64,000 bases of DNA. Origin: Ferruginibacter sp. (GTDB taxonomy: Bacteria > Bacteroidota > Bacteroidia > Chitinophagales > Chitinophagaceae). The notes beneath the pieces were generated by a model that saw nothing but the letters and a program-made list of their open reading frames with translations, had not been told where the DNA came from and made no database searches. The translations under genes and the position numbers were made by a program. Below, in pieces: positions 1 to 64,000 of the stretch (positions within the stretch are counted from its first letter, which is position 1; every line of letters begins with the position of its first letter). The stretch spans positions 1 to 64,000 of the forward strand of contig JAHBTN010000015.1 of the NCBI GenBank assembly GCA_019638575.1. The letters are read 5' to 3'.

Positions 1-1
1 T

Positions 2-2410
2 TTTTGCGACAACCAACAACTGCTATGCTTTGCACCTGCATTCTGGAACCATAAAGATCCTTTTATTAAAGAAAGATATTTTGGACTTACCAATCAGCAG
101 GGCAATCATGGCGAAGATGTGAAAGAGATTTATTATTATACCGATGCGGCGCCATCGCATGCATACATGAAAATGCAATACCTGTATCCGCAGCAAAGAT
201 TTCAATACGAACAATTGGTTGCAGAAAATGCAAAACGCAATAAAGATGAAACAGAATTTGAAATAACCGATACAGGCATTTTTGAAAATAACCAATACTT
301 CAATATCAGTATTGAATATGCCAAAGCAGGCACCGATGATTTACTGATACAAATAACTGTGTTAAATAAAGCGAATGAAAAAGCGCCGCTTACTATTTTA
401 CCTACTATTTGGTTTCGCAATACATGGCAACCACTAAATCAAAAAAACAAACCGCTGCTTTTTGCTTCAGATAAAAGCATGGTAAAAATTCAGCATGAAG
501 TATTGGGCAATTATTTTTTGTATTGCCAAAATGCTGATGACATTATCTTTTGCGAAAATGAAACCAATAACAAGCGTTTATATAATTATGATGATAACAA
601 CAGGTTTTATAAAGATGGTATCAACGATTATATTGTAAATGGCCAAAGCGGTATCAATCCCGACAGGGGAGGAACAAAAGCCGCTGCAGTTTATAACAGC
701 AACATTAACCCGGGAGAAGAAATTAAAATACGCCTGCGCCTTTGCCAAAACCAACAGGAAAATCCTTTTGAAAATTTTGACGAAACAATTGCGCTACGGA
801 TAAACGAAACTAATTTGTTTTACGAAGCCCTGCAACAAAACATAAAAGATGAACAGCTAAAAACAATACAGCGGCAGGCATGGGCCGGCTTACTTTGGAA
901 CAAACAGTTTTATTATTACGATGTGCACACCTGGCTTAATGGCGATATTGGCGCACTGCCGCCTGCACCCGAAAGAAAAAAAGGCCGCAATAAAAACTGG
1001 CAGCACTTAAGCGCCGCCGATATCATAAGCATGCCCGATAACTGGGAGTATCCCTGGTTTGCCACCTGGGACCTTGCATTGCAAAGCATTGCCTTTGCAA
1101 ATATTGATATCGGTTTTGCTAAAGAGCAGTTGCTGTTATTAACGCATGAACGGTACATGCACTCCATGGGGCAGTTGCCGGCTTATGAATGGGCTTTTGA
1201 TGAAGTGAACCCACCTGTACATGCCTGGGCTGCGTTATATATATATGAAACAGAAAAAAAGCAAAATGCAGGAACTGCCGATAAAAAATTCTTAACCACC
1301 ATGTTTCAAAAGTTGCTGATAAATTATACCTGGTGGCTTAACCGTAAAGATGCCGAAGGCAATAATATTTTTGAAGGAGGATTTTTGGGGTTTGATAATA
1401 TTGAAGTGTTTAACAGGGAAATGCCTTTGCCAACAGGAGGCATTCTGCAACAAGCTGATAGCACAGCCTGGATGGCTATGTATTCGCTAAACATGTATCG
1501 TATTGCTATGATACTTGCCGGCAACAACGATGCATACCTTGATATTGCCGGAAATTTTATTGAACACTTTTTACATATTGCCGGCGCTATAAAAAATTCG
1601 GGTACCACTAATACCGGTTTATGGGATGATGCTGATGGCTTTTTTTACGATGCCATTGCTTTCGGCGATAAAGAAAATTTTCCGCTAAAACTCCGCAGCC
1701 TTGTTGGGTTAATACCACTGCTTGCCATTGAAGTTTTTGACAAAGACGAACAAAGCAATAAAAAAAATCTGGATGATAAATTAAACTGGTTTGTTAATAA
1801 CCGCCCCCATTTGGTTGAGCAGGTATCGCATTGGAACCAACCCGGTAAAAATAACAGCAGGATATTTAGTTTAATAAGAGGACACCGGCTAAAGGCAATT
1901 TTAAAACGTATGCTGGATGAAAACGAATTCTTAAGCCCATACGGCATTCGTTCTATTTCAAAAACATACGAACAGCATCCATATCAATTAATTGTTGATG
2001 GAACAGGATATGAAGTACGCTACACACCCGGCGAAAGCAATAATGCTATGTTTGGCGGCAACAGCAACTGGCGTGGCCCTGTTTGGATGCCTGTGAATTT
2101 CCTTATCATAGAATCGCTGATGAAATTTTACAGGTATTTTGGTGATGATTTTACCGTTGAATACCCAACAGGTTCGCAAAATTATTCATCGCTTAAACAT
2201 ATTGCCTGCGACCTGCGTAACCGGCTACTAAACTTATACCAACCGAAAAATTCAAAATTAGCAGTGTATGGCGATTGCAATTTTTTACAAAGCCGTCCAC
2301 AGGATCTTTTATTCTTCGAATATTTTCATGGAGATACCGGCCGTGGCCTTGGCGCCTCACACCAAACCGGGTGGACGGCATTGCTTGCCAACCTGATTAA
2401 TGAGATGTGA
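2..2410 (+). CDS. MGH1-like glycoside hydrolase (GH63-type glucosidase), 5' truncated
   Basis: The reading frame is open from base 2 and continues across the window edge, so the N-terminus is missing; the GTG at 119 is only an internal codon. Residues just before it (FGLTNQQGNHGEDVKE) already match the family. Further family-like segments are WDLALQSIAFANIDIGFAKEQ, the C-terminal NSNWRGPVWMPVNF and the terminal DTGRGLGASHQTGWTA. Such proteins are (alpha/alpha)6-barrel glycosidases related to mannosyl-oligosaccharide glucosidase and mannosylglycerate hydrolase. They act on alpha-linked glucosides or glucosylglycerate-like solutes; the substrate cannot be told here. The visible part has no signal peptide, but the true N-terminus is outside the window. 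A SemiSWEET gene converges on its 3' end, 4 bp away. Family call is firm, substrate unknown. Confidence 0.88.
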   Translation, partial: FCDNQQLLCFAPAFWNHKDPFIKERYFGLTNQQGNHGEDVKEIYYYTDAAPSHAYMKMQYLYPQQRFQYEQLVAENAKRNKDETEFEITDTGIFENNQYFNISIEYAKAGTDDLLIQITVLNKANEKAPLTILPTIWFRNTWQPLNQKNKPLLFASDKSMVKIQHEVLGNYFLYCQNADDIIFCENETNNKRLYNYDDNNRFYKDGINDYIVNGQSGINPDRGGTKAAAVYNSNINPGEEIKIRLRLCQNQQENPFENFDETIALRINETNLFYEALQQNIKDEQLKTIQRQAWAGLLWNKQFYYYDVHTWLNGDIGALPPAPERKKGRNKNWQHLSAADIISMPDNWEYPWFATWDLALQSIAFANIDIGFAKEQLLLLTHERYMHSMGQLPAYEWAFDEVNPPVHAWAALYIYETEKKQNAGTADKKFLTTMFQKLLINYTWWLNRKDAEGNNIFEGGFLGFDNIEVFNREMPLPTGGILQQADSTAWMAMYSLNMYRIAMILAGNNDAYLDIAGNFIEHFLHIAGAIKNSGTTNTGLWDDADGFFYDAIAFGDKENFPLKLRSLVGLIPLLAIEVFDKDEQSNKKNLDDKLNWFVNNRPHLVEQVSHWNQPGKNNSRIFSLIRGHRLKAILKRMLDENEFLSPYGIRSISKTYEQHPYQLIVDGTGYEVRYTPGESNNAMFGGNSNWRGPVWMPVNFLIIESLMKFYRYFGDDFTVEYPTGSQNYSSLKHIACDLRNRLLNLYQPKNSKLAVYGDCNFLQSRPQDLLFFEYFHGDTGRGLGASHQTGWTALLANLINEM

Positions 2411-2414
2411 TGGG

Positions 2415-2669
2415 TTAGCGGTATTTAATCTTGTATGTAAGTATAATAAGTGCAAACAACAATGTGATGGCATTGGCAATAATGATGGGGATGTTGTAAC
2501 TGCACAAGCCATAAATAAGCCATAGCAGCGTACCAAAAGAAAACAACGCATACATACCCAACGAAATACCCGAAGTATCTTTTGTGCGAATTGTTTTAAT
2601 AGCCTGCGGCACAAACGAAGTTGTAGTGCAAAACGCCGCCGCCAAACCTGTTACAGTAATTAAATCCAA
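2415..2669 (-). CDS. SemiSWEET-type sugar transporter (PQ-loop protein)
   Basis: An 84-residue protein of three predicted membrane helices (about residues 5-22, 37-56 and 60-80). It carries the PQ-loop signature FVPQAIKTIRTKDTSGISLG after the first helix. Bacterial SemiSWEETs are half-size transporters of about 85-95 residues that dimerise to move mono- or disaccharides down a gradient, and the length fits exactly. It converges on the glycoside hydrolase gene with 4 bp between stops, which suggests a shared interest in sugars but not one transcript. The family call is strong; the sugar is unknown. Confidence 0.88.
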   Translation of the reverse strand: MDLITVTGLAAAFCTTTSFVPQAIKTIRTKDTSGISLGMYALFSFGTLLWLIYGLCSYNIPIIIANAITLLFALIILTYKIKYR

Positions 2670-2881
2670 CTGTTTATTTTTTGTTTTACTTATTCTCTTT
2701 TTAATTCTGAAAGGTATATTAATTTTTAATAGTGGTTATTAAGCCTATAGCTTATAACACCCCTGCCGATAGTTATTGCCTGTTCATCGATTGCGGCTTT
2801 TGGCTGCCTGTTTTTGAAGATAGCTTTGATTCATCAAATAAAGCATTAAGGTTTTCTCATTAGCAATATGTTTATACTACC

Positions 2882-2903
2882 GGCTCCTGTTTCTACAGGA
2901 GCC
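2882..2903. terminator. Perfect 9-bp hairpin
   Basis: GGCTCCTGT, a TTCT loop, then ACAGGAGCC. The flanks have no strong T-run on either strand, so it may be a weak terminator of an upstream transcript or a structured leader for the small TTG-start gene 27 bp downstream. Confidence 0.45.
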
Positions 2904-2929
2904 TCATTTAAAAAACTAAAACCGTTTTT

Positions 2930-3130
2930 TTGAAAATTATTTACCCCATATTATTTTTCCTGAGTACGCTTGTATTGCTGTTCCTTGCTTTTTATCTTTT
3001 AAAAAGTATCGATGCAGGCTTTGGCGCACTACCCATCATACTTTTAATATCGGGCATCATACTCAGTATCTCTTTTCTTGCATTTTTTATACTGCGATAT
3101 TTAAAAACACCTTCAGAAAAGGAGAGTTGA
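2930..3130 (+). CDS. Small two-helix membrane protein, TTG start
   Basis: Encodes 66 residues with two hydrophobic stretches (about residues 4-24 and 33-56) and a short charged tail ending PSEKES. I do not recognise the family. The only in-frame start is TTG, following an A-rich leader and the hairpin at 2882-2903. The stop lies 29 bp before the hybrid histidine kinase start, so the two could be cotranscribed, and a small membrane partner for the sensor is possible but unproven. The gene could be spurious; the clean two-helix pattern and polar tail are the only support. Confidence 0.5.
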   Translation: MKIIYPILFFLSTLVLLFLAFYLLKSIDAGFGALPIILLISGIILSISFLAFFILRYLKTPSEKES

Positions 3131-3159
3131 ATTTCGTAAATTAGTGGTTACAGTAACTT

Positions 3160-5349
3160 ATGGCCAATAAAAAAATTTCATTGCTCATACTGGCGGCTTT
3201 TGTGGTGGGTATGCTGATGCTTATTTATGTGCATTTCATATTTTCAAAAAATAACGACCAGCTTATTACCGGCAACCAAAAGCTGATGGAAGAAGTAACG
3301 GTAAGCTCCCGGTTGAAAGACCTGGAAAAATATGTGATATCGATGGAAAGCATTGTAAAAGGCACCATCGTTACCAACGATGCAGGTTATTTTAAAGGGC
3401 TCGAAAAAAATGTAGAAGCCACCCAAACAAACCTCAATAAATTACAAAAGATTACCGACGACGACAGCTCGGCCAGGTATATTGATGAACTGGATACGCT
3501 GGTTCAGCACAAACTGCTGTACGATAAAAATGTGCTGGAAGTGTTTAGGGCAAAGGGTAAAGATGCCGCAGAAAAAATGTTTGCCAGCCACAGCAGCACA
3601 AGGTTAACCGACTCAATCGTTACACTGATTCATAAGATTGACAACACCCGTAAAAAACATTTTGCACAGGCCATGCTCACTATTGAAAAAAGCAGTAAGA
3701 AAGCGCAGTTGTTCATCAGCCTGTTGATATTATCAGTGTTAGCCGGCGGCGCCATGTTGTTTTGGTACATCATCAATATCATTCGCAAACAAGGTTTGCT
3801 AATAAGGCAACTGCATATTTCAGAAAAAAAAGTACGGGAATCGGCACATATAAAAGAAAATTTTATGGCTAATATGAGCCACGAGATACGCACCCCCATG
3901 AATGCTATACTGGGCTTTACAAACCTTTTGCAACAAAAAAAATTAGATGAGGATGCAGCCGGTTATGTACAAACCATAAAAAAATCGGGCGAAAACCTGC
4001 TGGGCATTATCAACGATATATTAGATCTGTCGAAGATTGAAGCCGGCATGATGCGTATTGAAGCAGCGCCGTTCAGCATACGGGGACTTACACATTCGGT
4101 AGAAGTGATGTTTGCCGATAAGAGCAGGGAGAAGAATATCAAATTATCAACCCAAATAGACGAAGCCGTACCCGACACCCTTAATGGCGATGCCATGCGG
4201 CTTACACAAATTTTAGTAAACCTGATTGGTAATGGCATAAAATTTACCGAACAGGGAAGTATAAGCATACATATAAGTAATGAAGGATTGCATGATGATA
4301 TTATGAATACCGGCATTCATGTATCTGATACCGGTATCGGCATCAATCCACAAAAGCTGCAACAGGTGTTTGGCCGTTTTCAACAGGCCGATGATGCAGT
4401 AACCAGGAAATACGGCGGCACCGGCCTTGGCCTTTCAATTGTAAACGACCTGGTAAAATTGCAAAACGGCAGCATACAGGTACAAAGCCAACCCGGCAAG
4501 GGCACTAGTTTTCACATTATGATACCTTACCGTGTAATTGCTAACGGTGCAGATGAGCCGATTACCAAAGAGCTACAGGCAACCGGTGGTTTTAATTTTG
4601 ATGATGTGGTTGTTTTGGTAGCCGAAGACAACGAGGTAAACCAAAACCTCATAAAACATTTATTTAAAAACTGGAACCTGCAATACGACCTGGCAAAAAA
4701 CGGGAGGGAGGCTGTTGAAAAACTTAAAAATAAAAATTACACCCTGGTACTGATGGATATTCAGATGCCCGAAATGGATGGTTATACAGCAACCGGTGAA
4801 ATAAGAAATGTGTTAAAGAACGATGTTCCCATTATTGCTATGACGGCACATGCACTTGCCGGTGAAAAAGAAAAATGTATTTCGTATGGCATGAACGAAT
4901 ACATTTCAAAACCCATCAATATTGAAAAGCTGTATAGCCTGTTAACACAGTTTGCCAAAATAAAAACAAAGCCTCCAACAAACGGCAGCAGTAATTATAA
5001 TCAAAACAGTTATCAGCACATCAGCCTTAATTATATGAAAGAAGTTAGCGGCGGCGATACCGGTTACGAAAAGGACGTAACCAAGCAGTTTATAGAAGCG
5101 GTGCCGCAGCAATTGGGTGATATTGAAAAAGCCTGGAAGAGCAATAACCTGCAACAGGTGCGGCAGTTAGCACATAATTTTAAAACCACGGTTTCGGTGA
5201 TGGGCTTAAATGAAAAGCTGCAACCCTTTTTAGATAAGCTTGAATATGAAAACCCCGATGAAGAAATGTTTAATGCCAACTTCTCATCAATTTCAACTGT
5301 ATGCCATGCCGCTGTAAAAGAAGCCGGCCACTTTCTTACTACACTTTAA
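3160..5349 (+). CDS. Hybrid sensor histidine kinase with receiver and Hpt domains
   Basis: Encodes 729 residues. Order of domains: membrane helix at about 5-27, an extracytoplasmic helical sensor region of about 150 residues, membrane helix at about 182-206, HisKA with phospho-accepting H241 in NMSHEIRTPMN, a HATPase domain with DTGIGI and GGTGLGLSI boxes, a receiver domain with D533 in LVLMDIQMPEMDG, and a C-terminal Hpt domain with H672 in LAHNFKTTVS. The layout is that of a phosphorelay H-D-H protein of the BarA/ArcB type. No HTH output domain is fused and no response regulator lies next to it, so it must signal to a regulator elsewhere. The sensor region resembles CHASE3 or four-helix MCP-like domains, but I cannot name it. 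Confidence 0.92.
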   Translation: MANKKISLLILAAFVVGMLMLIYVHFIFSKNNDQLITGNQKLMEEVTVSSRLKDLEKYVISMESIVKGTIVTNDAGYFKGLEKNVEATQTNLNKLQKITDDDSSARYIDELDTLVQHKLLYDKNVLEVFRAKGKDAAEKMFASHSSTRLTDSIVTLIHKIDNTRKKHFAQAMLTIEKSSKKAQLFISLLILSVLAGGAMLFWYIINIIRKQGLLIRQLHISEKKVRESAHIKENFMANMSHEIRTPMNAILGFTNLLQQKKLDEDAAGYVQTIKKSGENLLGIINDILDLSKIEAGMMRIEAAPFSIRGLTHSVEVMFADKSREKNIKLSTQIDEAVPDTLNGDAMRLTQILVNLIGNGIKFTEQGSISIHISNEGLHDDIMNTGIHVSDTGIGINPQKLQQVFGRFQQADDAVTRKYGGTGLGLSIVNDLVKLQNGSIQVQSQPGKGTSFHIMIPYRVIANGADEPITKELQATGGFNFDDVVVLVAEDNEVNQNLIKHLFKNWNLQYDLAKNGREAVEKLKNKNYTLVLMDIQMPEMDGYTATGEIRNVLKNDVPIIAMTAHALAGEKEKCISYGMNEYISKPINIEKLYSLLTQFAKIKTKPPTNGSSNYNQNSYQHISLNYMKEVSGGDTGYEKDVTKQFIEAVPQQLGDIEKAWKSNNLQQVRQLAHNFKTTVSVMGLNEKLQPFLDKLEYENPDEEMFNANFSSISTVCHAAVKEAGHFLTTL

Positions 5350-5522
5350 ATTTTTTAAAACCATTGCTGTTTGATGGTTGTTTCTCTTTGGCTGAAAATT
5401 TTGTTGTAAAATTATTGCTCTCCTTTTTTACCGATGCTATTTGCCCAATCAACGATTATAGCTTACACAGGGCGGCTGTATTTAATAATTTTAAGCAGCA
5501 AAAAAAATCAGTCTTAATTAAC

Positions 5523-5657
5523 ATGAATACTTCAAAAATAACTTTCAACTATTGGGCAACCGTAACAGGGTTTTTGGTCTTTATCAACTATAGTTTTTTT
5601 TACAAAATTGAAGAAGCCGTGGTTAAGTTCTCTTCACATGGCTGGTTTCAGGGTTAA
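5523..5657 (+). CDS. Possible small membrane-associated peptide (44 aa)
   Basis: ATG at 5523 opens a frame for 44 residues with one hydrophobic stretch (WATVTGFLVFINYSFFYK) and an acidic/basic tail. It sits in the 409-bp gap between the hybrid kinase and the next gene and is followed 6 bp later by a strong terminator, which argues that something is transcribed here. The longer frame from 5301 overlaps the kinase in another frame and has no protein-like character. No family recognised; it could instead be a small RNA or a 3' UTR. Confidence 0.35.
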   Translation: MNTSKITFNYWATVTGFLVFINYSFFYKIEEAVVKFSSHGWFQG

Positions 5658-5663
5658 GATGGG

Positions 5664-5700
5664 GTTCCCTGCAGTAGTGCAGGGAACTTTTGTTTCTTTT
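5664..5700 (+). terminator. Rho-independent terminator
   Basis: A perfect 10-bp stem, GTTCCCTGCA / TGCAGGGAAC (5664-5673 with 5678-5687), GTAG loop, then TTTTGTTTCTTTT. It ends the transcript of the hybrid kinase and the possible small peptide. Confidence 0.88.
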
Positions 5701-5758
5701 TAATCATCCAAAAAATTAAGACTGATTTCTTGCAGCGTCAACTAAAATATTTACAATC

Positions 5759-6049
5759 ATGTACCAGGTTTTAAAACAAATGGCAAACGATAATGGGTTA
5801 AGCATAGAAGATACAAACCGGATATTTACTGCATTCTCGGGCATTATTGTTAACAAAATTCCGCAACTAAAGCAGGTTATAACTGATGTTTTTACAAATG
5901 CCGATGATGAACTTTTACAGGAGCATGTAAAACGTTTATCGGCTTTAATACAGCAACAGGAATCGGACAAACATAAAACACTTCAATCGCCTGTATGGGA
6001 TAAAAACTTACATAGAATAAGATATTCCGAAAGAGGAGAGTTGTTTTAA
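5759..6049 (+). CDS. Small conserved-looking hypothetical protein (96 aa)
   Basis: A soluble, mostly helical protein of 96 residues with no signal peptide or membrane helix. Notable features are IPQLKQVITDVF in the middle, a Gln-rich stretch (ALIQQQESDK) and a C-terminus ending RYSERGELF. I recall short Bacteroidota hypotheticals with a similar IP-x-L-x-x-VI-x-DVF segment, but no function is known to me. It stands alone between a terminator upstream and the Deg protease gene 86 bp downstream, with which it may share a transcript. Confidence 0.62.
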   Translation: MYQVLKQMANDNGLSIEDTNRIFTAFSGIIVNKIPQLKQVITDVFTNADDELLQEHVKRLSALIQQQESDKHKTLQSPVWDKNLHRIRYSERGELF

Positions 6050-6135
6050 ACCTTACAGGTTGATGTAATTTTTTTGAACACGTTAACAGCTTAAGAAAAT
6101 AAAAAATAATCTTAACAACAATAAAATAAACACAA

Positions 6136-7623
6136 ATGAAAAAGCAATTAAAAATAATAACTTTTGCTTTGGGCCTTGTACTTGTTATGGCCGGCTTAAC
6201 GCTATTTGCCAAATCCGGTAAAAATAATACCCTTCAGCAAAACGACAGTATACCGGCTCTTAAAACAAATTATACAAATAATATTAACCCGCCTGTTGAT
6301 TTTGAAAATGCCGCCATCGCTGCCGTTCCTTCGGTGGTACATATAAAAACCGTTACAAAATCAAACGAAGTAGCAGAGCGGCAGCAAAATCCTTTTGGCA
6401 ACCTGTTTGGCGATGATGATTTATTTAAACGTTTTTTTGGCGGCAATGGTAACATGGTAGTACCCGATCAAAGAGCATCAGGCTCCGGCGTTATCATCAG
6501 CAACGACGGGTATATTGTAACCAATAACCACGTGGTTGATGGCGCAACAGAAATTACCGTTACACTTAACGACCGCAAAAACTTTAAAGCAAAAGTGATA
6601 GGCACCGATGCAAATACCGACCTGGCAATTATTAAAATTGATGGTAAGAACCTGCCGGTAATGCAAATTGGTAATTCGGATGATGTGCATTTAGGGCAAT
6701 GGGTGCTGGCTATTGGTTATCCGCTTAATTTAGATGTAACCGTTACTCAGGGAATTGTTAGCGCCAAGAGCCGTAACATTGGCATTAATCAGCAAGGCGC
6801 TGCACCGGTAGAATCTTTTATACAAACCGATGCAGCCGTTAACCCGGGCAGCAGTGGTGGCGCACTGGTAAATACAAGCGGGCAGTTAATTGGTATTACT
6901 TCGGCTATTGCTTCGCCTACGGGTTCTTATGCAGGCTATGCTTATTCCATCCCATCAAACCTAATGAAAAAAGTGGTAAGTGATATTATGAAATATGGTT
7001 CGGTGCAAAGAGGTTACCTGGGCATTAGCATGGCACCCGAAGACCTTGATAATGCAAAGAAAAAAGAACTGGGTATTAATGATGATATTAATGGCGTATG
7101 GGTGATGGAAACCGACCCTACCGGTGCAGCCGCCGAAGCTGGAATTAAAAAAGGTGATGCCATCATTAAAATTAATGGCGAAGCAGTTACTACAGGATCC
7201 GAACTGGCAGAAACCATTGCAAGGCACAAACCCGGCGATAAACTTGCCATCACTTTTGTAAGAAACAACCGGGAGAACACGGTGGATGTAACACTAAAAA
7301 GTAAATTAGGCAGTTTTCCCAGTCAGCGTGATGCAGCCATAAAATCGCTGGGGGCCGAGTTTACAACTGTATCAAAAGAAGAAGCCACAAAACTTGGTAT
7401 TGCCGGTGGCGTTAAAGTTGGTAAGATAGGAGAAGGTATCCTTAACGACCAAACTACTATCAAACCCGGATTTATCATTACCAAGGTGGGAGATATTGAA
7501 GTAAAATCGCCTGACGACTTGAAGCAGGCTTTAAGCAAGCAAGATGGTAATTTTGAAATAGAAGGCATTTATCCCGGCAAAAAACAAATATATTATTACG
7601 GAATAAACGATTTTAAAAAGTGA
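6136..7623 (+). CDS. degP: Deg/HtrA family periplasmic serine endoprotease
   Basis: Encodes 495 residues. An N-terminal hydrophobic anchor or signal (about residues 8-24) precedes a trypsin-like domain with the full triad: H132 in TNNHVVDG, D162 in ANTDLAII and S240 in NPGSSGGAL. Two PDZ domains follow, the first starting near SVQRGYLGIS with peptide-binding AGIKKGDAII, the second near residues 415-490. Members of this family degrade or refold misfolded envelope proteins. The length and two-PDZ plan match DegP/DegQ rather than DegS. A terminator lies directly after the stop, so this is the last gene of its transcript. Whether it is nearer DegP or DegQ cannot be decided here. Confidence 0.93.
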   Translation: MKKQLKIITFALGLVLVMAGLTLFAKSGKNNTLQQNDSIPALKTNYTNNINPPVDFENAAIAAVPSVVHIKTVTKSNEVAERQQNPFGNLFGDDDLFKRFFGGNGNMVVPDQRASGSGVIISNDGYIVTNNHVVDGATEITVTLNDRKNFKAKVIGTDANTDLAIIKIDGKNLPVMQIGNSDDVHLGQWVLAIGYPLNLDVTVTQGIVSAKSRNIGINQQGAAPVESFIQTDAAVNPGSSGGALVNTSGQLIGITSAIASPTGSYAGYAYSIPSNLMKKVVSDIMKYGSVQRGYLGISMAPEDLDNAKKKELGINDDINGVWVMETDPTGAAAEAGIKKGDAIIKINGEAVTTGSELAETIARHKPGDKLAITFVRNNRENTVDVTLKSKLGSFPSQRDAAIKSLGAEFTTVSKEEATKLGIAGGVKVGKIGEGILNDQTTIKPGFIITKVGDIEVKSPDDLKQALSKQDGNFEIEGIYPGKKQIYYYGINDFKK

Positions 7624-7645
7624 AGACAGGTGCGAAGTAACAATG

Positions 7646-7678
7646 GCCACATCGCTTTGATGTGGCTTTTGTTTTTTT
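7646..7678 (+). terminator. Rho-independent terminator after the Deg protease gene
   Basis: Stem GCCACATC / GATGTGGC (7646-7653 with 7659-7666), 5-base loop, then a T-rich run TTTTGTTTTTTT. Confidence 0.88.
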
Positions 7679-7773
7679 ACAGTACACAGGTTTCTTAACA
7701 AGAATTTATATTGTTTCCATATCACATTAGGGCATATTCTTCATCATAATAACGGGTACTAAAAACTTAGGTT

Positions 7774-8100
7774 ATGAAAAAGACATCTATAAACCAGGAA
7801 ATTTTATTAAACGCCAACTGTGGCTTCTTTAAAAGAGATTGGTGCGAACTAAACAGCAGTAAAAACAATAAGGCGTTAACTCAAAAAGAACAGGTAATAC
7901 AACTATGCTGGAATGGCATTATGCCCGAATTACTACCAGAGCTATATTTTAACATGCAGGGCAAAAAACAACTTACACTTTGGGAAATTAATGAAACCGG
8001 CCACCTGCTTGATTTGCGCTACGGCCAATATGATATGCAAATGAACGATGAGTGGTCGATAAACCCTTATGTGTACTTATCGCTGGCTATACCTAATTAG
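7774..8100 (+). CDS. Hypothetical protein, 108 aa
   Basis: A soluble protein of 108 residues without signal peptide or membrane helix. The N-terminal half is charged (FFKRDWCELNSSKNNK); the middle is helical with an LLPELYF segment; the end is acidic and aromatic (WSINPYVYLSLAIPN). No family recognised. It stands alone between the Deg terminator and the convergent LytTR regulator gene, about 30 bp from that gene's stop. Start and length look natural, but nothing indicates a role. Confidence 0.5.
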   Translation: MKKTSINQEILLNANCGFFKRDWCELNSSKNNKALTQKEQVIQLCWNGIMPELLPELYFNMQGKKQLTLWEINETGHLLDLRYGQYDMQMNDEWSINPYVYLSLAIPN

Positions 8101-8129
8101 CGCTTGTTTTATTTTTTGTTGGGGATTAA

Positions 8130-8849
8130 TTACCAGCCGTTTTGAAGCCGGTCCATTACTGTTTGTTTATATAGCCTTCCTATAGGAATTTCTGTTTCTC
8201 CCAATTGTACAGATAAACTATTATAACCCGAAACTTTATTTATAGAAATTATATAAGAACGATGCACCCGTAAAAATTTAAGATCGGATAACAGGTTTTC
8301 AATTGCTGATATAGACTGCTTCACTAATAGCTTTTTACCATCGGCTAAAAATATCGTTACATAATCTTTACAACTTTCTATATACATAATGTTACCAATA
8401 AAGATTTTCTTCATATCCTTATCTACTTTCAGATAAATAAATGATTCATACAAATCCTGTGTTGATGGGGAGGAGATAGCGGAAGTTTCGTTGCCCAACA
8501 ACCTGTTAAGTTTTGTAATGGCTTTTAAAAAACGTTCGAAAGAAACGGGTTTTACCAGGTAATCTATGGCATCCAACTCAAACCCCTCTACGGCATACTC
8601 CCGGTATGCTGTAACAAAAATCACTTTAGGCGGTTGTGAAAGATTTTTAAGAAAATCGGTACCAATAATACGGGGCATTTTAATATCCAGGAAAATAACA
8701 TCCACTTTGTGTTCACGCAGTACTTTTATCGCCTCAATAGCATTATTGCATTGGCTCACTATCTCCATGCCGCCAACTTCCGAAATATAACGTGACAACA
8801 CCTTTAATGCAGGTGGCTCATCATCTATAAGAAGGCATTGCAACTTCAT
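8130..8849 (-). CDS. LytTR-family response regulator
   Basis: The chosen start gives 239 residues beginning MKLQCLLIDDEPPALKVL, the normal start of this family; the longer frame to 8906 adds 19 residues without homology and runs further into the kinase gene. The receiver domain has the acidic pair DDE near the N-terminus, phospho-acceptor Asp in VIFLDIKMPRI and the switch Lys in YLVKPVSF. The C-terminal LytTR DNA-binding domain (about residues 135-239) has FLRVHRSYIISINKV and ETEIPIGRLYK. It pairs with the sensor kinase encoded just upstream, whose 3' end overlaps this gene by 29 bp, so the two are translationally coupled. Targets are unknown. Confidence 0.93.
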   Translation of the reverse strand: MKLQCLLIDDEPPALKVLSRYISEVGGMEIVSQCNNAIEAIKVLREHKVDVIFLDIKMPRIIGTDFLKNLSQPPKVIFVTAYREYAVEGFELDAIDYLVKPVSFERFLKAITKLNRLLGNETSAISSPSTQDLYESFIYLKVDKDMKKIFIGNIMYIESCKDYVTIFLADGKKLLVKQSISAIENLLSDLKFLRVHRSYIISINKVSGYNSLSVQLGETEIPIGRLYKQTVMDRLQNGW

Positions 8850-9975
8850 GAATAACTGGTTGTAATGTAAATATAGGAGCAGAATTTTTATCAACGGCCT
8901 CATCATTTAATTGCACCATAAGTGATACTACAAAAAAATCACCTTCGTCACTTAAGTTCAATTTATGGTTTTCAGGATAAATTAATGCAAGCCTTTTTTT
9001 AACATTGGCTATACCAATCCCGTTACTGCGTTTTACCCTATTTTCATTCTTGCTGTTGGCAATTTTTACTTTTAGTGTATTAGCTTTTACAGATATATCC
9101 ACGCTTAGCCAGCATTTTTCTATTTGTTCCGATGTTCCATGTTTAAAAGCATTTTCAATAAATGGTAGCATCATCAATGGTGATATAAACTTATCGCCTA
9201 CTTCACCCGATACTTCCCACGATATATCAATTTTATCACCATAGCGCTCACGTTCCAGTTCTATATAATTTTTCATTATATCCAGTTCTTTTTCCAGCCG
9301 CACTGCTGTTGCTTTGCAATCATATAGCATATAATTAAGCAGGCTCGATAGTTTCAATAATAAACCCGGTGTTTTTGGAGAATTATCTAATGAAAAAGAA
9401 TAAATATTGTTTAAGGTGTTAAACAAAAAATGTGGGTGTACCTGCGCTTTCAGCAATTGTAGTTCGGCAAGCATCTTTTCTTGTTGTACATCAAGTAGGT
9501 CCTGTTGTTTTTTGTTCCAGAATTTAAAAAACTTAATAATCATGGGAACTGCGGCAGAAGTTGTTAAGCATAGGTAACAAAATGGAAGTGGACCGGCTGG
9601 AAGAATATCATTAAACCCCATTGCTTCCTGTAATGGAATATAAATAAAAGCTCTGTACCATAAATCAATGTACAATCCAACAAATCCCCAGGCAAGTATC
9701 AACAGTAAAAACTGAACCAGTTTACCTTTCATTAACAATTGCGGAACCGCCCAGTAGGCCATTGGGTAACCATACAAAATAAATACAGGCAACCACATCG
9801 TCATGTTAATCAATTCTCGTCCATAAGAACCTGGCGATCCTAACAACACCCAAATTAGTGCCCAAATGAATGTGTGAAATACCCAATATACAATATGACG
9901 AAACACCCTGTATTGAGAAGATAGAATAAAATTGTTGTACAGAAAGTTATTAATTGAATTCAGTAACTTATTCAT
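8821..9975 (-). CDS. LytS/YpdA-type sensor histidine kinase
   Basis: Encodes 384 residues. Four hydrophobic segments (about 24-45, 55-75, 84-105 and 127-147) form an N-terminal membrane sensor. Then comes the His_kinase domain with the phospho-accepting His in QVHPHFLFNTLNNIYSF, followed by a HATPase domain with the N-box FIENAFKHG and G-box NGIGIANVKKRL. This architecture belongs to the LytS/YpdA group, which always signals to LytTR regulators; the partner is the overlapping downstream gene. The ligand is unknown. The 280 bp upstream separates it from the divergent rhodanese gene and should hold both promoters. Confidence 0.93.
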   Translation of the reverse strand: MNKLLNSINNFLYNNFILSSQYRVFRHIVYWVFHTFIWALIWVLLGSPGSYGRELINMTMWLPVFILYGYPMAYWAVPQLLMKGKLVQFLLLILAWGFVGLYIDLWYRAFIYIPLQEAMGFNDILPAGPLPFCYLCLTTSAAVPMIIKFFKFWNKKQQDLLDVQQEKMLAELQLLKAQVHPHFLFNTLNNIYSFSLDNSPKTPGLLLKLSSLLNYMLYDCKATAVRLEKELDIMKNYIELERERYGDKIDISWEVSGEVGDKFISPLMMLPFIENAFKHGTSEQIEKCWLSVDISVKANTLKVKIANSKNENRVKRSNGIGIANVKKRLALIYPENHKLNLSDEGDFFVVSLMVQLNDEAVDKNSAPIFTLQPVIHEVAMPSYR

Positions 9976-10203
9976 CGATTTATTATTTAGTTCCCGCTAA
10001 TGCGGATGGTGATTTATTTTTTATGAGGGCTAATCAAAGTTATAAAACAAGTTTTACCCAAAAACCTGAAAATGACAAGCCGTAACGTTTTCCGACAAAC
10101 AGCATCATTCCTGCCTTAAAAGCCTTTTCTCTGTATAAACAACTTTATTTCTGCAAAATCTTTCTTTAGTCTTTTTGTAGTGTGGGTTAAATTTTCCTGT
10201 TTT

Positions 10204-10211
10204 TACATTTG
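10204..10211 (+). promoter_or_regulatory. Candidate -7 promoter element for the rhodanese gene
   Basis: TACATTTG fits the Bacteroidota sigma-A -7 consensus TAnnTTTG and lies 45 bp before the ATG. The nearest TTTG for a -33 box (10174-10177) is 26 bp away, wider than usual, so the -33 part is doubtful. Confidence 0.45.
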
Positions 10212-10255
10212 AAAAACGATGATTATTTCTACTAACAATTCTAAAATTAATAATT

Positions 10256-10714
10256 ATGAAGCAGATTATTCTTACTGGCAGGCTTGTTAGCCTCTTTTTA
10301 TTTTTCACTTTAACAACGCATAAAATGATGGCACAAAAAACAGCAACCGATATGGTAAAGGCAGCAAAGCAGGAAATTGAAAATCTTACACCCCGGCAGG
10401 CTTACGACGAAATTAAGAAAGGAAACATTACAGTGATAGATATACGTGAGCCCGACGAATTAAAACAAAGCGGTACAATAGCCGGCGCTGTTAATGCGCC
10501 ACGTGGCATGCTTGAATTTTATGCCGACGCCTCATTACCCTATCATAAGCCCGAATTTGACAAAGAGAAAAGAATCATTCTCTATTGTGCATCCAGTGGT
10601 CGCTCTGCCTTGGCCGTAAAAACACTAAAAGAAATGGGATATACAAATGTGGCCCATATTGATGGCGGCTTAAAGGCATGGGAAACTGCAGGCTTGCCGG
10701 TGATAAAACAATAA
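10256..10714 (+). CDS. Exported single-domain rhodanese-like protein
   Basis: Encodes 152 residues: a signal peptide (hydrophobic segment about 8-20, cleavage probably after MMA-Q), then one rhodanese domain. Visible family marks are VIDIREPDEL, a GTIAGAVNAPRG segment and the active-site loop YCASSGRSA with the catalytic Cys. Single-domain rhodaneses carry sulfane sulfur; an exported one may act in the periplasm in thiol or sulfur handling. It transcribes away from the LytS kinase and is followed 46 bp later by a secreted protein of unknown function on the same strand. Confidence 0.88.
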   Translation: MKQIILTGRLVSLFLFFTLTTHKMMAQKTATDMVKAAKQEIENLTPRQAYDEIKKGNITVIDIREPDELKQSGTIAGAVNAPRGMLEFYADASLPYHKPEFDKEKRIILYCASSGRSALAVKTLKEMGYTNVAHIDGGLKAWETAGLPVIKQ

Positions 10715-10760
10715 GAAACTGTATAACTGTAATTTTTTAAAAACTATAAAATATATTAAA

Positions 10761-12050
10761 ATGAAAATCATTATCTCATCTTTAATTTTTATGCTTACTG
10801 TTTCTATAACAGGCCAGGCACAAATTTTAAAGAAACTAAAGCAAAAAGCAGAATCTACCGTTAATAAAACGGTCAATTCAAAACCTCAAAATAATGAGGC
10901 GGAAACAGCCGGTAATACTTCAGAATCGGCAACAACAGAAAACACGGCACCAGAAACCAGTTCGCAACCCACAACTACATCTCAGCCAACAACATCTTCA
11001 TCAACAATAAACAACAATAAGATGGAATACCCTTTTATCATGATTTCTGATGCAAAATTTTATTTCGCTGATAAGCCGTTTACCAACAGTAATGACGGGG
11101 CAAAAACTTCTTTTACCTCACAGGATTTTATTTACGGACGAATGGAGTTGGGCGGAAAAACACTAAACGATGTATTTAAAATAAGTGCGGAGCCTGCTAA
11201 AGGTTTTCATTATTTGAACTATGGGATATTGATAACACCAAAAGACAAAAGCAAAATTAAATACGCCCAATCGATTGAGAATACCGTTTATAATTTGAGC
11301 CACCCTATTTTGATCAGGGAAAATGAAATGAACAACACCTGGCTCAATTTTGATGTGCTGGCAGACCCTGCTAAAATTAATACATTCGAAGGCCCCACAA
11401 CATTGCCTGAAAATATAAACGAGCTAAAATTTCCTGCCGGCATGGATAATCATACGGGCAAAAACAATATAAGACGAATTTTTCCGGCCAATGGCGAATA
11501 TACAGTTCAATTAGTTTTATGGAACTATTCTTTTGATGATTGGGGTGTACCGTTAGAAAGTGAAAAGAACTTAGTTGCCCTTGGCACATTCGATTACAAC
11601 TTCAGCGCAAAAGATGCTGCCACGCTTATCGATAACTCAACAAAACGTACCGATGCGATTGAGATGAGCAAAAAAATGAAAACCAAACTTCATAAACTTC
11701 CGGATTGGTGGAGCAAAATATATAAGTCAAATGAGGCTATGTTAAGTGCTGCAAAGCTTACACCCATGATTAAATCTTATATAAGCCAGTGGGGGCTTAC
11801 CTATATTACGCATAGAATTTATCCATATAGCAATACCGGGTGGACCTTATTTACCGATAGCCAAACTGGGTTCCCGGTGTCTCGTAGGTCAAATGCCGAA
11901 ATATATCTTTTATATAAAGATAAAGACGGCACCTGTCATATAGCTTCTGTTACACTCGATGAAAAATATGCTGGGGGCGGCACGTATGGATCTCCATATT
12001 TAAAGGGATTGTGGAACGATGAATTTATTGATTGCAGCGCTATAAAATAG
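10761..12050 (+). CDS. Secreted protein of unknown function with low-complexity linker
   Basis: Encodes 429 residues. A signal peptide ends near GQAQ. It is followed directly by a basic helix (ILKKLKQKAES), then a Thr/Ser/Glu/Pro-rich linker (about residues 40-90), then a folded-looking beta-rich domain of about 330 residues that ends in aromatic segments such as WTLFTDSQTGFPVSRR. I do not recognise the domain. The helix after the signal peptide recurs in the gene at 13866 and resembles the start of a Bacteroidota class of exported proteins (some OmpA-like). It opens a co-directional run of envelope genes reaching to about 22.1 kb. Confidence 0.6.
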   Translation: MKIIISSLIFMLTVSITGQAQILKKLKQKAESTVNKTVNSKPQNNEAETAGNTSESATTENTAPETSSQPTTTSQPTTSSSTINNNKMEYPFIMISDAKFYFADKPFTNSNDGAKTSFTSQDFIYGRMELGGKTLNDVFKISAEPAKGFHYLNYGILITPKDKSKIKYAQSIENTVYNLSHPILIRENEMNNTWLNFDVLADPAKINTFEGPTTLPENINELKFPAGMDNHTGKNNIRRIFPANGEYTVQLVLWNYSFDDWGVPLESEKNLVALGTFDYNFSAKDAATLIDNSTKRTDAIEMSKKMKTKLHKLPDWWSKIYKSNEAMLSAAKLTPMIKSYISQWGLTYITHRIYPYSNTGWTLFTDSQTGFPVSRRSNAEIYLLYKDKDGTCHIASVTLDEKYAGGGTYGSPYLKGLWNDEFIDCSAIK

Positions 12051-12096
12051 TGCGTATAAAAGACCAAACCATTACTATTATTTTAATAAAATAACA

Positions 12097-12666
12097 ATGA
12101 AGAAATTTAAATCAGCCTTAACAACAATAGCTATTGTAACGTATTCACTTATGCTATTTTCTTCCTGCAACAACAGCGGTAAAGATGCGCAGGCAGTAAT
12201 AGACAAATATTGTGAATTAAATACGAAAGTACACAATGCTGCTGAAGGTGCAGCAAAAGATGCAGCAATGGCAGAAAAGAAAGCTTATGAAAAAGAAGTG
12301 GATGATAAATATTTTAATGACAGTAAAACTTATCAAATTATTATGGAAGGAGTAAAAAAATGCGACGAAATGAATTCTGAAAATAAAAAGGATATCAATT
12401 CATCTGCTACTAATGCAGACGCTGAATTGCCATCAGCCTATGGTGATGCATTGTCAGTTGCAAACAACTATTGTGCTTTGGTTGATAAAGCAATCGCTGC
12501 CGCACAGGGTGGAAATGAAGCAGAACTAAAAAAAATAATGGCTGCAAAAGTAATTTTTGAAAACAACATGAATGAGAGTTTCAAAGATAAGCCGGAAAGA
12601 AGAGATACCATTTTCAAACTGATAGAGCCCTGCATGAAAAAAGAAGTGAGAATGCAAAATCAGTAA
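12097..12666 (+). CDS. Small lipoprotein of unknown function
   Basis: Encodes 189 residues. The signal peptide ends in a clear lipobox (MLFSSCNNSG, Cys at about residue 24). The mature part is Ala/Lys/Glu-rich and helical, with two similar halves each beginning near a YC dipeptide (IDKYCELNTKVHNAAEGA and ANNYCALVDKAIAAAQGG) and each closing near a Cys (VKKCDEMN, IEPCMKKE). This looks like an internal duplication of a helical hairpin. No named family. The stop is 3 bp from the next start, so they are cotranscribed. Confidence 0.62.
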   Translation: MKKFKSALTTIAIVTYSLMLFSSCNNSGKDAQAVIDKYCELNTKVHNAAEGAAKDAAMAEKKAYEKEVDDKYFNDSKTYQIIMEGVKKCDEMNSENKKDINSSATNADAELPSAYGDALSVANNYCALVDKAIAAAQGGNEAELKKIMAAKVIFENNMNESFKDKPERRDTIFKLIEPCMKKEVRMQNQ

Positions 12667-12669
12667 ATC

Positions 12670-13077
12670 ATGCATTTAATAAAGACAATGCTGATTTTAG
12701 TTCTATGCACAGGCATTAATATTATGATGCTGGTGGTTGCGACGGTGTTTGATTTGTTGTTGTCAGTAATTTCTTTCCCTGCATTAACCATCGTTCTCTT
12801 TGCATTGGCAGGTTTGTATTCAGGAATATTTTGTCTAGGCCTGGAAAAAGAATTGAATGAAATGAAAAATAAAAAAGCTGTCATATTAGCTATGTTGATT
12901 TGGACTACTATTATATGCGCCCTGCTATTTGTAATAATAGCGCCGCTTAGTGGGTATGGGTATAATAGTGCATTAAAGACTTTTGCGGTAGCGGAGATTG
13001 CAGCAGTGTTTATTTTTTGGAGGAGAAAATTCTATTATGAGGCAGGCTTTTCTGTTAAGGGTAAAACAATTGAGTAA
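12670..13077 (+). CDS. Small four-helix membrane protein
   Basis: Encodes 135 residues with about four hydrophobic helices (near 4-26, 30-52, 64-88 and 98-116) and a short cytoplasmic-looking loop ELNEMKNKK. No recognisable motif. It is packed between two lipoprotein-type genes with gaps of 3 bp and 13 bp, so it belongs to the same transcript. Confidence 0.55.
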   Translation: MHLIKTMLILVLCTGINIMMLVVATVFDLLLSVISFPALTIVLFALAGLYSGIFCLGLEKELNEMKNKKAVILAMLIWTTIICALLFVIIAPLSGYGYNSALKTFAVAEIAAVFIFWRRKFYYEAGFSVKGKTIE

Positions 13078-13090
13078 CCAATAAAAGCCA

Positions 13091-13819
13091 ATGAAAACAT
13101 TTGTATTTACGGCAAGCGCATGTATGATTGTAGCCTGTAGTTATGCGATAAATTCTACCCGGGAAACGGAATGTAGGATTGTAAAAATGATTAGTAATAA
13201 AGGCGATACACTAAATATTCTGTACGATACAACCGGAAGGGTACAAACTATTACTGAGATGAATGGACATGTTACTTCTTTCAACTATTGTGGCAATACA
13301 ATTATTGCAATTGAAACAAACAAAGGTGTTATTTCTTATAAACGTATAATGACACTTGGGTGCAATGGAATGATGAGTAATTTGTATGAAGAAAAATTTT
13401 TTGTTGGATTTTCCAATTGGGTTTACAGATCATACACTTTCAGTGGAACAGCACTGACCGGAATTACCACTATTCTTTCGTCCGGCATCACTCCTATACA
13501 AACTATGTTTACATGGAGTAATGGCAACTTTATTTCCGAATCATCAGGTGCTGTAAAACAAGGATTGCTCAGTGAAAATCAATATGAATATTACGAAGAT
13601 AAACCTGTACAACCAGGCGATTACTGGCAAATAAACTTATTATCTACCCTGGGTATTGGAAACGGATTATATCAAAATAAAAACCTGTTGAAGAGCATCA
13701 GGTCGGGGAATTCCATCACACAAATTAGCTATGAATTTGATAAGGATGGAAAAATTATTTCAATGACAAGAACAAACGGAACTGATCAAAAAATATGGTA
13801 CTACAATTATGGATGCTAA
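13091..13819 (+). CDS. Putative lipoprotein with YD-repeat-like sequence
   Basis: Encodes 242 residues. The N-terminal signal ends at IVACSYA, consistent with a lipobox. The mature region is beta-rich with strand pairs such as LNILYDTTGRVQTITEMNGH and ISYEFDKDGKIISMTRTNG. These resemble the YD/RHS-type repeats and DUF4595-like beta-meander lipoproteins of Bacteroidota that build beta-barrels or cocoon-like sheets. The number of repeats is too small for an Rhs toxin. Role unknown. It is followed by a small secreted helical protein 46 bp downstream. Confidence 0.58.
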   Translation: MKTFVFTASACMIVACSYAINSTRETECRIVKMISNKGDTLNILYDTTGRVQTITEMNGHVTSFNYCGNTIIAIETNKGVISYKRIMTLGCNGMMSNLYEEKFFVGFSNWVYRSYTFSGTALTGITTILSSGITPIQTMFTWSNGNFISESSGAVKQGLLSENQYEYYEDKPVQPGDYWQINLLSTLGIGNGLYQNKNLLKSIRSGNSITQISYEFDKDGKIISMTRTNGTDQKIWYYNYGC

Positions 13820-13865
13820 AAGTGACTGTTAAATGTATTATCTAAAAAACTAAAACCATAAAACA

Positions 13866-14219
13866 ATGAAAAAGATAATCTTTATCCTTATACTCTCCTT
13901 AGGTGCCGGAAGCATGACACAGGCACAGATTCTAAAAAGACTCAAAGAAAAAGCAAAAGAAGCAGTAAAGAGTTCCACAGAAAGGTCTGAAGATAAAGTG
14001 GTAGACAAAGCTATAAACGCCCCTGCCGACAATATCACAGACTCAACCTTAGACAGGATTGGAAGAAAAGTGAATTCTATCTTCAAAAAGAAAAATAAAA
14101 AAGAGAACAATGCTGTAAAACCCGAACAGGAAAATAAAACAGACAGCGCAAGCTATCCCGTACAGGAATTGGTGAAACAAACAGATAGCACTACCAATAA
14201 ATCCGGAGATCAAAATTGA
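13866..14219 (+). CDS. Small secreted basic helical protein
   Basis: Encodes 117 residues. A signal peptide ends near TQAQ. It is followed by ILKRLKEKAKEAVKSSTE, a lysine-rich helix matching that of the gene at 10761. The rest is charged and low in complexity (Lys, Glu, Asn, Asp), probably disordered, with STLDRIGRKVNSIFKKK in the middle. In Bacteroidota such a preamble often precedes an OmpA-like domain; here no such domain follows, so the protein is either a stand-alone helper or a shortened family member. A broken relative may lie at 18143. Confidence 0.5.
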   Translation: MKKIIFILILSLGAGSMTQAQILKRLKEKAKEAVKSSTERSEDKVVDKAINAPADNITDSTLDRIGRKVNSIFKKKNKKENNAVKPEQENKTDSASYPVQELVKQTDSTTNKSGDQN

Positions 14220-14293
14220 AATGCAAAATGTTTAGTCAAACAAGGAGACACTTCAGGAGGGCAATTTTATTATCCACAATTAATTCTGATAAA

Positions 14294-15871
14294 ATGAAAA
14301 AAGTATTATTTATTATTCTTAGCGTTCTGTTTTTTAGTATGCAGGCTATCAGTCAGGACCCATACATTAAACTAAAACAAAAGGCAGCGGAAAGTGCTAC
14401 ACTAAAAGAGGATTTAACAAAGGTAACAATAGCAGAATCTGACAGGCGGTTGATTTGGACAAAAAAAGCAACGATTCCTTTCAAGCCCTTTGAAATGGTT
14501 GATAAGAATGGCAAAAAGATAGATCCAAATGAAACGATTACTGTTAATGGAAGAAATGAAAAAGCAAAAGTATTTTTTGACAAACTAAATGAGATTGAAA
14601 AAAACCAAAATACAAAAGGTTATTCTCTCCGGGATAGTAAATCACCATTGGTAATTAAAGTAATCACACCCAACGCTGAATTAGGAGGCAGGGTTTCGCA
14701 AATGTCAAAAAGAGTAGGACAGTTAAAAGAAGAAAGTGAGTTGGGGGCAATTTTTTCAACTACAAAAAAAGTAGGAACCCTAATGCTTAAGCCTTACGAG
14801 ACTTATAGTGGTGCTGAGAAAAATAAATTAAACCAAACCAGGTTTTCGGTTGATGCATCAGGACAGCTTAGGACAACCTTTATTCCGAGGAGATACACTT
14901 CCTATAATCCATCAAAAACACCGAGTAAAACAACCGCTGGTCAGGCCGGAAAACGTGGGCAAACATTTGGGCATGTAAAAAATAGGAATGAAATATCTGT
15001 AGATGGTTCCTACCACCCTGCCGGAGAAATTACTCCATTAAAAGTGATTGGTGACATTTCATCTAAAGAATGGTCTTTGGGTATTATGTCAACTTTTAAA
15101 GCCGGTGTAAAGGCTGATCTGTTACGGTCTGCAAAAATTTATTCTTTTAATCCACAAAGTCCGGGGAAAAGCATGTCAGAATTTAAAATCCGTGCCAGCG
15201 CTAATGTTTATGCAGGATTATTTGGCCATTCAATGGATTTGTTATCCGGTGGAATGGAATTTTTTGCTCCGGCAGATTCCAGCAAGAAGATGACAGCCAA
15301 AGGACAAATTTTGATTGCCGGCCTTACGGTCCTTAACCTCAATGAAAGCATTACTCAATCCAAGTCTTATAATAAAACAACCGGAATGTCTGTTGACAAG
15401 TCTTTTCCAATAACAATTCCCATCTGCTGCGGTGTTGACTTTGCCGGAAAAATTGGGATAAAAGGAAACGTAGGGCTTAATTACAGCGGGGCAATTTATC
15501 GCACAATTGTAAATCTGCAGGCAGAACCTGTAATAGACATTAAAGGTTATGCAGAGGCTGGTCTTTCAGTTGGCGGCATCGCCAAATTTGGCATAGGTGG
15601 TGAATTAACATTTTTAAAAGGACATATTCCGCTGAATGGCCTCGTAGGTATTTGGGCACAAAATGCCGAACAGATTGTTGTTGGCTACAACTATTATATG
15701 GGGTTCGACTTATCGGTGTTAAGTGGCCGGCTTTATGGTTATGCCGATATCTGTGCTCCGCTTTTTGGATGTTACAGGATAGGAGAAGTCGATTTCTTTA
15801 CATGGGGAGGGTTTAAAGGCTCCGGCACTTTTGTAGAAGGTGGAAACTATTATGTACTTGCTAATTTGTAA
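14294..15871 (+). CDS. Secreted beta-rich protein, possible partner of the vitellogenin-like gene
   Basis: I place the start at the ATG at 14294 (525 residues), because MKKVLFIILSVLFFSMQAIS is a typical signal peptide; the longer frame from 14216 adds a charged extension without hydrophobic character. The N-terminal third is helical and charged, with a KLKQKAAES segment. The last 300 residues are rich in alternating strands and Gly (CCGVDFAGKIGIKGNVGL, GYAEAGLSVGGIAKFGIGGE), suggesting a large beta-sheet or barrel-like structure. I do not know the family. The next gene, 30 bp downstream, may be a lipid-transfer-type protein, and the glycine-rich sheets here recall the beta-sheet half of such proteins; that link is inference. 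Confidence 0.5.
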   Translation: MKKVLFIILSVLFFSMQAISQDPYIKLKQKAAESATLKEDLTKVTIAESDRRLIWTKKATIPFKPFEMVDKNGKKIDPNETITVNGRNEKAKVFFDKLNEIEKNQNTKGYSLRDSKSPLVIKVITPNAELGGRVSQMSKRVGQLKEESELGAIFSTTKKVGTLMLKPYETYSGAEKNKLNQTRFSVDASGQLRTTFIPRRYTSYNPSKTPSKTTAGQAGKRGQTFGHVKNRNEISVDGSYHPAGEITPLKVIGDISSKEWSLGIMSTFKAGVKADLLRSAKIYSFNPQSPGKSMSEFKIRASANVYAGLFGHSMDLLSGGMEFFAPADSSKKMTAKGQILIAGLTVLNLNESITQSKSYNKTTGMSVDKSFPITIPICCGVDFAGKIGIKGNVGLNYSGAIYRTIVNLQAEPVIDIKGYAEAGLSVGGIAKFGIGGELTFLKGHIPLNGLVGIWAQNAEQIVVGYNYYMGFDLSVLSGRLYGYADICAPLFGCYRIGEVDFFTWGGFKGSGTFVEGGNYYVLANL

Positions 15872-15901
15872 ACTAAGGTAATCAAACATCATTTTGCATT
15901 A

Positions 15902-17575
15902 ATGAGAATTATGATTATTTCATTCATATTATTTTGTTCGTGTTCATATAGCTGTTATAACAGCATGACTGTCTTTTCCAATACAGGGAAAGCCAGTAGT
16001 CAATTAGTTTATTCGTACAATAGCGATGGAGTAGGTTATAGTGATATACAAATGCTTTACAATACCGATTCCAATGTAAGAGCTCAACCATTTTTTAAAA
16101 GGCCCAGCCTTCAAACTACCTCTGTAAACATAAGTTGTAAAATAAGGAAAACAATTATTGAATCAGCTAATAACAATTTGCAGGTTTGTTTTGAAATATT
16201 GAGTCCCGTTGTAAAGATTGAAAATAATTCTTTACCTGTAGATGTTGATGCAATCACAAAAGAAATGATTATTCCGGTGTTTGCAGAGATGTCAGTCAAA
16301 GGAAATATACTGAACATTAAAACGGATTCTTCCGTTTCTTATATAACAACAGGTATTATAAAAAATATATTGAGCAATACGCAGACTGTCATATTATCTA
16401 CGCATAAGAAAAGCTGGCTGGTAACAGAAGAAAATACGAATGGTTTGTTTAATGCAAAATATACAGTGGTTAATAAATACGCTGACAGCACAGAATACCT
16501 GAAAATAAATACCGGGTATGAAAAGATAAGATCTGCAAAAAAGAATCAAAAACTTCTTCCACAAAATGTAACGGCGGTAATCATAAATAAATATGGCAAC
16601 ATACAAAGAATACATACTTCTGAATCTCTTATTACTATGTTTGGTACAGATACCATTGTAGCATCGGGCAGCAGCACAGAGTTTGTTCTGCTGTCATCAA
16701 CCACTGCAGATCAAAAGGAAATATTGAACTTTCAACAGATTGCACATTCCGGCAAATATTTAAAGTCTGTCGCATTAAGCGATCCTATCTCCGACGAAGA
16801 AATAAACAGACTTGCTTATAAGAACACACTTGCCGACGACAACTTTGAATCGCTTGTTGCAAAGTTGAAACTGGTAAATATTAAGAATAAGCAATTTGAA
16901 GATGACCTGAGTAAAAAATTCAGGGCATTGGCGTGGCTTTCAGAAGTTGATTGCAGCAGGATGGCGGAATTGCTTAAAAATGCTGAACCCGGGTCTGATA
17001 CTTTCAGCGTAATAAGCGGTGCATTGGCAGCTGTTGAAACTCCGTTTTCAATAAATGAATTGGCATCTATCATATCAGCACGCAGGAATGAAGAAGCTGT
17101 TTTGGTTGAATTATTACCAGTACTGGCTGTATCGCCCACACCAACAGCAAATGCTGCAGATATCATTAGAGAAATAGCTTTTTCAAAATTGTCCAATCCG
17201 GTTATCCGATCTATGGCACAGCTTACACTCGGAGGGATGGTAAAGAATCTTGAAAGCATTGACAGAAAGAAAACGGAAGAATTAACAGGAGTTATTGTTG
17301 ACAAAATGAAGAACAGTACAGATACAATTCAGCAACTACTGGTGTATGGCAATACCGGATCATACCGGTTGTTACCTGTGTATTATTCCTATCTCTCTGA
17401 TACTGCTGTTTCAGTTGAAATAAAGAAAGCTGCAGTATTTGCCATGCGGTTTGTGAATTACATTGAGGTAGATTCTCTGCTTGTTAATTTATCAACTGGT
17501 AACGATTCTTTACTGTCAAAAGCCGCAAATGAAACTATTTCATTCCGAAAGGAATATCTAAATGAAAACTATTAA
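15902..17575 (+). CDS. Exported protein with vitellogenin-N-like layout (candidate lipid-transfer protein)
   Basis: Encodes 557 residues. The N-terminus is a short signal peptide with Cys at FCSCSYSC, possibly a lipoprotein. Residues about 25-280 are beta-rich. Residues about 290-557 are a chain of helical hairpins. Within it, SGALAAVETPFSINELASII, LAVSPTPTANAADIIREIA and IRSMAQLTLGGMVKNL resemble, to my eye, the helical superhelix of the large lipid transfer protein family (vitellogenin N, MTP, apolipophorin), including the GALxAxxTP turn and the PTP turn. The beta-then-helical order also fits. HEAT-like repeats of another kind are the alternative. It is cotranscribed with the secreted proteins around it. 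Confidence in the gene is high, in the family moderate to low. Confidence 0.55.
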   Translation: MRIMIISFILFCSCSYSCYNSMTVFSNTGKASSQLVYSYNSDGVGYSDIQMLYNTDSNVRAQPFFKRPSLQTTSVNISCKIRKTIIESANNNLQVCFEILSPVVKIENNSLPVDVDAITKEMIIPVFAEMSVKGNILNIKTDSSVSYITTGIIKNILSNTQTVILSTHKKSWLVTEENTNGLFNAKYTVVNKYADSTEYLKINTGYEKIRSAKKNQKLLPQNVTAVIINKYGNIQRIHTSESLITMFGTDTIVASGSSTEFVLLSSTTADQKEILNFQQIAHSGKYLKSVALSDPISDEEINRLAYKNTLADDNFESLVAKLKLVNIKNKQFEDDLSKKFRALAWLSEVDCSRMAELLKNAEPGSDTFSVISGALAAVETPFSINELASIISARRNEEAVLVELLPVLAVSPTPTANAADIIREIAFSKLSNPVIRSMAQLTLGGMVKNLESIDRKKTEELTGVIVDKMKNSTDTIQQLLVYGNTGSYRLLPVYYSYLSDTAVSVEIKKAAVFAMRFVNYIEVDSLLVNLSTGNDSLLSKAANETISFRKEYLNENY

Positions 17576-17625
17576 AAATGTATTTCAGAACAATAAATTA
17601 ATAACCACTTTAAAAATTATCAATT

Positions 17626-18015
17626 ATGAAAAAAACGCTTTTATTATCAGTATCATTATTCTTAATGGCTGTATGCAGTGCACAGTATAAAAGAACGAAT
17701 CAAATAAAGCCGGGGAATGGGGATACTACATGGCATCAAATTCAACCTAAGCGCATGCACATTACCAACGGCAATGTACTTATGAAACAGGAGCCGGGTA
17801 AATTCAAGCTCTTTGCTACTTATAAAATGGGAAAAGTAGCCAATTGGTATGCAATTGATACAAAGGGAAACAAAATTCCTGTAACCTATTCAGCCAAAGG
17901 AAAATCGACTTGCCAAGTGTGTGCATTCCTTCCAAATGGGATGGCTACTTGTTATGAAATAAGTTGCGATGACTTACCAAAGCCTAAAACAGATGCTGCA
18001 AAAACTGCACATTAA
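17626..18015 (+). CDS. Small secreted protein of unknown function
   Basis: Encodes 129 residues: signal peptide ending near CSA-Q, then a compact domain with three Cys (CQVCAFLPNGMATCYEISC has four with the last), probably disulfide-bonded or metal-binding, and a Lys/Ala-rich tail. It has an FKLFATYKMGKVANWYAID strand pair. No family recognised. It is 50 bp after the candidate lipid-transfer gene and on the same strand. Confidence 0.55.
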   Translation: MKKTLLLSVSLFLMAVCSAQYKRTNQIKPGNGDTTWHQIQPKRMHITNGNVLMKQEPGKFKLFATYKMGKVANWYAIDTKGNKIPVTYSAKGKSTCQVCAFLPNGMATCYEISCDDLPKPKTDAAKTAH

Positions 18016-18142
18016 AATATCATTTTTATTAAAGAATACAGAATCGCAAAACTGAAGCCTTGTTACAAAGAATATGAAATAAAGAAAACATACCGAAATA
18101 AAATTCATTCATTCAATTAAAATGATCACAAAAAACTAGATC

Positions 18143-18398
18143 ATGAAAAAAAATATTTTATCAGCAACTTTTATTATTCTTTTTATAGGATTGAAAGCAC
18201 AGCAGGCCCGGGTTAAAAAAGGAACCACCCATCCTCAAGAAAAATGGAAAAATTATTGCAAAAGATCTGGATAAGCAAAACTATCTCAATAAAAGGAGAT
18301 CGACCAATAAGGCTTTCAACAAAGTGGACTCTTTTTTAAGAAGCAGAACAGACACTACTAAAAAATCCCCTACAAAAAAAACTGAAAAGAAAAATTGA
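18143..18398 (+). pseudogene. Frameshifted small secreted protein
   Basis: ATG at 18143 starts a signal peptide (MKKNILSATFIILFIGLKAQ) and a basic stretch, but the frame stops at 18274 after 43 residues. A second frame, offset by one base, is open from about 18246 to the TGA at 18396-18398. It encodes IIAKDLDKQNYLNKRR, then VDSFLRSRTDTTKK and a lysine-rich end. Joined, the two parts resemble the small secreted protein at 13866, with the same order of signal peptide, basic helix, VDSFLR/VNSIFK-type segment and Lys-rich tail. One indel between about 18225 and 18260, near AAGAAAAATGGAAAAATT homopolymers, would restore it. It is a decaying paralogue or a sequencing error. Confidence 0.5.
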
Positions 18399-18415
18399 AA
18401 ATCAATCTTCATAAA

Positions 18416-19303
18416 ATGATGCCTCCATTACAAAATAACAATTTTGTAGTGGCTGAAGCGGAAATGAAGCCTGCTCCGATAGGAACGTTATTAACAAAAC
18501 GACCGGATAAACACATGGGAATAATATTCGACTGGTCAGTGTTTGTTTTTTCTTTTTTACTCGGTATTTTGTTTTCTTTCTTTACCAGTAGCATTGCATC
18601 TTCTACAATGCCCTGGATTGTATTGGCAATGGTGCCCTGCTATGCAGCAGCAGTGGTATTAAAACAAGCACCGTTATCGCTTCGTATATCTAAAATAAAT
18701 AAAACAGATGATTTTAAGAGGATAAAGTCGGCAATGTTTAATATTCAATTCCTTTTACATTGTATTGTATTCTGGGTTATGGTATTTGCAGCCCTGTCTC
18801 AAATTGTAATTTACGGTGTGGTTAGCTGGTGGGATGCGGATAACCAGTTTCCTCCTTTTCTCATCGGTTTAGTTGTAGGTATTACACTTACGCTAATGGT
18901 ATATATGTTGCGTTCGCAACTAAATTATAAACACGGCAAATGGAGATCCAAAAACAAGCCCCCTTCCGTTGTAGAGACAAAAATTGAAAAGAAAAAAAAT
19001 ATACTCCGTCAGGAATTTATTGCCGATCTACTTCTTGTTGTTTCAGTAAGTTTTTTTACCACGTATTTATGGGGCCCGGTGGTTAGATATTGCATTTCTT
19101 CCTCCAATTTAACAACGAACAAAGGAGTTGTTGAGTTTGTGTTTTTGGTTTCACTATTATATATATGTATTTATCTCCCTTTCCGGTTAGTGTACCTGGT
19201 AGAAGAAGGCGGCTATACAAAAAGACAATGGCTTTCCTTTCTCTTTTTACTTATAATGATAATGATACGCGGCGTAGTATATGCCTATTTCAACGACTGG
19301 TGA
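18416..19303 (+). CDS. Polytopic membrane protein of unknown function
   Basis: The ATG at 18416 gives 295 residues; the longer frame begins at a TTG that overlaps the stop of the preceding broken gene. About seven hydrophobic helices are visible (first near IIFDWSVFVFSFLLGILFSF, last near WLSFLFLLIMIMIRGVVYAY), with a basic loop KHGKWRSKNKPP between helices four and five. No catalytic or transport motif is evident. It lies in the run of envelope genes and precedes the S74 repeat protein by about 120 bp. Confidence 0.6.
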   Translation: MMPPLQNNNFVVAEAEMKPAPIGTLLTKRPDKHMGIIFDWSVFVFSFLLGILFSFFTSSIASSTMPWIVLAMVPCYAAAVVLKQAPLSLRISKINKTDDFKRIKSAMFNIQFLLHCIVFWVMVFAALSQIVIYGVVSWWDADNQFPPFLIGLVVGITLTLMVYMLRSQLNYKHGKWRSKNKPPSVVETKIEKKKNILRQEFIADLLLVVSVSFFTTYLWGPVVRYCISSSNLTTNKGVVEFVFLVSLLYICIYLPFRLVYLVEEGGYTKRQWLSFLFLLIMIMIRGVVYAYFNDW

Positions 19304-19422
19304 TTTTAAAAAAAAAACTGAAGCAAAATACAAAGATGATACAAACAGTGTACCAATATTTTTTATTGATTAATTATTAGAAAATGAAAAATGAATTAGT
19401 ACAACTATTAAAATTATCAAAC

Positions 19423-21810
19423 ATGAAAAAACTTTTTCTTACACTTATCAGCTTTTATTCATTCGTGAATGTACAAGCTCAAAATGTAGGTATTGGTACG
19501 AATAATCCTGACGCATCCTCAAAATTAGAAATTACCTCTGACCATGCAGGTCTTTTGATTCCACGGCTTACTTCACCTCAAAGAACCGGCATCAGTAACC
19601 CGGCTACCGGATTGATGGTATTTGATACAGATTCCTCTGCATTCGCATATTACACCGGTAGTGTATGGCTTTTTTTGAACAGCAAGAACGACAAATCTAA
19701 TGACTGGAGTACCACGGGTAATGTAGGTACAGGAGCAGATAATTTTATAGGTACTATAGACAATACATCTCTTTATTTTAAAATCAATAAAATAAGGGCA
19801 GGACAAATTGATTCTATTGGGTACAATACCGGTCTTGGGTTTAGGACTTTTGATTCTATTACATCAGGTAAATACAATACCACTTTGGGATATAAATCTT
19901 TTGTGAGTAATACAACTGGAAATTACAATACAGCAATCGGCGCTAATGTCTTGCAGAATAACACTTCCGGGTCATGTAATACTGCTAATGGGTACCTGGC
20001 GCTCTACTTCAATACTTCAGGTAATGGTAATATTGCAAGTGGTGATCATGCACTTTTTTCCAATACCACAGGTGGAAGTAATACCGGTACAGGTTATCAG
20101 GCGCTCCTATATAATAGCACCGGCAATGGTAATTCAGCATATGGCTTTCAGGCGCTCAATTCTAATATCTCCGGCAATAATAATACCGCTAATGGTGCAG
20201 GTGCATTATTTAATAACACTACCGGCTATAGCAATGTGGGTATTGGTTTGAAAGCATTACATAATAATACCGATGGCAATTATTTAGTAGCAATAGGCGA
20301 TTCTGCACTATATAATCAAAATGGAGGAGATGGATTTAATACAGCAGTGGGCTCAAAAGCATTATACTCAAATTCTACCGGGAGCTACAACACAGCGAAT
20401 GGATCCTTAGCACTATATAGCAATACCACAGGATACTATAATACTGCTACCGGGGCCAGTGCGCTCTACAACAATTCTACCGGGAGCTACAACACGGCGA
20501 ATGGTTTACTAGCACTATATAGCAATACCACAGGAAACTATAATACTTCTACAGGGAGCAGTTCACTCCTCTACAATACTACCGGGAGCCACAACACAGC
20601 GAATGGTTCACCCGCACTTGTGAACAATACCTCTGGAAATGATAACTGCGCTTTTGGGAGCCACACACTCTACGGCAACACCACTGGCAGCCAAAATACT
20701 GCTGTAGGGTACAGAGCATTGGAGAGTAATAATGGCAATAGCAACGCAGCTTTGGGATATGAGGCACTTCATTTAAATATCACTGGCAGCCAAAATACTG
20801 CTGTAGGGTACAAAGCATTGGAGAGTAATAATGGAAATAACAATGTAGCTATAGGTTATAGTGCACTCTCCTTATCATCTGGAAGCAACCTTGTGGCTAT
20901 AGGAGATTCTGCACTATCCAAGCTTTATGGGGGCAGTGGCCGTAATACTGCCATAGGTTCAAAGTCTCTTTACAACACTACCACCGGTAGTTCCAATACC
21001 GCCACCGGCTTCCAATCACTTTACACAAATAATGGAAGCGGTAACACAGCTAACGGGTCTCAAGTCCTATACTCCAATACCACAGGCTCTGAAAATACTG
21101 GCTATGGTTACGAAGTGCTTTATCGTAATACTTCCGGAAATTATAATACGGGTTCCGGGTCAAAAGCACTCGACTTCAATACCACAGGAAACTATAATAC
21201 TGCATACGGTTACAATGCGCTTAAAACTAATACTTTAGGCGATGGGAATACGGCAATTGGCGTTAACTCAGATGTAACATCCATAGGTTTAGAAAATGCC
21301 ACTGCCATAGGTGGAGGTGCTAAAGTCAATGCCAGCAACAAAATTCGCCTGGGAAATTCATCAGTTACAGTTATTGAAGGACAGGTACCATTTACCACAC
21401 CCTCTGACGGAAGATTCAAAACCAATATCACCGAATCTGTAAAAGGCCTTGACTTTATACTAAAGCTGCGTCCGGTGGTGTATAATTTCCAGACAGGAAA
21501 ATTCAATCAGTTTATCCAGACAGGCAAAATATCAAATGCTATTTACGCCGGCTATTCCGAATCAGAAAAGATAAAGCATAGTGGTTTCATAGCACAGGAA
21601 GTAGAAAAAGTGGCTCAGGAAACAGGTTATGATTTTGATGGGGTAATCATACCTAAGAATGATAAAGATGCTTACGGACTTTCCTATTCTCAATTTGTAG
21701 TGCCCTTGGTAAAAGCTGTGCAGGAACAACAGCAAATGATAGAAAAGCAACAAAAAATGATTGATGCACTGTCTAAGGAAATAGAAATAATCAAAAGCAA
21801 GATGAATTAA
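19423..21810 (+). CDS. Secreted repeat fibre with C-terminal S74 self-cleaving chaperone
   Basis: The start at 19423 (795 residues) is chosen because MKKLFLTLISFYSFVNVQAQ is a signal peptide; the frame opens 13 residues earlier. The mature N-terminus has the NVGIGTNNPDASSKLEI motif common in Bacteroidota fibre-like proteins. About 27 copies of a 17-residue repeat (GNYNTAxGxxALxxNTT pattern) follow, similar to YadA/tail-fibre head repeats that stack as a trimeric beta-helix. The C-terminus is a Peptidase_S74 intramolecular chaperone: SDGRFKTNI with S661 and K666 in the dyad spacing used by phage endosialidases and MYRF, so cleavage before S661 is predicted. A terminal coiled coil (QEQQQMIEKQQKMIDALSKE) would hold the trimer. 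A surface fibre or adhesin is likely. Confidence 0.87.
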   Translation: MKKLFLTLISFYSFVNVQAQNVGIGTNNPDASSKLEITSDHAGLLIPRLTSPQRTGISNPATGLMVFDTDSSAFAYYTGSVWLFLNSKNDKSNDWSTTGNVGTGADNFIGTIDNTSLYFKINKIRAGQIDSIGYNTGLGFRTFDSITSGKYNTTLGYKSFVSNTTGNYNTAIGANVLQNNTSGSCNTANGYLALYFNTSGNGNIASGDHALFSNTTGGSNTGTGYQALLYNSTGNGNSAYGFQALNSNISGNNNTANGAGALFNNTTGYSNVGIGLKALHNNTDGNYLVAIGDSALYNQNGGDGFNTAVGSKALYSNSTGSYNTANGSLALYSNTTGYYNTATGASALYNNSTGSYNTANGLLALYSNTTGNYNTSTGSSSLLYNTTGSHNTANGSPALVNNTSGNDNCAFGSHTLYGNTTGSQNTAVGYRALESNNGNSNAALGYEALHLNITGSQNTAVGYKALESNNGNNNVAIGYSALSLSSGSNLVAIGDSALSKLYGGSGRNTAIGSKSLYNTTTGSSNTATGFQSLYTNNGSGNTANGSQVLYSNTTGSENTGYGYEVLYRNTSGNYNTGSGSKALDFNTTGNYNTAYGYNALKTNTLGDGNTAIGVNSDVTSIGLENATAIGGGAKVNASNKIRLGNSSVTVIEGQVPFTTPSDGRFKTNITESVKGLDFILKLRPVVYNFQTGKFNQFIQTGKISNAIYAGYSESEKIKHSGFIAQEVEKVAQETGYDFDGVIIPKNDKDAYGLSYSQFVVPLVKAVQEQQQMIEKQQKMIDALSKEIEIIKSKMN
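19867..21330 (+). repeat. Array of about 27 tandem 51-bp coding repeats
   Basis: The repeats encode the 17-residue unit of the fibre protein. Some neighbouring copies are nearly identical in DNA (ACCGGGAGCTACAACAC recurs near 20378 and 20479; CTGGCAGCCAAAATACTGC near 20685 and 20784), which points to recent duplication or gene conversion. Two copies (starting VAIGDSAL) carry a 2-3 residue insertion. Confidence 0.85.
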
Positions 21811-21841
21811 CCACATTATGATTTTTTAAAAACCTTAAAAA

Positions 21842-22129
21842 ATGAAAAAAGCATTATACCACCTTGCGTTTCTTTGTACAACAACAGCGGTAAAATCACA
21901 ATTGTATGTACAAAGTGGGGCTAAGTTTCCTGTAGGCGGCACCGTTACATTGCTGGATGAAGGTTTTATTCAGGAACACGGAGGTGGTACCGCTATCAGC
22001 GGTAACATCGGATTATTGAATCAGGAGATTGCTAAATCGGGTAATCAGCAGGTAAGCCTGCAAATTTTTAATGAAGTAGTAACCGGACAAATGCTGTTTA
22101 CATCTGGCAATGTTAATTTTAAAAAATAA
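21842..22129 (+). CDS. Short secreted protein following the S74 fibre
   Basis: Encodes 95 residues: a signal peptide ending near VKSQ, then a Gly-rich beta stretch (FPVGGTVTLLDEGFIQEHGG, ISGNIGLLNQEIAKSGNQQV). It resembles the first strands of a longer beta-helical secreted protein, so it may be a truncated copy or a small accessory of the fibre, encoded 31 bp upstream on the same strand. No family recognised. Confidence 0.45.
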   Translation: MKKALYHLAFLCTTTAVKSQLYVQSGAKFPVGGTVTLLDEGFIQEHGGGTAISGNIGLLNQEIAKSGNQQVSLQIFNEVVTGQMLFTSGNVNFKK

Positions 22130-22235
22130 CATAATGTTGTTGGCTATACAGCACCACTGTCGTATCCTGTATAAATATAAATACCTTGCACAGGTAATAA
22201 TTAAATAAATATAACAGTGTAAAAACATTTCATCT

Positions 22236-24005
22236 ATGGACAAAGCAATGCAATCAAAATTTGTTGTAAAAGATTTAAAAGTACATAGCAGCGATGAATG
22301 GATGGCTGACGGTACTAAAAAATACCGGCGTGTTTTTGACCGGTACGAACTTAGTTATGTTTATGTAGAGTTTTCATTTTTTAATAAACTGTTTGATGAA
22401 GAAGACTGGGACCTTGATGTTACATTAGAATGTACCTTAAATACATCGAATCCTGTTAAGCTTTGCAGCCTCAAACAAACCCGAAAAGTGAGCAAGACAG
22501 AAAACATTGTTTACATACGTGAAAGCTGGGGCAAACCCGCTGCAGGTGATTTTTGGAAGATTGGAGATTACAAGTGGAGTGTGCTAATTGATAACAATGT
22601 AGTATCTGAAACAGTATTTCATGTAGAAGACCTGGGGCCTGATGCGCTTGCAAAGAACGGATATATCAATATTGAATCAATAAAACTCTTTGAAAGCGAT
22701 GTAACCATAGAAGCAGATCCTGCCAGGAAATACTACAACAAATTTAAACGGGATGAAACCCGTTATGTATGTGCCGAAATTCAGCTAAGGAGTAAAAGCG
22801 AAAAAGGTTTTTATGTTGAGTTGTTTTTTCATTATTTAGATAAAGCCGGGTTTCTAAAAGGAAAATCTTCAGAATTAATTTATGTGAAACCAAATACCCA
22901 ACAACTTCTCTATACGGTTCAAAATGGCTGGGGATCATCTACGCCGGGCTTGTGGAAGAATAATTTTTATAGTATTGATGTTTATTTTATGGAAGTATTA
23001 ATGGCCAGCGCCACATTTGAAGTAGGCGATACCTGGAATGAAGAAACCAATATCAAACCTGTAAAAGTAGATGAAGTAATACCGCAGATTAATATAGTAC
23101 CGAAACCAAACCCCGAAATTCTTTTGCAGAAAAGCCTCGCCCAGCTTAATAGCCTTATAGGGTTGGCTAATATTAAAAATGATGTAAATGAAATGGTAAC
23201 CCTGGTAAATTTTTACAAAGAAACAGGTAAAGATTTTCTCAATAAATTTTCATTACACTCAGTATTTACCGGAAACCCCGGCACTGGTAAAACCACCATA
23301 GCACGAATACTCTCTGGCATTTATCAAGGGCTGGGCATTTTAGAAAAAGGGCATTTAGTAGAAGTAGACCGGGAAACACTTGTGGCGGGGTTTATAGGGC
23401 AAACGGCTATTAAAACAAAAGCTAAATTAGATGAAGCCCTTGGCGGAATATTATTTGTTGATGAAGCATATTCATTGGCCGGTCATGGTTTATCTGAAAA
23501 TGATTTTGGGCAAGAAGCCATTGCCACTATTTTAAAATATATGGAAGATAACCGTGGTAAAATAGGAATCATAGTAGCCGGATATCCAGACAATATGCAG
23601 GATTTTGTCAATAGCAACCCCGGGTTACGAAGCCGCTTTGATAAATATTTTCAATTTCCTGATTATAGCCCCGAAGAAATGTGGGCAATTGCCTCTGCCC
23701 TATTTAATACAGAAAAAGTATCGCCCAATGAAGCAGCATCGGCACACCTGGTGAACTATTTGAAATGGTTGTATGATCAACGAGACGAAAATTTTGGCAA
23801 TGCCCGTACGGTTCGCCAGGTTGTAGCCGAATGTGTAAAAAACCAAAACTTAAGATTGGCAACTATTGCAAAAGAAAATAGAACTACCGAAATGCTGAAT
23901 ACAATAATTCTTGATGATGTAAAAGAATTTGATATTAACGAACCCAATCGTTGGGGGGGCGGCAAAAAGCGCAGTAAAATTGGGTTCAGAAAACAAGATG
24001 ATTAA
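22236..24005 (+). CDS. CbbX/SpoVK-type AAA+ ATPase with duplicated N-terminal beta domain
   Basis: Encodes 589 residues. The C-terminal part (about 300-580) is an AAA+ module of the CbbX/SpoVK/EccA group: GNPGTGKT at 346-353 (Walker A), LFVDEAY with D409-E410 (Walker B), VAGYPDNM and an arginine-finger region GLRSRFDKYF. Such ATPases remodel protein complexes. The N-terminal 280 residues hold two similar beta-rich domains, each ending in a W-G...G-x-W...Y...V...F-x-V-x-D pattern (RESWGKPAAGDFWKIGDY and QNGWGSSTPGLWKNNFY), which I do not recognise and which could bind the substrate. No signal peptide; cytoplasmic. It heads a compact operon with three small envelope proteins. Confidence 0.83.
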   Translation: MDKAMQSKFVVKDLKVHSSDEWMADGTKKYRRVFDRYELSYVYVEFSFFNKLFDEEDWDLDVTLECTLNTSNPVKLCSLKQTRKVSKTENIVYIRESWGKPAAGDFWKIGDYKWSVLIDNNVVSETVFHVEDLGPDALAKNGYINIESIKLFESDVTIEADPARKYYNKFKRDETRYVCAEIQLRSKSEKGFYVELFFHYLDKAGFLKGKSSELIYVKPNTQQLLYTVQNGWGSSTPGLWKNNFYSIDVYFMEVLMASATFEVGDTWNEETNIKPVKVDEVIPQINIVPKPNPEILLQKSLAQLNSLIGLANIKNDVNEMVTLVNFYKETGKDFLNKFSLHSVFTGNPGTGKTTIARILSGIYQGLGILEKGHLVEVDRETLVAGFIGQTAIKTKAKLDEALGGILFVDEAYSLAGHGLSENDFGQEAIATILKYMEDNRGKIGIIVAGYPDNMQDFVNSNPGLRSRFDKYFQFPDYSPEEMWAIASALFNTEKVSPNEAASAHLVNYLKWLYDQRDENFGNARTVRQVVAECVKNQNLRLATIAKENRTTEMLNTIILDDVKEFDINEPNRWGGGKKRSKIGFRKQDD

Positions 24006-24035
24006 ATTAAATATGAATCATAAAATTATTAAACC

Positions 24036-24530
24036 ATGCAGGAAACTCTTCATTATTATCTTGACCATTCCTCAGCAACGGTAAACCTAACATTAACAGA
24101 CAGGCAATTTATTGCCGAAACACAGGGAAAAGGAGTTTTGGATAAGCCTCAGCATATTAATATTCTTATATCAAGTATTAAAAAATATTGCCTGGTTGCA
24201 ACAAACAAAGTTCAAAATCTCAATAATGCACGCTCGGCCGGTGATTATACTTACGACTCAGAATTTATTTTTTTGTACCCCGATGGACAAAAAATGAAGA
24301 CTAAAAGAATATTTGTAGATAGCCTTGATGCAAATTTTGTTACGCTACTAAACGAATTAAAACATAAACAACCCAATGCAAGTTTACTTCACCTCCCACA
24401 AGAGGAGGCATTAAAACAAATAGGCGTAACACCAGCCGCTAAAACGATTCGTACTTTTTTATGGTTGCTTGTAGGCATCCCTGCTATTGTCCTGCTGATT
24501 TTTATCCTGACTAAAATATTAAAACATTAA
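24036..24530 (+). CDS. Tail-anchored membrane protein of the AAA+ operon
   Basis: Encodes 164 residues: a soluble N-terminal domain of about 135 residues with alternating strands (LHYYLDHSSATVNLTLTDRQF), then one C-terminal helix (TFLWLLVGIPAIVLLIFILTK). The strand pattern recalls a PH-like membrane-associated domain, but this is a guess. It starts 30 bp after the AAA+ gene and is probably cotranscribed; the topology puts the soluble part in the cytoplasm, where the ATPase could reach it. Confidence 0.58.
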   Translation: MQETLHYYLDHSSATVNLTLTDRQFIAETQGKGVLDKPQHINILISSIKKYCLVATNKVQNLNNARSAGDYTYDSEFIFLYPDGQKMKTKRIFVDSLDANFVTLLNELKHKQPNASLLHLPQEEALKQIGVTPAAKTIRTFLWLLVGIPAIVLLIFILTKILKH

Positions 24531-24552
24531 TACCATAAAATGTTAACGAAGT

Positions 24553-25017
24553 ATGAGTAAGGCTAAATATTTTTTTCTTTTCATTCTGGCTGTTGCAGCA
24601 TTCCTGGCAGTAAGGCATTGGCTTGACCGTGAAAGGGAAAAAATTCAGGATATAGATATTGTACGTGCCGATATGGATGAAGGCGACCCACATCTTGGCT
24701 CATGGGCACAAAAAAACGACAGTGCTTTACTGTTACTACGCTTACAACGAGATGGAAATTTTAGTTACCGAATGGTAACGTATCCTAAAAACGACACATT
24801 AAAATATAACGGCCAATACCGGTTGCTGCCCCCTGCTGTTACAAATAATGGATTACAATACCCTCATTTAATTGCAATAAGTACTAAGGGTGATACCATC
24901 ATCAATCATTTTATACAAATTACCCGTGCCACCAAAAAGAATATTGATATACTTAGCCTTGAGAAAAATAATATACCCGGTTCACCTGCCATACTTTTTT
25001 ATAGAATTAAACAATAA
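24553..25017 (+). CDS. Membrane-anchored protein of the AAA+ operon
   Basis: Encodes 154 residues. An N-terminal helix (YFFLFILAVAAFLAVRHWL) acts as an uncleaved anchor or signal. The remaining 125 residues look like a small beta-barrel of lipocalin or lipocalin-like type: LGSWAQKNDSALLLLRLQRD, FSYRMVTYPKND and LKYNGQYRLLPP are the sort of G-x-W and Y-x-G-x-Y segments seen in such domains. No named family. Spacing to neighbours is 22 bp and 6 bp, consistent with one transcript. Confidence 0.55.
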   Translation: MSKAKYFFLFILAVAAFLAVRHWLDREREKIQDIDIVRADMDEGDPHLGSWAQKNDSALLLLRLQRDGNFSYRMVTYPKNDTLKYNGQYRLLPPAVTNNGLQYPHLIAISTKGDTIINHFIQITRATKKNIDILSLEKNNIPGSPAILFYRIKQ

Positions 25018-25023
25018 AAGATT

Positions 25024-25650
25024 ATGAATAACTATCTGCGTAAATTATGGGTTCCTGTTTTATTGTGTATCACCTCCTGCTCAAACCCATCCAATAAAAG
25101 AGCGGTAGGCCTTGATGAATTGGAAAGAATACAGGCAGAAGATAAAAAGCAGATGGAAGAATTAAAGCCTAAAAGAGGTATGTTAACCGCAGTAGAATTA
25201 ATAGAACTTTCTAACTGTGCCGATTTATCCTGTATCCAGCAATTTATGAAACCCCTTTCTACCGATTTTGTGTATGGCAAAAAAGGCGAGTTTTATGCAG
25301 CGCAAAATATAAGTATAAAAGACACAGCCGGAACAGAACTAACGATGCCTGCATCTACTTTTTATATAGATGTAAACCCACAGGCTTCGTGGCGGGCTGC
25401 CCATACCGTTCATTCAAAAGTACAGGGCGACAGCCTGTTAAATGAATTTAAAAAACTAGGCTTTCAATTAGTTGATGAAGGTTATTACCTGGGTTTAAAA
25501 AGCAAACAACAGCGATGGGTTTCAGAAAAATACCCCGGTAAAAGCTTGTACGTTACCGCCACTTTTAAACCCTGGTACTTTAAGGGGCTGTATGAAAACA
25601 AAACTACCTGGCCTTGCTATGTGTTTGAAATATATAACAACCAACAATAA
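25024..25650 (+). CDS. Lipoprotein of the AAA+ operon
   Basis: Encodes 208 residues. The signal peptide ends in a lipobox (CITSCSNPS, Cys about residue 19). A charged linker follows, then a folded domain of about 150 residues with two Cys close together (ELSNCADLSCIQQFMK) and a C-terminal aromatic strand region (FKPWYFKGLYENKTTWPCYVFEIY). No family recognised. It is the last gene of the operon; 226 bp without genes follow. Confidence 0.58.
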   Translation: MNNYLRKLWVPVLLCITSCSNPSNKRAVGLDELERIQAEDKKQMEELKPKRGMLTAVELIELSNCADLSCIQQFMKPLSTDFVYGKKGEFYAAQNISIKDTAGTELTMPASTFYIDVNPQASWRAAHTVHSKVQGDSLLNEFKKLGFQLVDEGYYLGLKSKQQRWVSEKYPGKSLYVTATFKPWYFKGLYENKTTWPCYVFEIYNNQQ

Positions 25651-25876
25651 CTTTCCCCTGCCAAATTTTTACACCCCTTATTAAAGTATTTGCCTGCCCA
25701 ATCAACCTTTTAGGTTATACACACAATATGCTTATTAATCCACCTTTATCACTTAATAGTTAATAATCTTTTTTATTAGTAAAGGCTTTTATACATTTAC
25801 TTAATAGAACCAACCGGAGCAGGATAATCAAATAAAATCATTTTAACCTTTTAAAGATTTTTACAGCTTAAAACGC

Positions 25877-26380
25877 ATGATAACAACTTCTATTACTAAC
25901 CCCGTTAACGAAGTTATCAGCCACCATGTTTTTGCAAACGTGTTACTGAATAATGCTTCCAGTCAAAAATCGTTGCACGCCACCGTTAGTTTCTCTCCCG
26001 GCGATGTTATATGCAGGTTTAATGCCGGCACAACACAAACCTATGCAACTTACCTAACCGTGCAAACCGGCGCCGACAGCCACATTACACTAATGCCCGA
26101 GTTTTTGCAATACATCAACCACAGTTGTGCGCCCAATGTTTTTTTTAACACTTCAACCATGGAATTGATTTGTTTGCAACCGATACAACCGGGTGATGAA
26201 TTTACTTTTTTTTATCCAAGCACTGAATGGGAAATGGCACAGCCTTTTGTATGTAATTGTGGTAATGATGCTTGCCTGCAGTTAATAAATGGCGCATCGC
26301 ACCTTTCGGTAGAAACGCTTTCAAAATATAAACTAACCGATTTCATCAGGCAGCAGGTAAAACATAAGCTTTCCCTGTAA
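25877..26380 (+). CDS. SET-domain protein (putative lysine methyltransferase)
   Basis: Encodes 167 residues, essentially one SET domain with post-SET. NHSCAPN at 81-87 is the SAM- and substrate-binding knot motif. It is followed by a GDEFTFFY segment with the expected Tyr at 113, then the zinc-binding post-SET cysteines C126, C128 and C133 (CNCGNDAC). The first 75 residues provide the SET-N strands. SET enzymes methylate lysine side chains using S-adenosylmethionine. It heads a three-gene cluster, 16 bp before an ATP-grasp ligase, and a second SET domain is fused to the third gene. The target is unknown. No signal peptide, so cytoplasmic. Confidence 0.87.
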   Translation: MITTSITNPVNEVISHHVFANVLLNNASSQKSLHATVSFSPGDVICRFNAGTTQTYATYLTVQTGADSHITLMPEFLQYINHSCAPNVFFNTSTMELICLQPIQPGDEFTFFYPSTEWEMAQPFVCNCGNDACLQLINGASHLSVETLSKYKLTDFIRQQVKHKLSL

Positions 26381-26396
26381 CAGGCCTAACATTGTT

Positions 26397-27533
26397 ATGT
26401 CATTAACTAACCCATTATCTTCCTTATCGCCCCAGCTAATTAAAGTTTGGGTGTTGGCGCCTTACTTGCAAACAAATGATGCCAATATTGATTATTACTA
26501 CGATTTTACCCAAAGCATTGCCGAATACGAAAAAGCATTTGCACAGCTTGGCATGGAGTGGGTTTGGCAACCGGTTACTTTAAAAGATTACCGCACTGTA
26601 ATTAACAGTATAGCAAAAGAAAAAGACACAGGTAACAAAACTCCTATTGTTTTTAACCTTTGCGATGGTGATGAAGTAAATGGCACCCCCGGGGTTTCTG
26701 TAATACGCCACCTGCACAATAAAGGTTTATTATATACAGGCGCCGATGAATATTTTTACAATATCACCACTTCTAAAATTCCCATGAAGAAGGCTTTCGA
26801 CAAAGCCGGTATTCCAACAGCCTCATGGGTTTCAATCCGCAGCAATAACCAAAACCTGGATAATATTATTGATAAACTGGGCTCCCCTTTAATTGTAAAG
26901 CCCTCTATATCGGGAGGAAGCATGGGAGTTGGTATAAAAAATGTAGTGCATAATAATCCCGGCTTTACAAAACTGGTTGATGACATGTTTAAAGGATACC
27001 GTGGCTGGCAATTGACTACCGATGGGCTGATTGCTGAATCATTTATAAACGGACCTGAATTTACTGTGCTTATTACAGGCTCATACAACAACCCAAAGGA
27101 TGCAAAAATATATACACCGGTAGAAAGGGTTTTTCATGATTCTTTACCCGAAGAAGAAAAGTTTTTATCTTTTGACAGGCTATGGGAAATTTATGAAGAA
27201 GAAACACCCATGCCCAACGATGCTAACTTTTATGAATATGCATTACCCCATGCTGCACTGATTGACAGGATAAAAAAAATAAGCTGGGATGCTTATGTGG
27301 CAACAAAAGGCTGCGGCTATACAAGAGTAGATTTAAGAATGGACAAACAAACCGGAAAACTTTATGTGCTGGAAGTAAATGCACAATGCGGCCTTAGCGA
27401 AGACGAAGACTTTACTTCTATTGGCGCTATACTTAGGTTTAGCAATACCGGTTTTACCCAACTGGTTGCCGAAATTATTAATGATGCATTTACACGCCGC
27501 ACAGCTACTGTATTAAAAAGAAGAATCGCCTAA
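26397..27533 (+). CDS. ATP-grasp ligase (D-Ala-D-Ala ligase-like)
   Basis: Encodes 378 residues with the D-alanine-D-alanine ligase fold: an N-terminal Rossmann-like region, then ATP-grasp with K168 in LIVKPSISGGSMGVG, IAESFINGPEFTV, and metal-binding D312, E326 and N328 (VDLRMD and VLEVNAQCGL). These enzymes form an acyl phosphate on a carboxylate and couple it to an amine or thiol. It is not the cell-wall Ddl: the N-terminus lacks the Ddl GG-x-S-x-E-x-x-x-S motif and the cluster has no cell-wall genes. It lies between the SET gene and the ATP-grasp::SET fusion, with gaps of 16 and 29 bp. Substrates unknown. Confidence 0.85.
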   Translation: MSLTNPLSSLSPQLIKVWVLAPYLQTNDANIDYYYDFTQSIAEYEKAFAQLGMEWVWQPVTLKDYRTVINSIAKEKDTGNKTPIVFNLCDGDEVNGTPGVSVIRHLHNKGLLYTGADEYFYNITTSKIPMKKAFDKAGIPTASWVSIRSNNQNLDNIIDKLGSPLIVKPSISGGSMGVGIKNVVHNNPGFTKLVDDMFKGYRGWQLTTDGLIAESFINGPEFTVLITGSYNNPKDAKIYTPVERVFHDSLPEEEKFLSFDRLWEIYEEETPMPNDANFYEYALPHAALIDRIKKISWDAYVATKGCGYTRVDLRMDKQTGKLYVLEVNAQCGLSEDEDFTSIGAILRFSNTGFTQLVAEIINDAFTRRTATVLKRRIA

Positions 27534-27562
27534 AAAACCTCCTGCTTATTTTCGCCACCACC

Positions 27563-29062
27563 ATGAAAGCATCACAAAATCAAAGTCAACCGTCTTTAAA
27601 GATGCCGGATACACAGGATGAAATCCTGCAACTGAAAATTTGTGTGTTACAACCCGATTACTCTACTTCTGATGTTGATTACCAGTATTACGACCCGGTA
27701 AGAAATCTTAGCCATTTACTGCCTCAATCAAAGTTCGATCATGTATTGTTAAATAAACTAACTACATACAAACAGTTAAAAGAGTTAAAGAAAAAAAACT
27801 ACGATGTTTTTGTAAACCTGTGCGAAGGATATTTGGAATGGAATATCCCCTCTGTTGAAGTGATTTATTTTATGGAACTTTTAAACCTCCCTTTTACCGG
27901 TCCTTCATCACTTTTGTACGATCCGCCCAAAGACCTGATGAAATATGTAGCATACACCGCAGGGATAAAAACCCCCGCCTTTGCATTAATTGAAACAACT
28001 GATTGTATTGATAAAGAAACTCACCACCTGCAATACCCATTATTTGTTAAGCCCGATAAAGCAGGCGACAGCTTAGGCATTGATGACCATTCGCTTGTAC
28101 ATAGTAAGGAGGAGCTTACAACAAAATGTAATGCAATTATTGATGAATATGGGCCGCTATTGGTGGAAGAATATATAGATGGAAGAGAATTTACAGTGAT
28201 GCTTGTTGCCGATGCAGATAATGAAAAGTCGTGCACTGTTTTTAAACCCATTGAATACATTTTTCCAAAAGGGTTTAAGTTTAAAACTTACTCACTAAAA
28301 ACATCAGAACTACATCCCGAAGCAAATATCCCCTGTAATGATCCCGAACTTGAATTAAGACTGAAAGATGCCGCATTAAAAATTTTCCAGGGCTTTGGCG
28401 GTGTAGGTTATGCCCGTTTGGATTTTAGGGTAAATGCAAACAACGAAATATTTTTCCTGGAGATTAATTTTACCTGTTCTGTTTTTTACCAGGATGGTTA
28501 TGAAGGCTCTGCCGATTATATTTTAAAAAATGATGGCATTGGCCAGGTAGGTTTTCTTAAAAAAATAATTGAAGAGGGTATTGCCCGCCACAAACGCCAT
28601 CAAAAAAAATATGTAATGAAGGGGAATGCCATAGCAGGTTATGGTATTTATGCCACTCAAAATATACAAGCCAACGAACTTGTTTTTAAAGGCGAAGAAA
28701 TGGCTCAACGCCTGGTAACACGCCGTTATGTGGAGCATAACTGGAATATTAATGAAATAGAAACTTTTAAAAAATATGCGTATCCGCTTAGTAAAGAATT
28801 GTTTTTATTATGGGACAACAACCCGTCAAACTGGGCGCCTCAAAATCACAGTTGTAACCCCAATTGCACCTACGAAGGGTTAAATGTTGTAGCATTGCGA
28901 AACATAAGGCAGGGAGAAGAACTAACACTCAACTACGCAAGTTTTCTTGATGAAAATATGGAACCCTTTAATTGCCGTTGTGGCGCCGCCAACTGTTGCG
29001 GTTGGGTTACCGGTATTAAAAACAATTCGGTAACAGAAAGAGAAAGCCTCCTCAAAAATTAA
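27563..29062 (+). CDS. ATP-grasp ligase fused to a SET domain
   Basis: Encodes 499 residues. Residues about 22-345 are an ATP-grasp module: K163 in LFVKPDKAGDSLGID, LLVEEYIDGREFTV, and ARLDFRV with E300 and N302 in FFLEINFT. Residues about 350-485 are a SET domain: GNAIAGYGIYATQNI (SET-N), NHSCNPN at 428-434, EELTLNY with Tyr 458, and post-SET cysteines C471, C473 and C478. One polypeptide therefore joins a carboxylate-amine ligase and a protein-lysine-type methyltransferase. With the separate SET and ATP-grasp genes upstream, the cluster has two of each activity. This suggests ligation plus methylation of one peptide, protein or small amine, but no substrate gene is visible. An 84-bp gap follows. 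Confidence 0.88.
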   Translation: MKASQNQSQPSLKMPDTQDEILQLKICVLQPDYSTSDVDYQYYDPVRNLSHLLPQSKFDHVLLNKLTTYKQLKELKKKNYDVFVNLCEGYLEWNIPSVEVIYFMELLNLPFTGPSSLLYDPPKDLMKYVAYTAGIKTPAFALIETTDCIDKETHHLQYPLFVKPDKAGDSLGIDDHSLVHSKEELTTKCNAIIDEYGPLLVEEYIDGREFTVMLVADADNEKSCTVFKPIEYIFPKGFKFKTYSLKTSELHPEANIPCNDPELELRLKDAALKIFQGFGGVGYARLDFRVNANNEIFFLEINFTCSVFYQDGYEGSADYILKNDGIGQVGFLKKIIEEGIARHKRHQKKYVMKGNAIAGYGIYATQNIQANELVFKGEEMAQRLVTRRYVEHNWNINEIETFKKYAYPLSKELFLLWDNNPSNWAPQNHSCNPNCTYEGLNVVALRNIRQGEELTLNYASFLDENMEPFNCRCGAANCCGWVTGIKNNSVTERESLLKN

Positions 29063-29102
29063 AAAAATTTTATTTCCCGGGTATTTGTTGTAACCTTTTT
29101 GG

Positions 29103-29135
29103 TTAATAGTTACTCTAATAGATAGAAACTATTAA
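29103..29135. promoter_or_regulatory. Inverted repeat upstream of the DoxX-sigma-folE operon
   Basis: TTAATAGTT and AACTATTAA form a perfect 9-bp dyad separated by 15 bp, ending 10 bp before the ATG at 29146. It could be an operator for a dimeric regulator or a leader hairpin. It is AT-rich, so chance is possible. Confidence 0.4.
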
Positions 29136-29145
29136 AAACTAAAAA

Positions 29146-29529
29146 ATGGAAAATAAAATCAACAACCCGATACTTTCACAGGTATTCAACCTGTTAAAGT
29201 ACACTTTCATTATAGTTCCTATTGTTGCCGGTGCCGATAAATTTACCAACCTGCTCACCCAATGGGATCAATACATTAATCCGTCTGTCGCAAATTTATT
29301 ACCCTTTTCTCCATCAGTATTTATGATGGTGGTAGGCGTTATTGAAATAGTGGCAGGCGTTATTGTTTTAAAAAAATCCGAAATTGGCGGATACATTGTT
29401 GCTGCATGGCTCACCGTTATTGCGCTGTCATTACTGGTTGGTTTTAATTATGTAGATGTTGCAGTACGGGATCTTGTAATGGCTATTGCAGCATATTGTA
29501 TGGCTAGGTTATCAAAAATTGCAGCATAA
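29146..29529 (+). CDS. DoxX-like integral membrane protein
   Basis: Encodes 127 residues with four predicted helices. The first carries FIIVPIVAGADKFTNLL, a typical DoxX-like segment in which a helix is followed by a KF-x-x-L-x-x-W loop; then SVFMMVVGVIEIVAGVIVL, IVAAWLTVIALSLLVGF and a final short helix. DoxX relatives occur with redox and sulfur functions, but most are uncharacterised. It is 1 bp from the sigma factor gene, so it is cotranscribed with it. Confidence 0.75.
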   Translation: MENKINNPILSQVFNLLKYTFIIVPIVAGADKFTNLLTQWDQYINPSVANLLPFSPSVFMMVVGVIEIVAGVIVLKKSEIGGYIVAAWLTVIALSLLVGFNYVDVAVRDLVMAIAAYCMARLSKIAA

Positions 29530-29530
29530 A

Positions 29531-30181
29531 ATGGTTTCATTAAAAGAATTTACCGAGGCCGAAATTATTGACCGGATTATTAAAGGCGAAAAACCGCTTT
29601 ATGAAATTATTGTAAGGCGGTATAACCCTTACCTGTATAAAATTGGCAGGTCGTATAATTTTAATCACGATGATACGCAGGACCTGATGCAGGATACTTA
29701 TATCAATGCATTTAAAAATTTATCGCAATTTGAAAAGCGTTCAAATTTTAAAACATGGATTATTCGTATTATGCTGCATAATTGCTACCATAAAAAACAA
29801 AAATCAAGTTTTAAAAATGAAATTACAAACGAAACAATAAATGAAAACGCAGCACCAATGTTTACCCATTCAAATAACAATACTCAAAATGAAATTCAAA
29901 ACAGGGAGTTGGGGCATATTTTAGAAAAAACACTTTTAACCCTTCCGGAAGATTACAGGCTGGTATTTTCTTTAAGAGAAATAAACGGGCTGAGTGTAGC
30001 CGAAACTTCATCTTTACTTGATATTAGCGAAGCGAATGTAAAAGTGCGACTAAACAGGGCTAAAGCTATGATGAGAGCCGAAATTGAAAAATCTTATGCC
30101 GCCGAAGAACTGTTTGATTTTAATTTAAGATACTGTAACCCGTTTACCGAAAAAGTGATGAATATTATTAACCAGCTTTAA
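29531..30181 (+). CDS. ECF RNA polymerase sigma factor
   Basis: The start at 29531 gives 216 residues; the longer frame begins 15 codons earlier inside the DoxX gene. Region 2 is visible in DDTQDLMQDTYINAFKNL and FKTWIIRIMLHNCYHKK. Region 4 follows as LPEDYRLVFSLREINGLSVAE, with the helix-turn-helix TSSLLDISEANVKVRLNRAK. The linker is Asn/Thr-rich. No anti-sigma gene follows: the next gene, 7 bp away, is GTP cyclohydrolase I and the preceding one is a DoxX-like protein that might act as a membrane partner. Target promoters are unknown. Confidence 0.9.
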   Translation: MVSLKEFTEAEIIDRIIKGEKPLYEIIVRRYNPYLYKIGRSYNFNHDDTQDLMQDTYINAFKNLSQFEKRSNFKTWIIRIMLHNCYHKKQKSSFKNEITNETINENAAPMFTHSNNNTQNEIQNRELGHILEKTLLTLPEDYRLVFSLREINGLSVAETSSLLDISEANVKVRLNRAKAMMRAEIEKSYAAEELFDFNLRYCNPFTEKVMNIINQL

Positions 30182-30188
30182 ATTAATT

Positions 30189-30836
30189 ATGAGCGAAGTA
30201 TTAAATATACATTTTAATAACAGGCCAATAAATTCTCCCATAAAAGAAAACGAATTTTTATTGAGCGATTACGAAAAGATAAAAAAGATAGAAGGCCTTT
30301 TTGCAGAAATAATGCATACCCTTGGCCTGGATTTAAATGATGATAGTTTATGCAATACACCCAAAAGGGTTGCTAAAATGTTTGTGAAGGAAATGTTTAG
30401 CGGATTAAATCCGGATAACAAACCCTATATAAGCCTTTTTGAAAACAAATATGGCTACAAAAACATGTTGATAGAAAAGGATATAACCTTTTATTCGAAC
30501 TGCGAACATCATTTTGTACCAATAATTGGTAAAGCGCATGTTGCCTATATACCGGGCAAACAGGTTATTGGATTATCAAAAATAAACCGATTGGTACAAT
30601 ATTATGCAAAGCGGCCGCAGGTACAGGAACGCTTAACTATACAAATTACTGATGCTTTAAAAGAAATATTGCAGCATGATGATGTGGCGGTTGTAATTGA
30701 GGCTGATCATTTATGTGTGGCTTCAAGAGGAATAAAAGATACCAATAGTAAAACACATACTGCCAGTTACTCCGGCAGGTTTAAAGAAGAAGCCATTAAA
30801 CAAGAGTTCCTGGCACATATTTACCACAAAAAATAA
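30189..30836 (+). CDS. folE: GTP cyclohydrolase I
   Basis: Encodes 215 residues. It converts GTP to 7,8-dihydroneopterin triphosphate, the first step to folate, biopterin or molybdopterin-like pterins and queuosine. Family marks: NTPKRVAKMFVKEMFSGL, the zinc-binding SNCEHHFVPIIGKAHVAYIP with Cys and His, IGLSKINRLVQYYAKRPQVQ, and HLCVASRGIKD with the second zinc Cys. The length is right for the type I-A enzyme. Cotranscribed with an ECF sigma factor 7 bp upstream, so it may be a second, inducible copy of folE rather than the housekeeping one. Confidence 0.93.
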   Translation: MSEVLNIHFNNRPINSPIKENEFLLSDYEKIKKIEGLFAEIMHTLGLDLNDDSLCNTPKRVAKMFVKEMFSGLNPDNKPYISLFENKYGYKNMLIEKDITFYSNCEHHFVPIIGKAHVAYIPGKQVIGLSKINRLVQYYAKRPQVQERLTIQITDALKEILQHDDVAVVIEADHLCVASRGIKDTNSKTHTASYSGRFKEEAIKQEFLAHIYHKK

Positions 30837-30964
30837 TTTTTATATTGTGGTTAATTAAAAATGTTCGGGCTTCTTTCAAAATATACAATACAGCAATGTT
30901 GTGGTATTGTTTTATTTAAAAACGCTTTTTTTATTTCAAATCATTCTACATCATACAATAAAAA

Positions 30965-31035
30965 ATACCGGGCATACAAATATTTTATAAAACTTGTATG
31001 GCCGGTATCAAATAGCAGTAGCTATTTTAATAATT
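30965..31035. terminator. Paired hairpins between convergent folE and sodC
   Basis: ATACCGGGCATACAA (30965-30979) pairs with TTGTATGGCCGGTAT (30994-31008) with one mismatch. Right after it AAATAGC/GCTATTT (31010-31016 with 31021-31027) forms a second hairpin followed by a TTAATAATTATTT run. Together they probably terminate folE and perhaps the opposing sodC transcript. Confidence 0.6.
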
Positions 31036-31615
31036 ATTTCTTCTCTATAACACCGCAACCAATTCTTGATCCGGCATTACCAGCAGGTTGAGATGTAAAA
31101 TCATCCATGCCGCTGTGCACAATTATTGAATGGTTCAGCACATTTGTTTTTGCATCGCCGCCAATGGTCCATAAATCAGTTTCCATTTGCAATGTTCCTT
31201 TGCCGGTCGAATCTAAACTTACATTACCAATATCGCCTAAATGAAAACTTCCTGTTCCCCATTTACCGTGTTGTTGGTTGGTGGGGTTCCAGTGGCCATG
31301 AGCGCCTTTGCCCATATCGCCACAATCGGCCATATCGTGTATATGTACCGCTACGCTTTTGTTTTTTAATGCAGGTATAGATAGCGTTACAGTTAATTTC
31401 ACTTTTCCGTCCTGCGCCACAAAATCGGCAGTGCCGGTTAATGTTGTATCGGGCATGGTTGCGTTTAGAGTTGCCACGGCGTGGGCGCTTTCGGTTGTTG
31501 TAGCTTCTGTGTTGGCGGTATCTTTATTTTTATCGGCATTATTGCACGCAATAAAAAACAAAGAGCCAACAAGAAACATCGTTACAATACTTGTCAGTTG
31601 CTTAATTTTTTTCAT
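31034..31615 (-). CDS. sodC: Cu/Zn superoxide dismutase, lipoprotein
   Basis: Encodes 193 residues. The signal peptide ends in a lipobox (FIACNNAD), then a Thr/Ala-rich linker and a SodC domain. All metal ligands of the family are present: His pair in VAVHIHD, His in GHWNP and in QQHGK, His and Asp in FHLGDIGN, and the last copper His in IIVHSGMDD. A disulfide pair is visible as ADCGD and GCGVI. It destroys superoxide in the periplasm or at the outer membrane. It stands alone, converging on folE. Confidence 0.93.
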   Translation of the reverse strand: MKKIKQLTSIVTMFLVGSLFFIACNNADKNKDTANTEATTTESAHAVATLNATMPDTTLTGTADFVAQDGKVKLTVTLSIPALKNKSVAVHIHDMADCGDMGKGAHGHWNPTNQQHGKWGTGSFHLGDIGNVSLDSTGKGTLQMETDLWTIGGDAKTNVLNHSIIVHSGMDDFTSQPAGNAGSRIGCGVIEKK

Positions 31616-31727
31616 TATTGATGGTTTTTAATTTGGTTATTCAATATCCTTAAATGTACAAAAACAAAACTTTTAATAAAATGTTGTTATGTTAGTGAAT
31701 AGTTATTGCAACATACCCAAATATTAA

Positions 31728-33659
31728 TTACCTGATAATGGTAACGGTTCCTTTTTCTTCTCTTTTAATTCCATTGTATAAAAACGATGCAGCCCATGCA
31801 TAACTGCCTTGCAATTGTTTTCCTTTATAATAACCTTTCCATCTTTCTGATGGGTTACGGGTATAAAAAACAAGTTCGCCATAGCGATTATAAATTATCA
31901 GTAGATAATTACTTATAGCAGCAATGTTTCCCATTGCGCCAAAGTCATCATTTTTTGCATCGGCATTGGGTGTAAACGCATTGGGGAAAAACACATCGCC
32001 GCAGGCGCTGCTTGGTGGTTCATTTATTTGTACCGCTACAGAGGCATTACATCCATTATTGTCTGTTACTGTAACTGTATAATTTCCTGCAGCAAGGTTT
32101 GTGGCGGTTGCACCGCTTTGTGGCGGCACTGTGTTCCAGCTATATGTATAAGGCATAGCGCCTCCGTTTGCCATTGCTGTAGCAGTGCCATCTTTCTGTC
32201 CAAAACAACCGGCATCTTTTTTATTTGTTATACTAATAGTGGGCGACGATGCCTGAATAATATTTATATTAATAATTTCGGAACATGATTTACTATCGGT
32301 TACAGTTACTGTATAATTGCCCGGTGTAAGTCCGCTTGCTGTTGATGCGTTGCCACCTGTTGGCAACCAGCTATAAGTATAAGGCGCTGTGCCACCACTT
32401 TGTGTAATACTTGCCGAACCTGTTGCTGCACCACAACCGGGCTGTACAATTTTAATGGTATGCGATAACGCTGCAGGTTGCGTAACTATAACCGGCGCAG
32501 TAGCTGTACAACTATTTAATGCATTTACAGTAACCGTATATGTGCCGGCAGCTAAACCGGTAGCTGTTTGCACATTTTGTGCAGGTGTAGTATTCCATGT
32601 ATAAAAAAATGGCGCCGCTGTTGCTGGATTTACTGTAACGGTTGCCGAACCATTGGCATCGCCAAAACAATCATTGTCTTTTACCGCTGTAGTTGTAAGC
32701 CCAAGTATATTTATTGTTTGAGTAGTGGTGGAAGGTGCATTACCCGGGCCGGTAACGGTTAATGTAATGGTATAAGTGCCAGGTGCCGAAAATTCATGTG
32801 TGGGATTGGGCAGGGTTGATGTATTATTTACCCCCGAACCAATATCTCCAAAGTTCCAGTTGGTGCCGGTAGGGCATAGGGCAGAAGTATTGGTGAAATT
32901 TATTGTTGTGCTGTTTGTACAAGAGTAAGTAAATGCAGCGCTGTTGGGTGGCGCTTCGCTGATAGTAATATCATCTACTGCAAAACCTTCATAATTATTA
33001 CATGTGGTACCTGCGCCAAATATAAACCTGAAGATAACATTGGGCACTCCCGCCAGGTTAGGCATGCAGTGGTTAGCCGTAACCCATCTGCCGCTACCGC
33101 CTCCGCCCTGGCAACTTCCTGCTGTTGTCTGTATATTGCCCGACCATCCATCTCTTACTGTAGAAAGTGTATTTATATATTGTATGGGAGAATAATTAAA
33201 CCAGTTATCATTAAGGCAGTTAACCGGATCCGAAACAGAGCCTACATTTATCCAGGTGGCACCCAAATCGGTTGAGTATTGAAAACTGGCGCCATCAAAT
33301 CTTCTTTCCATCTCCCAAAAAACAGCAAAAGAAATATACGGATATTGTAAGCTTGTAAAATCAAAACAAGGGCTTTGTAGCCAGGATGCTTCTGCATCAT
33401 TATAGCTACTGCCTGTTAAACCGCCCACTATCCAGCATTTGGTACCCGATGCAGCTCCGTTGATGACGACCTTTGCCGGTGTGCCCCATGCCCAGTCAGA
33501 AAAATTTCCACCGGTTGTCCAGTTTCCGTTTGATGTTTCAAAGCCTTCGTTGTATGGAAATACAGAAATAGGCGTGCCGCATTGGGCATTTGTTTTTGTA
33601 TAAGTTCCAAATGAAAGAAGTAATAAAAAAAATAATCCTGTGGTTTTAAATAAATGCAA
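31728..33659 (-). CDS. Gliding-motility/T9SS-type surface protein with PKD and SprB repeats
   Basis: Encodes 643 residues. Signal peptide ending near NAQ; an N-terminal region of about 230 residues (jelly-roll-like, with YNEGFETSNGNW); a PKD domain (about 236-318, THEFSAPGTYTITLTVTG); three SprB-type repeats of about 80 residues, each with an AGTYTVTV or PGNYTVTV strand; and a C-terminal gliding-motility-associated domain (VFFPNAFTPNADAKND, YNRYGELVFYT). The last is a type B secretion signal for type IX export to the cell surface. Likely an adhesin or surface filament component. No T9SS core gene is nearby. Confidence 0.88.
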   Translation of the reverse strand: MHLFKTTGLFFLLLLSFGTYTKTNAQCGTPISVFPYNEGFETSNGNWTTGGNFSDWAWGTPAKVVINGAASGTKCWIVGGLTGSSYNDAEASWLQSPCFDFTSLQYPYISFAVFWEMERRFDGASFQYSTDLGATWINVGSVSDPVNCLNDNWFNYSPIQYINTLSTVRDGWSGNIQTTAGSCQGGGGSGRWVTANHCMPNLAGVPNVIFRFIFGAGTTCNNYEGFAVDDITISEAPPNSAAFTYSCTNSTTINFTNTSALCPTGTNWNFGDIGSGVNNTSTLPNPTHEFSAPGTYTITLTVTGPGNAPSTTTQTINILGLTTTAVKDNDCFGDANGSATVTVNPATAAPFFYTWNTTPAQNVQTATGLAAGTYTVTVNALNSCTATAPVIVTQPAALSHTIKIVQPGCGAATGSASITQSGGTAPYTYSWLPTGGNASTASGLTPGNYTVTVTDSKSCSEIININIIQASSPTISITNKKDAGCFGQKDGTATAMANGGAMPYTYSWNTVPPQSGATATNLAAGNYTVTVTDNNGCNASVAVQINEPPSSACGDVFFPNAFTPNADAKNDDFGAMGNIAAISNYLLIIYNRYGELVFYTRNPSERWKGYYKGKQLQGSYAWAASFLYNGIKREEKGTVTIIR

Positions 33660-33747
33660 GCGTAAATTTTTAATTAAGGTTTCAAAGCTACTTCAATAAA
33701 GTTTTATAAGCACAAATTGCAACATACTATATGTGTTATCCCAAATT

Positions 33748-34122
33748 TTACTCCTCGGTTCGTTTTACAATTAAATACCAATTATTATCTAATGGTAAAT
33801 ATCCATACTCATAACAATAAAAATATGTGTTGCCGTTTTTGGCGGTGTATTGATGTGTATGGTATTTAAACTGAAAACCTTTTTCTATCAGTTTATCTTT
33901 GTTGGCTTTTACTGTTGATTCTGTTTCGGGCAACAGGCTTTCCAGTATCCTTCGGTTTTTGCCAAGGGCATTATTTACATTACGTATATAATTATTGGCG
34001 GCGCTTTTAAGCTCATTATTGTAGGCAGCACGGCAATAATCATCACAAAATTTCTTATCGCTGCGGCCTTTTACGGGCTTTTTACAAAACAGGCAGGTTT
34101 TGGTATCTTTTTGCTCTGGCAT
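33748..34122 (-). CDS. Small zinc-ribbon protein
   Basis: Encodes 124 residues. The N-terminus has a zinc-binding pattern CLFCKKPVKGRSDKKFCDDY followed by Cys (C-x2-C and C-x3-C) typical of small DUF2116-like zinc ribbons. Residues 45-124 are helical then beta, ending in aromatics (NTYFYCYEYGYLPLDNNWYL). No known role; the family appears scattered in Bacteroidota. It faces away from the ssb gene, with 208 bp between them. That gap contains a small dyad AACCGT-6-ACGGTT at 34162-34179. Confidence 0.7.
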   Translation of the reverse strand: MPEQKDTKTCLFCKKPVKGRSDKKFCDDYCRAAYNNELKSAANNYIRNVNNALGKNRRILESLLPETESTVKANKDKLIEKGFQFKYHTHQYTAKNGNTYFYCYEYGYLPLDNNWYLIVKRTEE

Positions 34123-34330
34123 AATACTGGCTTGAGTTTTATCAAATATTGTTTCCGATACAACCGTTTACATACGGTTATAAAGGTAAGTAAAAGGATA
34201 ATCTCCGGCTATGGCTTTTTTGCAACCCCATCTTTGTGTTGTCAATCGCAAATAACAAACGGTTGATTGAAATAAATTAATAACCGCAGACCCGGATAAA
34301 AAATGAAGGGCGAGCACAAAACTTACAACT

Positions 34331-34675
34331 ATGTACGCATTAAAAAACAAAGTTCAACTGATTGGAAACTTAGGCAATGCACCTGAAGTAAAAACAACCG
34401 AAAGCGGTAAAAAACTAGCCCGTTTTTCTGTGGCTACCAATGAAAGCTATCGCAATGCAAACGGCGAAAAAGTTACAGAAACCACCTGGCATAATTTAGT
34501 TGCCTGGGGTAAAGTGGCAGAAATTGCCGAAAAGTATTTATCAAAAGGATCTGAAGTTGCCATTGAAGGCAAACTCATCAACCGCAATTATTCAGATAAG
34601 GACGGTAACAAAAAGTACATCACCGAAGTGCAGGTGAACGAGCTGTTGCTTTTGGGAGCTAAAGCATCGGCTTAA
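34331..34675 (+). CDS. ssb: Single-stranded DNA-binding protein
   Basis: Encodes 114 residues, an OB-fold SSB: NKVQLIGNLGNAPEVKTTES, ARFSVATNESY, TTWHNLVAWGKVAEIAEKYL and GSEVAIEGKLINRNYSDKDG are classic. It lacks the acidic C-terminal tip (ends LLLGAKASA) that in E. coli SSB recruits repair proteins, so it is a short SSB variant, common as a second copy in Bacteroidota. It precedes a Pif1-like helicase, with a terminator between. Confidence 0.9.
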   Translation: MYALKNKVQLIGNLGNAPEVKTTESGKKLARFSVATNESYRNANGEKVTETTWHNLVAWGKVAEIAEKYLSKGSEVAIEGKLINRNYSDKDGNKKYITEVQVNELLLLGAKASA

Positions 34676-34681
34676 AATGTA

Positions 34682-34725
34682 AGAACGCCGGCATACTATA
34701 AATTTGCCGGCGTTCTTTTGTATTT
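34682..34725 (+). terminator. Terminator after ssb
   Basis: A perfect 12-bp stem AGAACGCCGGCA / TGCCGGCGTTCT (34682-34693 with 34705-34716), loop TACTATAAATT, followed by TTTGTATTT. The helicase therefore probably has its own promoter; TTATCTTTATTGCA directly before its ATG resembles a -7 box. Confidence 0.88.
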
Positions 34726-34746
34726 ATCATTCTTATCTTTATTGCA

Positions 34747-37215
34747 ATGCAAAACATAGAAAGAAACGAAATGTTTGACCTTGCATACCGCTTTGTAACC
34801 GAAACCAGCGAAAACATTTTTCTTACCGGTAAAGCAGGCACGGGCAAAACAACTTTTTTAAAATATCTTAAAGAGAACAGCACCAAAAATATAATTGTGG
34901 CGGCGCCAACCGGCGTGGCTGCTATTAATGCCGGGGGCGTAACATTACATAGTTTGTTCCAGTTGCCCTTTCTTCCTTTTTTACCAACAAAAATCAATAA
35001 GGAGGAATTACTGGCTAAAATAAAATTCAACAAACAGCGGCTTGCCCTATTACGCAAAATGGAGCTGCTGGTAATTGATGAAGTTAGTATGGTGCGTTGC
35101 GATGTGATGGATGCTATTGATACCATTTTAAAACATGCCCGTAGAAATTACCAACTGCCGTTTGGTGGCACACAAATATTATTCATTGGCGACCTGTACC
35201 AATTGCCTCCTGTTGCCCAAAATATTGAATGGAGTATCTTAAATGAATATTACGAATCGCCGTTTTTTTTCGACAGTATAGTTGTTAAAGAGCAATCGCC
35301 TTTACTGATTGAGTTAGACAAGATTTACCGACAAAACGAACAAAGTTTTGTAAGGTTACTCAATAAAATTAGAAATAATGATATGGATGCAGATGATTTT
35401 GAAGACCTTCATACAAGATATTTTCCACATTTCAACCCGGCTTCTGATGAAAAATATATCACACTCACATCTCATAATAAACAGGCCGATAAGATAAACG
35501 AAGTTAAGTTGTATAATTTAAACAGTTCTTCATTTTTGTACAAGGCAAAAATAGAAGATGAGTTTCCTGAAAATTTATACCCGGTAGAACAAGAGCTTGA
35601 ATTAAAGGAAGGCGCCCAGGTTATGTTTTTAAAAAACGATGTGATACAAAAAAGATATTTCAACGGTAAGATTGGTATTGTAAAAGAACTTCAAAACGAA
35701 AAAATAATTGTGGAGTGCGATGGTGCCGAAATTGAAGTAGGATTGGAAACATGGGAAAATACCCGCTATACACTTAACCGTGCAGATGGAAAACTGGAGC
35801 AGGAAACGCTAGGCACTTTTACCCAATATCCATTACGGCTTGCATGGGCCATTACTATACACAAAAGCCAGGGCCTTACTTTTGAAAAAGTAATGATTGA
35901 CGCCGGCGCCGCTTTTAGCAGCGGGCAGGTGTATGTGGCTTTAAGCCGCTGTACAAGCCTGGAAGGGATTGTTTTGATAAGTAAAATACCGGCTACAGCC
36001 ATACATAATAACGATAATGTTTTAAAAGGACAGCAATCGCTTGCTTATAAAGGCAGCCTGGCAGACCGCTTTGCCGCAGCAAGGCAAATATTTACGCAGC
36101 AACTGCTGGAAGATATTTTTTCTTTTGCAGAAATAGCGGCCTGTGCACAGCAACTTGAACAACAAATTAAACTTCACAAAGAAAAAATAAATAAGGAAGC
36201 ATTAGGATGGATAAATGATTTTAATAAGCATTTAACTGCCGATAAAGAAGTGGGCATCAAATTCATTGGTCATATTTCGCATTTGCTGAAGGCAGAAGGC
36301 ATCATAGAAAACAATGCAGCGCTGCAAAAACGAATTACGGATGCGGCCAATCATTTTATTCCAAAACTGGAGCATTATTTAAATGCATTGAAATCGCATC
36401 CCTTAAATACAGAGCACAAAGAAGCAGCCAAGCCTGTTAATGAAAAACTAAATGAGCTTGCTATTGCATTTTACAATGGTATTTATAATATGCAGTATTG
36501 CAGGCAAGCTTTTTCTGTAACAGGTTTTTTGCAGTATAAATTAAAATATACGCTTCCAAAGTTTAATCTTAGTTGCTATGCCAGCGAAGCTGCCGAAACA
36601 ATAAACAGCGACAAAGCCAATGCCGAACTTTATGAAACATTAAAACGCTGGCGCAATATGGTTTGTGCCGAAAGCGGGCAACCCATCTATATGGTTGCCA
36701 ATAAGGCTACATTAAAAGAAATAAGCTTTTACCTTCCATTAAACAAAAAAGACCTGGTGCAAATAAAAGGTTTTGGGAAAGCAAAAGTTGAAAAATACGG
36801 TGATGAGATTTTAGAAGTGGTTGAAAGTTATTGCAGCCGATATGGATTAGAATCAAACATGGCAACGAAAACAATGACTATAAAAAAAGAACGAAATCAT
36901 ATAAACAGCAAAATAAAAACCGATACAAAAACAGTTAGTTTCAATTTATATAAAGAAGGAAAAGATATTACAACCATTGCCAAAGAAAGAAAACTAACTA
37001 ACAGCACCATTGAAGGCCACCTTGCCTGGTTTATTGCTAATGAAGAGATTGACATTAATGAACTGGTAAGCAGTAAAAAGCAAAAACTGGTATTGGAGGC
37101 AGCCGCTGTACATGGAACAGAAAGCCACAAAACATTAATTGAAATGTTACACGGAGAAGTTAGTTATGGTGAATTAAAGATGGTGCTTGCGGCAAATAAA
37201 GCAACAATAAAATAA
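34747..37215 (+). CDS. Pif1-like helicase with HRDC and RecQ-type HTH domains
   Basis: Encodes 822 residues. Superfamily 1B helicase motifs in order: GKAGTGKTTFLKYL (Walker A), VAAPTGVAAINAGGVTLHSL, LLVIDEVSMVR (Walker B), GDLYQLPPVA, and KSQGLTFEKVMIDAG with YVALSRCTSL near the end of the core (about residue 400). An HRDC domain lies at about 640-705, then a C-terminal helix-turn-helix domain (ITTIAKERKLTNSTIEGHLA) of the kind at the C-terminus of RecQ proteins. The fusion gives a Pif1/RRM3 motor the DNA-structure modules of RecQ, so a role in replication-fork or G-quadruplex repair is plausible. Convergent with the astacin gene through a shared terminator. Confidence 0.9.
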   Translation: MQNIERNEMFDLAYRFVTETSENIFLTGKAGTGKTTFLKYLKENSTKNIIVAAPTGVAAINAGGVTLHSLFQLPFLPFLPTKINKEELLAKIKFNKQRLALLRKMELLVIDEVSMVRCDVMDAIDTILKHARRNYQLPFGGTQILFIGDLYQLPPVAQNIEWSILNEYYESPFFFDSIVVKEQSPLLIELDKIYRQNEQSFVRLLNKIRNNDMDADDFEDLHTRYFPHFNPASDEKYITLTSHNKQADKINEVKLYNLNSSSFLYKAKIEDEFPENLYPVEQELELKEGAQVMFLKNDVIQKRYFNGKIGIVKELQNEKIIVECDGAEIEVGLETWENTRYTLNRADGKLEQETLGTFTQYPLRLAWAITIHKSQGLTFEKVMIDAGAAFSSGQVYVALSRCTSLEGIVLISKIPATAIHNNDNVLKGQQSLAYKGSLADRFAAARQIFTQQLLEDIFSFAEIAACAQQLEQQIKLHKEKINKEALGWINDFNKHLTADKEVGIKFIGHISHLLKAEGIIENNAALQKRITDAANHFIPKLEHYLNALKSHPLNTEHKEAAKPVNEKLNELAIAFYNGIYNMQYCRQAFSVTGFLQYKLKYTLPKFNLSCYASEAAETINSDKANAELYETLKRWRNMVCAESGQPIYMVANKATLKEISFYLPLNKKDLVQIKGFGKAKVEKYGDEILEVVESYCSRYGLESNMATKTMTIKKERNHINSKIKTDTKTVSFNLYKEGKDITTIAKERKLTNSTIEGHLAWFIANEEIDINELVSSKKQKLVLEAAAVHGTESHKTLIEMLHGEVSYGELKMVLAANKATIK

Positions 37216-37234
37216 AAATTTATCTATAAATATA

Positions 37235-37271
37235 AATTATAAGGGGCGGCAAGTTGCCGCCCCTTATAATT
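37235..37271. terminator. Bidirectional terminator between helicase and astacin genes
   Basis: AATTATAAGGGGCGGCAA pairs perfectly with TTGCCGCCCCTTATAATT (37235-37252 with 37254-37271), an 18-bp dyad with a GC-rich core and AT-rich ends giving U-runs on both strands. Confidence 0.92.
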
Positions 37272-37287
37272 TTACAAAAAACCTTTT

Positions 37288-38670
37288 TTATTTACCTGGC
37301 ACCGTAACCGGCGATGACAGGAAATTAAATGTTAGTTTTTGATACCTGTTGTTCACCACATCATCCTGGTAAACAGAAAACTCAACTTTTACTTTTTGGC
37401 CTTTCAGGTCGGGCATCTCTTTAAAAGGAAAAAACAGTTCCAGGTTTTTCTTTCCGTTTTTATTAAAGCTTGTATTGGTGCTGGGCATTAGTCTCATCTT
37501 AACGTAAGTGGCAGCCATTTTGTTCCAGCTATAATTTTCGTTTGTGGTAGGTATGTAATACATTCCATCTTCAGTGGTTAGGCGGGCTACAAAATAAACC
37601 GTACCTAATAAAGCGCTTGTCTGAATGTCGAATGATGGATATATCAACAGGCCTTTTTTAACATTGTCTGTTTTTATTTCGCCATAATCAATATTTGTAA
37701 TTTGAATTTTGGGAACAGCCAGTTCAGATATTTTTTTGTCTTTTGGATACAGCGCAGCAATAATTTTTTTATCCCCATCAGATAATTCAGTGTTTGAACC
37801 TACAGTAAAGCCGTCAAGCGTTTGCCAGGCAAGTACGGGATAGTGCATGATGGATAGCGGATCGTAGCTGGTGCCATTGGTGTAAAAAATATCGCTTGCC
37901 TCAAGTACATTAAAATCAACTTTGGCTTTATTCCAGCCCTGGTATTTTGCGTAATATTTATATACCGTATCCTTATTCCATTTTATACCGTTTGGATAGC
38001 TTTGCTCGTGCAACAAACCAAGTGCATGTCCAAATTCATGTGTGGTGGTGCCACGCATTGAACTGTAGTTCCATTTTATGTTAGGGTCTTTAAAAGCTAC
38101 CACATCTTTGTACAGGTCTCCGTAAGTATAATTATTAAAATTAGTTCCTTTGCGTTTAAGGTATTCTAAAAAAGGGCCACCTTTTTTATACTGTTCCACA
38201 TAGGCTTTATAATCTATAAAATCAGAAGTGTCGAGATTTAATGTTTGCAGGTATTGCGGCACATTATTACAGGCAATACCCAGTTGCGAATTGTGGCCAA
38301 GGTTATCATCCCGGCTGCCAAGTTTTACCCTGATGTTTGTTACAGGTGTATTATCGGGCACAAACTTAAAAGTGATGTTGGCATATTGCTCCCAGCTTTT
38401 TGCATATTGCATAATCATGTTGCGTAAGCTTTGGCTGCCCACATCATCCATAAATTTTACGAGGATTACATCACCGTTTTCCCAAATCAGGTCATTATTT
38501 GCAACGCTCCTGCCCTGGGTTGTATCTATTGCAGTTGGCAATAATGCGCTACCCATCAGGGTTGTACAAGGCGCCTTAAAAGGCATAGAGCCTTTAAGTG
38601 ATTTTTTTTGAGCCTGTACAACAATGTTCAAAAACATCAGCACCATCATCATTAAAAAAACCTTTTTCAT
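37288..38670 (-). CDS. Secreted astacin-type (M12A) zinc metalloprotease
   Basis: Encodes 460 residues. Signal peptide (first 20 residues, ending near VVQAQ), then a protease domain of about 280 residues. HEFGHALGLLHEQ supplies zinc ligands H211, H215, H221 and catalytic E212, and a Met-turn is visible as SIMHYP. This is the astacin layout. A C-terminal beta domain of about 140 residues (from KISELAVPKI) has no known name. The gene is 70 bp downstream of the TPR-CHAT gene on the same strand, with no obvious terminator between, so caspase, TPR-CHAT and this protease may share one transcript. Confidence 0.88.
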   Translation of the reverse strand: MKKVFLMMMVLMFLNIVVQAQKKSLKGSMPFKAPCTTLMGSALLPTAIDTTQGRSVANNDLIWENGDVILVKFMDDVGSQSLRNMIMQYAKSWEQYANITFKFVPDNTPVTNIRVKLGSRDDNLGHNSQLGIACNNVPQYLQTLNLDTSDFIDYKAYVEQYKKGGPFLEYLKRKGTNFNNYTYGDLYKDVVAFKDPNIKWNYSSMRGTTTHEFGHALGLLHEQSYPNGIKWNKDTVYKYYAKYQGWNKAKVDFNVLEASDIFYTNGTSYDPLSIMHYPVLAWQTLDGFTVGSNTELSDGDKKIIAALYPKDKKISELAVPKIQITNIDYGEIKTDNVKKGLLIYPSFDIQTSALLGTVYFVARLTTEDGMYYIPTTNENYSWNKMAATYVKMRLMPSTNTSFNKNGKKNLELFFPFKEMPDLKGQKVKVEFSVYQDDVVNNRYQKLTFNFLSSPVTVPGK

Positions 38671-38740
38671 AATTGTTGTTTTTTGTTATTAAAATTAAAT
38701 TTTTAAAAATTTATAGCAATACCCAACAGCCGGTATTTAC

Positions 38741-41700
38741 TTACCGCCAGTCGCCGTATAAAACAAATGCTCCCCAATAATTAGGATGACTAAAGCGAGG
38801 GTTTTGGCTTAGTTTAACCTGTGCCTGCCGCAACGCTTCTGCTTTATCCATAGATGCAGACGATGACAGGTTTTCATAAAAATACTGCATTAATAATCCT
38901 GTGGGTTCATCGGCCACTTTCCATAAACTTGCAACAACTGTTTTTACATTGCTTACCAAAAAAGAATTTGCAGGCGATATGTTCCATCCTTTTACCAACT
39001 GTTTGCTTACTGCTGTTTGGCAAGCCGATAAAATAACCATGTTACAGTCTCTTATACCAAGGCTTTGTATTTCACGCATGGTTAATCTTCCGTTATTACC
39101 GTTGCTTGTATCTTTATCCGGCAAAAGTTTAAGGTACGATTGCGAATAATCTGTTGAATAATTTAAAACGCCATGCGTGGCAAAATGTATATATTTTTTT
39201 TGCTGCAGGCTTTGTTTAGCCATACTTTCGGTTGCTCTTGCATCGGCATATATGGTTGAATCGGAACCAAGAATTTTTCCAATCTCTTTCACTTCATCAA
39301 TATTATAATTTAAGGTTGCATCCGGAACACCAAATGCTGCAAAAGATGCAAAGTTTGGCTTTGCCTCTTCATTTTGATTGTTAAATATCGACATCTTGTT
39401 AGTATAAAAAATACTGTAGTCTTCAATCAAAAATTTAAAATTATTGCTTGCTGTTTTTTTACCCAGGCACTGAAAAGGCATATTGCTGAAAACTCCCGAA
39501 GGGATGATACATAATTTCTTTTTCCCTTTAATTTTATCAGCAACGGTTGCAATCAGTATATTGTACAGGTCGCCCGATACATCTTTAAACTCGGCCTTGC
39601 TGGCCGGTTCATCTTCATCTACCGGTTCTGAACGTACAGCCAAAGCGCCTGTACCAGTCTGTTTGTCGGTATTTTTTATTGCATCAATAAAAGCATTTAT
39701 TTTAGGTGCAACATCAACCGTCATGGTATCAACCGAAAGTTTTTCATTGGTTAACGAAAATATCATCAGGTTATCATTATTGAGCAGGTATAACAGAACC
39801 GCCGCATCGGCAGGAATCTTGCCTTTATAATTATTAAACTCATCTGCATTACTCTTACTAAAATAGATACTAAGTTCAGGATACTTTTCCACTACATCCT
39901 GTAAAAAATTATTGTAATTGGCTTCCTGTATTTCTATCTTTTTAAGAGTTTCTGCTTTTGCTACCCCATCTTGTTTTTCTAAAGTATTTTCCAATGCTTT
40001 TTTTGCCTGTTGCATCGAAAGCAATTTTTTTAATGCTTCGTTTTTTTCTTCATTATTTGATGAAGATGCTATGGAGCCCGATAATTCTTTTATACCGGCA
40101 ATATTACTACGGTTTGCATAAGCCCAGGCTTCCTTTATATTTCCCAGGTTGTAATAGGCAAATGTTATTTTATTATATAAATCCGATTTGCGGGGGTCGT
40201 TATTAAAAATCTTCCTGGCGTCTTCTCCGCCATAAAGGTTTTCGGCATTTTTATCTAACAAGGTAACCGCTTTTTTAAAATAGTTTATGGCGCTGTCGAA
40301 ACTGTTTTGATTAAAATATATAAGCCCCAGTTGATAATAAGGCTCCCAACCACTTACTATCTTATAATCTTCAACAATTTTTGTTGCCTGTGCAAAATCA
40401 TTTTTTGCTTCCTGTGTTTTTCCCTTGTCTTTATTTATTTGTCCCAGGTAATTAAATGCATCAATAGCTTTTTCTTTTTCGCCGCTGCTGTTTGCATATT
40501 CTGCCGCATATTCAAAATATGGCAGGGATTTTTCGGTTTTTTTTGTTTCGTAATACAATTTACCCAGGCTAAGCGCCATGCCCGAAGCTATCCTGTTAAG
40601 TTTTTTTTCTTTTGCCTTTGGAAAAACATCTAACAGGTTTTTCTCTGCCTCGTCGTATTTTTTAAGATAAAAAAGGTCTTCGGCAATATTTCCAATTGCC
40701 AACAGGTAACTTTCGTCAACCACTCCTTTTTTCAGTTGTTCCAAAGCTTGCCGGTGATATTTTAATGCATTTACATAATCTGTTTGGGTAAAATATACTA
40801 CCCCTATATCGGTTGATACCGTACTCCTGTATTCATTTACCTGCTGGTCAATATAAATACTGTCGGCTATTAAAAACGAATTAATAGATTTTGTGTATTC
40901 GCCCATGCTTTTATACAATGTACCTCGTGATACATAAGCATTTGCTAAACGCAATATGTTGCCCGACCTGGTGAAGATGGCAATGGCACTATCGCTGTTT
41001 TTAAGGCCTTCTTCAAATTCGCCGGTTAGCCCATATAAAAATGATGTTGCCTCAAGCGAAGAGCCTTGTGCAATATTATTATTTGTGGCCTGTGCCAGCG
41101 CTATGGCTTTATTCAACATTTCTTTTGATTTTGGAAAATTTCCCATAGATATGTTGATTTCCGAAATATTGTTTAGTTGCCATATTACAGCTGACTGGCT
41201 AATTGTATCATAAACCTGAACAGCTTTGCTGTAATAATATAATGCGCTATCAAGCTCTGATTGCACTTTAAAACCATAGCCTCTTATCACCATACAATCG
41301 CCAAAGCTTTGTGCAGTATTTAGCTGTTTACTTATATCAAGGCATTTTTTATATAGTTTATTTCCCCCAGTAATATTATTTGATCGGTAGGCAAGGTTTG
41401 CCAACGACCCGGTGGCATCAAAAAGGTAACCGGTATTTTTTGTACTGTCGCTTAATTGCCTGCAAGCCATAAAATAATTGCGTGCTTTTACCGAGTCAAT
41501 ATCATACCAGGCATTACCCAAGTTAAAAAGCGCTTCTACTGTTGATTTGCTATCAACGCCTTTTGCCTTTTCGAAATACTCAACAGCCATTTTGTTGTTC
41601 TCATCATAATAAAAAACTTTCCCTTTTTTATTATAAGTTTCTGCAAGGCCCGAACTGTCTTTTAACTGTAAATAAAATACAGCAGCAGAATCATAAGCAG

Positions 41701-43507
41701 CCAGTGCTTCATTTTTTAAGCCGCTTTTTAAATATAATTCACCAATACTTTTCCATGATTTTGCCTGGCCTAATGCGTTGTTGGCTTTTTTACGAAGTGC
41801 TATTGAGCTTTTATGTGCAAGAATAGCCGAATCATATTTTCCAAGCTCCCAATAACAACTGCCTGTTAAAGATTTTGAATAACCGGCATTGTTATCATCG
41901 CCTACAAACAATAACATTTGACGTGCCGAATCGGCGTGTGCTATACTTTGATAATATTTACCAAGCAGGTAATAACTATAAGCAATATCGTTTTGCACTT
42001 TTGCCCAGTTAAGTGAATCTAAATTTGCCCTGTATATAATGGCTGCTTTAGCAAAAGAATCCAGGGCATTGTTTGGTTTTCCCTGGTCGTTGTTAACCTG
42101 GCCAATAAAAGTAAAATACTCTGCATTCTTCTTTATAGATCCATAACTGTTTATTCCTTTATTTAATTGGATGAGCTTAGCATACAGGGCAAGCGCTTCT
42201 CCGTAATTTCCTTCTTGATAGTAAAGCGACCCGGCATATTCATATCGTTTTTGCCAGTTACTGTTATAAACATTTGTGGTTATTTTGGGTTTATAGGCTT
42301 CCAGTTTATCCTCAAATTGTTTAAGTAAAATTTTAGCCGGGGTTGATTGGTTGGTTTTATATAAGCAAAATATTTTTTTAGAAATTGCAGCCAGTTCAAA
42401 TTCATATTGATTGGCCAGCTGTGCATATTTTATTGCTGAATCGCATAACGAAATGGCTACTTCATACCTGTCTTGCTTTTGATTTATTTCTGCTTCATAA
42501 ACCCATGCAAGCGATTTGCCCCCGGTATCATTTACAGCGTAAGCAATAGTTTTTATAAAATCATTAAAACTGGCTGCATTAACAAAATCGTCTGCTGCAA
42601 GATATTTCTCTACATCTGCCACAAATTTTAAACAATAAGAATCTTCAACAATACGCTTTTTATAAAGCGCCAATTTTTCCAAAAACAACTTATTATTCTT
42701 ATATATAGAAAATAGCGCTTTTTTAACTTCGGTGGGGCTAATGGGCGCCTTGTTAATGAGCCAGGTGGCAAAGGTTTCGTTTAGTTTAAAATCGTTTGCC
42801 ATGTATTTGCCAGGATAGTCATTTACAAATTTTAAAAAACTTTCAATATCTGTTTTTTTTGCATCCCGTAAAACCTCTAAAACTGTTTTTCCTGCATAAC
42901 TGCCTTCTTTCATTTTACCTGTAACGCTTTCGGGCAGGCCCTCCATATCTTTTAACATTTCGTAAGAGTCAGCACAGTCTTTTAACATGATTGCATATAT
43001 AGAGTCTTCCAAATTTTTTCCATCGTTGTAAACAAGGTTTGGTAACGAGTAAAATTTTTTCCTGTTGGCATTGGTAAAGTAAATGTTATTAAATGCCAGT
43101 TGTGAAAAAATACTGCGGTTGGTAATTGCGGGCACATGAACTTTTAATGCCACCATATCGCCACTTCTTAATTTTTCGCTGTCGTTATCAAGCAATATTA
43201 TGCAGGCAATAACACTATCAGACTTTACCACACGGCCCGATCCGATAGATTTAAAATCTCTGCTTTCATTAGCATTTTCTGCAGTTTTTTCATATGCCTG
43301 GTAAGCAGTTGCCTCATCGCCCTTTTTTACACCCAGGCCTTTGGCCCCATCAATAAATACAATCATGGTATCATTTTGGGGATACACATAATATATCTTA
43401 AAATAAAGTTCTTTTATTTCTGTATTGGTATTTGTTTGTGCATAGCTGCCGGCTGATGCAAAAAGAAAAAAGAAAAAAAAGCAATATTTTTTTATTGATC
43501 TATTCAC
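38741..43507 (-). CDS. Exported TPR-CHAT caspase-like protein
   Basis: Encodes 1588 residues. Signal peptide (MNRSIKKYCFFFFFLFASAGS), a beta domain at about 30-130 with KGLGVKKGDEATAY, then a long array of TPR hairpins (roughly 330-1180, e.g. AIINYFKKAVTLLDKNAENL-type units), and a C-terminal CHAT domain. The CHAT protease dyad is intact: H1445 in YIHFATHGVL and C1496 in MVILSACQTA, with SLWKVADEPT and HPNYWGAFVLYGD after it. CHAT proteases are caspase relatives usually activated through their repeat array. Here a signal peptide sends it out of the cytoplasm, unlike the intracellular CRISPR-linked TPR-CHAT. It follows an exported caspase gene by 13 bp. Confidence 0.9.
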   Translation of the reverse strand: MNRSIKKYCFFFFFLFASAGSYAQTNTNTEIKELYFKIYYVYPQNDTMIVFIDGAKGLGVKKGDEATAYQAYEKTAENANESRDFKSIGSGRVVKSDSVIACIILLDNDSEKLRSGDMVALKVHVPAITNRSIFSQLAFNNIYFTNANRKKFYSLPNLVYNDGKNLEDSIYAIMLKDCADSYEMLKDMEGLPESVTGKMKEGSYAGKTVLEVLRDAKKTDIESFLKFVNDYPGKYMANDFKLNETFATWLINKAPISPTEVKKALFSIYKNNKLFLEKLALYKKRIVEDSYCLKFVADVEKYLAADDFVNAASFNDFIKTIAYAVNDTGGKSLAWVYEAEINQKQDRYEVAISLCDSAIKYAQLANQYEFELAAISKKIFCLYKTNQSTPAKILLKQFEDKLEAYKPKITTNVYNSNWQKRYEYAGSLYYQEGNYGEALALYAKLIQLNKGINSYGSIKKNAEYFTFIGQVNNDQGKPNNALDSFAKAAIIYRANLDSLNWAKVQNDIAYSYYLLGKYYQSIAHADSARQMLLFVGDDNNAGYSKSLTGSCYWELGKYDSAILAHKSSIALRKKANNALGQAKSWKSIGELYLKSGLKNEALAAYDSAAVFYLQLKDSSGLAETYNKKGKVFYYDENNKMAVEYFEKAKGVDSKSTVEALFNLGNAWYDIDSVKARNYFMACRQLSDSTKNTGYLFDATGSLANLAYRSNNITGGNKLYKKCLDISKQLNTAQSFGDCMVIRGYGFKVQSELDSALYYYSKAVQVYDTISQSAVIWQLNNISEINISMGNFPKSKEMLNKAIALAQATNNNIAQGSSLEATSFLYGLTGEFEEGLKNSDSAIAIFTRSGNILRLANAYVSRGTLYKSMGEYTKSINSFLIADSIYIDQQVNEYRSTVSTDIGVVYFTQTDYVNALKYHRQALEQLKKGVVDESYLLAIGNIAEDLFYLKKYDEAEKNLLDVFPKAKEKKLNRIASGMALSLGKLYYETKKTEKSLPYFEYAAEYANSSGEKEKAIDAFNYLGQINKDKGKTQEAKNDFAQATKIVEDYKIVSGWEPYYQLGLIYFNQNSFDSAINYFKKAVTLLDKNAENLYGGEDARKIFNNDPRKSDLYNKITFAYYNLGNIKEAWAYANRSNIAGIKELSGSIASSSNNEEKNEALKKLLSMQQAKKALENTLEKQDGVAKAETLKKIEIQEANYNNFLQDVVEKYPELSIYFSKSNADEFNNYKGKIPADAAVLLYLLNNDNLMIFSLTNEKLSVDTMTVDVAPKINAFIDAIKNTDKQTGTGALAVRSEPVDEDEPASKAEFKDVSGDLYNILIATVADKIKGKKKLCIIPSGVFSNMPFQCLGKKTASNNFKFLIEDYSIFYTNKMSIFNNQNEEAKPNFASFAAFGVPDATLNYNIDEVKEIGKILGSDSTIYADARATESMAKQSLQQKKYIHFATHGVLNYSTDYSQSYLKLLPDKDTSNGNNGRLTMREIQSLGIRDCNMVILSACQTAVSKQLVKGWNISPANSFLVSNVKTVVASLWKVADEPTGLLMQYFYENLSSSASMDKAEALRQAQVKLSQNPRFSHPNYWGAFVLYGDWR

Positions 43508-43520
43508 CGGTTTTGGGTAA

Positions 43521-45497
43521 TTATTGTTTTTTAATTATAAAACTAACGCTGATTATGCCTATTTCTTGTGCTTTTACGCTAGATACGTCTCCACGGGTTG
43601 ATACAGCACCTTCCTTATCGCTGAATAAATCGTCTAAAACAACCTGGAAGGGTTGCATTTCTCCCCTTGTAACTCTTTTTTCAAATACACTGCGCAAATC
43701 CATTGGTTCTTTTGATACAATTATTTTTAAAAACTCTACGCCAGCCGGAGATTCGGAGCTTACCGCCAACTTACGAACCACAGAGCTATTTTTGTTAATT
43801 ATATAATCTGCCGGCTCTTTTGATTTATATGGATACAGGATATCTACCGTATTATCAGGATAAATATCAAGCACTGTATAATAGAGGTTTTGGTTACTAT
43901 TATTTCTTATGTGCAACGAATAAATATCTCCAATATTTAAAGTGGTTTGTTGTGTACTGTCGTAGGCTTTTGCAGGAACAACTGCTGCCGAAATAAATGG
44001 TGCCAGGTCTCCGCCATCGGGCATGGTGCGTAAATATTTTATCCGCAGTTCTTTTTTAATATCATAAATTAACTGTTTTTTTTCTTCGGCAGACAGAGAG
44101 TCCCTGTTTTCGAGGTAAGTATTCCATATTTTTTTATTGTTCCTGTCAGTGAGGGTTGCTGTTTTTTCGCCATTGGTTGATTTTATTTCTAACTGAAAAT
44201 CGGCTTTATCAGCTATAGATAAAAAACTATAAGGCTTAATAAATTGTGTTATTTGTTTTTCAATTTTTTTAGATGTTTTTCCGGCTTCTGAAAAATTAAG
44301 TTTAATAAATGCCTGCAGGCCGCCATAATTCTCTTCTTCCATTTTATATTCGTACAGCTCGTTTTTTTGAAGTTCTTTATCAGCTACACCTATGCTTCTA
44401 AATGTTTCTACTTTACGTATAACAGCAGTAGCATAAGGTTGTGCGCTGCCGGGTTTATATATTTTACAGGTATTACCTGCTCCAATGTTATCCATCAATC
44501 CTTTTTCAATAGTAAACACCGAGTCCATATTGCCTGCACTGCCTTCATATCCAACCCGTATATAATCTTTATCTTCTTTAGTTTTATACTTACCGCTAAA
44601 TATAATTTGTTGCTGATTTCCTTCTATCATGGGCAATTGTTCTGGAATATACGCTTGTATAGATGCCCGTATTTTTTGAAACAATAAACCATACGTACTG
44701 CCCGGGTTCATTTCGTTTAAAGCTTTATAAAAAGAATAAGAAAGAGAGCCAAGTTCTTCGCCATTGATAATAACCTGTTTGTTTACCTGGTGCGGCGATG
44801 AGGCACTGATAACAACCATATTGGAAACGGAATCCTGGTTAGCTTCAAAAAAACCCTGTTTGGCTTCTGCTGCCGACAAGTTGATGACAGAGTCGAGTGG
44901 ATTTTCGGGGTCTGGAAAAGGGATAGGTTCGCCACGGGTTACTGCAAAAGTTTCATCACGGGTAGCCGTACCCGAATGGCAGGCATCAATCATTACAAGC
45001 ATACTGCCCCCGGCCCCTAGTTTTTGCCTGATGGCTGCAAGCTTTGGATACAGGTCATCGTCCCGTAAATGATTTTCGCCATGATAGCCTGTAGGGTTGT
45101 ATTTGGGCAAGGCGTCATAAGGAACCAGCGCTTCATCGTAACCGTCATCTTCATCTTTTCCTTCGGCTACTGTCTTTTGGTCTCGTATCTGCTGCCCATG
45201 GCACGAAAAATGAATGACTACAATATCATTTTTCTTCGCCTTTTCATCCAATTGATCAAGGCTTTTTAAAATACCGGCTTTGGTTGCCTGGCTATTTACG
45301 AGGGTATCTATATTTTTTTCTGTAAATCCGTTTTTTTGTAGTGCGGCTTTTATATATTTTATGTCGTTAACTGAAGCAATCGGTTTTATTTTACTTGCTG
45401 GTGGATAATCGCCTACTGCAACTATAAGTGCTAATTTATTTTGTGAAAATACTTTACAGCAAAAAAATAATAAAAAAAGTATTTGTAAATATTTCAT
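43521..45497 (-). CDS. Exported caspase-family (C14) protease with C-terminal accessory domains
   Basis: Encodes 658 residues. Signal peptide (first 18 residues, ending near VFSQ), then a caspase domain: KLALIVAVGDYPPASKI at its start, H100 in VVIHFSCHGQQ and C173 in VMIDACHSGTATR as the catalytic pair. The middle (about 315-390) is a beta domain with IEKGLMDNIGAGNTCKIYKP, similar in kind to one in the TPR-CHAT partner. The C-terminal 250 residues include a DUF4384-like segment (LHIRNNSNQNLYYTVLDIYP) with a VDILYPYK strand. Orthocaspases are Arg/Lys or Asp specific; specificity is unknown here. First gene of the caspase/TPR-CHAT unit. Confidence 0.9.
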   Translation of the reverse strand: MKYLQILFLLFFCCKVFSQNKLALIVAVGDYPPASKIKPIASVNDIKYIKAALQKNGFTEKNIDTLVNSQATKAGILKSLDQLDEKAKKNDIVVIHFSCHGQQIRDQKTVAEGKDEDDGYDEALVPYDALPKYNPTGYHGENHLRDDDLYPKLAAIRQKLGAGGSMLVMIDACHSGTATRDETFAVTRGEPIPFPDPENPLDSVINLSAAEAKQGFFEANQDSVSNMVVISASSPHQVNKQVIINGEELGSLSYSFYKALNEMNPGSTYGLLFQKIRASIQAYIPEQLPMIEGNQQQIIFSGKYKTKEDKDYIRVGYEGSAGNMDSVFTIEKGLMDNIGAGNTCKIYKPGSAQPYATAVIRKVETFRSIGVADKELQKNELYEYKMEEENYGGLQAFIKLNFSEAGKTSKKIEKQITQFIKPYSFLSIADKADFQLEIKSTNGEKTATLTDRNNKKIWNTYLENRDSLSAEEKKQLIYDIKKELRIKYLRTMPDGGDLAPFISAAVVPAKAYDSTQQTTLNIGDIYSLHIRNNSNQNLYYTVLDIYPDNTVDILYPYKSKEPADYIINKNSSVVRKLAVSSESPAGVEFLKIIVSKEPMDLRSVFEKRVTRGEMQPFQVVLDDLFSDKEGAVSTRGDVSSVKAQEIGIISVSFIIKKQ

Positions 45498-45712
45498 CTA
45501 TACATTTCTTGGTTATAAAATAAACCATTTTGTTTTTGCATAGAGGAAAATTAATTATAGATTTCATAACAGCAAATACCCAATAACACCTATTTTACAA
45601 AACTTTATCATTTTGTATTAGTGTATTAAGCAATATAATTACCTGAATTAATTATGATGAAAATGTAATAGGTATTACGTAGTTTCAATTACTTTAATTT
45701 GATATTTGTTCT

Positions 45713-46228
45713 TCATCTTCCAAAATCATCCTGAACCCTCACAATATCATCTTCATTACTTGGATTATCAGCGTCTGTATGTCGCCATATCTCTGCTAAT
45801 ATACCCCAACCGTTTAGCCCTACAAGGCGGTGGCGTTCTCCCTGCTTAAGTTGTATCACATCATCAATTTGCAGGTTTCGGGTTTCTTTTTCTTCATCGG
45901 TATCGCTGGTTACAACAGCTGCCGTACCGCCAATCAGTTTCCAAATTTCGGCCCTGCGGTGGTGATATTGCCAGCTCAATCTTTTTCCCGGGGCTACAAC
46001 TAATATCTTGGGACTTAATTTTCCGGAAATTGATAAATCTGCTTTGGTAAGGTGGGGAAAATATATGTTAATGAATTTTTCTGCCTCATCTTCATCAATT
46101 ACAAAAAAACCTCCCCAGGGGCGGCTGTTGTCTTTTTTGCTTATTTGTAAATTCTTCTCTTTCAAATAGGCCGTAACCTGTTCAAATACTTTATCCTTTT
46201 CTGTATCTTTTAAAAAATTCAGTGTCAT
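45713..46228 (-). CDS. Cupin protein related to type II mannose-6-phosphate isomerase
   Basis: Encodes 171 residues, a single cupin domain. Family marks: RPWGGFFVIDEDEAEKFI, LSWQYHHRRAEIWKLIGGTA (metal-binding histidines) and the end segment GILAEIWRHTDADNPSNEDD followed by IVRVQDDFGR. These match the PMI half of ManC-type enzymes and proteins often annotated phosphoheptose or phosphomannose isomerase. Substrate cannot be set. It ends the minus-strand group with mnmG, 10 bp downstream of that gene's stop. Confidence 0.85.
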   Translation of the reverse strand: MTLNFLKDTEKDKVFEQVTAYLKEKNLQISKKDNSRPWGGFFVIDEDEAEKFINIYFPHLTKADLSISGKLSPKILVVAPGKRLSWQYHHRRAEIWKLIGGTAAVVTSDTDEEKETRNLQIDDVIQLKQGERHRLVGLNGWGILAEIWRHTDADNPSNEDDIVRVQDDFGR

Positions 46229-46238
46229 TTTATATTTT

Positions 46239-48107
46239 TTACCTGCCCATAAATACCATTAAAATCTGTACATCGCTTGGATTAACTCCCGATATTCGGG
46301 ATGCCTGTCCCAAAGTTCGGGGTTTTATTTTATTAAATTTCTGCCTGGCTTCGTTACTTAATGAAACCAGTTTTTCATAATTAAAATTGTCGGGTATCAC
46401 CAGGTCTTCCAGCTGGCTCATTTTTAAAACAAGTTCTTTCTCTTTCTCGATATATGTTTCGTATTTAATCTGAATCTCGGCCTGTTCCAGTTGTTCAGAA
46501 TCAAAGCCAGATATGGCATCCTTAACCCTGGATATACCGTTTGCCATATCTTTCAGGCTAATCATGGGCCTAAGTAAAAGTTGTGATGCCTTCTGTTTTA
46601 TATATAACGGTGATGATTGTACGCTTTCTAAATAGCCACTTGCTTCTTCGGGTGTTATGCTCAGTGATGATAAAATATTTTTTAGTTTTTCTACCTGTTG
46701 CTTCTTTTCTTTTACCTTCTCCATCCTTTGCTGCGATGCCAGGCCAAGCCGGAAACTTTTTTCTGTAAGGCGTAAATCGGCATTATCCTGTCTTAATAAA
46801 GTTCTAAACTCGGCCCTGCTTGTAAACATGCGATATGGCTCGTCTGTTCCTTTATTTATAAGATCATCAATCAGTACACCAATATACGCCTCACTTCTTT
46901 TTAAAATTAAGGGTTCAAGATCCCTTGCTTTTTGGTGTGCATTAATTCCGGCAATCAAACCCTGGCAGGCCGCTTCTTCATAACCTGTAGTTCCATTTAT
47001 TTGCCCTGCAAAAAACAGGTTTTCAATTTGCTTGGTTTCGAGGCTGAATTTTAGTTGTGTGGGCGGAAAATAATCGTATTCAATTGCATAGCCCGGCCTG
47101 AACATTTTGCAGTTTTCAAACCCCGGAATCAATTTAAGTGCTTGATACTGAACATCTTCTGGTAATGAGGTTGAAAAACCGTTTACATATATTTCAATTG
47201 TATCTTTTCCTTCAGGCTCTACAAATAACTGGTGCCTGTCCCGTTCTGCAAAACGGCCAATTTTATCTTCAATGCTGGGGCAATATCTTGGTCCTGTACC
47301 CTGTATTCTTCCCTGGAACATAGGGCTTTTATCAAAACCGGTTTTTAAAATATCGTGTGTTTTTTCGTTTGTATAAGTTATCCAGCAGCTTTTTTGTTCA
47401 TTTGGCTTAATTCGTTCAACATCTAAAAAACTAAAACCTGTTATTTCATCATCTCCTTTCTGCTCCTCCATTTTTGAATAGTCAAGACTTCTTCCATCTA
47501 TTCTTGGTGGTGTTCCGGTTTTTAGTCTGTCTGTTTCAAACCCAAGAGAAACAAGTTGTTCTGTAATCCCTACCGAAGATTTTTCGGCCATACGGCCACC
47601 TCCAAAGTTTTTTTCGCCAATATGTATTACACCATTTAAAAATGTACCATTCGTTAATACTACTGCTTTGGCTTTTATTTCATGTCCCAACCCGGTTTTA
47701 ACTCCTGTTACCCTCCCATCTTTAACTATAATACCATTTACCATATCCTGGTAAAAATCAACATTTTTTGTTTCTTCAAGCATTTGCCGCCAGGTAGCCG
47801 AAAATTTCATTCTATCGCTTTGTACCCTTGGGCTCCACATAGCCGGCCCTTTTGAGCGGTTAAGCATCCTAAATTGTATCATTGATTTATCTGATACAAT
47901 TCCACTGTATCCGCCCATGGCATCAATTTCTCTAACTATTTGCCCTTTTGCAATCCCCCCCATTGCAGGGTTACAACTCATTTGGGCAATAGTTTGCATA
48001 TTCATAGTAATTAATAGCACTTTACTGCCCAAATTTGCGGCAGCTGCGGCAGCTTCGCAACCGGCGTGCCCGGCACCCACAACTATAATATCATATTCTT
48101 GAAACAT
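46239..48107 (-). CDS. mnmG: tRNA uridine-5-carboxymethylaminomethyl modification enzyme MnmG (GidA)
   Basis: Encodes 622 residues from [20 protein letters not shown]; the longer frame to 48131 adds eight residues that would include the promoter box. The FAD-binding [10 protein letters not shown] motif, [57 protein letters not shown] and the C-terminal [18 protein letters not shown] are all typical. With MnmE it adds the carboxymethylaminomethyl group to U34 of some tRNAs. In many bacteria mnmG lies by oriC and the parAB region; here parS-like sites lie directly upstream. TACCTTTG at 48113-48120 on this strand is six bases before the start. Confidence 0.96.
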
Positions 48108-48112
48108 GAGAG

Positions 48113-48120
48113 CAAAGGTA
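48113..48120 (-). promoter_or_regulatory. -7 promoter element of mnmG
   Basis: TACCTTTG on the minus strand matches TAnnTTTG. It ends five bases before the ATG, so the mRNA would be leaderless or nearly so, and the longer frame start at 48131 would lie outside the transcript. Confidence 0.6.
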
Positions 48121-48149
48121 CGTAAAGCCATTATGCATGAGTAACATAA

Positions 48150-48165
48150 TGTTCCACGTGAAAAA
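48150..48165. promoter_or_regulatory. Imperfect parS-like site
   Basis: TGTTCCACGTGAAAAA differs from the TGTTnCACGTGAAACA consensus by one base. It lies 21 bp from the perfect site and just upstream of the mnmG promoter. Confidence 0.6.
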
Positions 48166-48186
48166 AATCATTTTTGAGAGGGCTTT

Positions 48187-48202
48187 TGTTTCACGTGAAA
48201 CA
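48187..48202. promoter_or_regulatory. Perfect parS palindrome (ParB-binding site)
   Basis: TGTTTCACGTGAAACA is the 16-bp bacterial parS consensus, a complete palindrome. It sits in the gap between mnmG and ybeY, 4 bp after the ybeY stop. ParB loads here and spreads to organise and segregate the origin region. No parA or parB gene is in the window. Confidence 0.85.
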
Positions 48203-48206
48203 ATCA

Positions 48207-48635
48207 TTATTTTTTGAAATACTTTTCAAGGTATTCATCTTCTTTTTTACGCATCAAAATAACCTCCCGGTTTTTCTTGTCATTATACCCACATAAATGA
48301 AGGGCGGCATGAAAAATTACCCTGTGTAATTCTTTTTTAAAACTTGTGTTTAAATCTTTTGCATTTTCTTTAATCCTGTCAACACTAATATAAACCTCTC
48401 CCTCAACCGGATTTTTAGGCTCATTAAAATTAAAGGTGATAACATCTGTATAATAATTGTGTTTTAAAAAACTTTTATTTACCTGTAACAGGTAATCATC
48501 TGAACAAAAAATATAAGAGAGAGATTTAAGGGCTGTTTTCTCATATTTAAACAGTTTTTCAATAAACTTCTTTAATTGAAGCTTGTTCTGAAGAGTTGGT
48601 ATTCTATCGTTATTAATAAAGCTGATATAAATCAT
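48207..48635 (-). CDS. ybeY: Endoribonuclease YbeY (rRNA maturation factor)
   Basis: Encodes 142 residues from MIYISFINNDRIP, the usual family start; the frame extends to 48695 but without homology. Typical marks: LSYIFCSDDYLLQVNKSFL, YYTDVITFNF, GEVYISVDRIKENA and the metal site VIFHAALHLCGYNDK. The first two His are present (H-x3-H), but the third, usually His in the GYDH box, is replaced by Asp/Lys-type residues as in many Bacteroidota, and HG is HA. YbeY is needed for 16S rRNA 3'-end maturation and ribosome quality control. Confidence 0.9.
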   Translation of the reverse strand: MIYISFINNDRIPTLQNKLQLKKFIEKLFKYEKTALKSLSYIFCSDDYLLQVNKSFLKHNYYTDVITFNFNEPKNPVEGEVYISVDRIKENAKDLNTSFKKELHRVIFHAALHLCGYNDKKNREVILMRKKEDEYLEKYFKK

Positions 48636-48679
48636 ATGGTTATTTCTTATATCGAAATTAGATAACAATATTGATTTGA

Positions 48680-48687
48680 TACATTTG
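48680..48687 (+). promoter_or_regulatory. -7 promoter element of the feoA-nadD pair
   Basis: TACATTTG matches TAnnTTTG and lies 25 bp before the feoA ATG. It overlaps the long-frame start of ybeY on the other strand, which supports the shorter ybeY start. Confidence 0.55.
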
Positions 48688-48712
48688 TGTTGCATTTTAA
48701 TTCAATTAATTA

Positions 48713-48943
48713 ATGATTAAAAGATTATCGGAAGTAGCTGTTGGTAAAACAGTAATTGTAAAAGAGTTTGAAAGTGATGACATCTTTTTAAAACTTATGG
48801 AAATGGGTTGTATTCCGGGCGAGTCTATCAAAATTGATCAATTAGCGCCCCTGGGCGATCCAATTTCAATAATTGTAGCTGGATATCATTTAAGTTTGCG
48901 ACTTAATGAGGCAGATAAAGTGTGGGTAGAGGAAGTTTTTTAA
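48713..48943 (+). CDS. feoA: FeoA-domain protein
   Basis: Encodes 76 residues, one SH3-like FeoA domain: KRLSEVAVGKTVIVKEFES, LKLMEMGCIPGESIKIDQLA (the L-x-x-M-G-x-x-P-G hallmark) and DPISIIVAGYHLSLRLNEAD. FeoA usually assists the ferrous-iron transporter FeoB, but here no feoB follows; the next gene, 24 bp downstream, is nadD. It may serve an feoB elsewhere or act independently. Confidence 0.9.
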   Translation: MIKRLSEVAVGKTVIVKEFESDDIFLKLMEMGCIPGESIKIDQLAPLGDPISIIVAGYHLSLRLNEADKVWVEEVF

Positions 48944-48967
48944 ATTTCTAAATATTTAACTACAAAA

Positions 48968-49540
48968 ATGAGGGTTGGGCTTTACTTTGGATCTTTTAAC
49001 CCGGTACATAACGGGCATTTAATTATAGCAAATCATATTGCAAATGAAACTAACCTCGACCAGGTTTGGCTGGTGGTTTCGCCCCAAAACCCATTTAAGC
49101 AATCTGTATCATTATTGAACGAATACCAGCGCTTACACCTTATTAAATCAGCAATTGACGGAGAGAAAAAATTAAGAGCCAGTAATGTTGAATTTAATTT
49201 ACCTAAACCCTCTTATACTATTGATACACTTGCTTATTTGAATGAAAAATTTCCAGAATATGAATTTGCTATTGTAATGGGAAGTGATGGTTTTCAAAAC
49301 CTGCCTAACTGGAAAAATTATGAAGTTATTATTGCAAACCACCCCATTTATATTTACAAAAGGCCGGGATTTGAAATTACAGAAAATTGGGGGGGCAATA
49401 TAAAGATAATGGATGCTCCTTTGCTTGATATTTCGTCTACACATATACGTAAGTTAATTAAAGAAAAAAAATCTATCCGGTTTTTAGTGCCCGATATAGT
49501 GAAAGAAGAAATTGAGTTGGCGGGGTATTATAAAAATTAG
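48968..49540 (+). CDS. nadD: Nicotinate-nucleotide adenylyltransferase
   Basis: Encodes 190 residues. The nucleotidyltransferase motif GLYFGSFNPVHNGHLIIANH, the adenylate site VVSPQNPFK and the C-terminal DISSTHIRKLIKEKKSIRFL are hallmarks of NadD. It makes deamido-NAD from nicotinate mononucleotide and ATP. It follows feoA on one transcript and is near nadA (NAD synthesis, start of the pathway) at 51387. Its stop touches the convergent chrA stop. Confidence 0.95.
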   Translation: MRVGLYFGSFNPVHNGHLIIANHIANETNLDQVWLVVSPQNPFKQSVSLLNEYQRLHLIKSAIDGEKKLRASNVEFNLPKPSYTIDTLAYLNEKFPEYEFAIVMGSDGFQNLPNWKNYEVIIANHPIYIYKRPGFEITENWGGNIKIMDAPLLDISSTHIRKLIKEKKSIRFLVPDIVKEEIELAGYYKN

Positions 49541-50794
49541 TTAGAATAAGAAACCTGTTATCAGGCAAAATAATACTATGAATGGTGAAGGTATCTTTGT
49601 GTATTGTAAGATTAAATAAGTACCTAAAATAATACCGATATTAATGAAACTTGCTGCGTTTAAAGTTAAAATAGATACGTCTTTTATAAGATAAAGTGTA
49701 CCGGCAAACATAATTCCAACCACTGTTGCATTTATACCCTCCAACGCCCTGAAGACGACGATATATTTTTTTAAATTTTGCCATACAGGAAAGAAAAATA
49801 AAACCAATAAAGCACTTGGAAGAAAAATAGCTATAGATCCAATAACACAACCCAGTAACTGAACCCTTGGCCCTTCATTTTTTAATGCAATTCCACCCAT
49901 GAATGATGCTATAGAAAATACCGGTCCGGGTATTGCTCTAACCATTCCGGCACCTGTCAGCAGCTCTTCTCTTTCAACTCTTATAATATTAGGGTTCTTC
50001 TTTATTACTCTTTCGGATGTAGGCCTGGCCACATATTGATCTAACATTAATGGAATTAACACATCGCCGCCGCCAAAAACAAAAGATCCAAACCGGTAAA
50101 AATTCTCAAACAGGTTATAGGGTTTTTTATTTTCCCAGTTTTGTTTACGGGCTGTTTCGCTTAAAAAACCGGCAACAGCAAAAATTAAAACAAAGAGCCA
50201 GATGTTTGTCCATTTAATTTGCCTGGGTTTTACTACTTCTTTTTCGGGTATTCTTTTATCACTAAAATTTGTTGCAATACCGCCGCAAATGATTAAGGCA
50301 GGAATTATCCAGGGTGCTTTAAAAAGCAAATAGGTTGTAAGCAATGTTACCAACATAATAATTTGTGTAATGGTATTTTTTATACTTACATGATATGTTT
50401 TAATAGCAGCATAAGCCAGGTAACCTATTGCCATTGGCTGAATAAACCTGAATATATTTTTATGAACACTTTCTTCTGTTATATTTCCAACAATAAAAGA
50501 TAAAGCACCCATTAATGTACAGGCAGGTAATATCCAAATAAAAAGTGTAAGAACAGCTAATTTTACACCGCCTCTTTTATAACCTATTAATGTTAATGTT
50601 TGTGTAGATGATGCCCCGGGCAGCAGTTGACAGAAAGAAACATATTCCATTAATTCTTCTTTGGTAATATCTCTTCTTCTATCAACAAATGTTTTTAACA
50701 CCATTCCAAGGTGGCCCTGTGGCCCACCAAAAGCGGATATACTATGTAATAATACAGCTTTTAAAAAAGGAATATGCCTAAGCAGTTTATTCAA
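49541..50794 (-). CDS. chrA: Chromate transporter, full-length CHR type
   Basis: Encodes 417 residues with about ten hydrophobic helices in two homologous halves. Half one has [20 protein letters not shown] and [20 protein letters not shown]; half two has [16 protein letters not shown] and a [19 protein letters not shown] segment. These are the CHR-family signatures for chromate (and possibly sulfate-like anion) efflux. Stand-alone, no chrB regulator nearby. Convergent with nadD. Confidence 0.93.
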
Positions 50795-50887
50795 TAATGA
50801 ATAGTAATTTCTGAATTTGATTTAAATTTTGGTTTTGAAAAAATACAAAATATCTTTTTAAAACCACTTAATAATAAGTTGAATTTA

Positions 50888-51397
50888 TCAATAACTGTAA
50901 TGAACAATATTCATTACAATACCTTCAGTAAGCTCTGTAAGTTTATTTTTAGGCCGTACAAGATTTGAAATTGATTTTACAATTCCTATATCAGAGTTTT
51001 TTATCCATTGCCTGTTACTGTAAACGTATTTTTGCATTTTATACTTTACACTATCATATGTAAATGGGTCAATAAATGTAATCTGAATTTTTTTTGTTCC
51101 CTCTTCAATATTATTGTTCAGCATACTTACATTATTAAAATAATGCATTTCGGGTAAATTATCTGTTACATAATTCAAGGATAATACCTGTAGCTGATTA
51201 TTCTTATAAAACGAAACCTTACCATAAATACCATTACTTATTGCCTTATTCAGGCTATCGAATGTACAGTTTACTAATTCTATGTAGTATGTATTTGCTT
51301 CTTTAATTTTTGCTTTACTATTACATCCGTAATAAAAAACAAAACAGCCACTGATTAAAATTAGAATTACTTTTTTTAAAACTGTATTATAACCCAT
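50888..51397 (-). CDS. Putative lipoprotein of unknown function
   Basis: Encodes 169 residues from the ATG at 51397, where [20 protein letters not shown] gives a signal peptide and YYGCNS a lipobox; three codons earlier another ATG is possible. The mature part is a small beta-rich domain with [18 protein letters not shown] and a [17 protein letters not shown] pair, and has no named family. It overlaps the end of nadA by 11 bp, so they are cotranscribed. Confidence 0.6.
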
Positions 51398-52391
51398 ACT
51401 GTGCACTTATTTTAAGCATTTCATCAATTGGTTTTTTAGCTGCTATTCTTAATTGCTCATCCATTAAAATTTCGGGCTTTTCGTACTTTAGGCATAAGTA
51501 CAATTTTTCAAGTGTATTTAATTTCATGTGCGGACAATCGTTACAAGCACAACTATTATCGGGTGGTGCCGGTATAAATACCTTTTTGGGGCTAGCTTTT
51601 TGCATTTGATGTAAAATACCTGTTTCGGTAGCCACTATAAATTCAGTTGCATCATCTGTTTTGGTAAATTTTAGTAAACCTGTAGTGCTGCCAATAAAAT
51701 CTGCTACACGTAAAACAGACTCTTCGCATTCGGGATGTGCAATCAGCTTTGCTTTTGGATGCCTTATTTTTAACCTGGTTATCTTTTCCAGGCTAAAAAT
51801 TTCATGAACCATACAGGATCCATTCCATAACACCATATTTCTTCCGGTTTTTTTATTGATATAAGCGCCCAGGTTTTTATCGGGTGCAAATATTATAGGC
51901 TGGTCTATTGGTAAAGTTTCTATAATTTTTTGGGCATTAGACGAGGTGCAGATAATATCGCTTAAAGCTTTTATCCCGGCACTGCAGTTTATATAAGTTA
52001 TTACCTTATGGTTGGGATGTTTTTCTTTAAAAATTTTAAATAAAGCAGGTGGGGCCGAATCACTAAGTGAACAACCGGCATTTAAATCGGGTAATAATAC
52101 TTTTTTATTGGGATTTAAAATTTTTGCAGTTTCGGCCATAAAATGTACACCCGCAAAAACAATCATATCGGCACTTGTTTTTTCTGCCTGCTGGGCAAGC
52201 CCCAGGCTATCACCAATATAATCGGCTACATCCTGTATATCGGGTTCCTGGTAATAATGAGCCAGTATAACAGCATTTTTTTCTTTCTTTAAATTTTCAA
52301 TTGCAGCAAATAAATCTAACTCCGGATCTATATCAATATCAAGAAAACCTTTTTCATTTATTGATGCAATTGCGTTGTTAATATCTGTCAT
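51387..52391 (-). CDS. nadA: Quinolinate synthase A
   Basis: Encodes 334 residues. NadA condenses iminoaspartate with dihydroxyacetone phosphate to quinolinate, using a 4Fe-4S cluster. Motifs: [51 protein letters not shown] (cluster Cys), [11 protein letters not shown] (cluster Cys), [18 protein letters not shown] and [14 protein letters not shown] (cluster Cys near the end). nadB and nadC are not in the window. Upstream, 579 bp without genes separates it from the divergent foldase gene. Confidence 0.95.
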
Positions 52392-52970
52392 AATATGTAT
52401 TAATACTTTATATTTTTATAATTACTTACTACTATTAGGCCTGTTAATATGTGTAAATAAAAAATCTGCCAATATTGCAAAATTAAAACCTTTGGTTTAT
52501 TAACAACCATCCACATAAAATTAACATTCATAATATTCTGTATAAGCTATAATAATATAAGTATCATGGCTACCATTTTTATTTTCAAATTATTTTTTTA
52601 ACAGCAGTTAATAAAATGCATGGTGAAAAGAAAAACTATGTATTAGGATATTTTTATTGTTAATAAGATTGGTATAAACTAACTTTTTCTAACAACATTC
52701 TACTTACTATTTTTCAACAGGTAAAAATATACTCATCTTATCCATAGCTGTAATTATTAAAATAAACGGTTATCAACATTAAAACCATGTTATTAACCAT
52801 ACTATGTTTATAATTATAAAAAACAAAATATAATTATAAGTTTTGCCTGCTTTGTAAAGTAAACTATACCTTACCAAACCTGCATAATAATGGGCATTAA
52901 TGCTTAAAAATGCTGATTAATAAACAATTTTACCCTATTTTTGCCCTCCAAAATTTAATATTGAAGTTTT
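52392..52970. other. Gene-free AT-rich intergenic region, candidate replication origin
   Basis: 579 bp between divergent nadA and the PpiD-like gene, the longest gene-free stretch in the window. DnaA-box-like 9-mers: TTATCCATA (52738) and TTATCAACA (52770), each one mismatch from TTATCCACA; TTTTCAACA (52711), TTAACCATA (52793), TGTTAATAA (52658, other strand) and TGTTTATAA (52805, other strand), two mismatches each. An AT tract at about 52801-52850 could be an unwinding element. The parS sites lie 4 kb away. Two-mismatch boxes are expected often in such AT-rich DNA, so this is only a candidate; it also holds the promoters of both flanking genes. Confidence 0.35.
52936..52943 (+). promoter_or_regulatory. 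-7 promoter element of the PpiD-like gene
   Basis: TATTTTTG matches TAnnTTTG; it ends 27 bp before the ATG. Confidence 0.5.
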
Positions 52971-55100
52971 ATGCAAATTATTCAGGGAATACGTGAAAAA
53001 GGAGCTGCAATTGTTATTGTAGTTATAGCGCTTAGCTTAATTGGCTTTATTTTAATGGATGCCAGGCAAGGTGGTAATAATCTTAATGCCGCCAGCGGTA
53101 ATATAGGAAAGGTTGATGGCCAGGCAATAGGACAAAATGAATTTAATACAAAAGTTAAAAACATGGAGCTCCAGGAAGAACAACAATCTGGAGCTAAACC
53201 TACCAATATACGCACAGCGCAGATACGTGAACAGGTATGGAACCAAATAGTGGCCGAAAAGATATTTTATGCCGAAGCTGATAAATTGGGTATTGATTTT
53301 ACATCTAAAGAACTGGAAAGTGTTTTAAAAAGCAATGAACCCGGTAACCCCTTTTTACAAGAAAGGCAATTATTAGACGAGGCTACGGGTAAGCTGGATA
53401 TTAACAAAGTTAACCAGGCGCTAATTAATATTAAAAAAATGAAAGGAGAGCAGTGGGAGATGGTAAATGCACAAATACTGGAACCGCAAAAGCTTACCAG
53501 TATATCAACTAAATATTTTGCATTATTAAATGCAAGTGCCTATTATCCTGCTTGGATGGAAGAAAAAGACCTTAAGGAAAAAAATAATTTTGCTACAATC
53601 TCATACGTACAGGTGCCATATCAAACCATCAGCGACAGTACTATCAAAGTAACAGACGCTGATATTGAAAATTATGTATCTAAGCATAAACAGCTTTTTA
53701 AACAAGAAGCCGGTCGCATGATTTCTTATGTTGCCTTTAGCCAGTTGCCCAGCTCTGCAGATAGTGCCAAAACAAAATTGCTGGTAGAGAATTTGAAAAA
53801 TGATTTTGCAAATACAAACGATAATACTATTAAAACGTTTTTAGCAAGAAATGCTTCTGCAATTGAATTTGATACCAACTATGTACCCAAATCAAAAATC
53901 AATAGCCATGCATTGGATTCTATAATAAAACTTAATGCAGGATCTGTTTATGGACCCTATGTGGATAATAATGATTATGTATTGGCTAAGTATATTGGTA
54001 GCAAAATTTTGCCCGACAGTGTAAATGCAAGGCATATATTAATTGCTACAGTTAACAACCAAACAGGCGAGCCTTTATTAGAAGATAGTGTTGCAGAAAA
54101 ACGTGCCGACAGTATATATAATGCAATAAAAGCGGGTGCTAATTTTGCAGCACTGGCATTACAATATTCTGCCGATGGCAGTAAAGAAAAAGGCGGCGAC
54201 CTAGGTACATTTGCTTATGGACAAATGGTACCTGAGTTTAATGATTTTTGTTTTTATAAAACCACCGGCTCAATGGGTGTTGTACGCACTCAATTTGGGT
54301 ACCATATTGTGGAAGTGCTAAAACAAAAGGGACAAAGCCCGGCTTATAAAATTGCATTTTTAGCAAAAGAAATTTTTTCGAGTGAAGAAACCATTAATAA
54401 GGCAAGTAATGAAGCAATAAAATTATCTGCCGAAAAAGACCCTAAAAAAATGGAAGCGTACATTCAAAAAAATGGCTTAAAGAAAATAACTGTGCCAACA
54501 CTTATAAAAGAAAACGATGCACAAATAGGGCAGCTGCAGGATGCTAGACAATTGGTACGCTGGGTTTTTGAAGCTAAAAAGGGAGATGTAAGCGACCCAA
54601 TGCCGGTTGGCGACCAGTTTATAGTGGCAACAGTTGATAAGATTTATAAAGAAGGTACACAGGATGTTGAAACGGCAAGACCACTTGCAGAAAATTCAAT
54701 TAAAGAAGAGAAGAAAGGAGAAATGATTATTAAAAACCTGGGCGCAAATGTTACTTTAGAAACAGCGGCTTCAAAATACAGTAAAGAGATATTAAATGCC
54801 GGCGCCGACTCGTCCATTACTTTTAAAACCCAAATCATTAACTCGATAGGTAATGAACCAAAACTAATTGGAGCTATTTTTAATAAAGCTAATCTTAACA
54901 AGGTGGCCGAACCGCTTGCCGGAAAAACTGCTGTATATGTTTTTAAAGTTAACAGCATTGCCGCTAAAACAGATAATGAAAATATTGCTCAATTCAGAGC
55001 CGGGCAAACTACCGCATTAAGAAACCAGGCCGTATCTAATTGGTTTGAAGGATTACGTAAAAAGGCAACTATTAAAGATAACAGGAGCAAGTTTTTTTAA
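52971..55100 (+). CDS. PpiD/SurA-type peptidyl-prolyl isomerase, membrane anchored
   Basis: Encodes 709 residues. An N-terminal helix (about 11-30, AAIVIVVIALSLIGFILMDA) anchors it in the inner membrane with the bulk in the periplasm. A SurA-N-like chaperone region follows, then a parvulin domain (about 340-445: ARHILIATVNN, FAALALQYSADGSKEKGGDL, and VRTQFGYHIVEVL). The rest is helical and resembles the long C-terminus of PpiD. It helps fold outer membrane and secreted proteins. A terminator hairpin follows. Confidence 0.92.
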   Translation: MQIIQGIREKGAAIVIVVIALSLIGFILMDARQGGNNLNAASGNIGKVDGQAIGQNEFNTKVKNMELQEEQQSGAKPTNIRTAQIREQVWNQIVAEKIFYAEADKLGIDFTSKELESVLKSNEPGNPFLQERQLLDEATGKLDINKVNQALINIKKMKGEQWEMVNAQILEPQKLTSISTKYFALLNASAYYPAWMEEKDLKEKNNFATISYVQVPYQTISDSTIKVTDADIENYVSKHKQLFKQEAGRMISYVAFSQLPSSADSAKTKLLVENLKNDFANTNDNTIKTFLARNASAIEFDTNYVPKSKINSHALDSIIKLNAGSVYGPYVDNNDYVLAKYIGSKILPDSVNARHILIATVNNQTGEPLLEDSVAEKRADSIYNAIKAGANFAALALQYSADGSKEKGGDLGTFAYGQMVPEFNDFCFYKTTGSMGVVRTQFGYHIVEVLKQKGQSPAYKIAFLAKEIFSSEETINKASNEAIKLSAEKDPKKMEAYIQKNGLKKITVPTLIKENDAQIGQLQDARQLVRWVFEAKKGDVSDPMPVGDQFIVATVDKIYKEGTQDVETARPLAENSIKEEKKGEMIIKNLGANVTLETAASKYSKEILNAGADSSITFKTQIINSIGNEPKLIGAIFNKANLNKVAEPLAGKTAVYVFKVNSIAAKTDNENIAQFRAGQTTALRNQAVSNWFEGLRKKATIKDNRSKFF

Positions 55101-55129
55101 ATTAATAAGTTAAAATACATTACTTAAGG

Positions 55130-55160
55130 CAGCCATCATAAAACCATGATGGCTGTTTTG
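55130..55160 (+). terminator. Terminator after the PpiD-like gene
   Basis: CAGCCATCAT / ATGATGGCTG (55130-55139 with 55146-55155), loop AAAACC-type, then TTTTGTTTT. Confidence 0.75.
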
Positions 55161-55163
55161 TTT

Positions 55164-55171
55164 TATCTTTG
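55164..55171 (+). promoter_or_regulatory. -7 promoter element of the DUF2480 gene
   Basis: TATCTTTG matches TAnnTTTG and lies 1 bp before a pair of ATGs, so the mRNA is predicted to be leaderless and the longer frame start at 55146 is unlikely. Confidence 0.55.
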
Positions 55172-55175
55172 CATG

Positions 55176-55697
55176 ATGGCAGAAGTATTTGTAAATAAAG
55201 TGGCAGAAAGCGGTATCATTACGCTTAACCTGGAAGAATTTTATCCAAAAGAAGAAACCGTAGTTTTTGATATGAAGGACCATTTGTTTATGGGGTTGAT
55301 ATTGAAGGAAAAAGATTTTAGGGAGACGATGAAAAACCTGGATTTAACTGCTTACAAAGAAAAAAATATTGCCATTACCTGTACTGCAGATGCTGTAATA
55401 CCTGTATGGGCTTATATGCTGGTAACAAGTTACTTGCAGCCTGTTGCCAGGAATATTGTTTTTGGCAATGCAGATTTTTTGCATAAAACACTTTTCTTAA
55501 ATAATCTTTCTGCAATTAATATTAACGATTACCGGGATAAAAGAGTAGTAATTAAAGGCTGTGGCGAATTACCTATTACCGAAACAGCTTATGTTGCTAT
55601 TACTAACAAGCTAAGGCCTGTTGTAAAAAGTATTATGTATGGCGAGCCATGCAGTACGGTACCTATTTATAAAAAACCCAAAACAACTGAGGGTTAA
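55176..55697 (+). CDS. DUF2480 family protein
   Basis: The start at 55176 (173 residues; 55173 is also an ATG) is chosen from the family start MAEVFVNKVAESGIITLNLE and the promoter box. Motifs: LEEFYPKEETVVFDMKDHLF, ILKEKDFRETMKNLDL and VVIKGCGELPITETAYVAIT. DUF2480 is found nearly only in Bacteroidota and has no assigned function. Soluble and cytoplasmic by sequence. Its stop codon overlaps the stop of the convergent corA gene by three bases. Confidence 0.88.
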   Translation: MAEVFVNKVAESGIITLNLEEFYPKEETVVFDMKDHLFMGLILKEKDFRETMKNLDLTAYKEKNIAITCTADAVIPVWAYMLVTSYLQPVARNIVFGNADFLHKTLFLNNLSAININDYRDKRVVIKGCGELPITETAYVAITNKLRPVVKSIMYGEPCSTVPIYKKPKTTEG

Positions 55698-56797
55698 AAC
55701 CAACCCCGTTTTTTAAATAATCGTAGCATAACCAATGGTATGCATAGCATAAGGCCTACCGAAATAAAAAAACCCCACTTGTTGTGAAGCAATGGAATGG
55801 TTTCAAAGTTCATTCCAAAAATACCGCCAATAACTGTGGCCGGCGCCAGCAGGCAGGTAACCACGGCCATCACCTTCATCACTTCATTCATTTTAAGGTT
55901 TACATTACTTAAATAAAGGTCGTTAAGGTTCATCATCATATCACGGTAGTTTTCGGCAAGGTCGTTGGCTTGTAGTATATGGTCGTGTACATCTTTAAAG
56001 TATTTTTCTGTACGTTCTTCAATCAATTCACTTTCGCTGCGCAAAATACCATTCACCAATTCTCTTACCGGCGATACACTTCTTTTAAGAATAATCATTT
56101 CTTTACGAAGCATATTTATTTTGGCAAGGCTACGGGTATTTGCATTTCTTACAATCGTTTCTTCCAGCTCTTCAATTTTTTCACCCAGCCCTTCCATCAC
56201 TACAAAGTAATTGTCAACTATCAAATCAATAAGTGAATAATATAAAAAGTCGGCCCCGTTTTGCCGCACTTTACTGTTGTTTAACTTTAATTTTTCCCTT
56301 AATGGTGTAAACACATCCCTTGTAGCATCTTCCTGGAAACTGAGTACAAAATTTTTTCCAAGTACAATGCTAATTTGTTCTACTTCTACCGACGAATCTT
56401 TTTCATTAAAATACAGCATATTCATCAGCGAAAACAACAGCCCGTTTATTTCATCGGTTTTTGCACGCTGCCCCATGCTTAAGATGTCTTCAACAATCAG
56501 GTTATGGATACCATATTTTGAACAAATATTTTCAACATCAATTTTTTTTAAACCATCAACATTTATCCATGTTATTGCTGCAGGATCAATAAAAGAAAAA
56601 CTGTCGTTAACCGAATCAAATTCTTGAAACCTCATTTCTTTAGTATCATAATTAAATACACTCAGTTTTGTTAATTCAGGTTCTTTTCGGTCTGATATAA
56701 CTGTTGGGTTTACCTGCAATACCTTATGTGTACGTAATGATTGCAAAGGATTTAGCAAAGGATTTAAAAAATAGGAGATATATTTTTTAGCGCCCAT
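55694..56797 (-). CDS. corA: Magnesium/cobalt transporter CorA
   Basis: Encodes 367 residues. A large N-terminal cytoplasmic domain (about 1-305) with the long helix of the funnel, then two C-terminal helices. The selectivity motif GMN is present in GGIFGMNFETIPLL between them. A basic C-terminal end (RLFKKRGWF) fits the family. CorA pentamers import Mg2+ and sometimes Co2+ or Ni2+. Its mRNA stop overlaps that of the DUF2480 gene on the other strand. Confidence 0.94.
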   Translation of the reverse strand: MGAKKYISYFLNPLLNPLQSLRTHKVLQVNPTVISDRKEPELTKLSVFNYDTKEMRFQEFDSVNDSFSFIDPAAITWINVDGLKKIDVENICSKYGIHNLIVEDILSMGQRAKTDEINGLLFSLMNMLYFNEKDSSVEVEQISIVLGKNFVLSFQEDATRDVFTPLREKLKLNNSKVRQNGADFLYYSLIDLIVDNYFVVMEGLGEKIEELEETIVRNANTRSLAKINMLRKEMIILKRSVSPVRELVNGILRSESELIEERTEKYFKDVHDHILQANDLAENYRDMMMNLNDLYLSNVNLKMNEVMKVMAVVTCLLAPATVIGGIFGMNFETIPLLHNKWGFFISVGLMLCIPLVMLRLFKKRGWF

Positions 56798-56971
56798 AAA
56801 ATATATGTTTATAGTTTAAAACAACCGGCAAATTGAAATTAGGTTTTTATTTAAGAAAGAACAATAGTAAATATAAATCCATCGCTATTATTAATCCTCT
56901 AATATTTGATTTTGAACTGGTTTAAATTTAGCATATAGCAAAAGCGTTGGTATTTGTGTAAATTACGTACG

Positions 56972-56979
56972 TACATTTG
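56972..56979 (+). promoter_or_regulatory. -7 promoter element of the omega-amidase gene
   Basis: TACATTTG matches TAnnTTTG, 16 bp before the ATG; a TTG lies 22 bp upstream of it as a possible -33 box. Confidence 0.55.
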
Positions 56980-56995
56980 AGTACAATTAAATAAA

Positions 56996-57808
56996 ATGTC
57001 AACCCTCAATATAACAATCATACAAAGCGATTTATTTTGGGAAGATAAGGTAGCCAACCTGCACATGTTTGAACAAAAGATAAACAGCATTGAGGGTAAT
57101 GCTGAAATTGTGGTATTGCCCGAAATGTTCAGCACAGGTTTTAGTATGCAACCCCAACAGTTTGCTGAAAGTATGACAGGTGAAACGGTGGAATGGATGA
57201 AAAGGATTAGCCACGAAAACGGTATTGTGCTTACCGGCAGCCTGATGATTGAAGAAGAAGGTAATTATTATAACAGGCTGGTATGGATGCTGCCCAATGG
57301 GCAATATGGATATTACGATAAGCGTCACCTGTTTGCATTTGCACAGGAAGACAAACATTATAAAGCCGGTAATAAAAGATTGATAGCATCGGTAAAAGGC
57401 TGGAAAATAAACCTGATGGTTTGTTACGACCTGCGGTTCCCGGTATGGGCAAGACAGCAGACTGTAATTCATGAAGAAGAATCTGCAGTAAATGCAGCCT
57501 GCGAATACGATGTATTAATATATGTAGCTAACTGGCCCGAGCGTCGCAGCCATGCCTGGAAAACATTGCTTTGTGCAAGGGCTATAGAAAATCAATGTTA
57601 TGTTGTAGGTGTAAACCGGGTGGGTAATGATGGTAACAATATTTACCACAGCGGCAACAGCCTTATTATTGATCCGTTGGGACAAGTTTTATATCACCTG
57701 GCCGATGAAGAAGATATATTTACCATTGAATTACAAAAAAAAGATCTTGATGATGCTAGGGCGAAATTCCCTTTTTGGAGAGATGCAGACAGGTTTAAAA
57801 TTTTATAA
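56996..57808 (+). CDS. Nitrilase-superfamily omega-amidase (YafV-like)
   Basis: Encodes 270 residues, cytoplasmic. The Glu-Lys-Cys catalytic triad is visible: E43 in VVLPEMFSTGFS, K109 in YYDKRHLFAF and C143 in LMVCYDLRFPVW. NWPERRSHAWKTLLCARAIE and VVGVNRVGNDGN are typical of omega-amidases, which hydrolyse alpha-ketoglutaramate or alpha-ketosuccinamate, so repair of transamination by-products or methionine salvage is likely. Convergent with the S41 peptidase gene, 11 bp apart. Confidence 0.9.
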   Translation: MSTLNITIIQSDLFWEDKVANLHMFEQKINSIEGNAEIVVLPEMFSTGFSMQPQQFAESMTGETVEWMKRISHENGIVLTGSLMIEEEGNYYNRLVWMLPNGQYGYYDKRHLFAFAQEDKHYKAGNKRLIASVKGWKINLMVCYDLRFPVWARQQTVIHEEESAVNAACEYDVLIYVANWPERRSHAWKTLLCARAIENQCYVVGVNRVGNDGNNIYHSGNSLIIDPLGQVLYHLADEEDIFTIELQKKDLDDARAKFPFWRDADRFKIL

Positions 57809-57819
57809 ATAAATAATTA

Positions 57820-59325
57820 TTACCTGTTACTCTTTTCGTTTTTATCTTTTATCATTTCCATCACTACCTGCATCTTATAATCTATACCGTTTAACAATGC
57901 TTTATAATTGGTAGGTATGTAAATATCTGGCTGTATGCCATGCCCGTTTTTGGGTACATGATTGTATTGCACCAGCCTGAAAAGCGGAAGCCTTACTTTA
58001 ATATGTGTTACGGGTAAAACAATATCCGGAATTAAAATGCCATTGTTGCCATGCCAGCCACCACCTGTTTCTTCGCCAATTAAAGTAACGCCGGGCTGCC
58101 CCTTTACTGCATTGCTGAAAAGCGCCGCCGCCGAAAAAGTGGAACCGTTAATAAGCACATATAAATTACCATCAAAATGGTTTTCTTTTTTTGGTTTATA
58201 CCACCTACGTTCCCATCGTCCAAAATGATACAACCCGTCATTCTTTTTTTTGGTAAGCAAAAACAACCCAAGGTTATTTACAAAACTTTCTTTTATGTAT
58301 TTTGAATATGGCTGCAAAGATTTGCAAACAGCATAAGAAGAATCGGCCACTTTAAAACTTTGCCTGCTTACATATTTTGTTAACAGGGTAGATAGCCTTA
58401 TGCGGCCACCACCATTATTCCTGATGTCTAACACAACATTTGCAATACCTGTTTTTTTAATGTACCCAAATGTTTGCCTGTAAAACCTGCGCAAGCTACC
58501 TTCTGAAAAAGTATTGATGGTCACAATGGCTGTGTTATTGGTTGTATCTACTGCTAACGACCTTATATCCTGCAACCTTTTTTGCCTTGTTTCTTTCTTT
58601 TGTTTTTTTTGTTTCCTGTTAACAGCCTTTTCTCTTTTGGGTAAAGTGCTGTCTTTAGCAAAACCAAGGGTGGGAATGATTATAGATTTTTCTGTACCGG
58701 TGCTATCAATATAGGTAACAGTATAATTTTTGCTGATACCGAAAATGTTTCGATGAAAATAAGGGAAATTATTACTGAGTCTTAAATAATTTACATTATC
58801 AGCATAACCGTCTTCGGCCAGGTAATTAAACATGGTACTAACCAGCCTTGTATTTTTAATTCCGTTTATCGATGTGATGAGCATGCCTCTTTTTAATACA
58901 GAATCTTTACGGTTTAAATTGGCAGAGATAGCCATGGTATCATTCCAGCATTTTAAAAACAAAGGAAAAGACGGTAATCTTTTATCTGCCACCCATTTAT
59001 TATAAGTTTTACTACGAATCATGCTTGTGTGGCCACAATGTATTTTTTGTAAAAGAGGCGCTATTACCTGCCAGCCAAACTGCTGTTCGGTAAGGCTATC
59101 GTGCAGCAAATTGTAATAACGGTCAAAATACATATCCATGCTGTCTTTGGGCGTATACCAGTAAAGCGATGGATGCTTTTTCTCAAGTATTTCTCTCAGC
59201 AGCGAATAATCTTTTTGTAATTGCCCGGGCGAAAATTTTTTATTGGGATTATAGTTTTTAGTGGCGGCGCAGGAACACAGGAAAACAGCTAAAGAAAAAA
59301 CAAAGATTATTTTTATAGTTTTCAT
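57820..59325 (-). CDS. Lipoprotein S41-family peptidase
   Basis: Encodes 501 residues. Signal peptide with lipobox (FLCSCAATK). The first 250 residues are a cap region rich in aromatics; a lysine-rich stretch (KQKKQKKETRQKR) is unusual for a periplasmic protein. The C-terminal half is an S41 protease core: NVVLDIRNNGGGRI, the nucleophile Ser in NGSTFSAAALFSNA and LIGEETGGGWHGN. No PDZ domain is evident, unlike CtpA. Tail-specific or tricorn-like processing proteases belong here; the substrate is unknown. Followed after about 50 bp by the thiL-IMPase pair upstream on the same strand. Confidence 0.85.
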   Translation of the reverse strand: MKTIKIIFVFSLAVFLCSCAATKNYNPNKKFSPGQLQKDYSLLREILEKKHPSLYWYTPKDSMDMYFDRYYNLLHDSLTEQQFGWQVIAPLLQKIHCGHTSMIRSKTYNKWVADKRLPSFPLFLKCWNDTMAISANLNRKDSVLKRGMLITSINGIKNTRLVSTMFNYLAEDGYADNVNYLRLSNNFPYFHRNIFGISKNYTVTYIDSTGTEKSIIIPTLGFAKDSTLPKREKAVNRKQKKQKKETRQKRLQDIRSLAVDTTNNTAIVTINTFSEGSLRRFYRQTFGYIKKTGIANVVLDIRNNGGGRIRLSTLLTKYVSRQSFKVADSSYAVCKSLQPYSKYIKESFVNNLGLFLLTKKKNDGLYHFGRWERRWYKPKKENHFDGNLYVLINGSTFSAAALFSNAVKGQPGVTLIGEETGGGWHGNNGILIPDIVLPVTHIKVRLPLFRLVQYNHVPKNGHGIQPDIYIPTNYKALLNGIDYKMQVVMEMIKDKNEKSNR

Positions 59326-59375
59326 TAACTGTTGGCAAAAATTTCAAATTTAATAATACTTATATTAAGATGCTT

Positions 59376-60401
59376 TTATTTCAAAGGGTTCCACCCCTGT
59401 GCAATTAATGGGTGTTTATTGCCACCTCTTGTTATAAATGTTTTTTCATTTGCCGCTTCGGTGATATAACCTATAATGCTAAACCCGTTGTTCTTTTCAA
59501 TTTTTTCATGGTCGGCCTGGTTAATGGTAAATAACAATTCATAATCTTCTCCACCACTTAGTGCGCAGGCTGTTGGGTCAAGCTCCAGCTTGTAGGCAAA
59601 TTCTTTGCTGTCTTCGTTTAATGGCAGCTTGTCTTCGTACAGTACACAGCCTACATTACTTTGCTTGCAAATGTGCAGCATTTCGCTGCTAAGCCCGTCG
59701 CTAATATCCATCATGCTGGTAGGTACAATATTGTGTTCGGCAAAATATTCAATCACATCTTTTCTTGCTTCGGGTTTTAATAAGCGGCCAACAATATAAG
59801 CCTGGTTTTCCAGGTCGGGTTGTGCACCGGTTTCTTCAAATATCTTTTTCTCTCGTTCTAAAATGGTTAACCCTAAAAATGCACCACCCAAATCGCCGCT
59901 TACACAAATAAGGTCGTTTACTTTAGCGCCATCTCTTTTTACATATTTATCAGGCGCCACTTCGCCAATAGCCGTTACACTTATAATAAACCCTTTTTGT
60001 GATGTGGTGGTGTCTCCACCCACCAGGTCAACATTATACCGGTTACAGGCTGCATAAACACCTTCATAAAACTCATCCAACGCTTCTACGCTAAACTTAT
60101 TGCTGATAGCTATACTAATTACGATTTGTGTTGGCGTGGCGTTCATAGCATATATATCGCTGATGTTTACAATTACCGATTTATAACCAAGGTGTTTCAG
60201 CGGAGTGTACATCAGGTCAAAATGAATACCTTCTACCAACAGGTCGGTGGTAATTACTGTTTGCCTGCCGTAATGATCAATAACAGCGGCATCATCACCC
60301 ACACTTACAATGGTGGATGAATTTTTTGTTTCATTATTTTTGGTTAGATGGTCAATTAAACCAAACTCACCCAGTGTTGATATTTCGGTACGTTCTTGCA
60401 T
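59376..60401 (-). CDS. thiL: Thiamine-monophosphate kinase
   Basis: Encodes 341 residues. Motifs: STLGEFGLIDHL at the start, IVSVGDDAAVIDHYGRQTVI, TTDLLVEGIHFDL, VGGDTTTSQKGFIISVTAIG and MMDISDGLSSEMLHICKQSN. ThiL phosphorylates thiamine monophosphate to the active cofactor thiamine pyrophosphate. The upstream IMPase-like gene stops one base before this start, so they are cotranscribed. No other thiamine gene is near. Confidence 0.94.
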   Translation of the reverse strand: MQERTEISTLGEFGLIDHLTKNNETKNSSTIVSVGDDAAVIDHYGRQTVITTDLLVEGIHFDLMYTPLKHLGYKSVIVNISDIYAMNATPTQIVISIAISNKFSVEALDEFYEGVYAACNRYNVDLVGGDTTTSQKGFIISVTAIGEVAPDKYVKRDGAKVNDLICVSGDLGGAFLGLTILEREKKIFEETGAQPDLENQAYIVGRLLKPEARKDVIEYFAEHNIVPTSMMDISDGLSSEMLHICKQSNVGCVLYEDKLPLNEDSKEFAYKLELDPTACALSGGEDYELLFTINQADHEKIEKNNGFSIIGYITEAANEKTFITRGGNKHPLIAQGWNPLK

Positions 60402-61184
60402 TTACAATTGTTTTCTGTTATGAATTACATCCAGCAACTCATCATGTATCAAACCGTTTGTGGCCACTAATTTTTTTTGATAAGGAGAATATTTATTGCC
60501 ATCCATATCGGTTACTTTGCCGCCGGCTTCTTCTACAATCAAATAACCTGCTGCCGTATCCCAGGCGCTAAGGCTGTGTTCAAAAAAACCTTCAAACCTG
60601 CCGGCAGCCACCCAGCAAAGGTCAATGGCGGCGCTGCCAATCCTACGTACCGGAACACCTTTACGAATCAGTTTTTCAAAAACCTGCAAAGGCCCGTTGG
60701 GCATATCTAAATAGGTGTACGGAAAACCGGTAACCAGGCAACTGTGCAGCACCGAAGTTTTTTTGCTTACATGAATTTTTTTATCGTTGAGTGTTGCACC
60801 CTTTCCTTTTTCGGCTAAAAACATTTCGTTGATGAAGGGGTTATATACAGCGCCTAAAATCATTTGGCCTTTATGTTCCACACCAATACTTACACAACAA
60901 AGCGGAATACCGCTTGCATAATTGATGGTGCCATCTATAGGGTCAATTATCCATTTAGTATCGCTGTTGGTTATTATTTCGCCCACTTCTTCGCTCAAAA
61001 TAAAATGATCGGGGTATTGGGCTTTAATGCAATCAATAATAGCTTTTTCAGCAGCATGATCAGCTTCGGTAACCCAGTTGTTAATGCCTTCCTTATTGCT
61101 AATTTTCAAATCATCGTTATTGAAAAAATGCCGTAGCTGTTTAGCCCCGGCTTCTACTGCATGTAAAAGTGTAGTTTTTAGCAT
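60402..61184 (-). CDS. Inositol monophosphatase-family protein
   Basis: Encodes 260 residues from the ATG at 61184; a longer frame to 61199 would put the promoter box inside the gene. Motifs of the FIG superfamily: NNWVTEADHAAEKAII, FILSEEVGEI, WIIDPIDGTINYASGIPLCC and the C-terminal SLSAWDTAAGYLIVEEAGG, which hold the metal-binding acids. It removes a phosphate from inositol phosphate, 3'-phosphoadenosine phosphate or sugar phosphate. Shares a transcript with thiL. Confidence 0.92.
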   Translation of the reverse strand: MLKTTLLHAVEAGAKQLRHFFNNDDLKISNKEGINNWVTEADHAAEKAIIDCIKAQYPDHFILSEEVGEIITNSDTKWIIDPIDGTINYASGIPLCCVSIGVEHKGQMILGAVYNPFINEMFLAEKGKGATLNDKKIHVSKKTSVLHSCLVTGFPYTYLDMPNGPLQVFEKLIRKGVPVRRIGSAAIDLCWVAAGRFEGFFEHSLSAWDTAAGYLIVEEAGGKVTDMDGNKYSPYQKKLVATNGLIHDELLDVIHNRKQL

Positions 61185-61188
61185 GGCG

Positions 61189-61196
61189 CAAATATA
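61189..61196 (-). promoter_or_regulatory. -7 promoter element of the IMPase-thiL unit
   Basis: TATATTTG on the minus strand, four bases before the ATG at 61184, so the transcript should be leaderless. It lies 15 bp from the opposing -7 element. Confidence 0.6.
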
Positions 61197-61211
61197 CAAA
61201 GGCTTCTTTAC

Positions 61212-61219
61212 TATATTTG
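61212..61219 (+). promoter_or_regulatory. -7 promoter element of the glycosyltransferase gene
   Basis: TATATTTG, three bases before the ATG at 61223, making the longer TTG start at 61217 part of the promoter. With the opposite element this is a very compact divergent promoter. Confidence 0.6.
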
Positions 61220-61222
61220 AAT

Positions 61223-63166
61223 ATGCTTTTATCTGTTATCATTGTAAACTACAACGTAAAATATTTCCTGGAGCAGTGCCTGCATTCGGTACAAAAAGCA
61301 TGTTCAAATATAGAAGCAGAAATAATTGTGGCTGATAATAATTCTAATGATGGCAGTAAAGACTTTTTGCCCGCCTTGTTTCCTAAGGTTAATTTTATTT
61401 GGAATGCTACCAACATTGGTTTTGCAAAAGCCAACAACCAGGCGCTTGCAGCAGCCAAAGGCAAATTTATACTGTACCTTAACCCCGATACGATATTGCC
61501 CGAAGACGTAATTGATAAATGCCTGAATTTTTTTGAACAGCATACAAATGCCGGGGGGCTAGGCATTAAAATGATAGACGGCTCAGGTAAATTTTTAAAA
61601 GAAAGCAAACGGGCTTTTCCATCGCCCCTCACTTCGTTTTTTAAATTAAGCGGACTAACTAAACTTTTTCCAAAATCAAAAATATTTGCACGCTATCACC
61701 TTGGGCATTTGCCTGAAACCGAAAATCACGAAGTGGATGTGCTTGCCGGAGCTTTTATGATGATTCCTAAAAAAATTTTGGATGAAGTAGGAAATTTTGA
61801 CGAACAGTTTTTTATGTATGGCGAAGATGTGGACCTAAGTTACAGGATACAAAAAGCGGGGTATAAGAATTATTATTTTGCCGACAGTACCATCATTCAC
61901 TTTAAAGGCGAAAGCACTAAAAGAGGAAGCCTTAATTATGTACGTATGTTTTACAAGGCGATGAACCTGTTTGTGAAAAAACATTATAGCGGCACTAAAG
62001 CGGGTATCTATATATTTTTTATACAGGCCGCCATCCTGATGAGGGCATTGTTTTCGGCCATTGGCCATCTTTTAAAAAAGATTGGCTTGCCGGTACTGGA
62101 TGCCATCATCATACTTACATCGCTATGGCTTACAAAATTTTTTTGGAGCAATTATATTAAGGGCGAAACAAATTATTCGCCCAATGTGATATTAATTGCT
62201 TTTCCTGTTTTTACCGCCATTTTTTTATTGGCGGCGTATTATACGGGATTGTATGATAAAGGATACAAGCGGTCGCAACTGGTACGCTCAACACTTGTAG
62301 CAGCATTGATTATTTTAAGCACTTATGCATTACTGCCCGAGAGTGTAAGGTTCTCGAGGGGCATACTTGTATTGGGCATAGCATTGTCATATATTTTAAT
62401 GAACATCATGCGCAGGCTGTTTATTAAATGGCAATACCTGGAAACCATACCCAAAGATTATGAAAGGCAACAAACAATTGTTGTGGCAGGTGAAAAAGAT
62501 TTTAAAGCAATTACCTCTTTGATGCAGCAGGCCGGAATGCCCGAAAAAGTATTGGGGCGTATAGAAAACGGTCTTACTCAAACGGGGCCTTCGCTTGGTA
62601 AAATTGATCAACTGCCCAGCCTTGTAAAAAAGTACAGTGTTAATGAAATTATTTTTTGCGAAAACGGACTAAGTTTTAAGGAGATTATAAACATTGTAAA
62701 AACATTACCAACCGGTATCTATAGTAAATTTCACAGCTCAGGCAGCAGCAGTATTGTGGGTAGCAACAGCAGTAAAGAAAAAGGCGATTATGTGGCCGTG
62801 GGTAATAATTACAGCATTGCAAACCCTATTCAGCGGCGTAATAAAAGATTACTTGATATTTTACTGGGTGTGTTTTTCATCATAGGGTTTCCTGTGATTA
62901 TTTTTTTACAAAAGAAAATCACAAGATTTTATAAAAATGTTTTTGATGTGTTGTTTGCAAAAAAAACATGGGTGGGTTATGCTGCCATACCCAACAGTTT
63001 CCCTGCATTAAAAACACCGGTACTTACCAGCACATCGTTACCATCACAACTTAACGAGCTACCCGTAGAAGCATTACTTAAAAGCGATGAATGGTACGCC
63101 ACAGGTTATTCTGTTTTAACCGATCTTAAAAAAATAAGCCGGGGCTTTAAGTTTCTGTGTTATTGA
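61223..63166 (+). CDS. Family 2 glycosyltransferase with C-terminal membrane domain
   Basis: Encodes 647 residues. The GT-A domain (about 1-250) has LLSVIIVNYNVKYFLEQCLH, EIIVADNNSNDGSKDF, FILYLNPDTILPEDVI (metal-binding D-x-D-type) and FFMYGEDVDLSYRIQKAGY. Then come hydrophobic helices at about 260-285, 295-315, 330-350 and 365-390, a Rossmann-like middle (QTIVVAGEKDFKAITSLMQQ), and a C-terminal piece with RRNKRLLDILLGVFFIIGF and KTWVGYA. This end resembles a degenerate polyprenyl-phosphate sugar transferase that lacks visible catalytic residues. A role in polysaccharide or glycolipid synthesis is likely. The stop overlaps the convergent next gene by seven bases. Confidence 0.87.
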   Translation: MLLSVIIVNYNVKYFLEQCLHSVQKACSNIEAEIIVADNNSNDGSKDFLPALFPKVNFIWNATNIGFAKANNQALAAAKGKFILYLNPDTILPEDVIDKCLNFFEQHTNAGGLGIKMIDGSGKFLKESKRAFPSPLTSFFKLSGLTKLFPKSKIFARYHLGHLPETENHEVDVLAGAFMMIPKKILDEVGNFDEQFFMYGEDVDLSYRIQKAGYKNYYFADSTIIHFKGESTKRGSLNYVRMFYKAMNLFVKKHYSGTKAGIYIFFIQAAILMRALFSAIGHLLKKIGLPVLDAIIILTSLWLTKFFWSNYIKGETNYSPNVILIAFPVFTAIFLLAAYYTGLYDKGYKRSQLVRSTLVAALIILSTYALLPESVRFSRGILVLGIALSYILMNIMRRLFIKWQYLETIPKDYERQQTIVVAGEKDFKAITSLMQQAGMPEKVLGRIENGLTQTGPSLGKIDQLPSLVKKYSVNEIIFCENGLSFKEIINIVKTLPTGIYSKFHSSGSSSIVGSNSSKEKGDYVAVGNNYSIANPIQRRNKRLLDILLGVFFIIGFPVIIFLQKKITRFYKNVFDVLFAKKTWVGYAAIPNSFPALKTPVLTSTSLPSQLNELPVEALLKSDEWYATGYSVLTDLKKISRGFKFLCY

Positions 63167-64000
63167 TTTGCAACAATACTTGCAACAAAATTTTTTATTG
63201 CACCGTTTAAATCATTGCCTGTTGAATGGATTGTTGAAAATGAAATTTCATCGCACTGTTTTAAAATATCGGCCAGGCAAAAATCATTTTGATTAACTGC
63301 CTTAAAAATATTTTTATTGCCCAGGTATTTTGCCAGGTACTCCTGTTCAGTTTGCCCGGGTGTTGGCACAAGCACAGCTTTCTTTTGCAGTGTTACCAGG
63401 TCCATGATGGTTGAGTAGCCGCTGCGGCTTATTATAATTTTTGATTGTTGTATCAATTTGCTCATTTCTGCCGATGGCAGATGATTGATAATTGTTACCT
63501 GCGGATTTTTAATTTGAGGCAGGGTGTTTTGTTGTGGCAACCCCCGAACAATTACAACCTTATAATTGCATTCACGTACTTGTTGTAAAATGATGTTCTC
63601 AAAAATGCTACGCTGTGGTTCGGGACCCGAAATAATACAACAACAATCGAAGCTTAATTGCACTTCGTCTTTTTCAAATCTTGATAAGGGGCCGATATAA
63701 GTTACCGGAATTGCCGGTAATTTTACCGGATGCGAAAGTTCACCTGCAAGGTTTTCGTCAACAGCCCAATCGGGAACCCAGCATGCATTGTATTTATTAA
63801 TGTAATGGTAGTGTATTTTTTGAACCAACCGGTTTAGAAAACTGTTGCCTGTTTTTATAAACAGTTGGTGCGTTATATAAATGGATGTGATTTTTTTGTT
63901 TGACATGCCCAGCCTGTTATCGGATATTATGGCATCTGCCTTGTATTTTTCGATGGCTGATTTTAACCAACGTTTTTCGGCCCGTACACGGCTGAGCAGT
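63160..64000 (-). CDS. MurG-like glycosyltransferase, 5' truncated at the window edge
   Basis: The frame from the ATG at 63906 is open all the way to 64000, and the extra codons (AEKRWLKSAIEKYKADAIIS, then DNRLG) continue the protein, so the true start is beyond the window. Family marks are SNKKITSIYITHQLF, YNACWVPDWAVDENLAGELS, VTYIGPLSRFE and the donor-binding ISRSGYSTIMDLVTLQKKAV with VPTPGQTEQEYLAKYL. This is a GT-B enzyme of the MurG/UDP-GlcNAc-transferase-like group; the sugar is unknown. Confidence 0.85.
   Translation of the reverse strand, partial: LLSRVRAEKRWLKSAIEKYKADAIISDNRLGMSNKKITSIYITHQLFIKTGNSFLNRLVQKIHYHYINKYNACWVPDWAVDENLAGELSHPVKLPAIPVTYIGPLSRFEKDEVQLSFDCCCIISGPEPQRSIFENIILQQVRECNYKVVIVRGLPQQNTLPQIKNPQVTIINHLPSAEMSKLIQQSKIIISRSGYSTIMDLVTLQKKAVLVPTPGQTEQEYLAKYLGNKNIFKAVNQNDFCLADILKQCDEISFSTIHSTGNDLNGAIKNFVASIVANQ

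Follow-up and report, generated by a model that had tools for sequence, protein, structure and literature searches.

A conserved cluster of SET and ATP-grasp genes in Ferruginibacter as a candidate pathway to methylated peptide-like metabolites

Three adjacent genes in Ferruginibacter sp. encode a stand-alone SET protein (SETA), a stand-alone ATP-grasp ligase (GRASP) and a fusion of the two kinds of domain (FUS). We lean towards reading this trio as the central enzymes of a small-molecule pathway, one that would yield a short, peptide-like metabolite carrying methyl groups and that would export it in many relatives. The genes lie in the window, by which we mean the whole 64,000-nucleotide stretch of DNA that was analysed, at the following positions.

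25877..26380, + strand: SETA, stand-alone compact SET methyltransferase, 167 aa, BurB-like, with post-SET cysteines
26117..26128, + strand: NHSC motif of SETA, aa 81-84
26397..27533, + strand: GRASP, stand-alone ATP-grasp ligase, Ddl fold, 378 aa
27563..29062, + strand: FUS, ATP-grasp::SET fusion, 499 aa
27632..28597, + strand: ATP-grasp part of FUS, about aa 24-345
28637..28936, + strand: SET domain of FUS, aa 359-458 (Pfam; the post-SET cysteines continue to aa 478)

Integrity and domain content of the three genes

SETA, GRASP and FUS are intact ORFs on the + strand, separated by intergenic gaps of 16 and 29 bp. Pfam profiles for SET (SETA 37 bits, FUS 51 bits) and Dala_Dala_lig_C (GRASP 60 bits, FUS 79 bits) all matched above their curated cut-offs, so the three genes proposed in an earlier, sequence-only reading of this DNA are borne out by both ORFs and domain searches. 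Both SET domains have the NHSC motif, the active-site Tyr and the post-SET cysteines (N81-H82-S83-C84, Y113 and C126/C128/C133 in SETA; N428-H429-S430-C431, Y458 and C471/C473/C478 in FUS). The corresponding ligase residues are K131, K168, E214, E221, R310, D312, E326 and N328 in GRASP, and K127, K163, E202/E203, E209, R285, D287, E300 and N302 in FUS; those that presumably contact ATP or metal were assigned from Ddl. With the exception of S430 in FUS, every one of these residues was at least 95% conserved among 59 FUS, 51 GRASP and 46 SETA-type sequences, which extends to the relatives the earlier observation that the SET motifs and the ATP-grasp lysines and acids are kept.

The three genes are under purifying selection. 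Their dN/dS values were 0.125-0.156 against one relative (L005) and 0.065-0.113 against another (L006), low enough to indicate functional coding genes rather than chance reading frames. A promoter and terminator scan at the cluster gave signal no better than shuffled sequences. The genome contains four SET matches in total; the other two, of 127 and 137 aa, lack post-SET cysteines and are of a different kind.

Gene order in relatives

We compared 62 neighbourhoods, consisting of the window, 17 loci from a scan of GTDB genome contigs, and sets of 12 and 32 further loci. One of these (L089) holds only SETA and GRASP and belongs to a genome (G212) that has its FUS on another contig (L043). From the 61 FUS loci we left out two near-duplicates (L008 and L058, 97% identity), and one of the remaining 59 (L020) was cut at a contig end, resulting in 58 complete loci. 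L008, from F. paludis CECT 8366, carries GRASP, FUS and the ABC gene and lacks a local SETA.

In 50 of the 58 complete loci, GRASP precedes FUS on the same strand. The two genes are no more than 200 bp apart or overlap slightly in 48 of these; in the other two, L079 and L084, the distance is 1067 and 513 bp. The eight loci without a local GRASP were L043, where it is on another contig, L044, L045-L049 and L050. SETA was local in 46 of the 58, namely in 41 of the 50 GRASP-FUS loci and in L045-L049. Six of the nine GRASP-FUS loci without a local SETA had one elsewhere in the genome, and for the other three (L007, L012 and L016; genome completeness not given) none was seen genome-wide. The genes are thus inherited together, and their order is conserved outside this genome, a point on which the sequence-only reading had asked for a check. 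The smallest set common to the loci is FUS, in most cases accompanied by SETA and frequently by an ABC gene. GRASP is a second, related ligase confined to the window's group.

Flanking genes were also considered as members of the system and rejected. Both the upstream genes, at about 22 to 25.6 kb, and the downstream DoxX/MauE-like gene, sigma factor and GTP cyclohydrolase were found only in the window and L005 among 30 neighbourhoods.

SETA resembles an amino-acid methyltransferase

The closest solved relative of SETA was BurB (phmmer E 2.4e-11; next best 2.1e-4), and a SETA profile searched against the PDB matched BurB at 8.3e-17 and the top histone enzyme at 6.9e-8. BurB is described as a SAM-dependent S-methyltransferase of free methionine in the DMSP/malleicyprol pathway of Burkholderia thailandensis (PMC12542666; PMC7496086). 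Like BurB, SETA is a compact SET protein, roughly 170 aa long, with an active-site Tyr followed by x-S-T-E, a post-SET CxC...C and the same spacing from the Tyr to the post-SET cysteines; neither SETA nor the aligned stretch of BurB contains the long insert that FUS has before NHSC. YPSTE was present in 38 of the 46 SETA-type sequences and YxSxE in 45. The two proteins also differ, as HMMER alignments inspected by eye have L-H-S-C in BurB for the N-H-S-C of SETA, and Leu in SETA for the SAM-contacting His72 of BurB. Moreover, SETA is tied to ATP-grasp ligases, and no DMSP-type partner genes were found in the 62 cluster neighbourhoods, in which three plasmid-derived queries (decarboxylase, aminotransferase and aldehyde dehydrogenase) gave no tblastn match at E 1e-5. 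Lysine methylation, the activity initially ascribed to the SET domains, finds no support in that form, the nearest solved relative of SETA being a methionine S-methyltransferase. Judged by its sequence, SETA most likely acts on an amino acid and not on a protein lysine.

The gene context of plasmid-borne relatives was consistent with this. Eight plasmid records contained a SETA relative, and the context was read for five of these, the other three being further Streptomyces.

Plasmid relative 1: beside a diaminopimelate-type decarboxylase
Plasmid relative 2: in a PKS cluster that also encodes an aminotransferase and an aldehyde dehydrogenase
Plasmid relative 3: beside a SAM decarboxylase and an asparagine-synthase-related protein
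Plasmid relative 4: beside a GHMP kinase, a PLP enzyme and an alanine racemase
Plasmid relative 5 (Streptomyces): by a SulP transporter, without an adjoining amino-acid enzyme

Amino-acid enzymes thus adjoin four of the five relatives examined, which favours amino-acid over protein substrates. The SET protein of a plasmid PKS cluster (Eleftheria), which we infer to be of the BurB type, aligned with SETA at E 1.2e-16, and one of the genome's own other SET proteins aligned at E 0.0019. Two relatives of the FUS SET domain were examined, one from Leptospira without an amino-acid context and one unannotated. Plasmid relatives of the ATP-grasp domains had little context, except for a diaminopropionate-type set in Thioflavicoccus, and searches with two FUS proteins found no ATP-grasp::SET fusion on plasmids. 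Around six SETA-type genes not linked to the cluster, inspection by eye revealed nothing clearly informative, L130 apart.

The likeness to BurB raises a special case of the small-molecule reading, in which the SET domains would S-methylate methionine and the ligases would make a sulphonium di- or tripeptide that serves as a compatible solute or as a signal and whose chemistry is akin to that of DMSP. BurB provides the precedent and SETA is its homologue, but the DMSP partner genes are missing from the neighbourhoods. In addition, BurB holds methionine through main-chain contacts (PMC12542666), so methionine specificity is not readable from sequence. We consider this special case unlikely.

The ligases share a fold with Ddl

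GRASP and the ligase half of FUS are members of the ATP-grasp superfamily with, in their predicted structures, a Ddl fold. The GRASP model had a mean pLDDT of 85.4 and a pTM of 0.87, and the FUS model a mean pLDDT of 76.0 and a pTM of 0.72; the best 50 Foldseek matches for each were D-alanine ligases or Van/D-lactate relatives. While the fold and an aligned catalytic core are common to Ddl, GRASP and FUS, both proteins score far under the NCBIfam cut-offs (73 bits for GRASP and 91 bits for FUS against 245.65 for TIGR01205, D-Ala-D-Ala ligase), and the genome's Ddl is a separate gene; a housekeeping Ddl identity was rejected on these grounds. By hhalign, the two ligases were each other's closest (E 4.3e-31 over 328 columns), and they aligned less well with the genome's own Ddl (FUS 1.7e-15, GRASP 1.6e-11). 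They also grouped together in a tree, in which long branches (Ddl, Thioflavicoccus) make the deep order unsure. With these scores and this grouping, the check on membership of a known ligase clade, which could have spoken against a new pathway, did not do so.

The motif N[LI]C[ED]G, present in 57 of 59 FUS and 51 of 51 GRASP sequences, stands by eye at the place of LHG..GEDG in Ddl, which makes D-Ala-D-Ala an unlikely product. A Ser and an Arg, matched by eye to the acceptor-carboxylate site of Ddl, are retained in GRASP and FUS. If these residues have the roles that we take over from Ddl, the acceptor is likely an amino acid whose carboxylate is free.

The SET half of FUS and possible protein substrates

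The SET half of FUS has an extra insert before NHSC, as in protein methylases. A FUS profile search matched KMT2D at 1.5e-11 and did not recover BurB at E 1e-10; with the single FUS sequence, BurB was slightly better (1.2e-10 versus 5.3e-9). In sequence, this domain thus appears about equally close to KMT2 enzymes and BurB.

Its insert and its resemblance to KMT2 enzymes would fit a different explanation, protein tagging, in which a protein would receive amino acids from the ATP-grasp domains, acting like tubulin tyrosine ligases, and methyl groups on its lysines from the SET domains. Eukaryotes have a comparable protein, TTLL12, which like FUS joins a SET-like and a TTL-like (ATP-grasp) domain in one chain (PMC3520985). 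However, its SET-like domain is N-terminal and its TTL-type ATP-grasp domain C-terminal, and it is reported to lack critical residues and, in vitro, the activities for which it was assayed (PMC3520985). FUS is not a TTLL12-like protein, as its domain order is reversed and its best structural matches are of the Ddl type. FUS at a single distant locus has a MATCAP carboxypeptidase and a GshB-like ligase in its vicinity; these apart, the neighbourhoods had no recurrent acceptor-like gene. Considering also that the top structural matches of the ligases are Ddl-type, that SETA is BurB-like and that ABC exporter genes recur, we regard protein tagging as improbable.

ABC genes recur and a precursor peptide does not

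ABC-type membrane genes were present in 26 of the 58 complete FUS loci. Among the 50 GRASP-FUS loci, 21 had, by similarity, an ABC_membrane_3-like gene after FUS and the other 29 had no local copy; six of these proteins were checked, and all matched PF13748 and had no ATPase domain. In the distant group L045-L049, which represents five of the nine g59 genomes with FUS and a single genus, the order SETA, FUS, full ABC exporter and third small SET gene was found in all five (Pfam on two exporters and one SET). The search for a fourth co-occurring gene suggested at the outset thus succeeded in part, as a transporter-type ABC gene is recurrent in relatives, but no ABC_membrane_3 gene was found in the window's genome.

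No precursor peptide gene had been visible in the window, and this remained so in the relatives, where flanks and gaps contained no convincing conserved precursor near the clusters. The 12 most widespread small-ORF groups listed beside the clusters occurred at nine loci or fewer each and resembled, by eye, off-frame or partial readings of ordinary neighbours. A RiPP with a local precursor was rejected on this basis. A graspetide-like system, with the ATP-grasp and SET enzymes modifying a ribosomal peptide, would be in line with the nearby ABC genes and with the modification of graspetides by ATP-grasp enzymes (PMC8939145). Given the Ddl-type ligases and the lack of a convincing recurrent small ORF in flanks and gaps, it is very improbable.

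Anti-phage defence was rejected, as neither the three proteins nor one ABC_membrane_3 protein had a PADLOC match at E 0.01. Phage cargo found no support either: a scan of viral contigs by exact peptide patterns confirmed no relative.

Distribution

The GTDB scan used exact peptide patterns from one protein and thus detects close relatives only; each of its 17 loci had the title of a Bacteroidota group. Across 395 genomes sampled evenly from the phylum (E <= 1e-40 for FUS and GRASP, E <= 1e-15 for SETA), FUS was identified in 17 genomes and 8 of 170 genera, SETA in 16 genomes and 7 genera, and GRASP in six genomes and five genera, all six with FUS. FUS and SETA occurred together in 15 genomes, nine of which belong to one genus (g59) and so do not represent independent events. 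Within the window's family, which the named loci suggest to be Chitinophagaceae, FUS was found in 74 of 244 genomes and 37 of 101 genera. In the order of the distant carrier G211, one of 128 genomes had FUS, G211 itself. G211 and G340 lack GRASP, and their sole SETA-profile match is FUS itself.

A proposed pathway

The account that follows is a prediction as regards the substrates, the type of bond, the acceptor of the methyl group, the sequence of steps, the product with its export, and the biological role. SETA, in the manner of BurB, would methylate a free amino acid with SAM, the methionine sulphur being a candidate and a side-chain amine possible. GRASP and the ATP-grasp half of FUS would convert carboxylates to acyl-phosphates and then to amide bonds, as D-Ala-D-Ala ligase does, with one ligation in the groups without GRASP and two in the window's cluster. 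The SET half of FUS would methylate the ligase's substrate or product, and in many relatives the adjoining ABC-type membrane protein may export this product. The conserved gene order, Ddl-type fold and kept catalytic residues support the ligation and methylation pathway of the sequence-only reading. A small methylated peptide-like product, one of the options it had raised, is favoured, but its N-methylation is just one option, since the best solved relative of SETA S-methylates methionine.

Bacilysin (BacD) and dapdiamide are made by small peptide-metabolite pathways that follow the same logic of an ATP-grasp amino-acid ligase and an export gene; to our knowledge, neither pathway includes a SET methyltransferase. 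In open-licence literature, whose silence does not prove novelty, we came across no bacterial ATP-grasp and SET system, the searches yielding only TTLL12 and one unrelated paper, and nothing on a SET domain with Bacteroidetes and D-alanine ligase. We tentatively propose that the clusters could represent an undescribed class of bacterial metabolites, namely short peptides made by ATP-grasp enzymes and SET-methylated on amino acids, with dedicated ABC export in many producers, widespread in a Chitinophagaceae-like family and with the ATP-grasp::SET fusion as hallmark.

In 37 of the 101 genera sampled from one family, the cluster links SET domains with amino-acid-type ligases, and it offers a compact, testable pathway. 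According to the BurB authors, natural-product methyltransferases were previously known only from other classes (PMC7496086). SET enzymes are read almost by reflex as protein-lysine methylases. Seven of the eight plasmid SETA relatives are annotated 'protein-lysine N-methyltransferase', although SETA is nearer to BurB than to any solved lysine methylase. The cluster suggests amino-acid substrates for a number of the bacterial proteins with this annotation.

Genomic neighbourhoods of SET and fusion genes

Small SET proteins annotated as protein-lysine N-methyltransferase or hypothetical were found at four loci beside an amino-acid decarboxylase, aminotransferase, SAM decarboxylase or alanine racemase. 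They may represent a broader class of SET enzymes that methylate amino acids.

Small SET proteins and amino-acid-enzyme neighbours:
L102:4860-6598
L104:4782-9250
L127:3914-4783
L128:1124-5606

In the distant single-genus group (L045-L049), a third SET protein of 118-120 aa follows the ABC exporter.

L046:11756-12112, third SET protein (equivalents in L045, L047, L048 and L049)

The distant ATP-grasp::SET fusion of L044 is flanked by a gamma-glutamyltranspeptidase on one side and an FGase, MATCAP and GshB-like ATP-grasp set on the other, which could together form a peptide-tag cassette.

L044:4041-12099, distant fusion and flanking genes

By eye, the gene following the lone SETA-like gene of genome G259 also resembles a gamma-glutamyltranspeptidase, a pairing that echoes L044.

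L130:4237-6520, SETA-like gene and next gene, same strand

Two fusion copies each carry one in-frame stop, reflecting either decay or sequencing error.

G402:C1:57366-58769, fusion
G522:C116:1182-2570, fusion

Upstream genes in the window

19384-24005, 808-aa protein, then AAA ATPase

The 808-aa protein matched tail-spike family phrog_4636 in the PHROG comparison, as well as Peptidase_S74; none of the nine proteins tested upstream of it (10256-19303) had PHROG matches. The AAA ATPase resembles SpoVK, CbbX and EccA, scoring under the cut-offs of all three.
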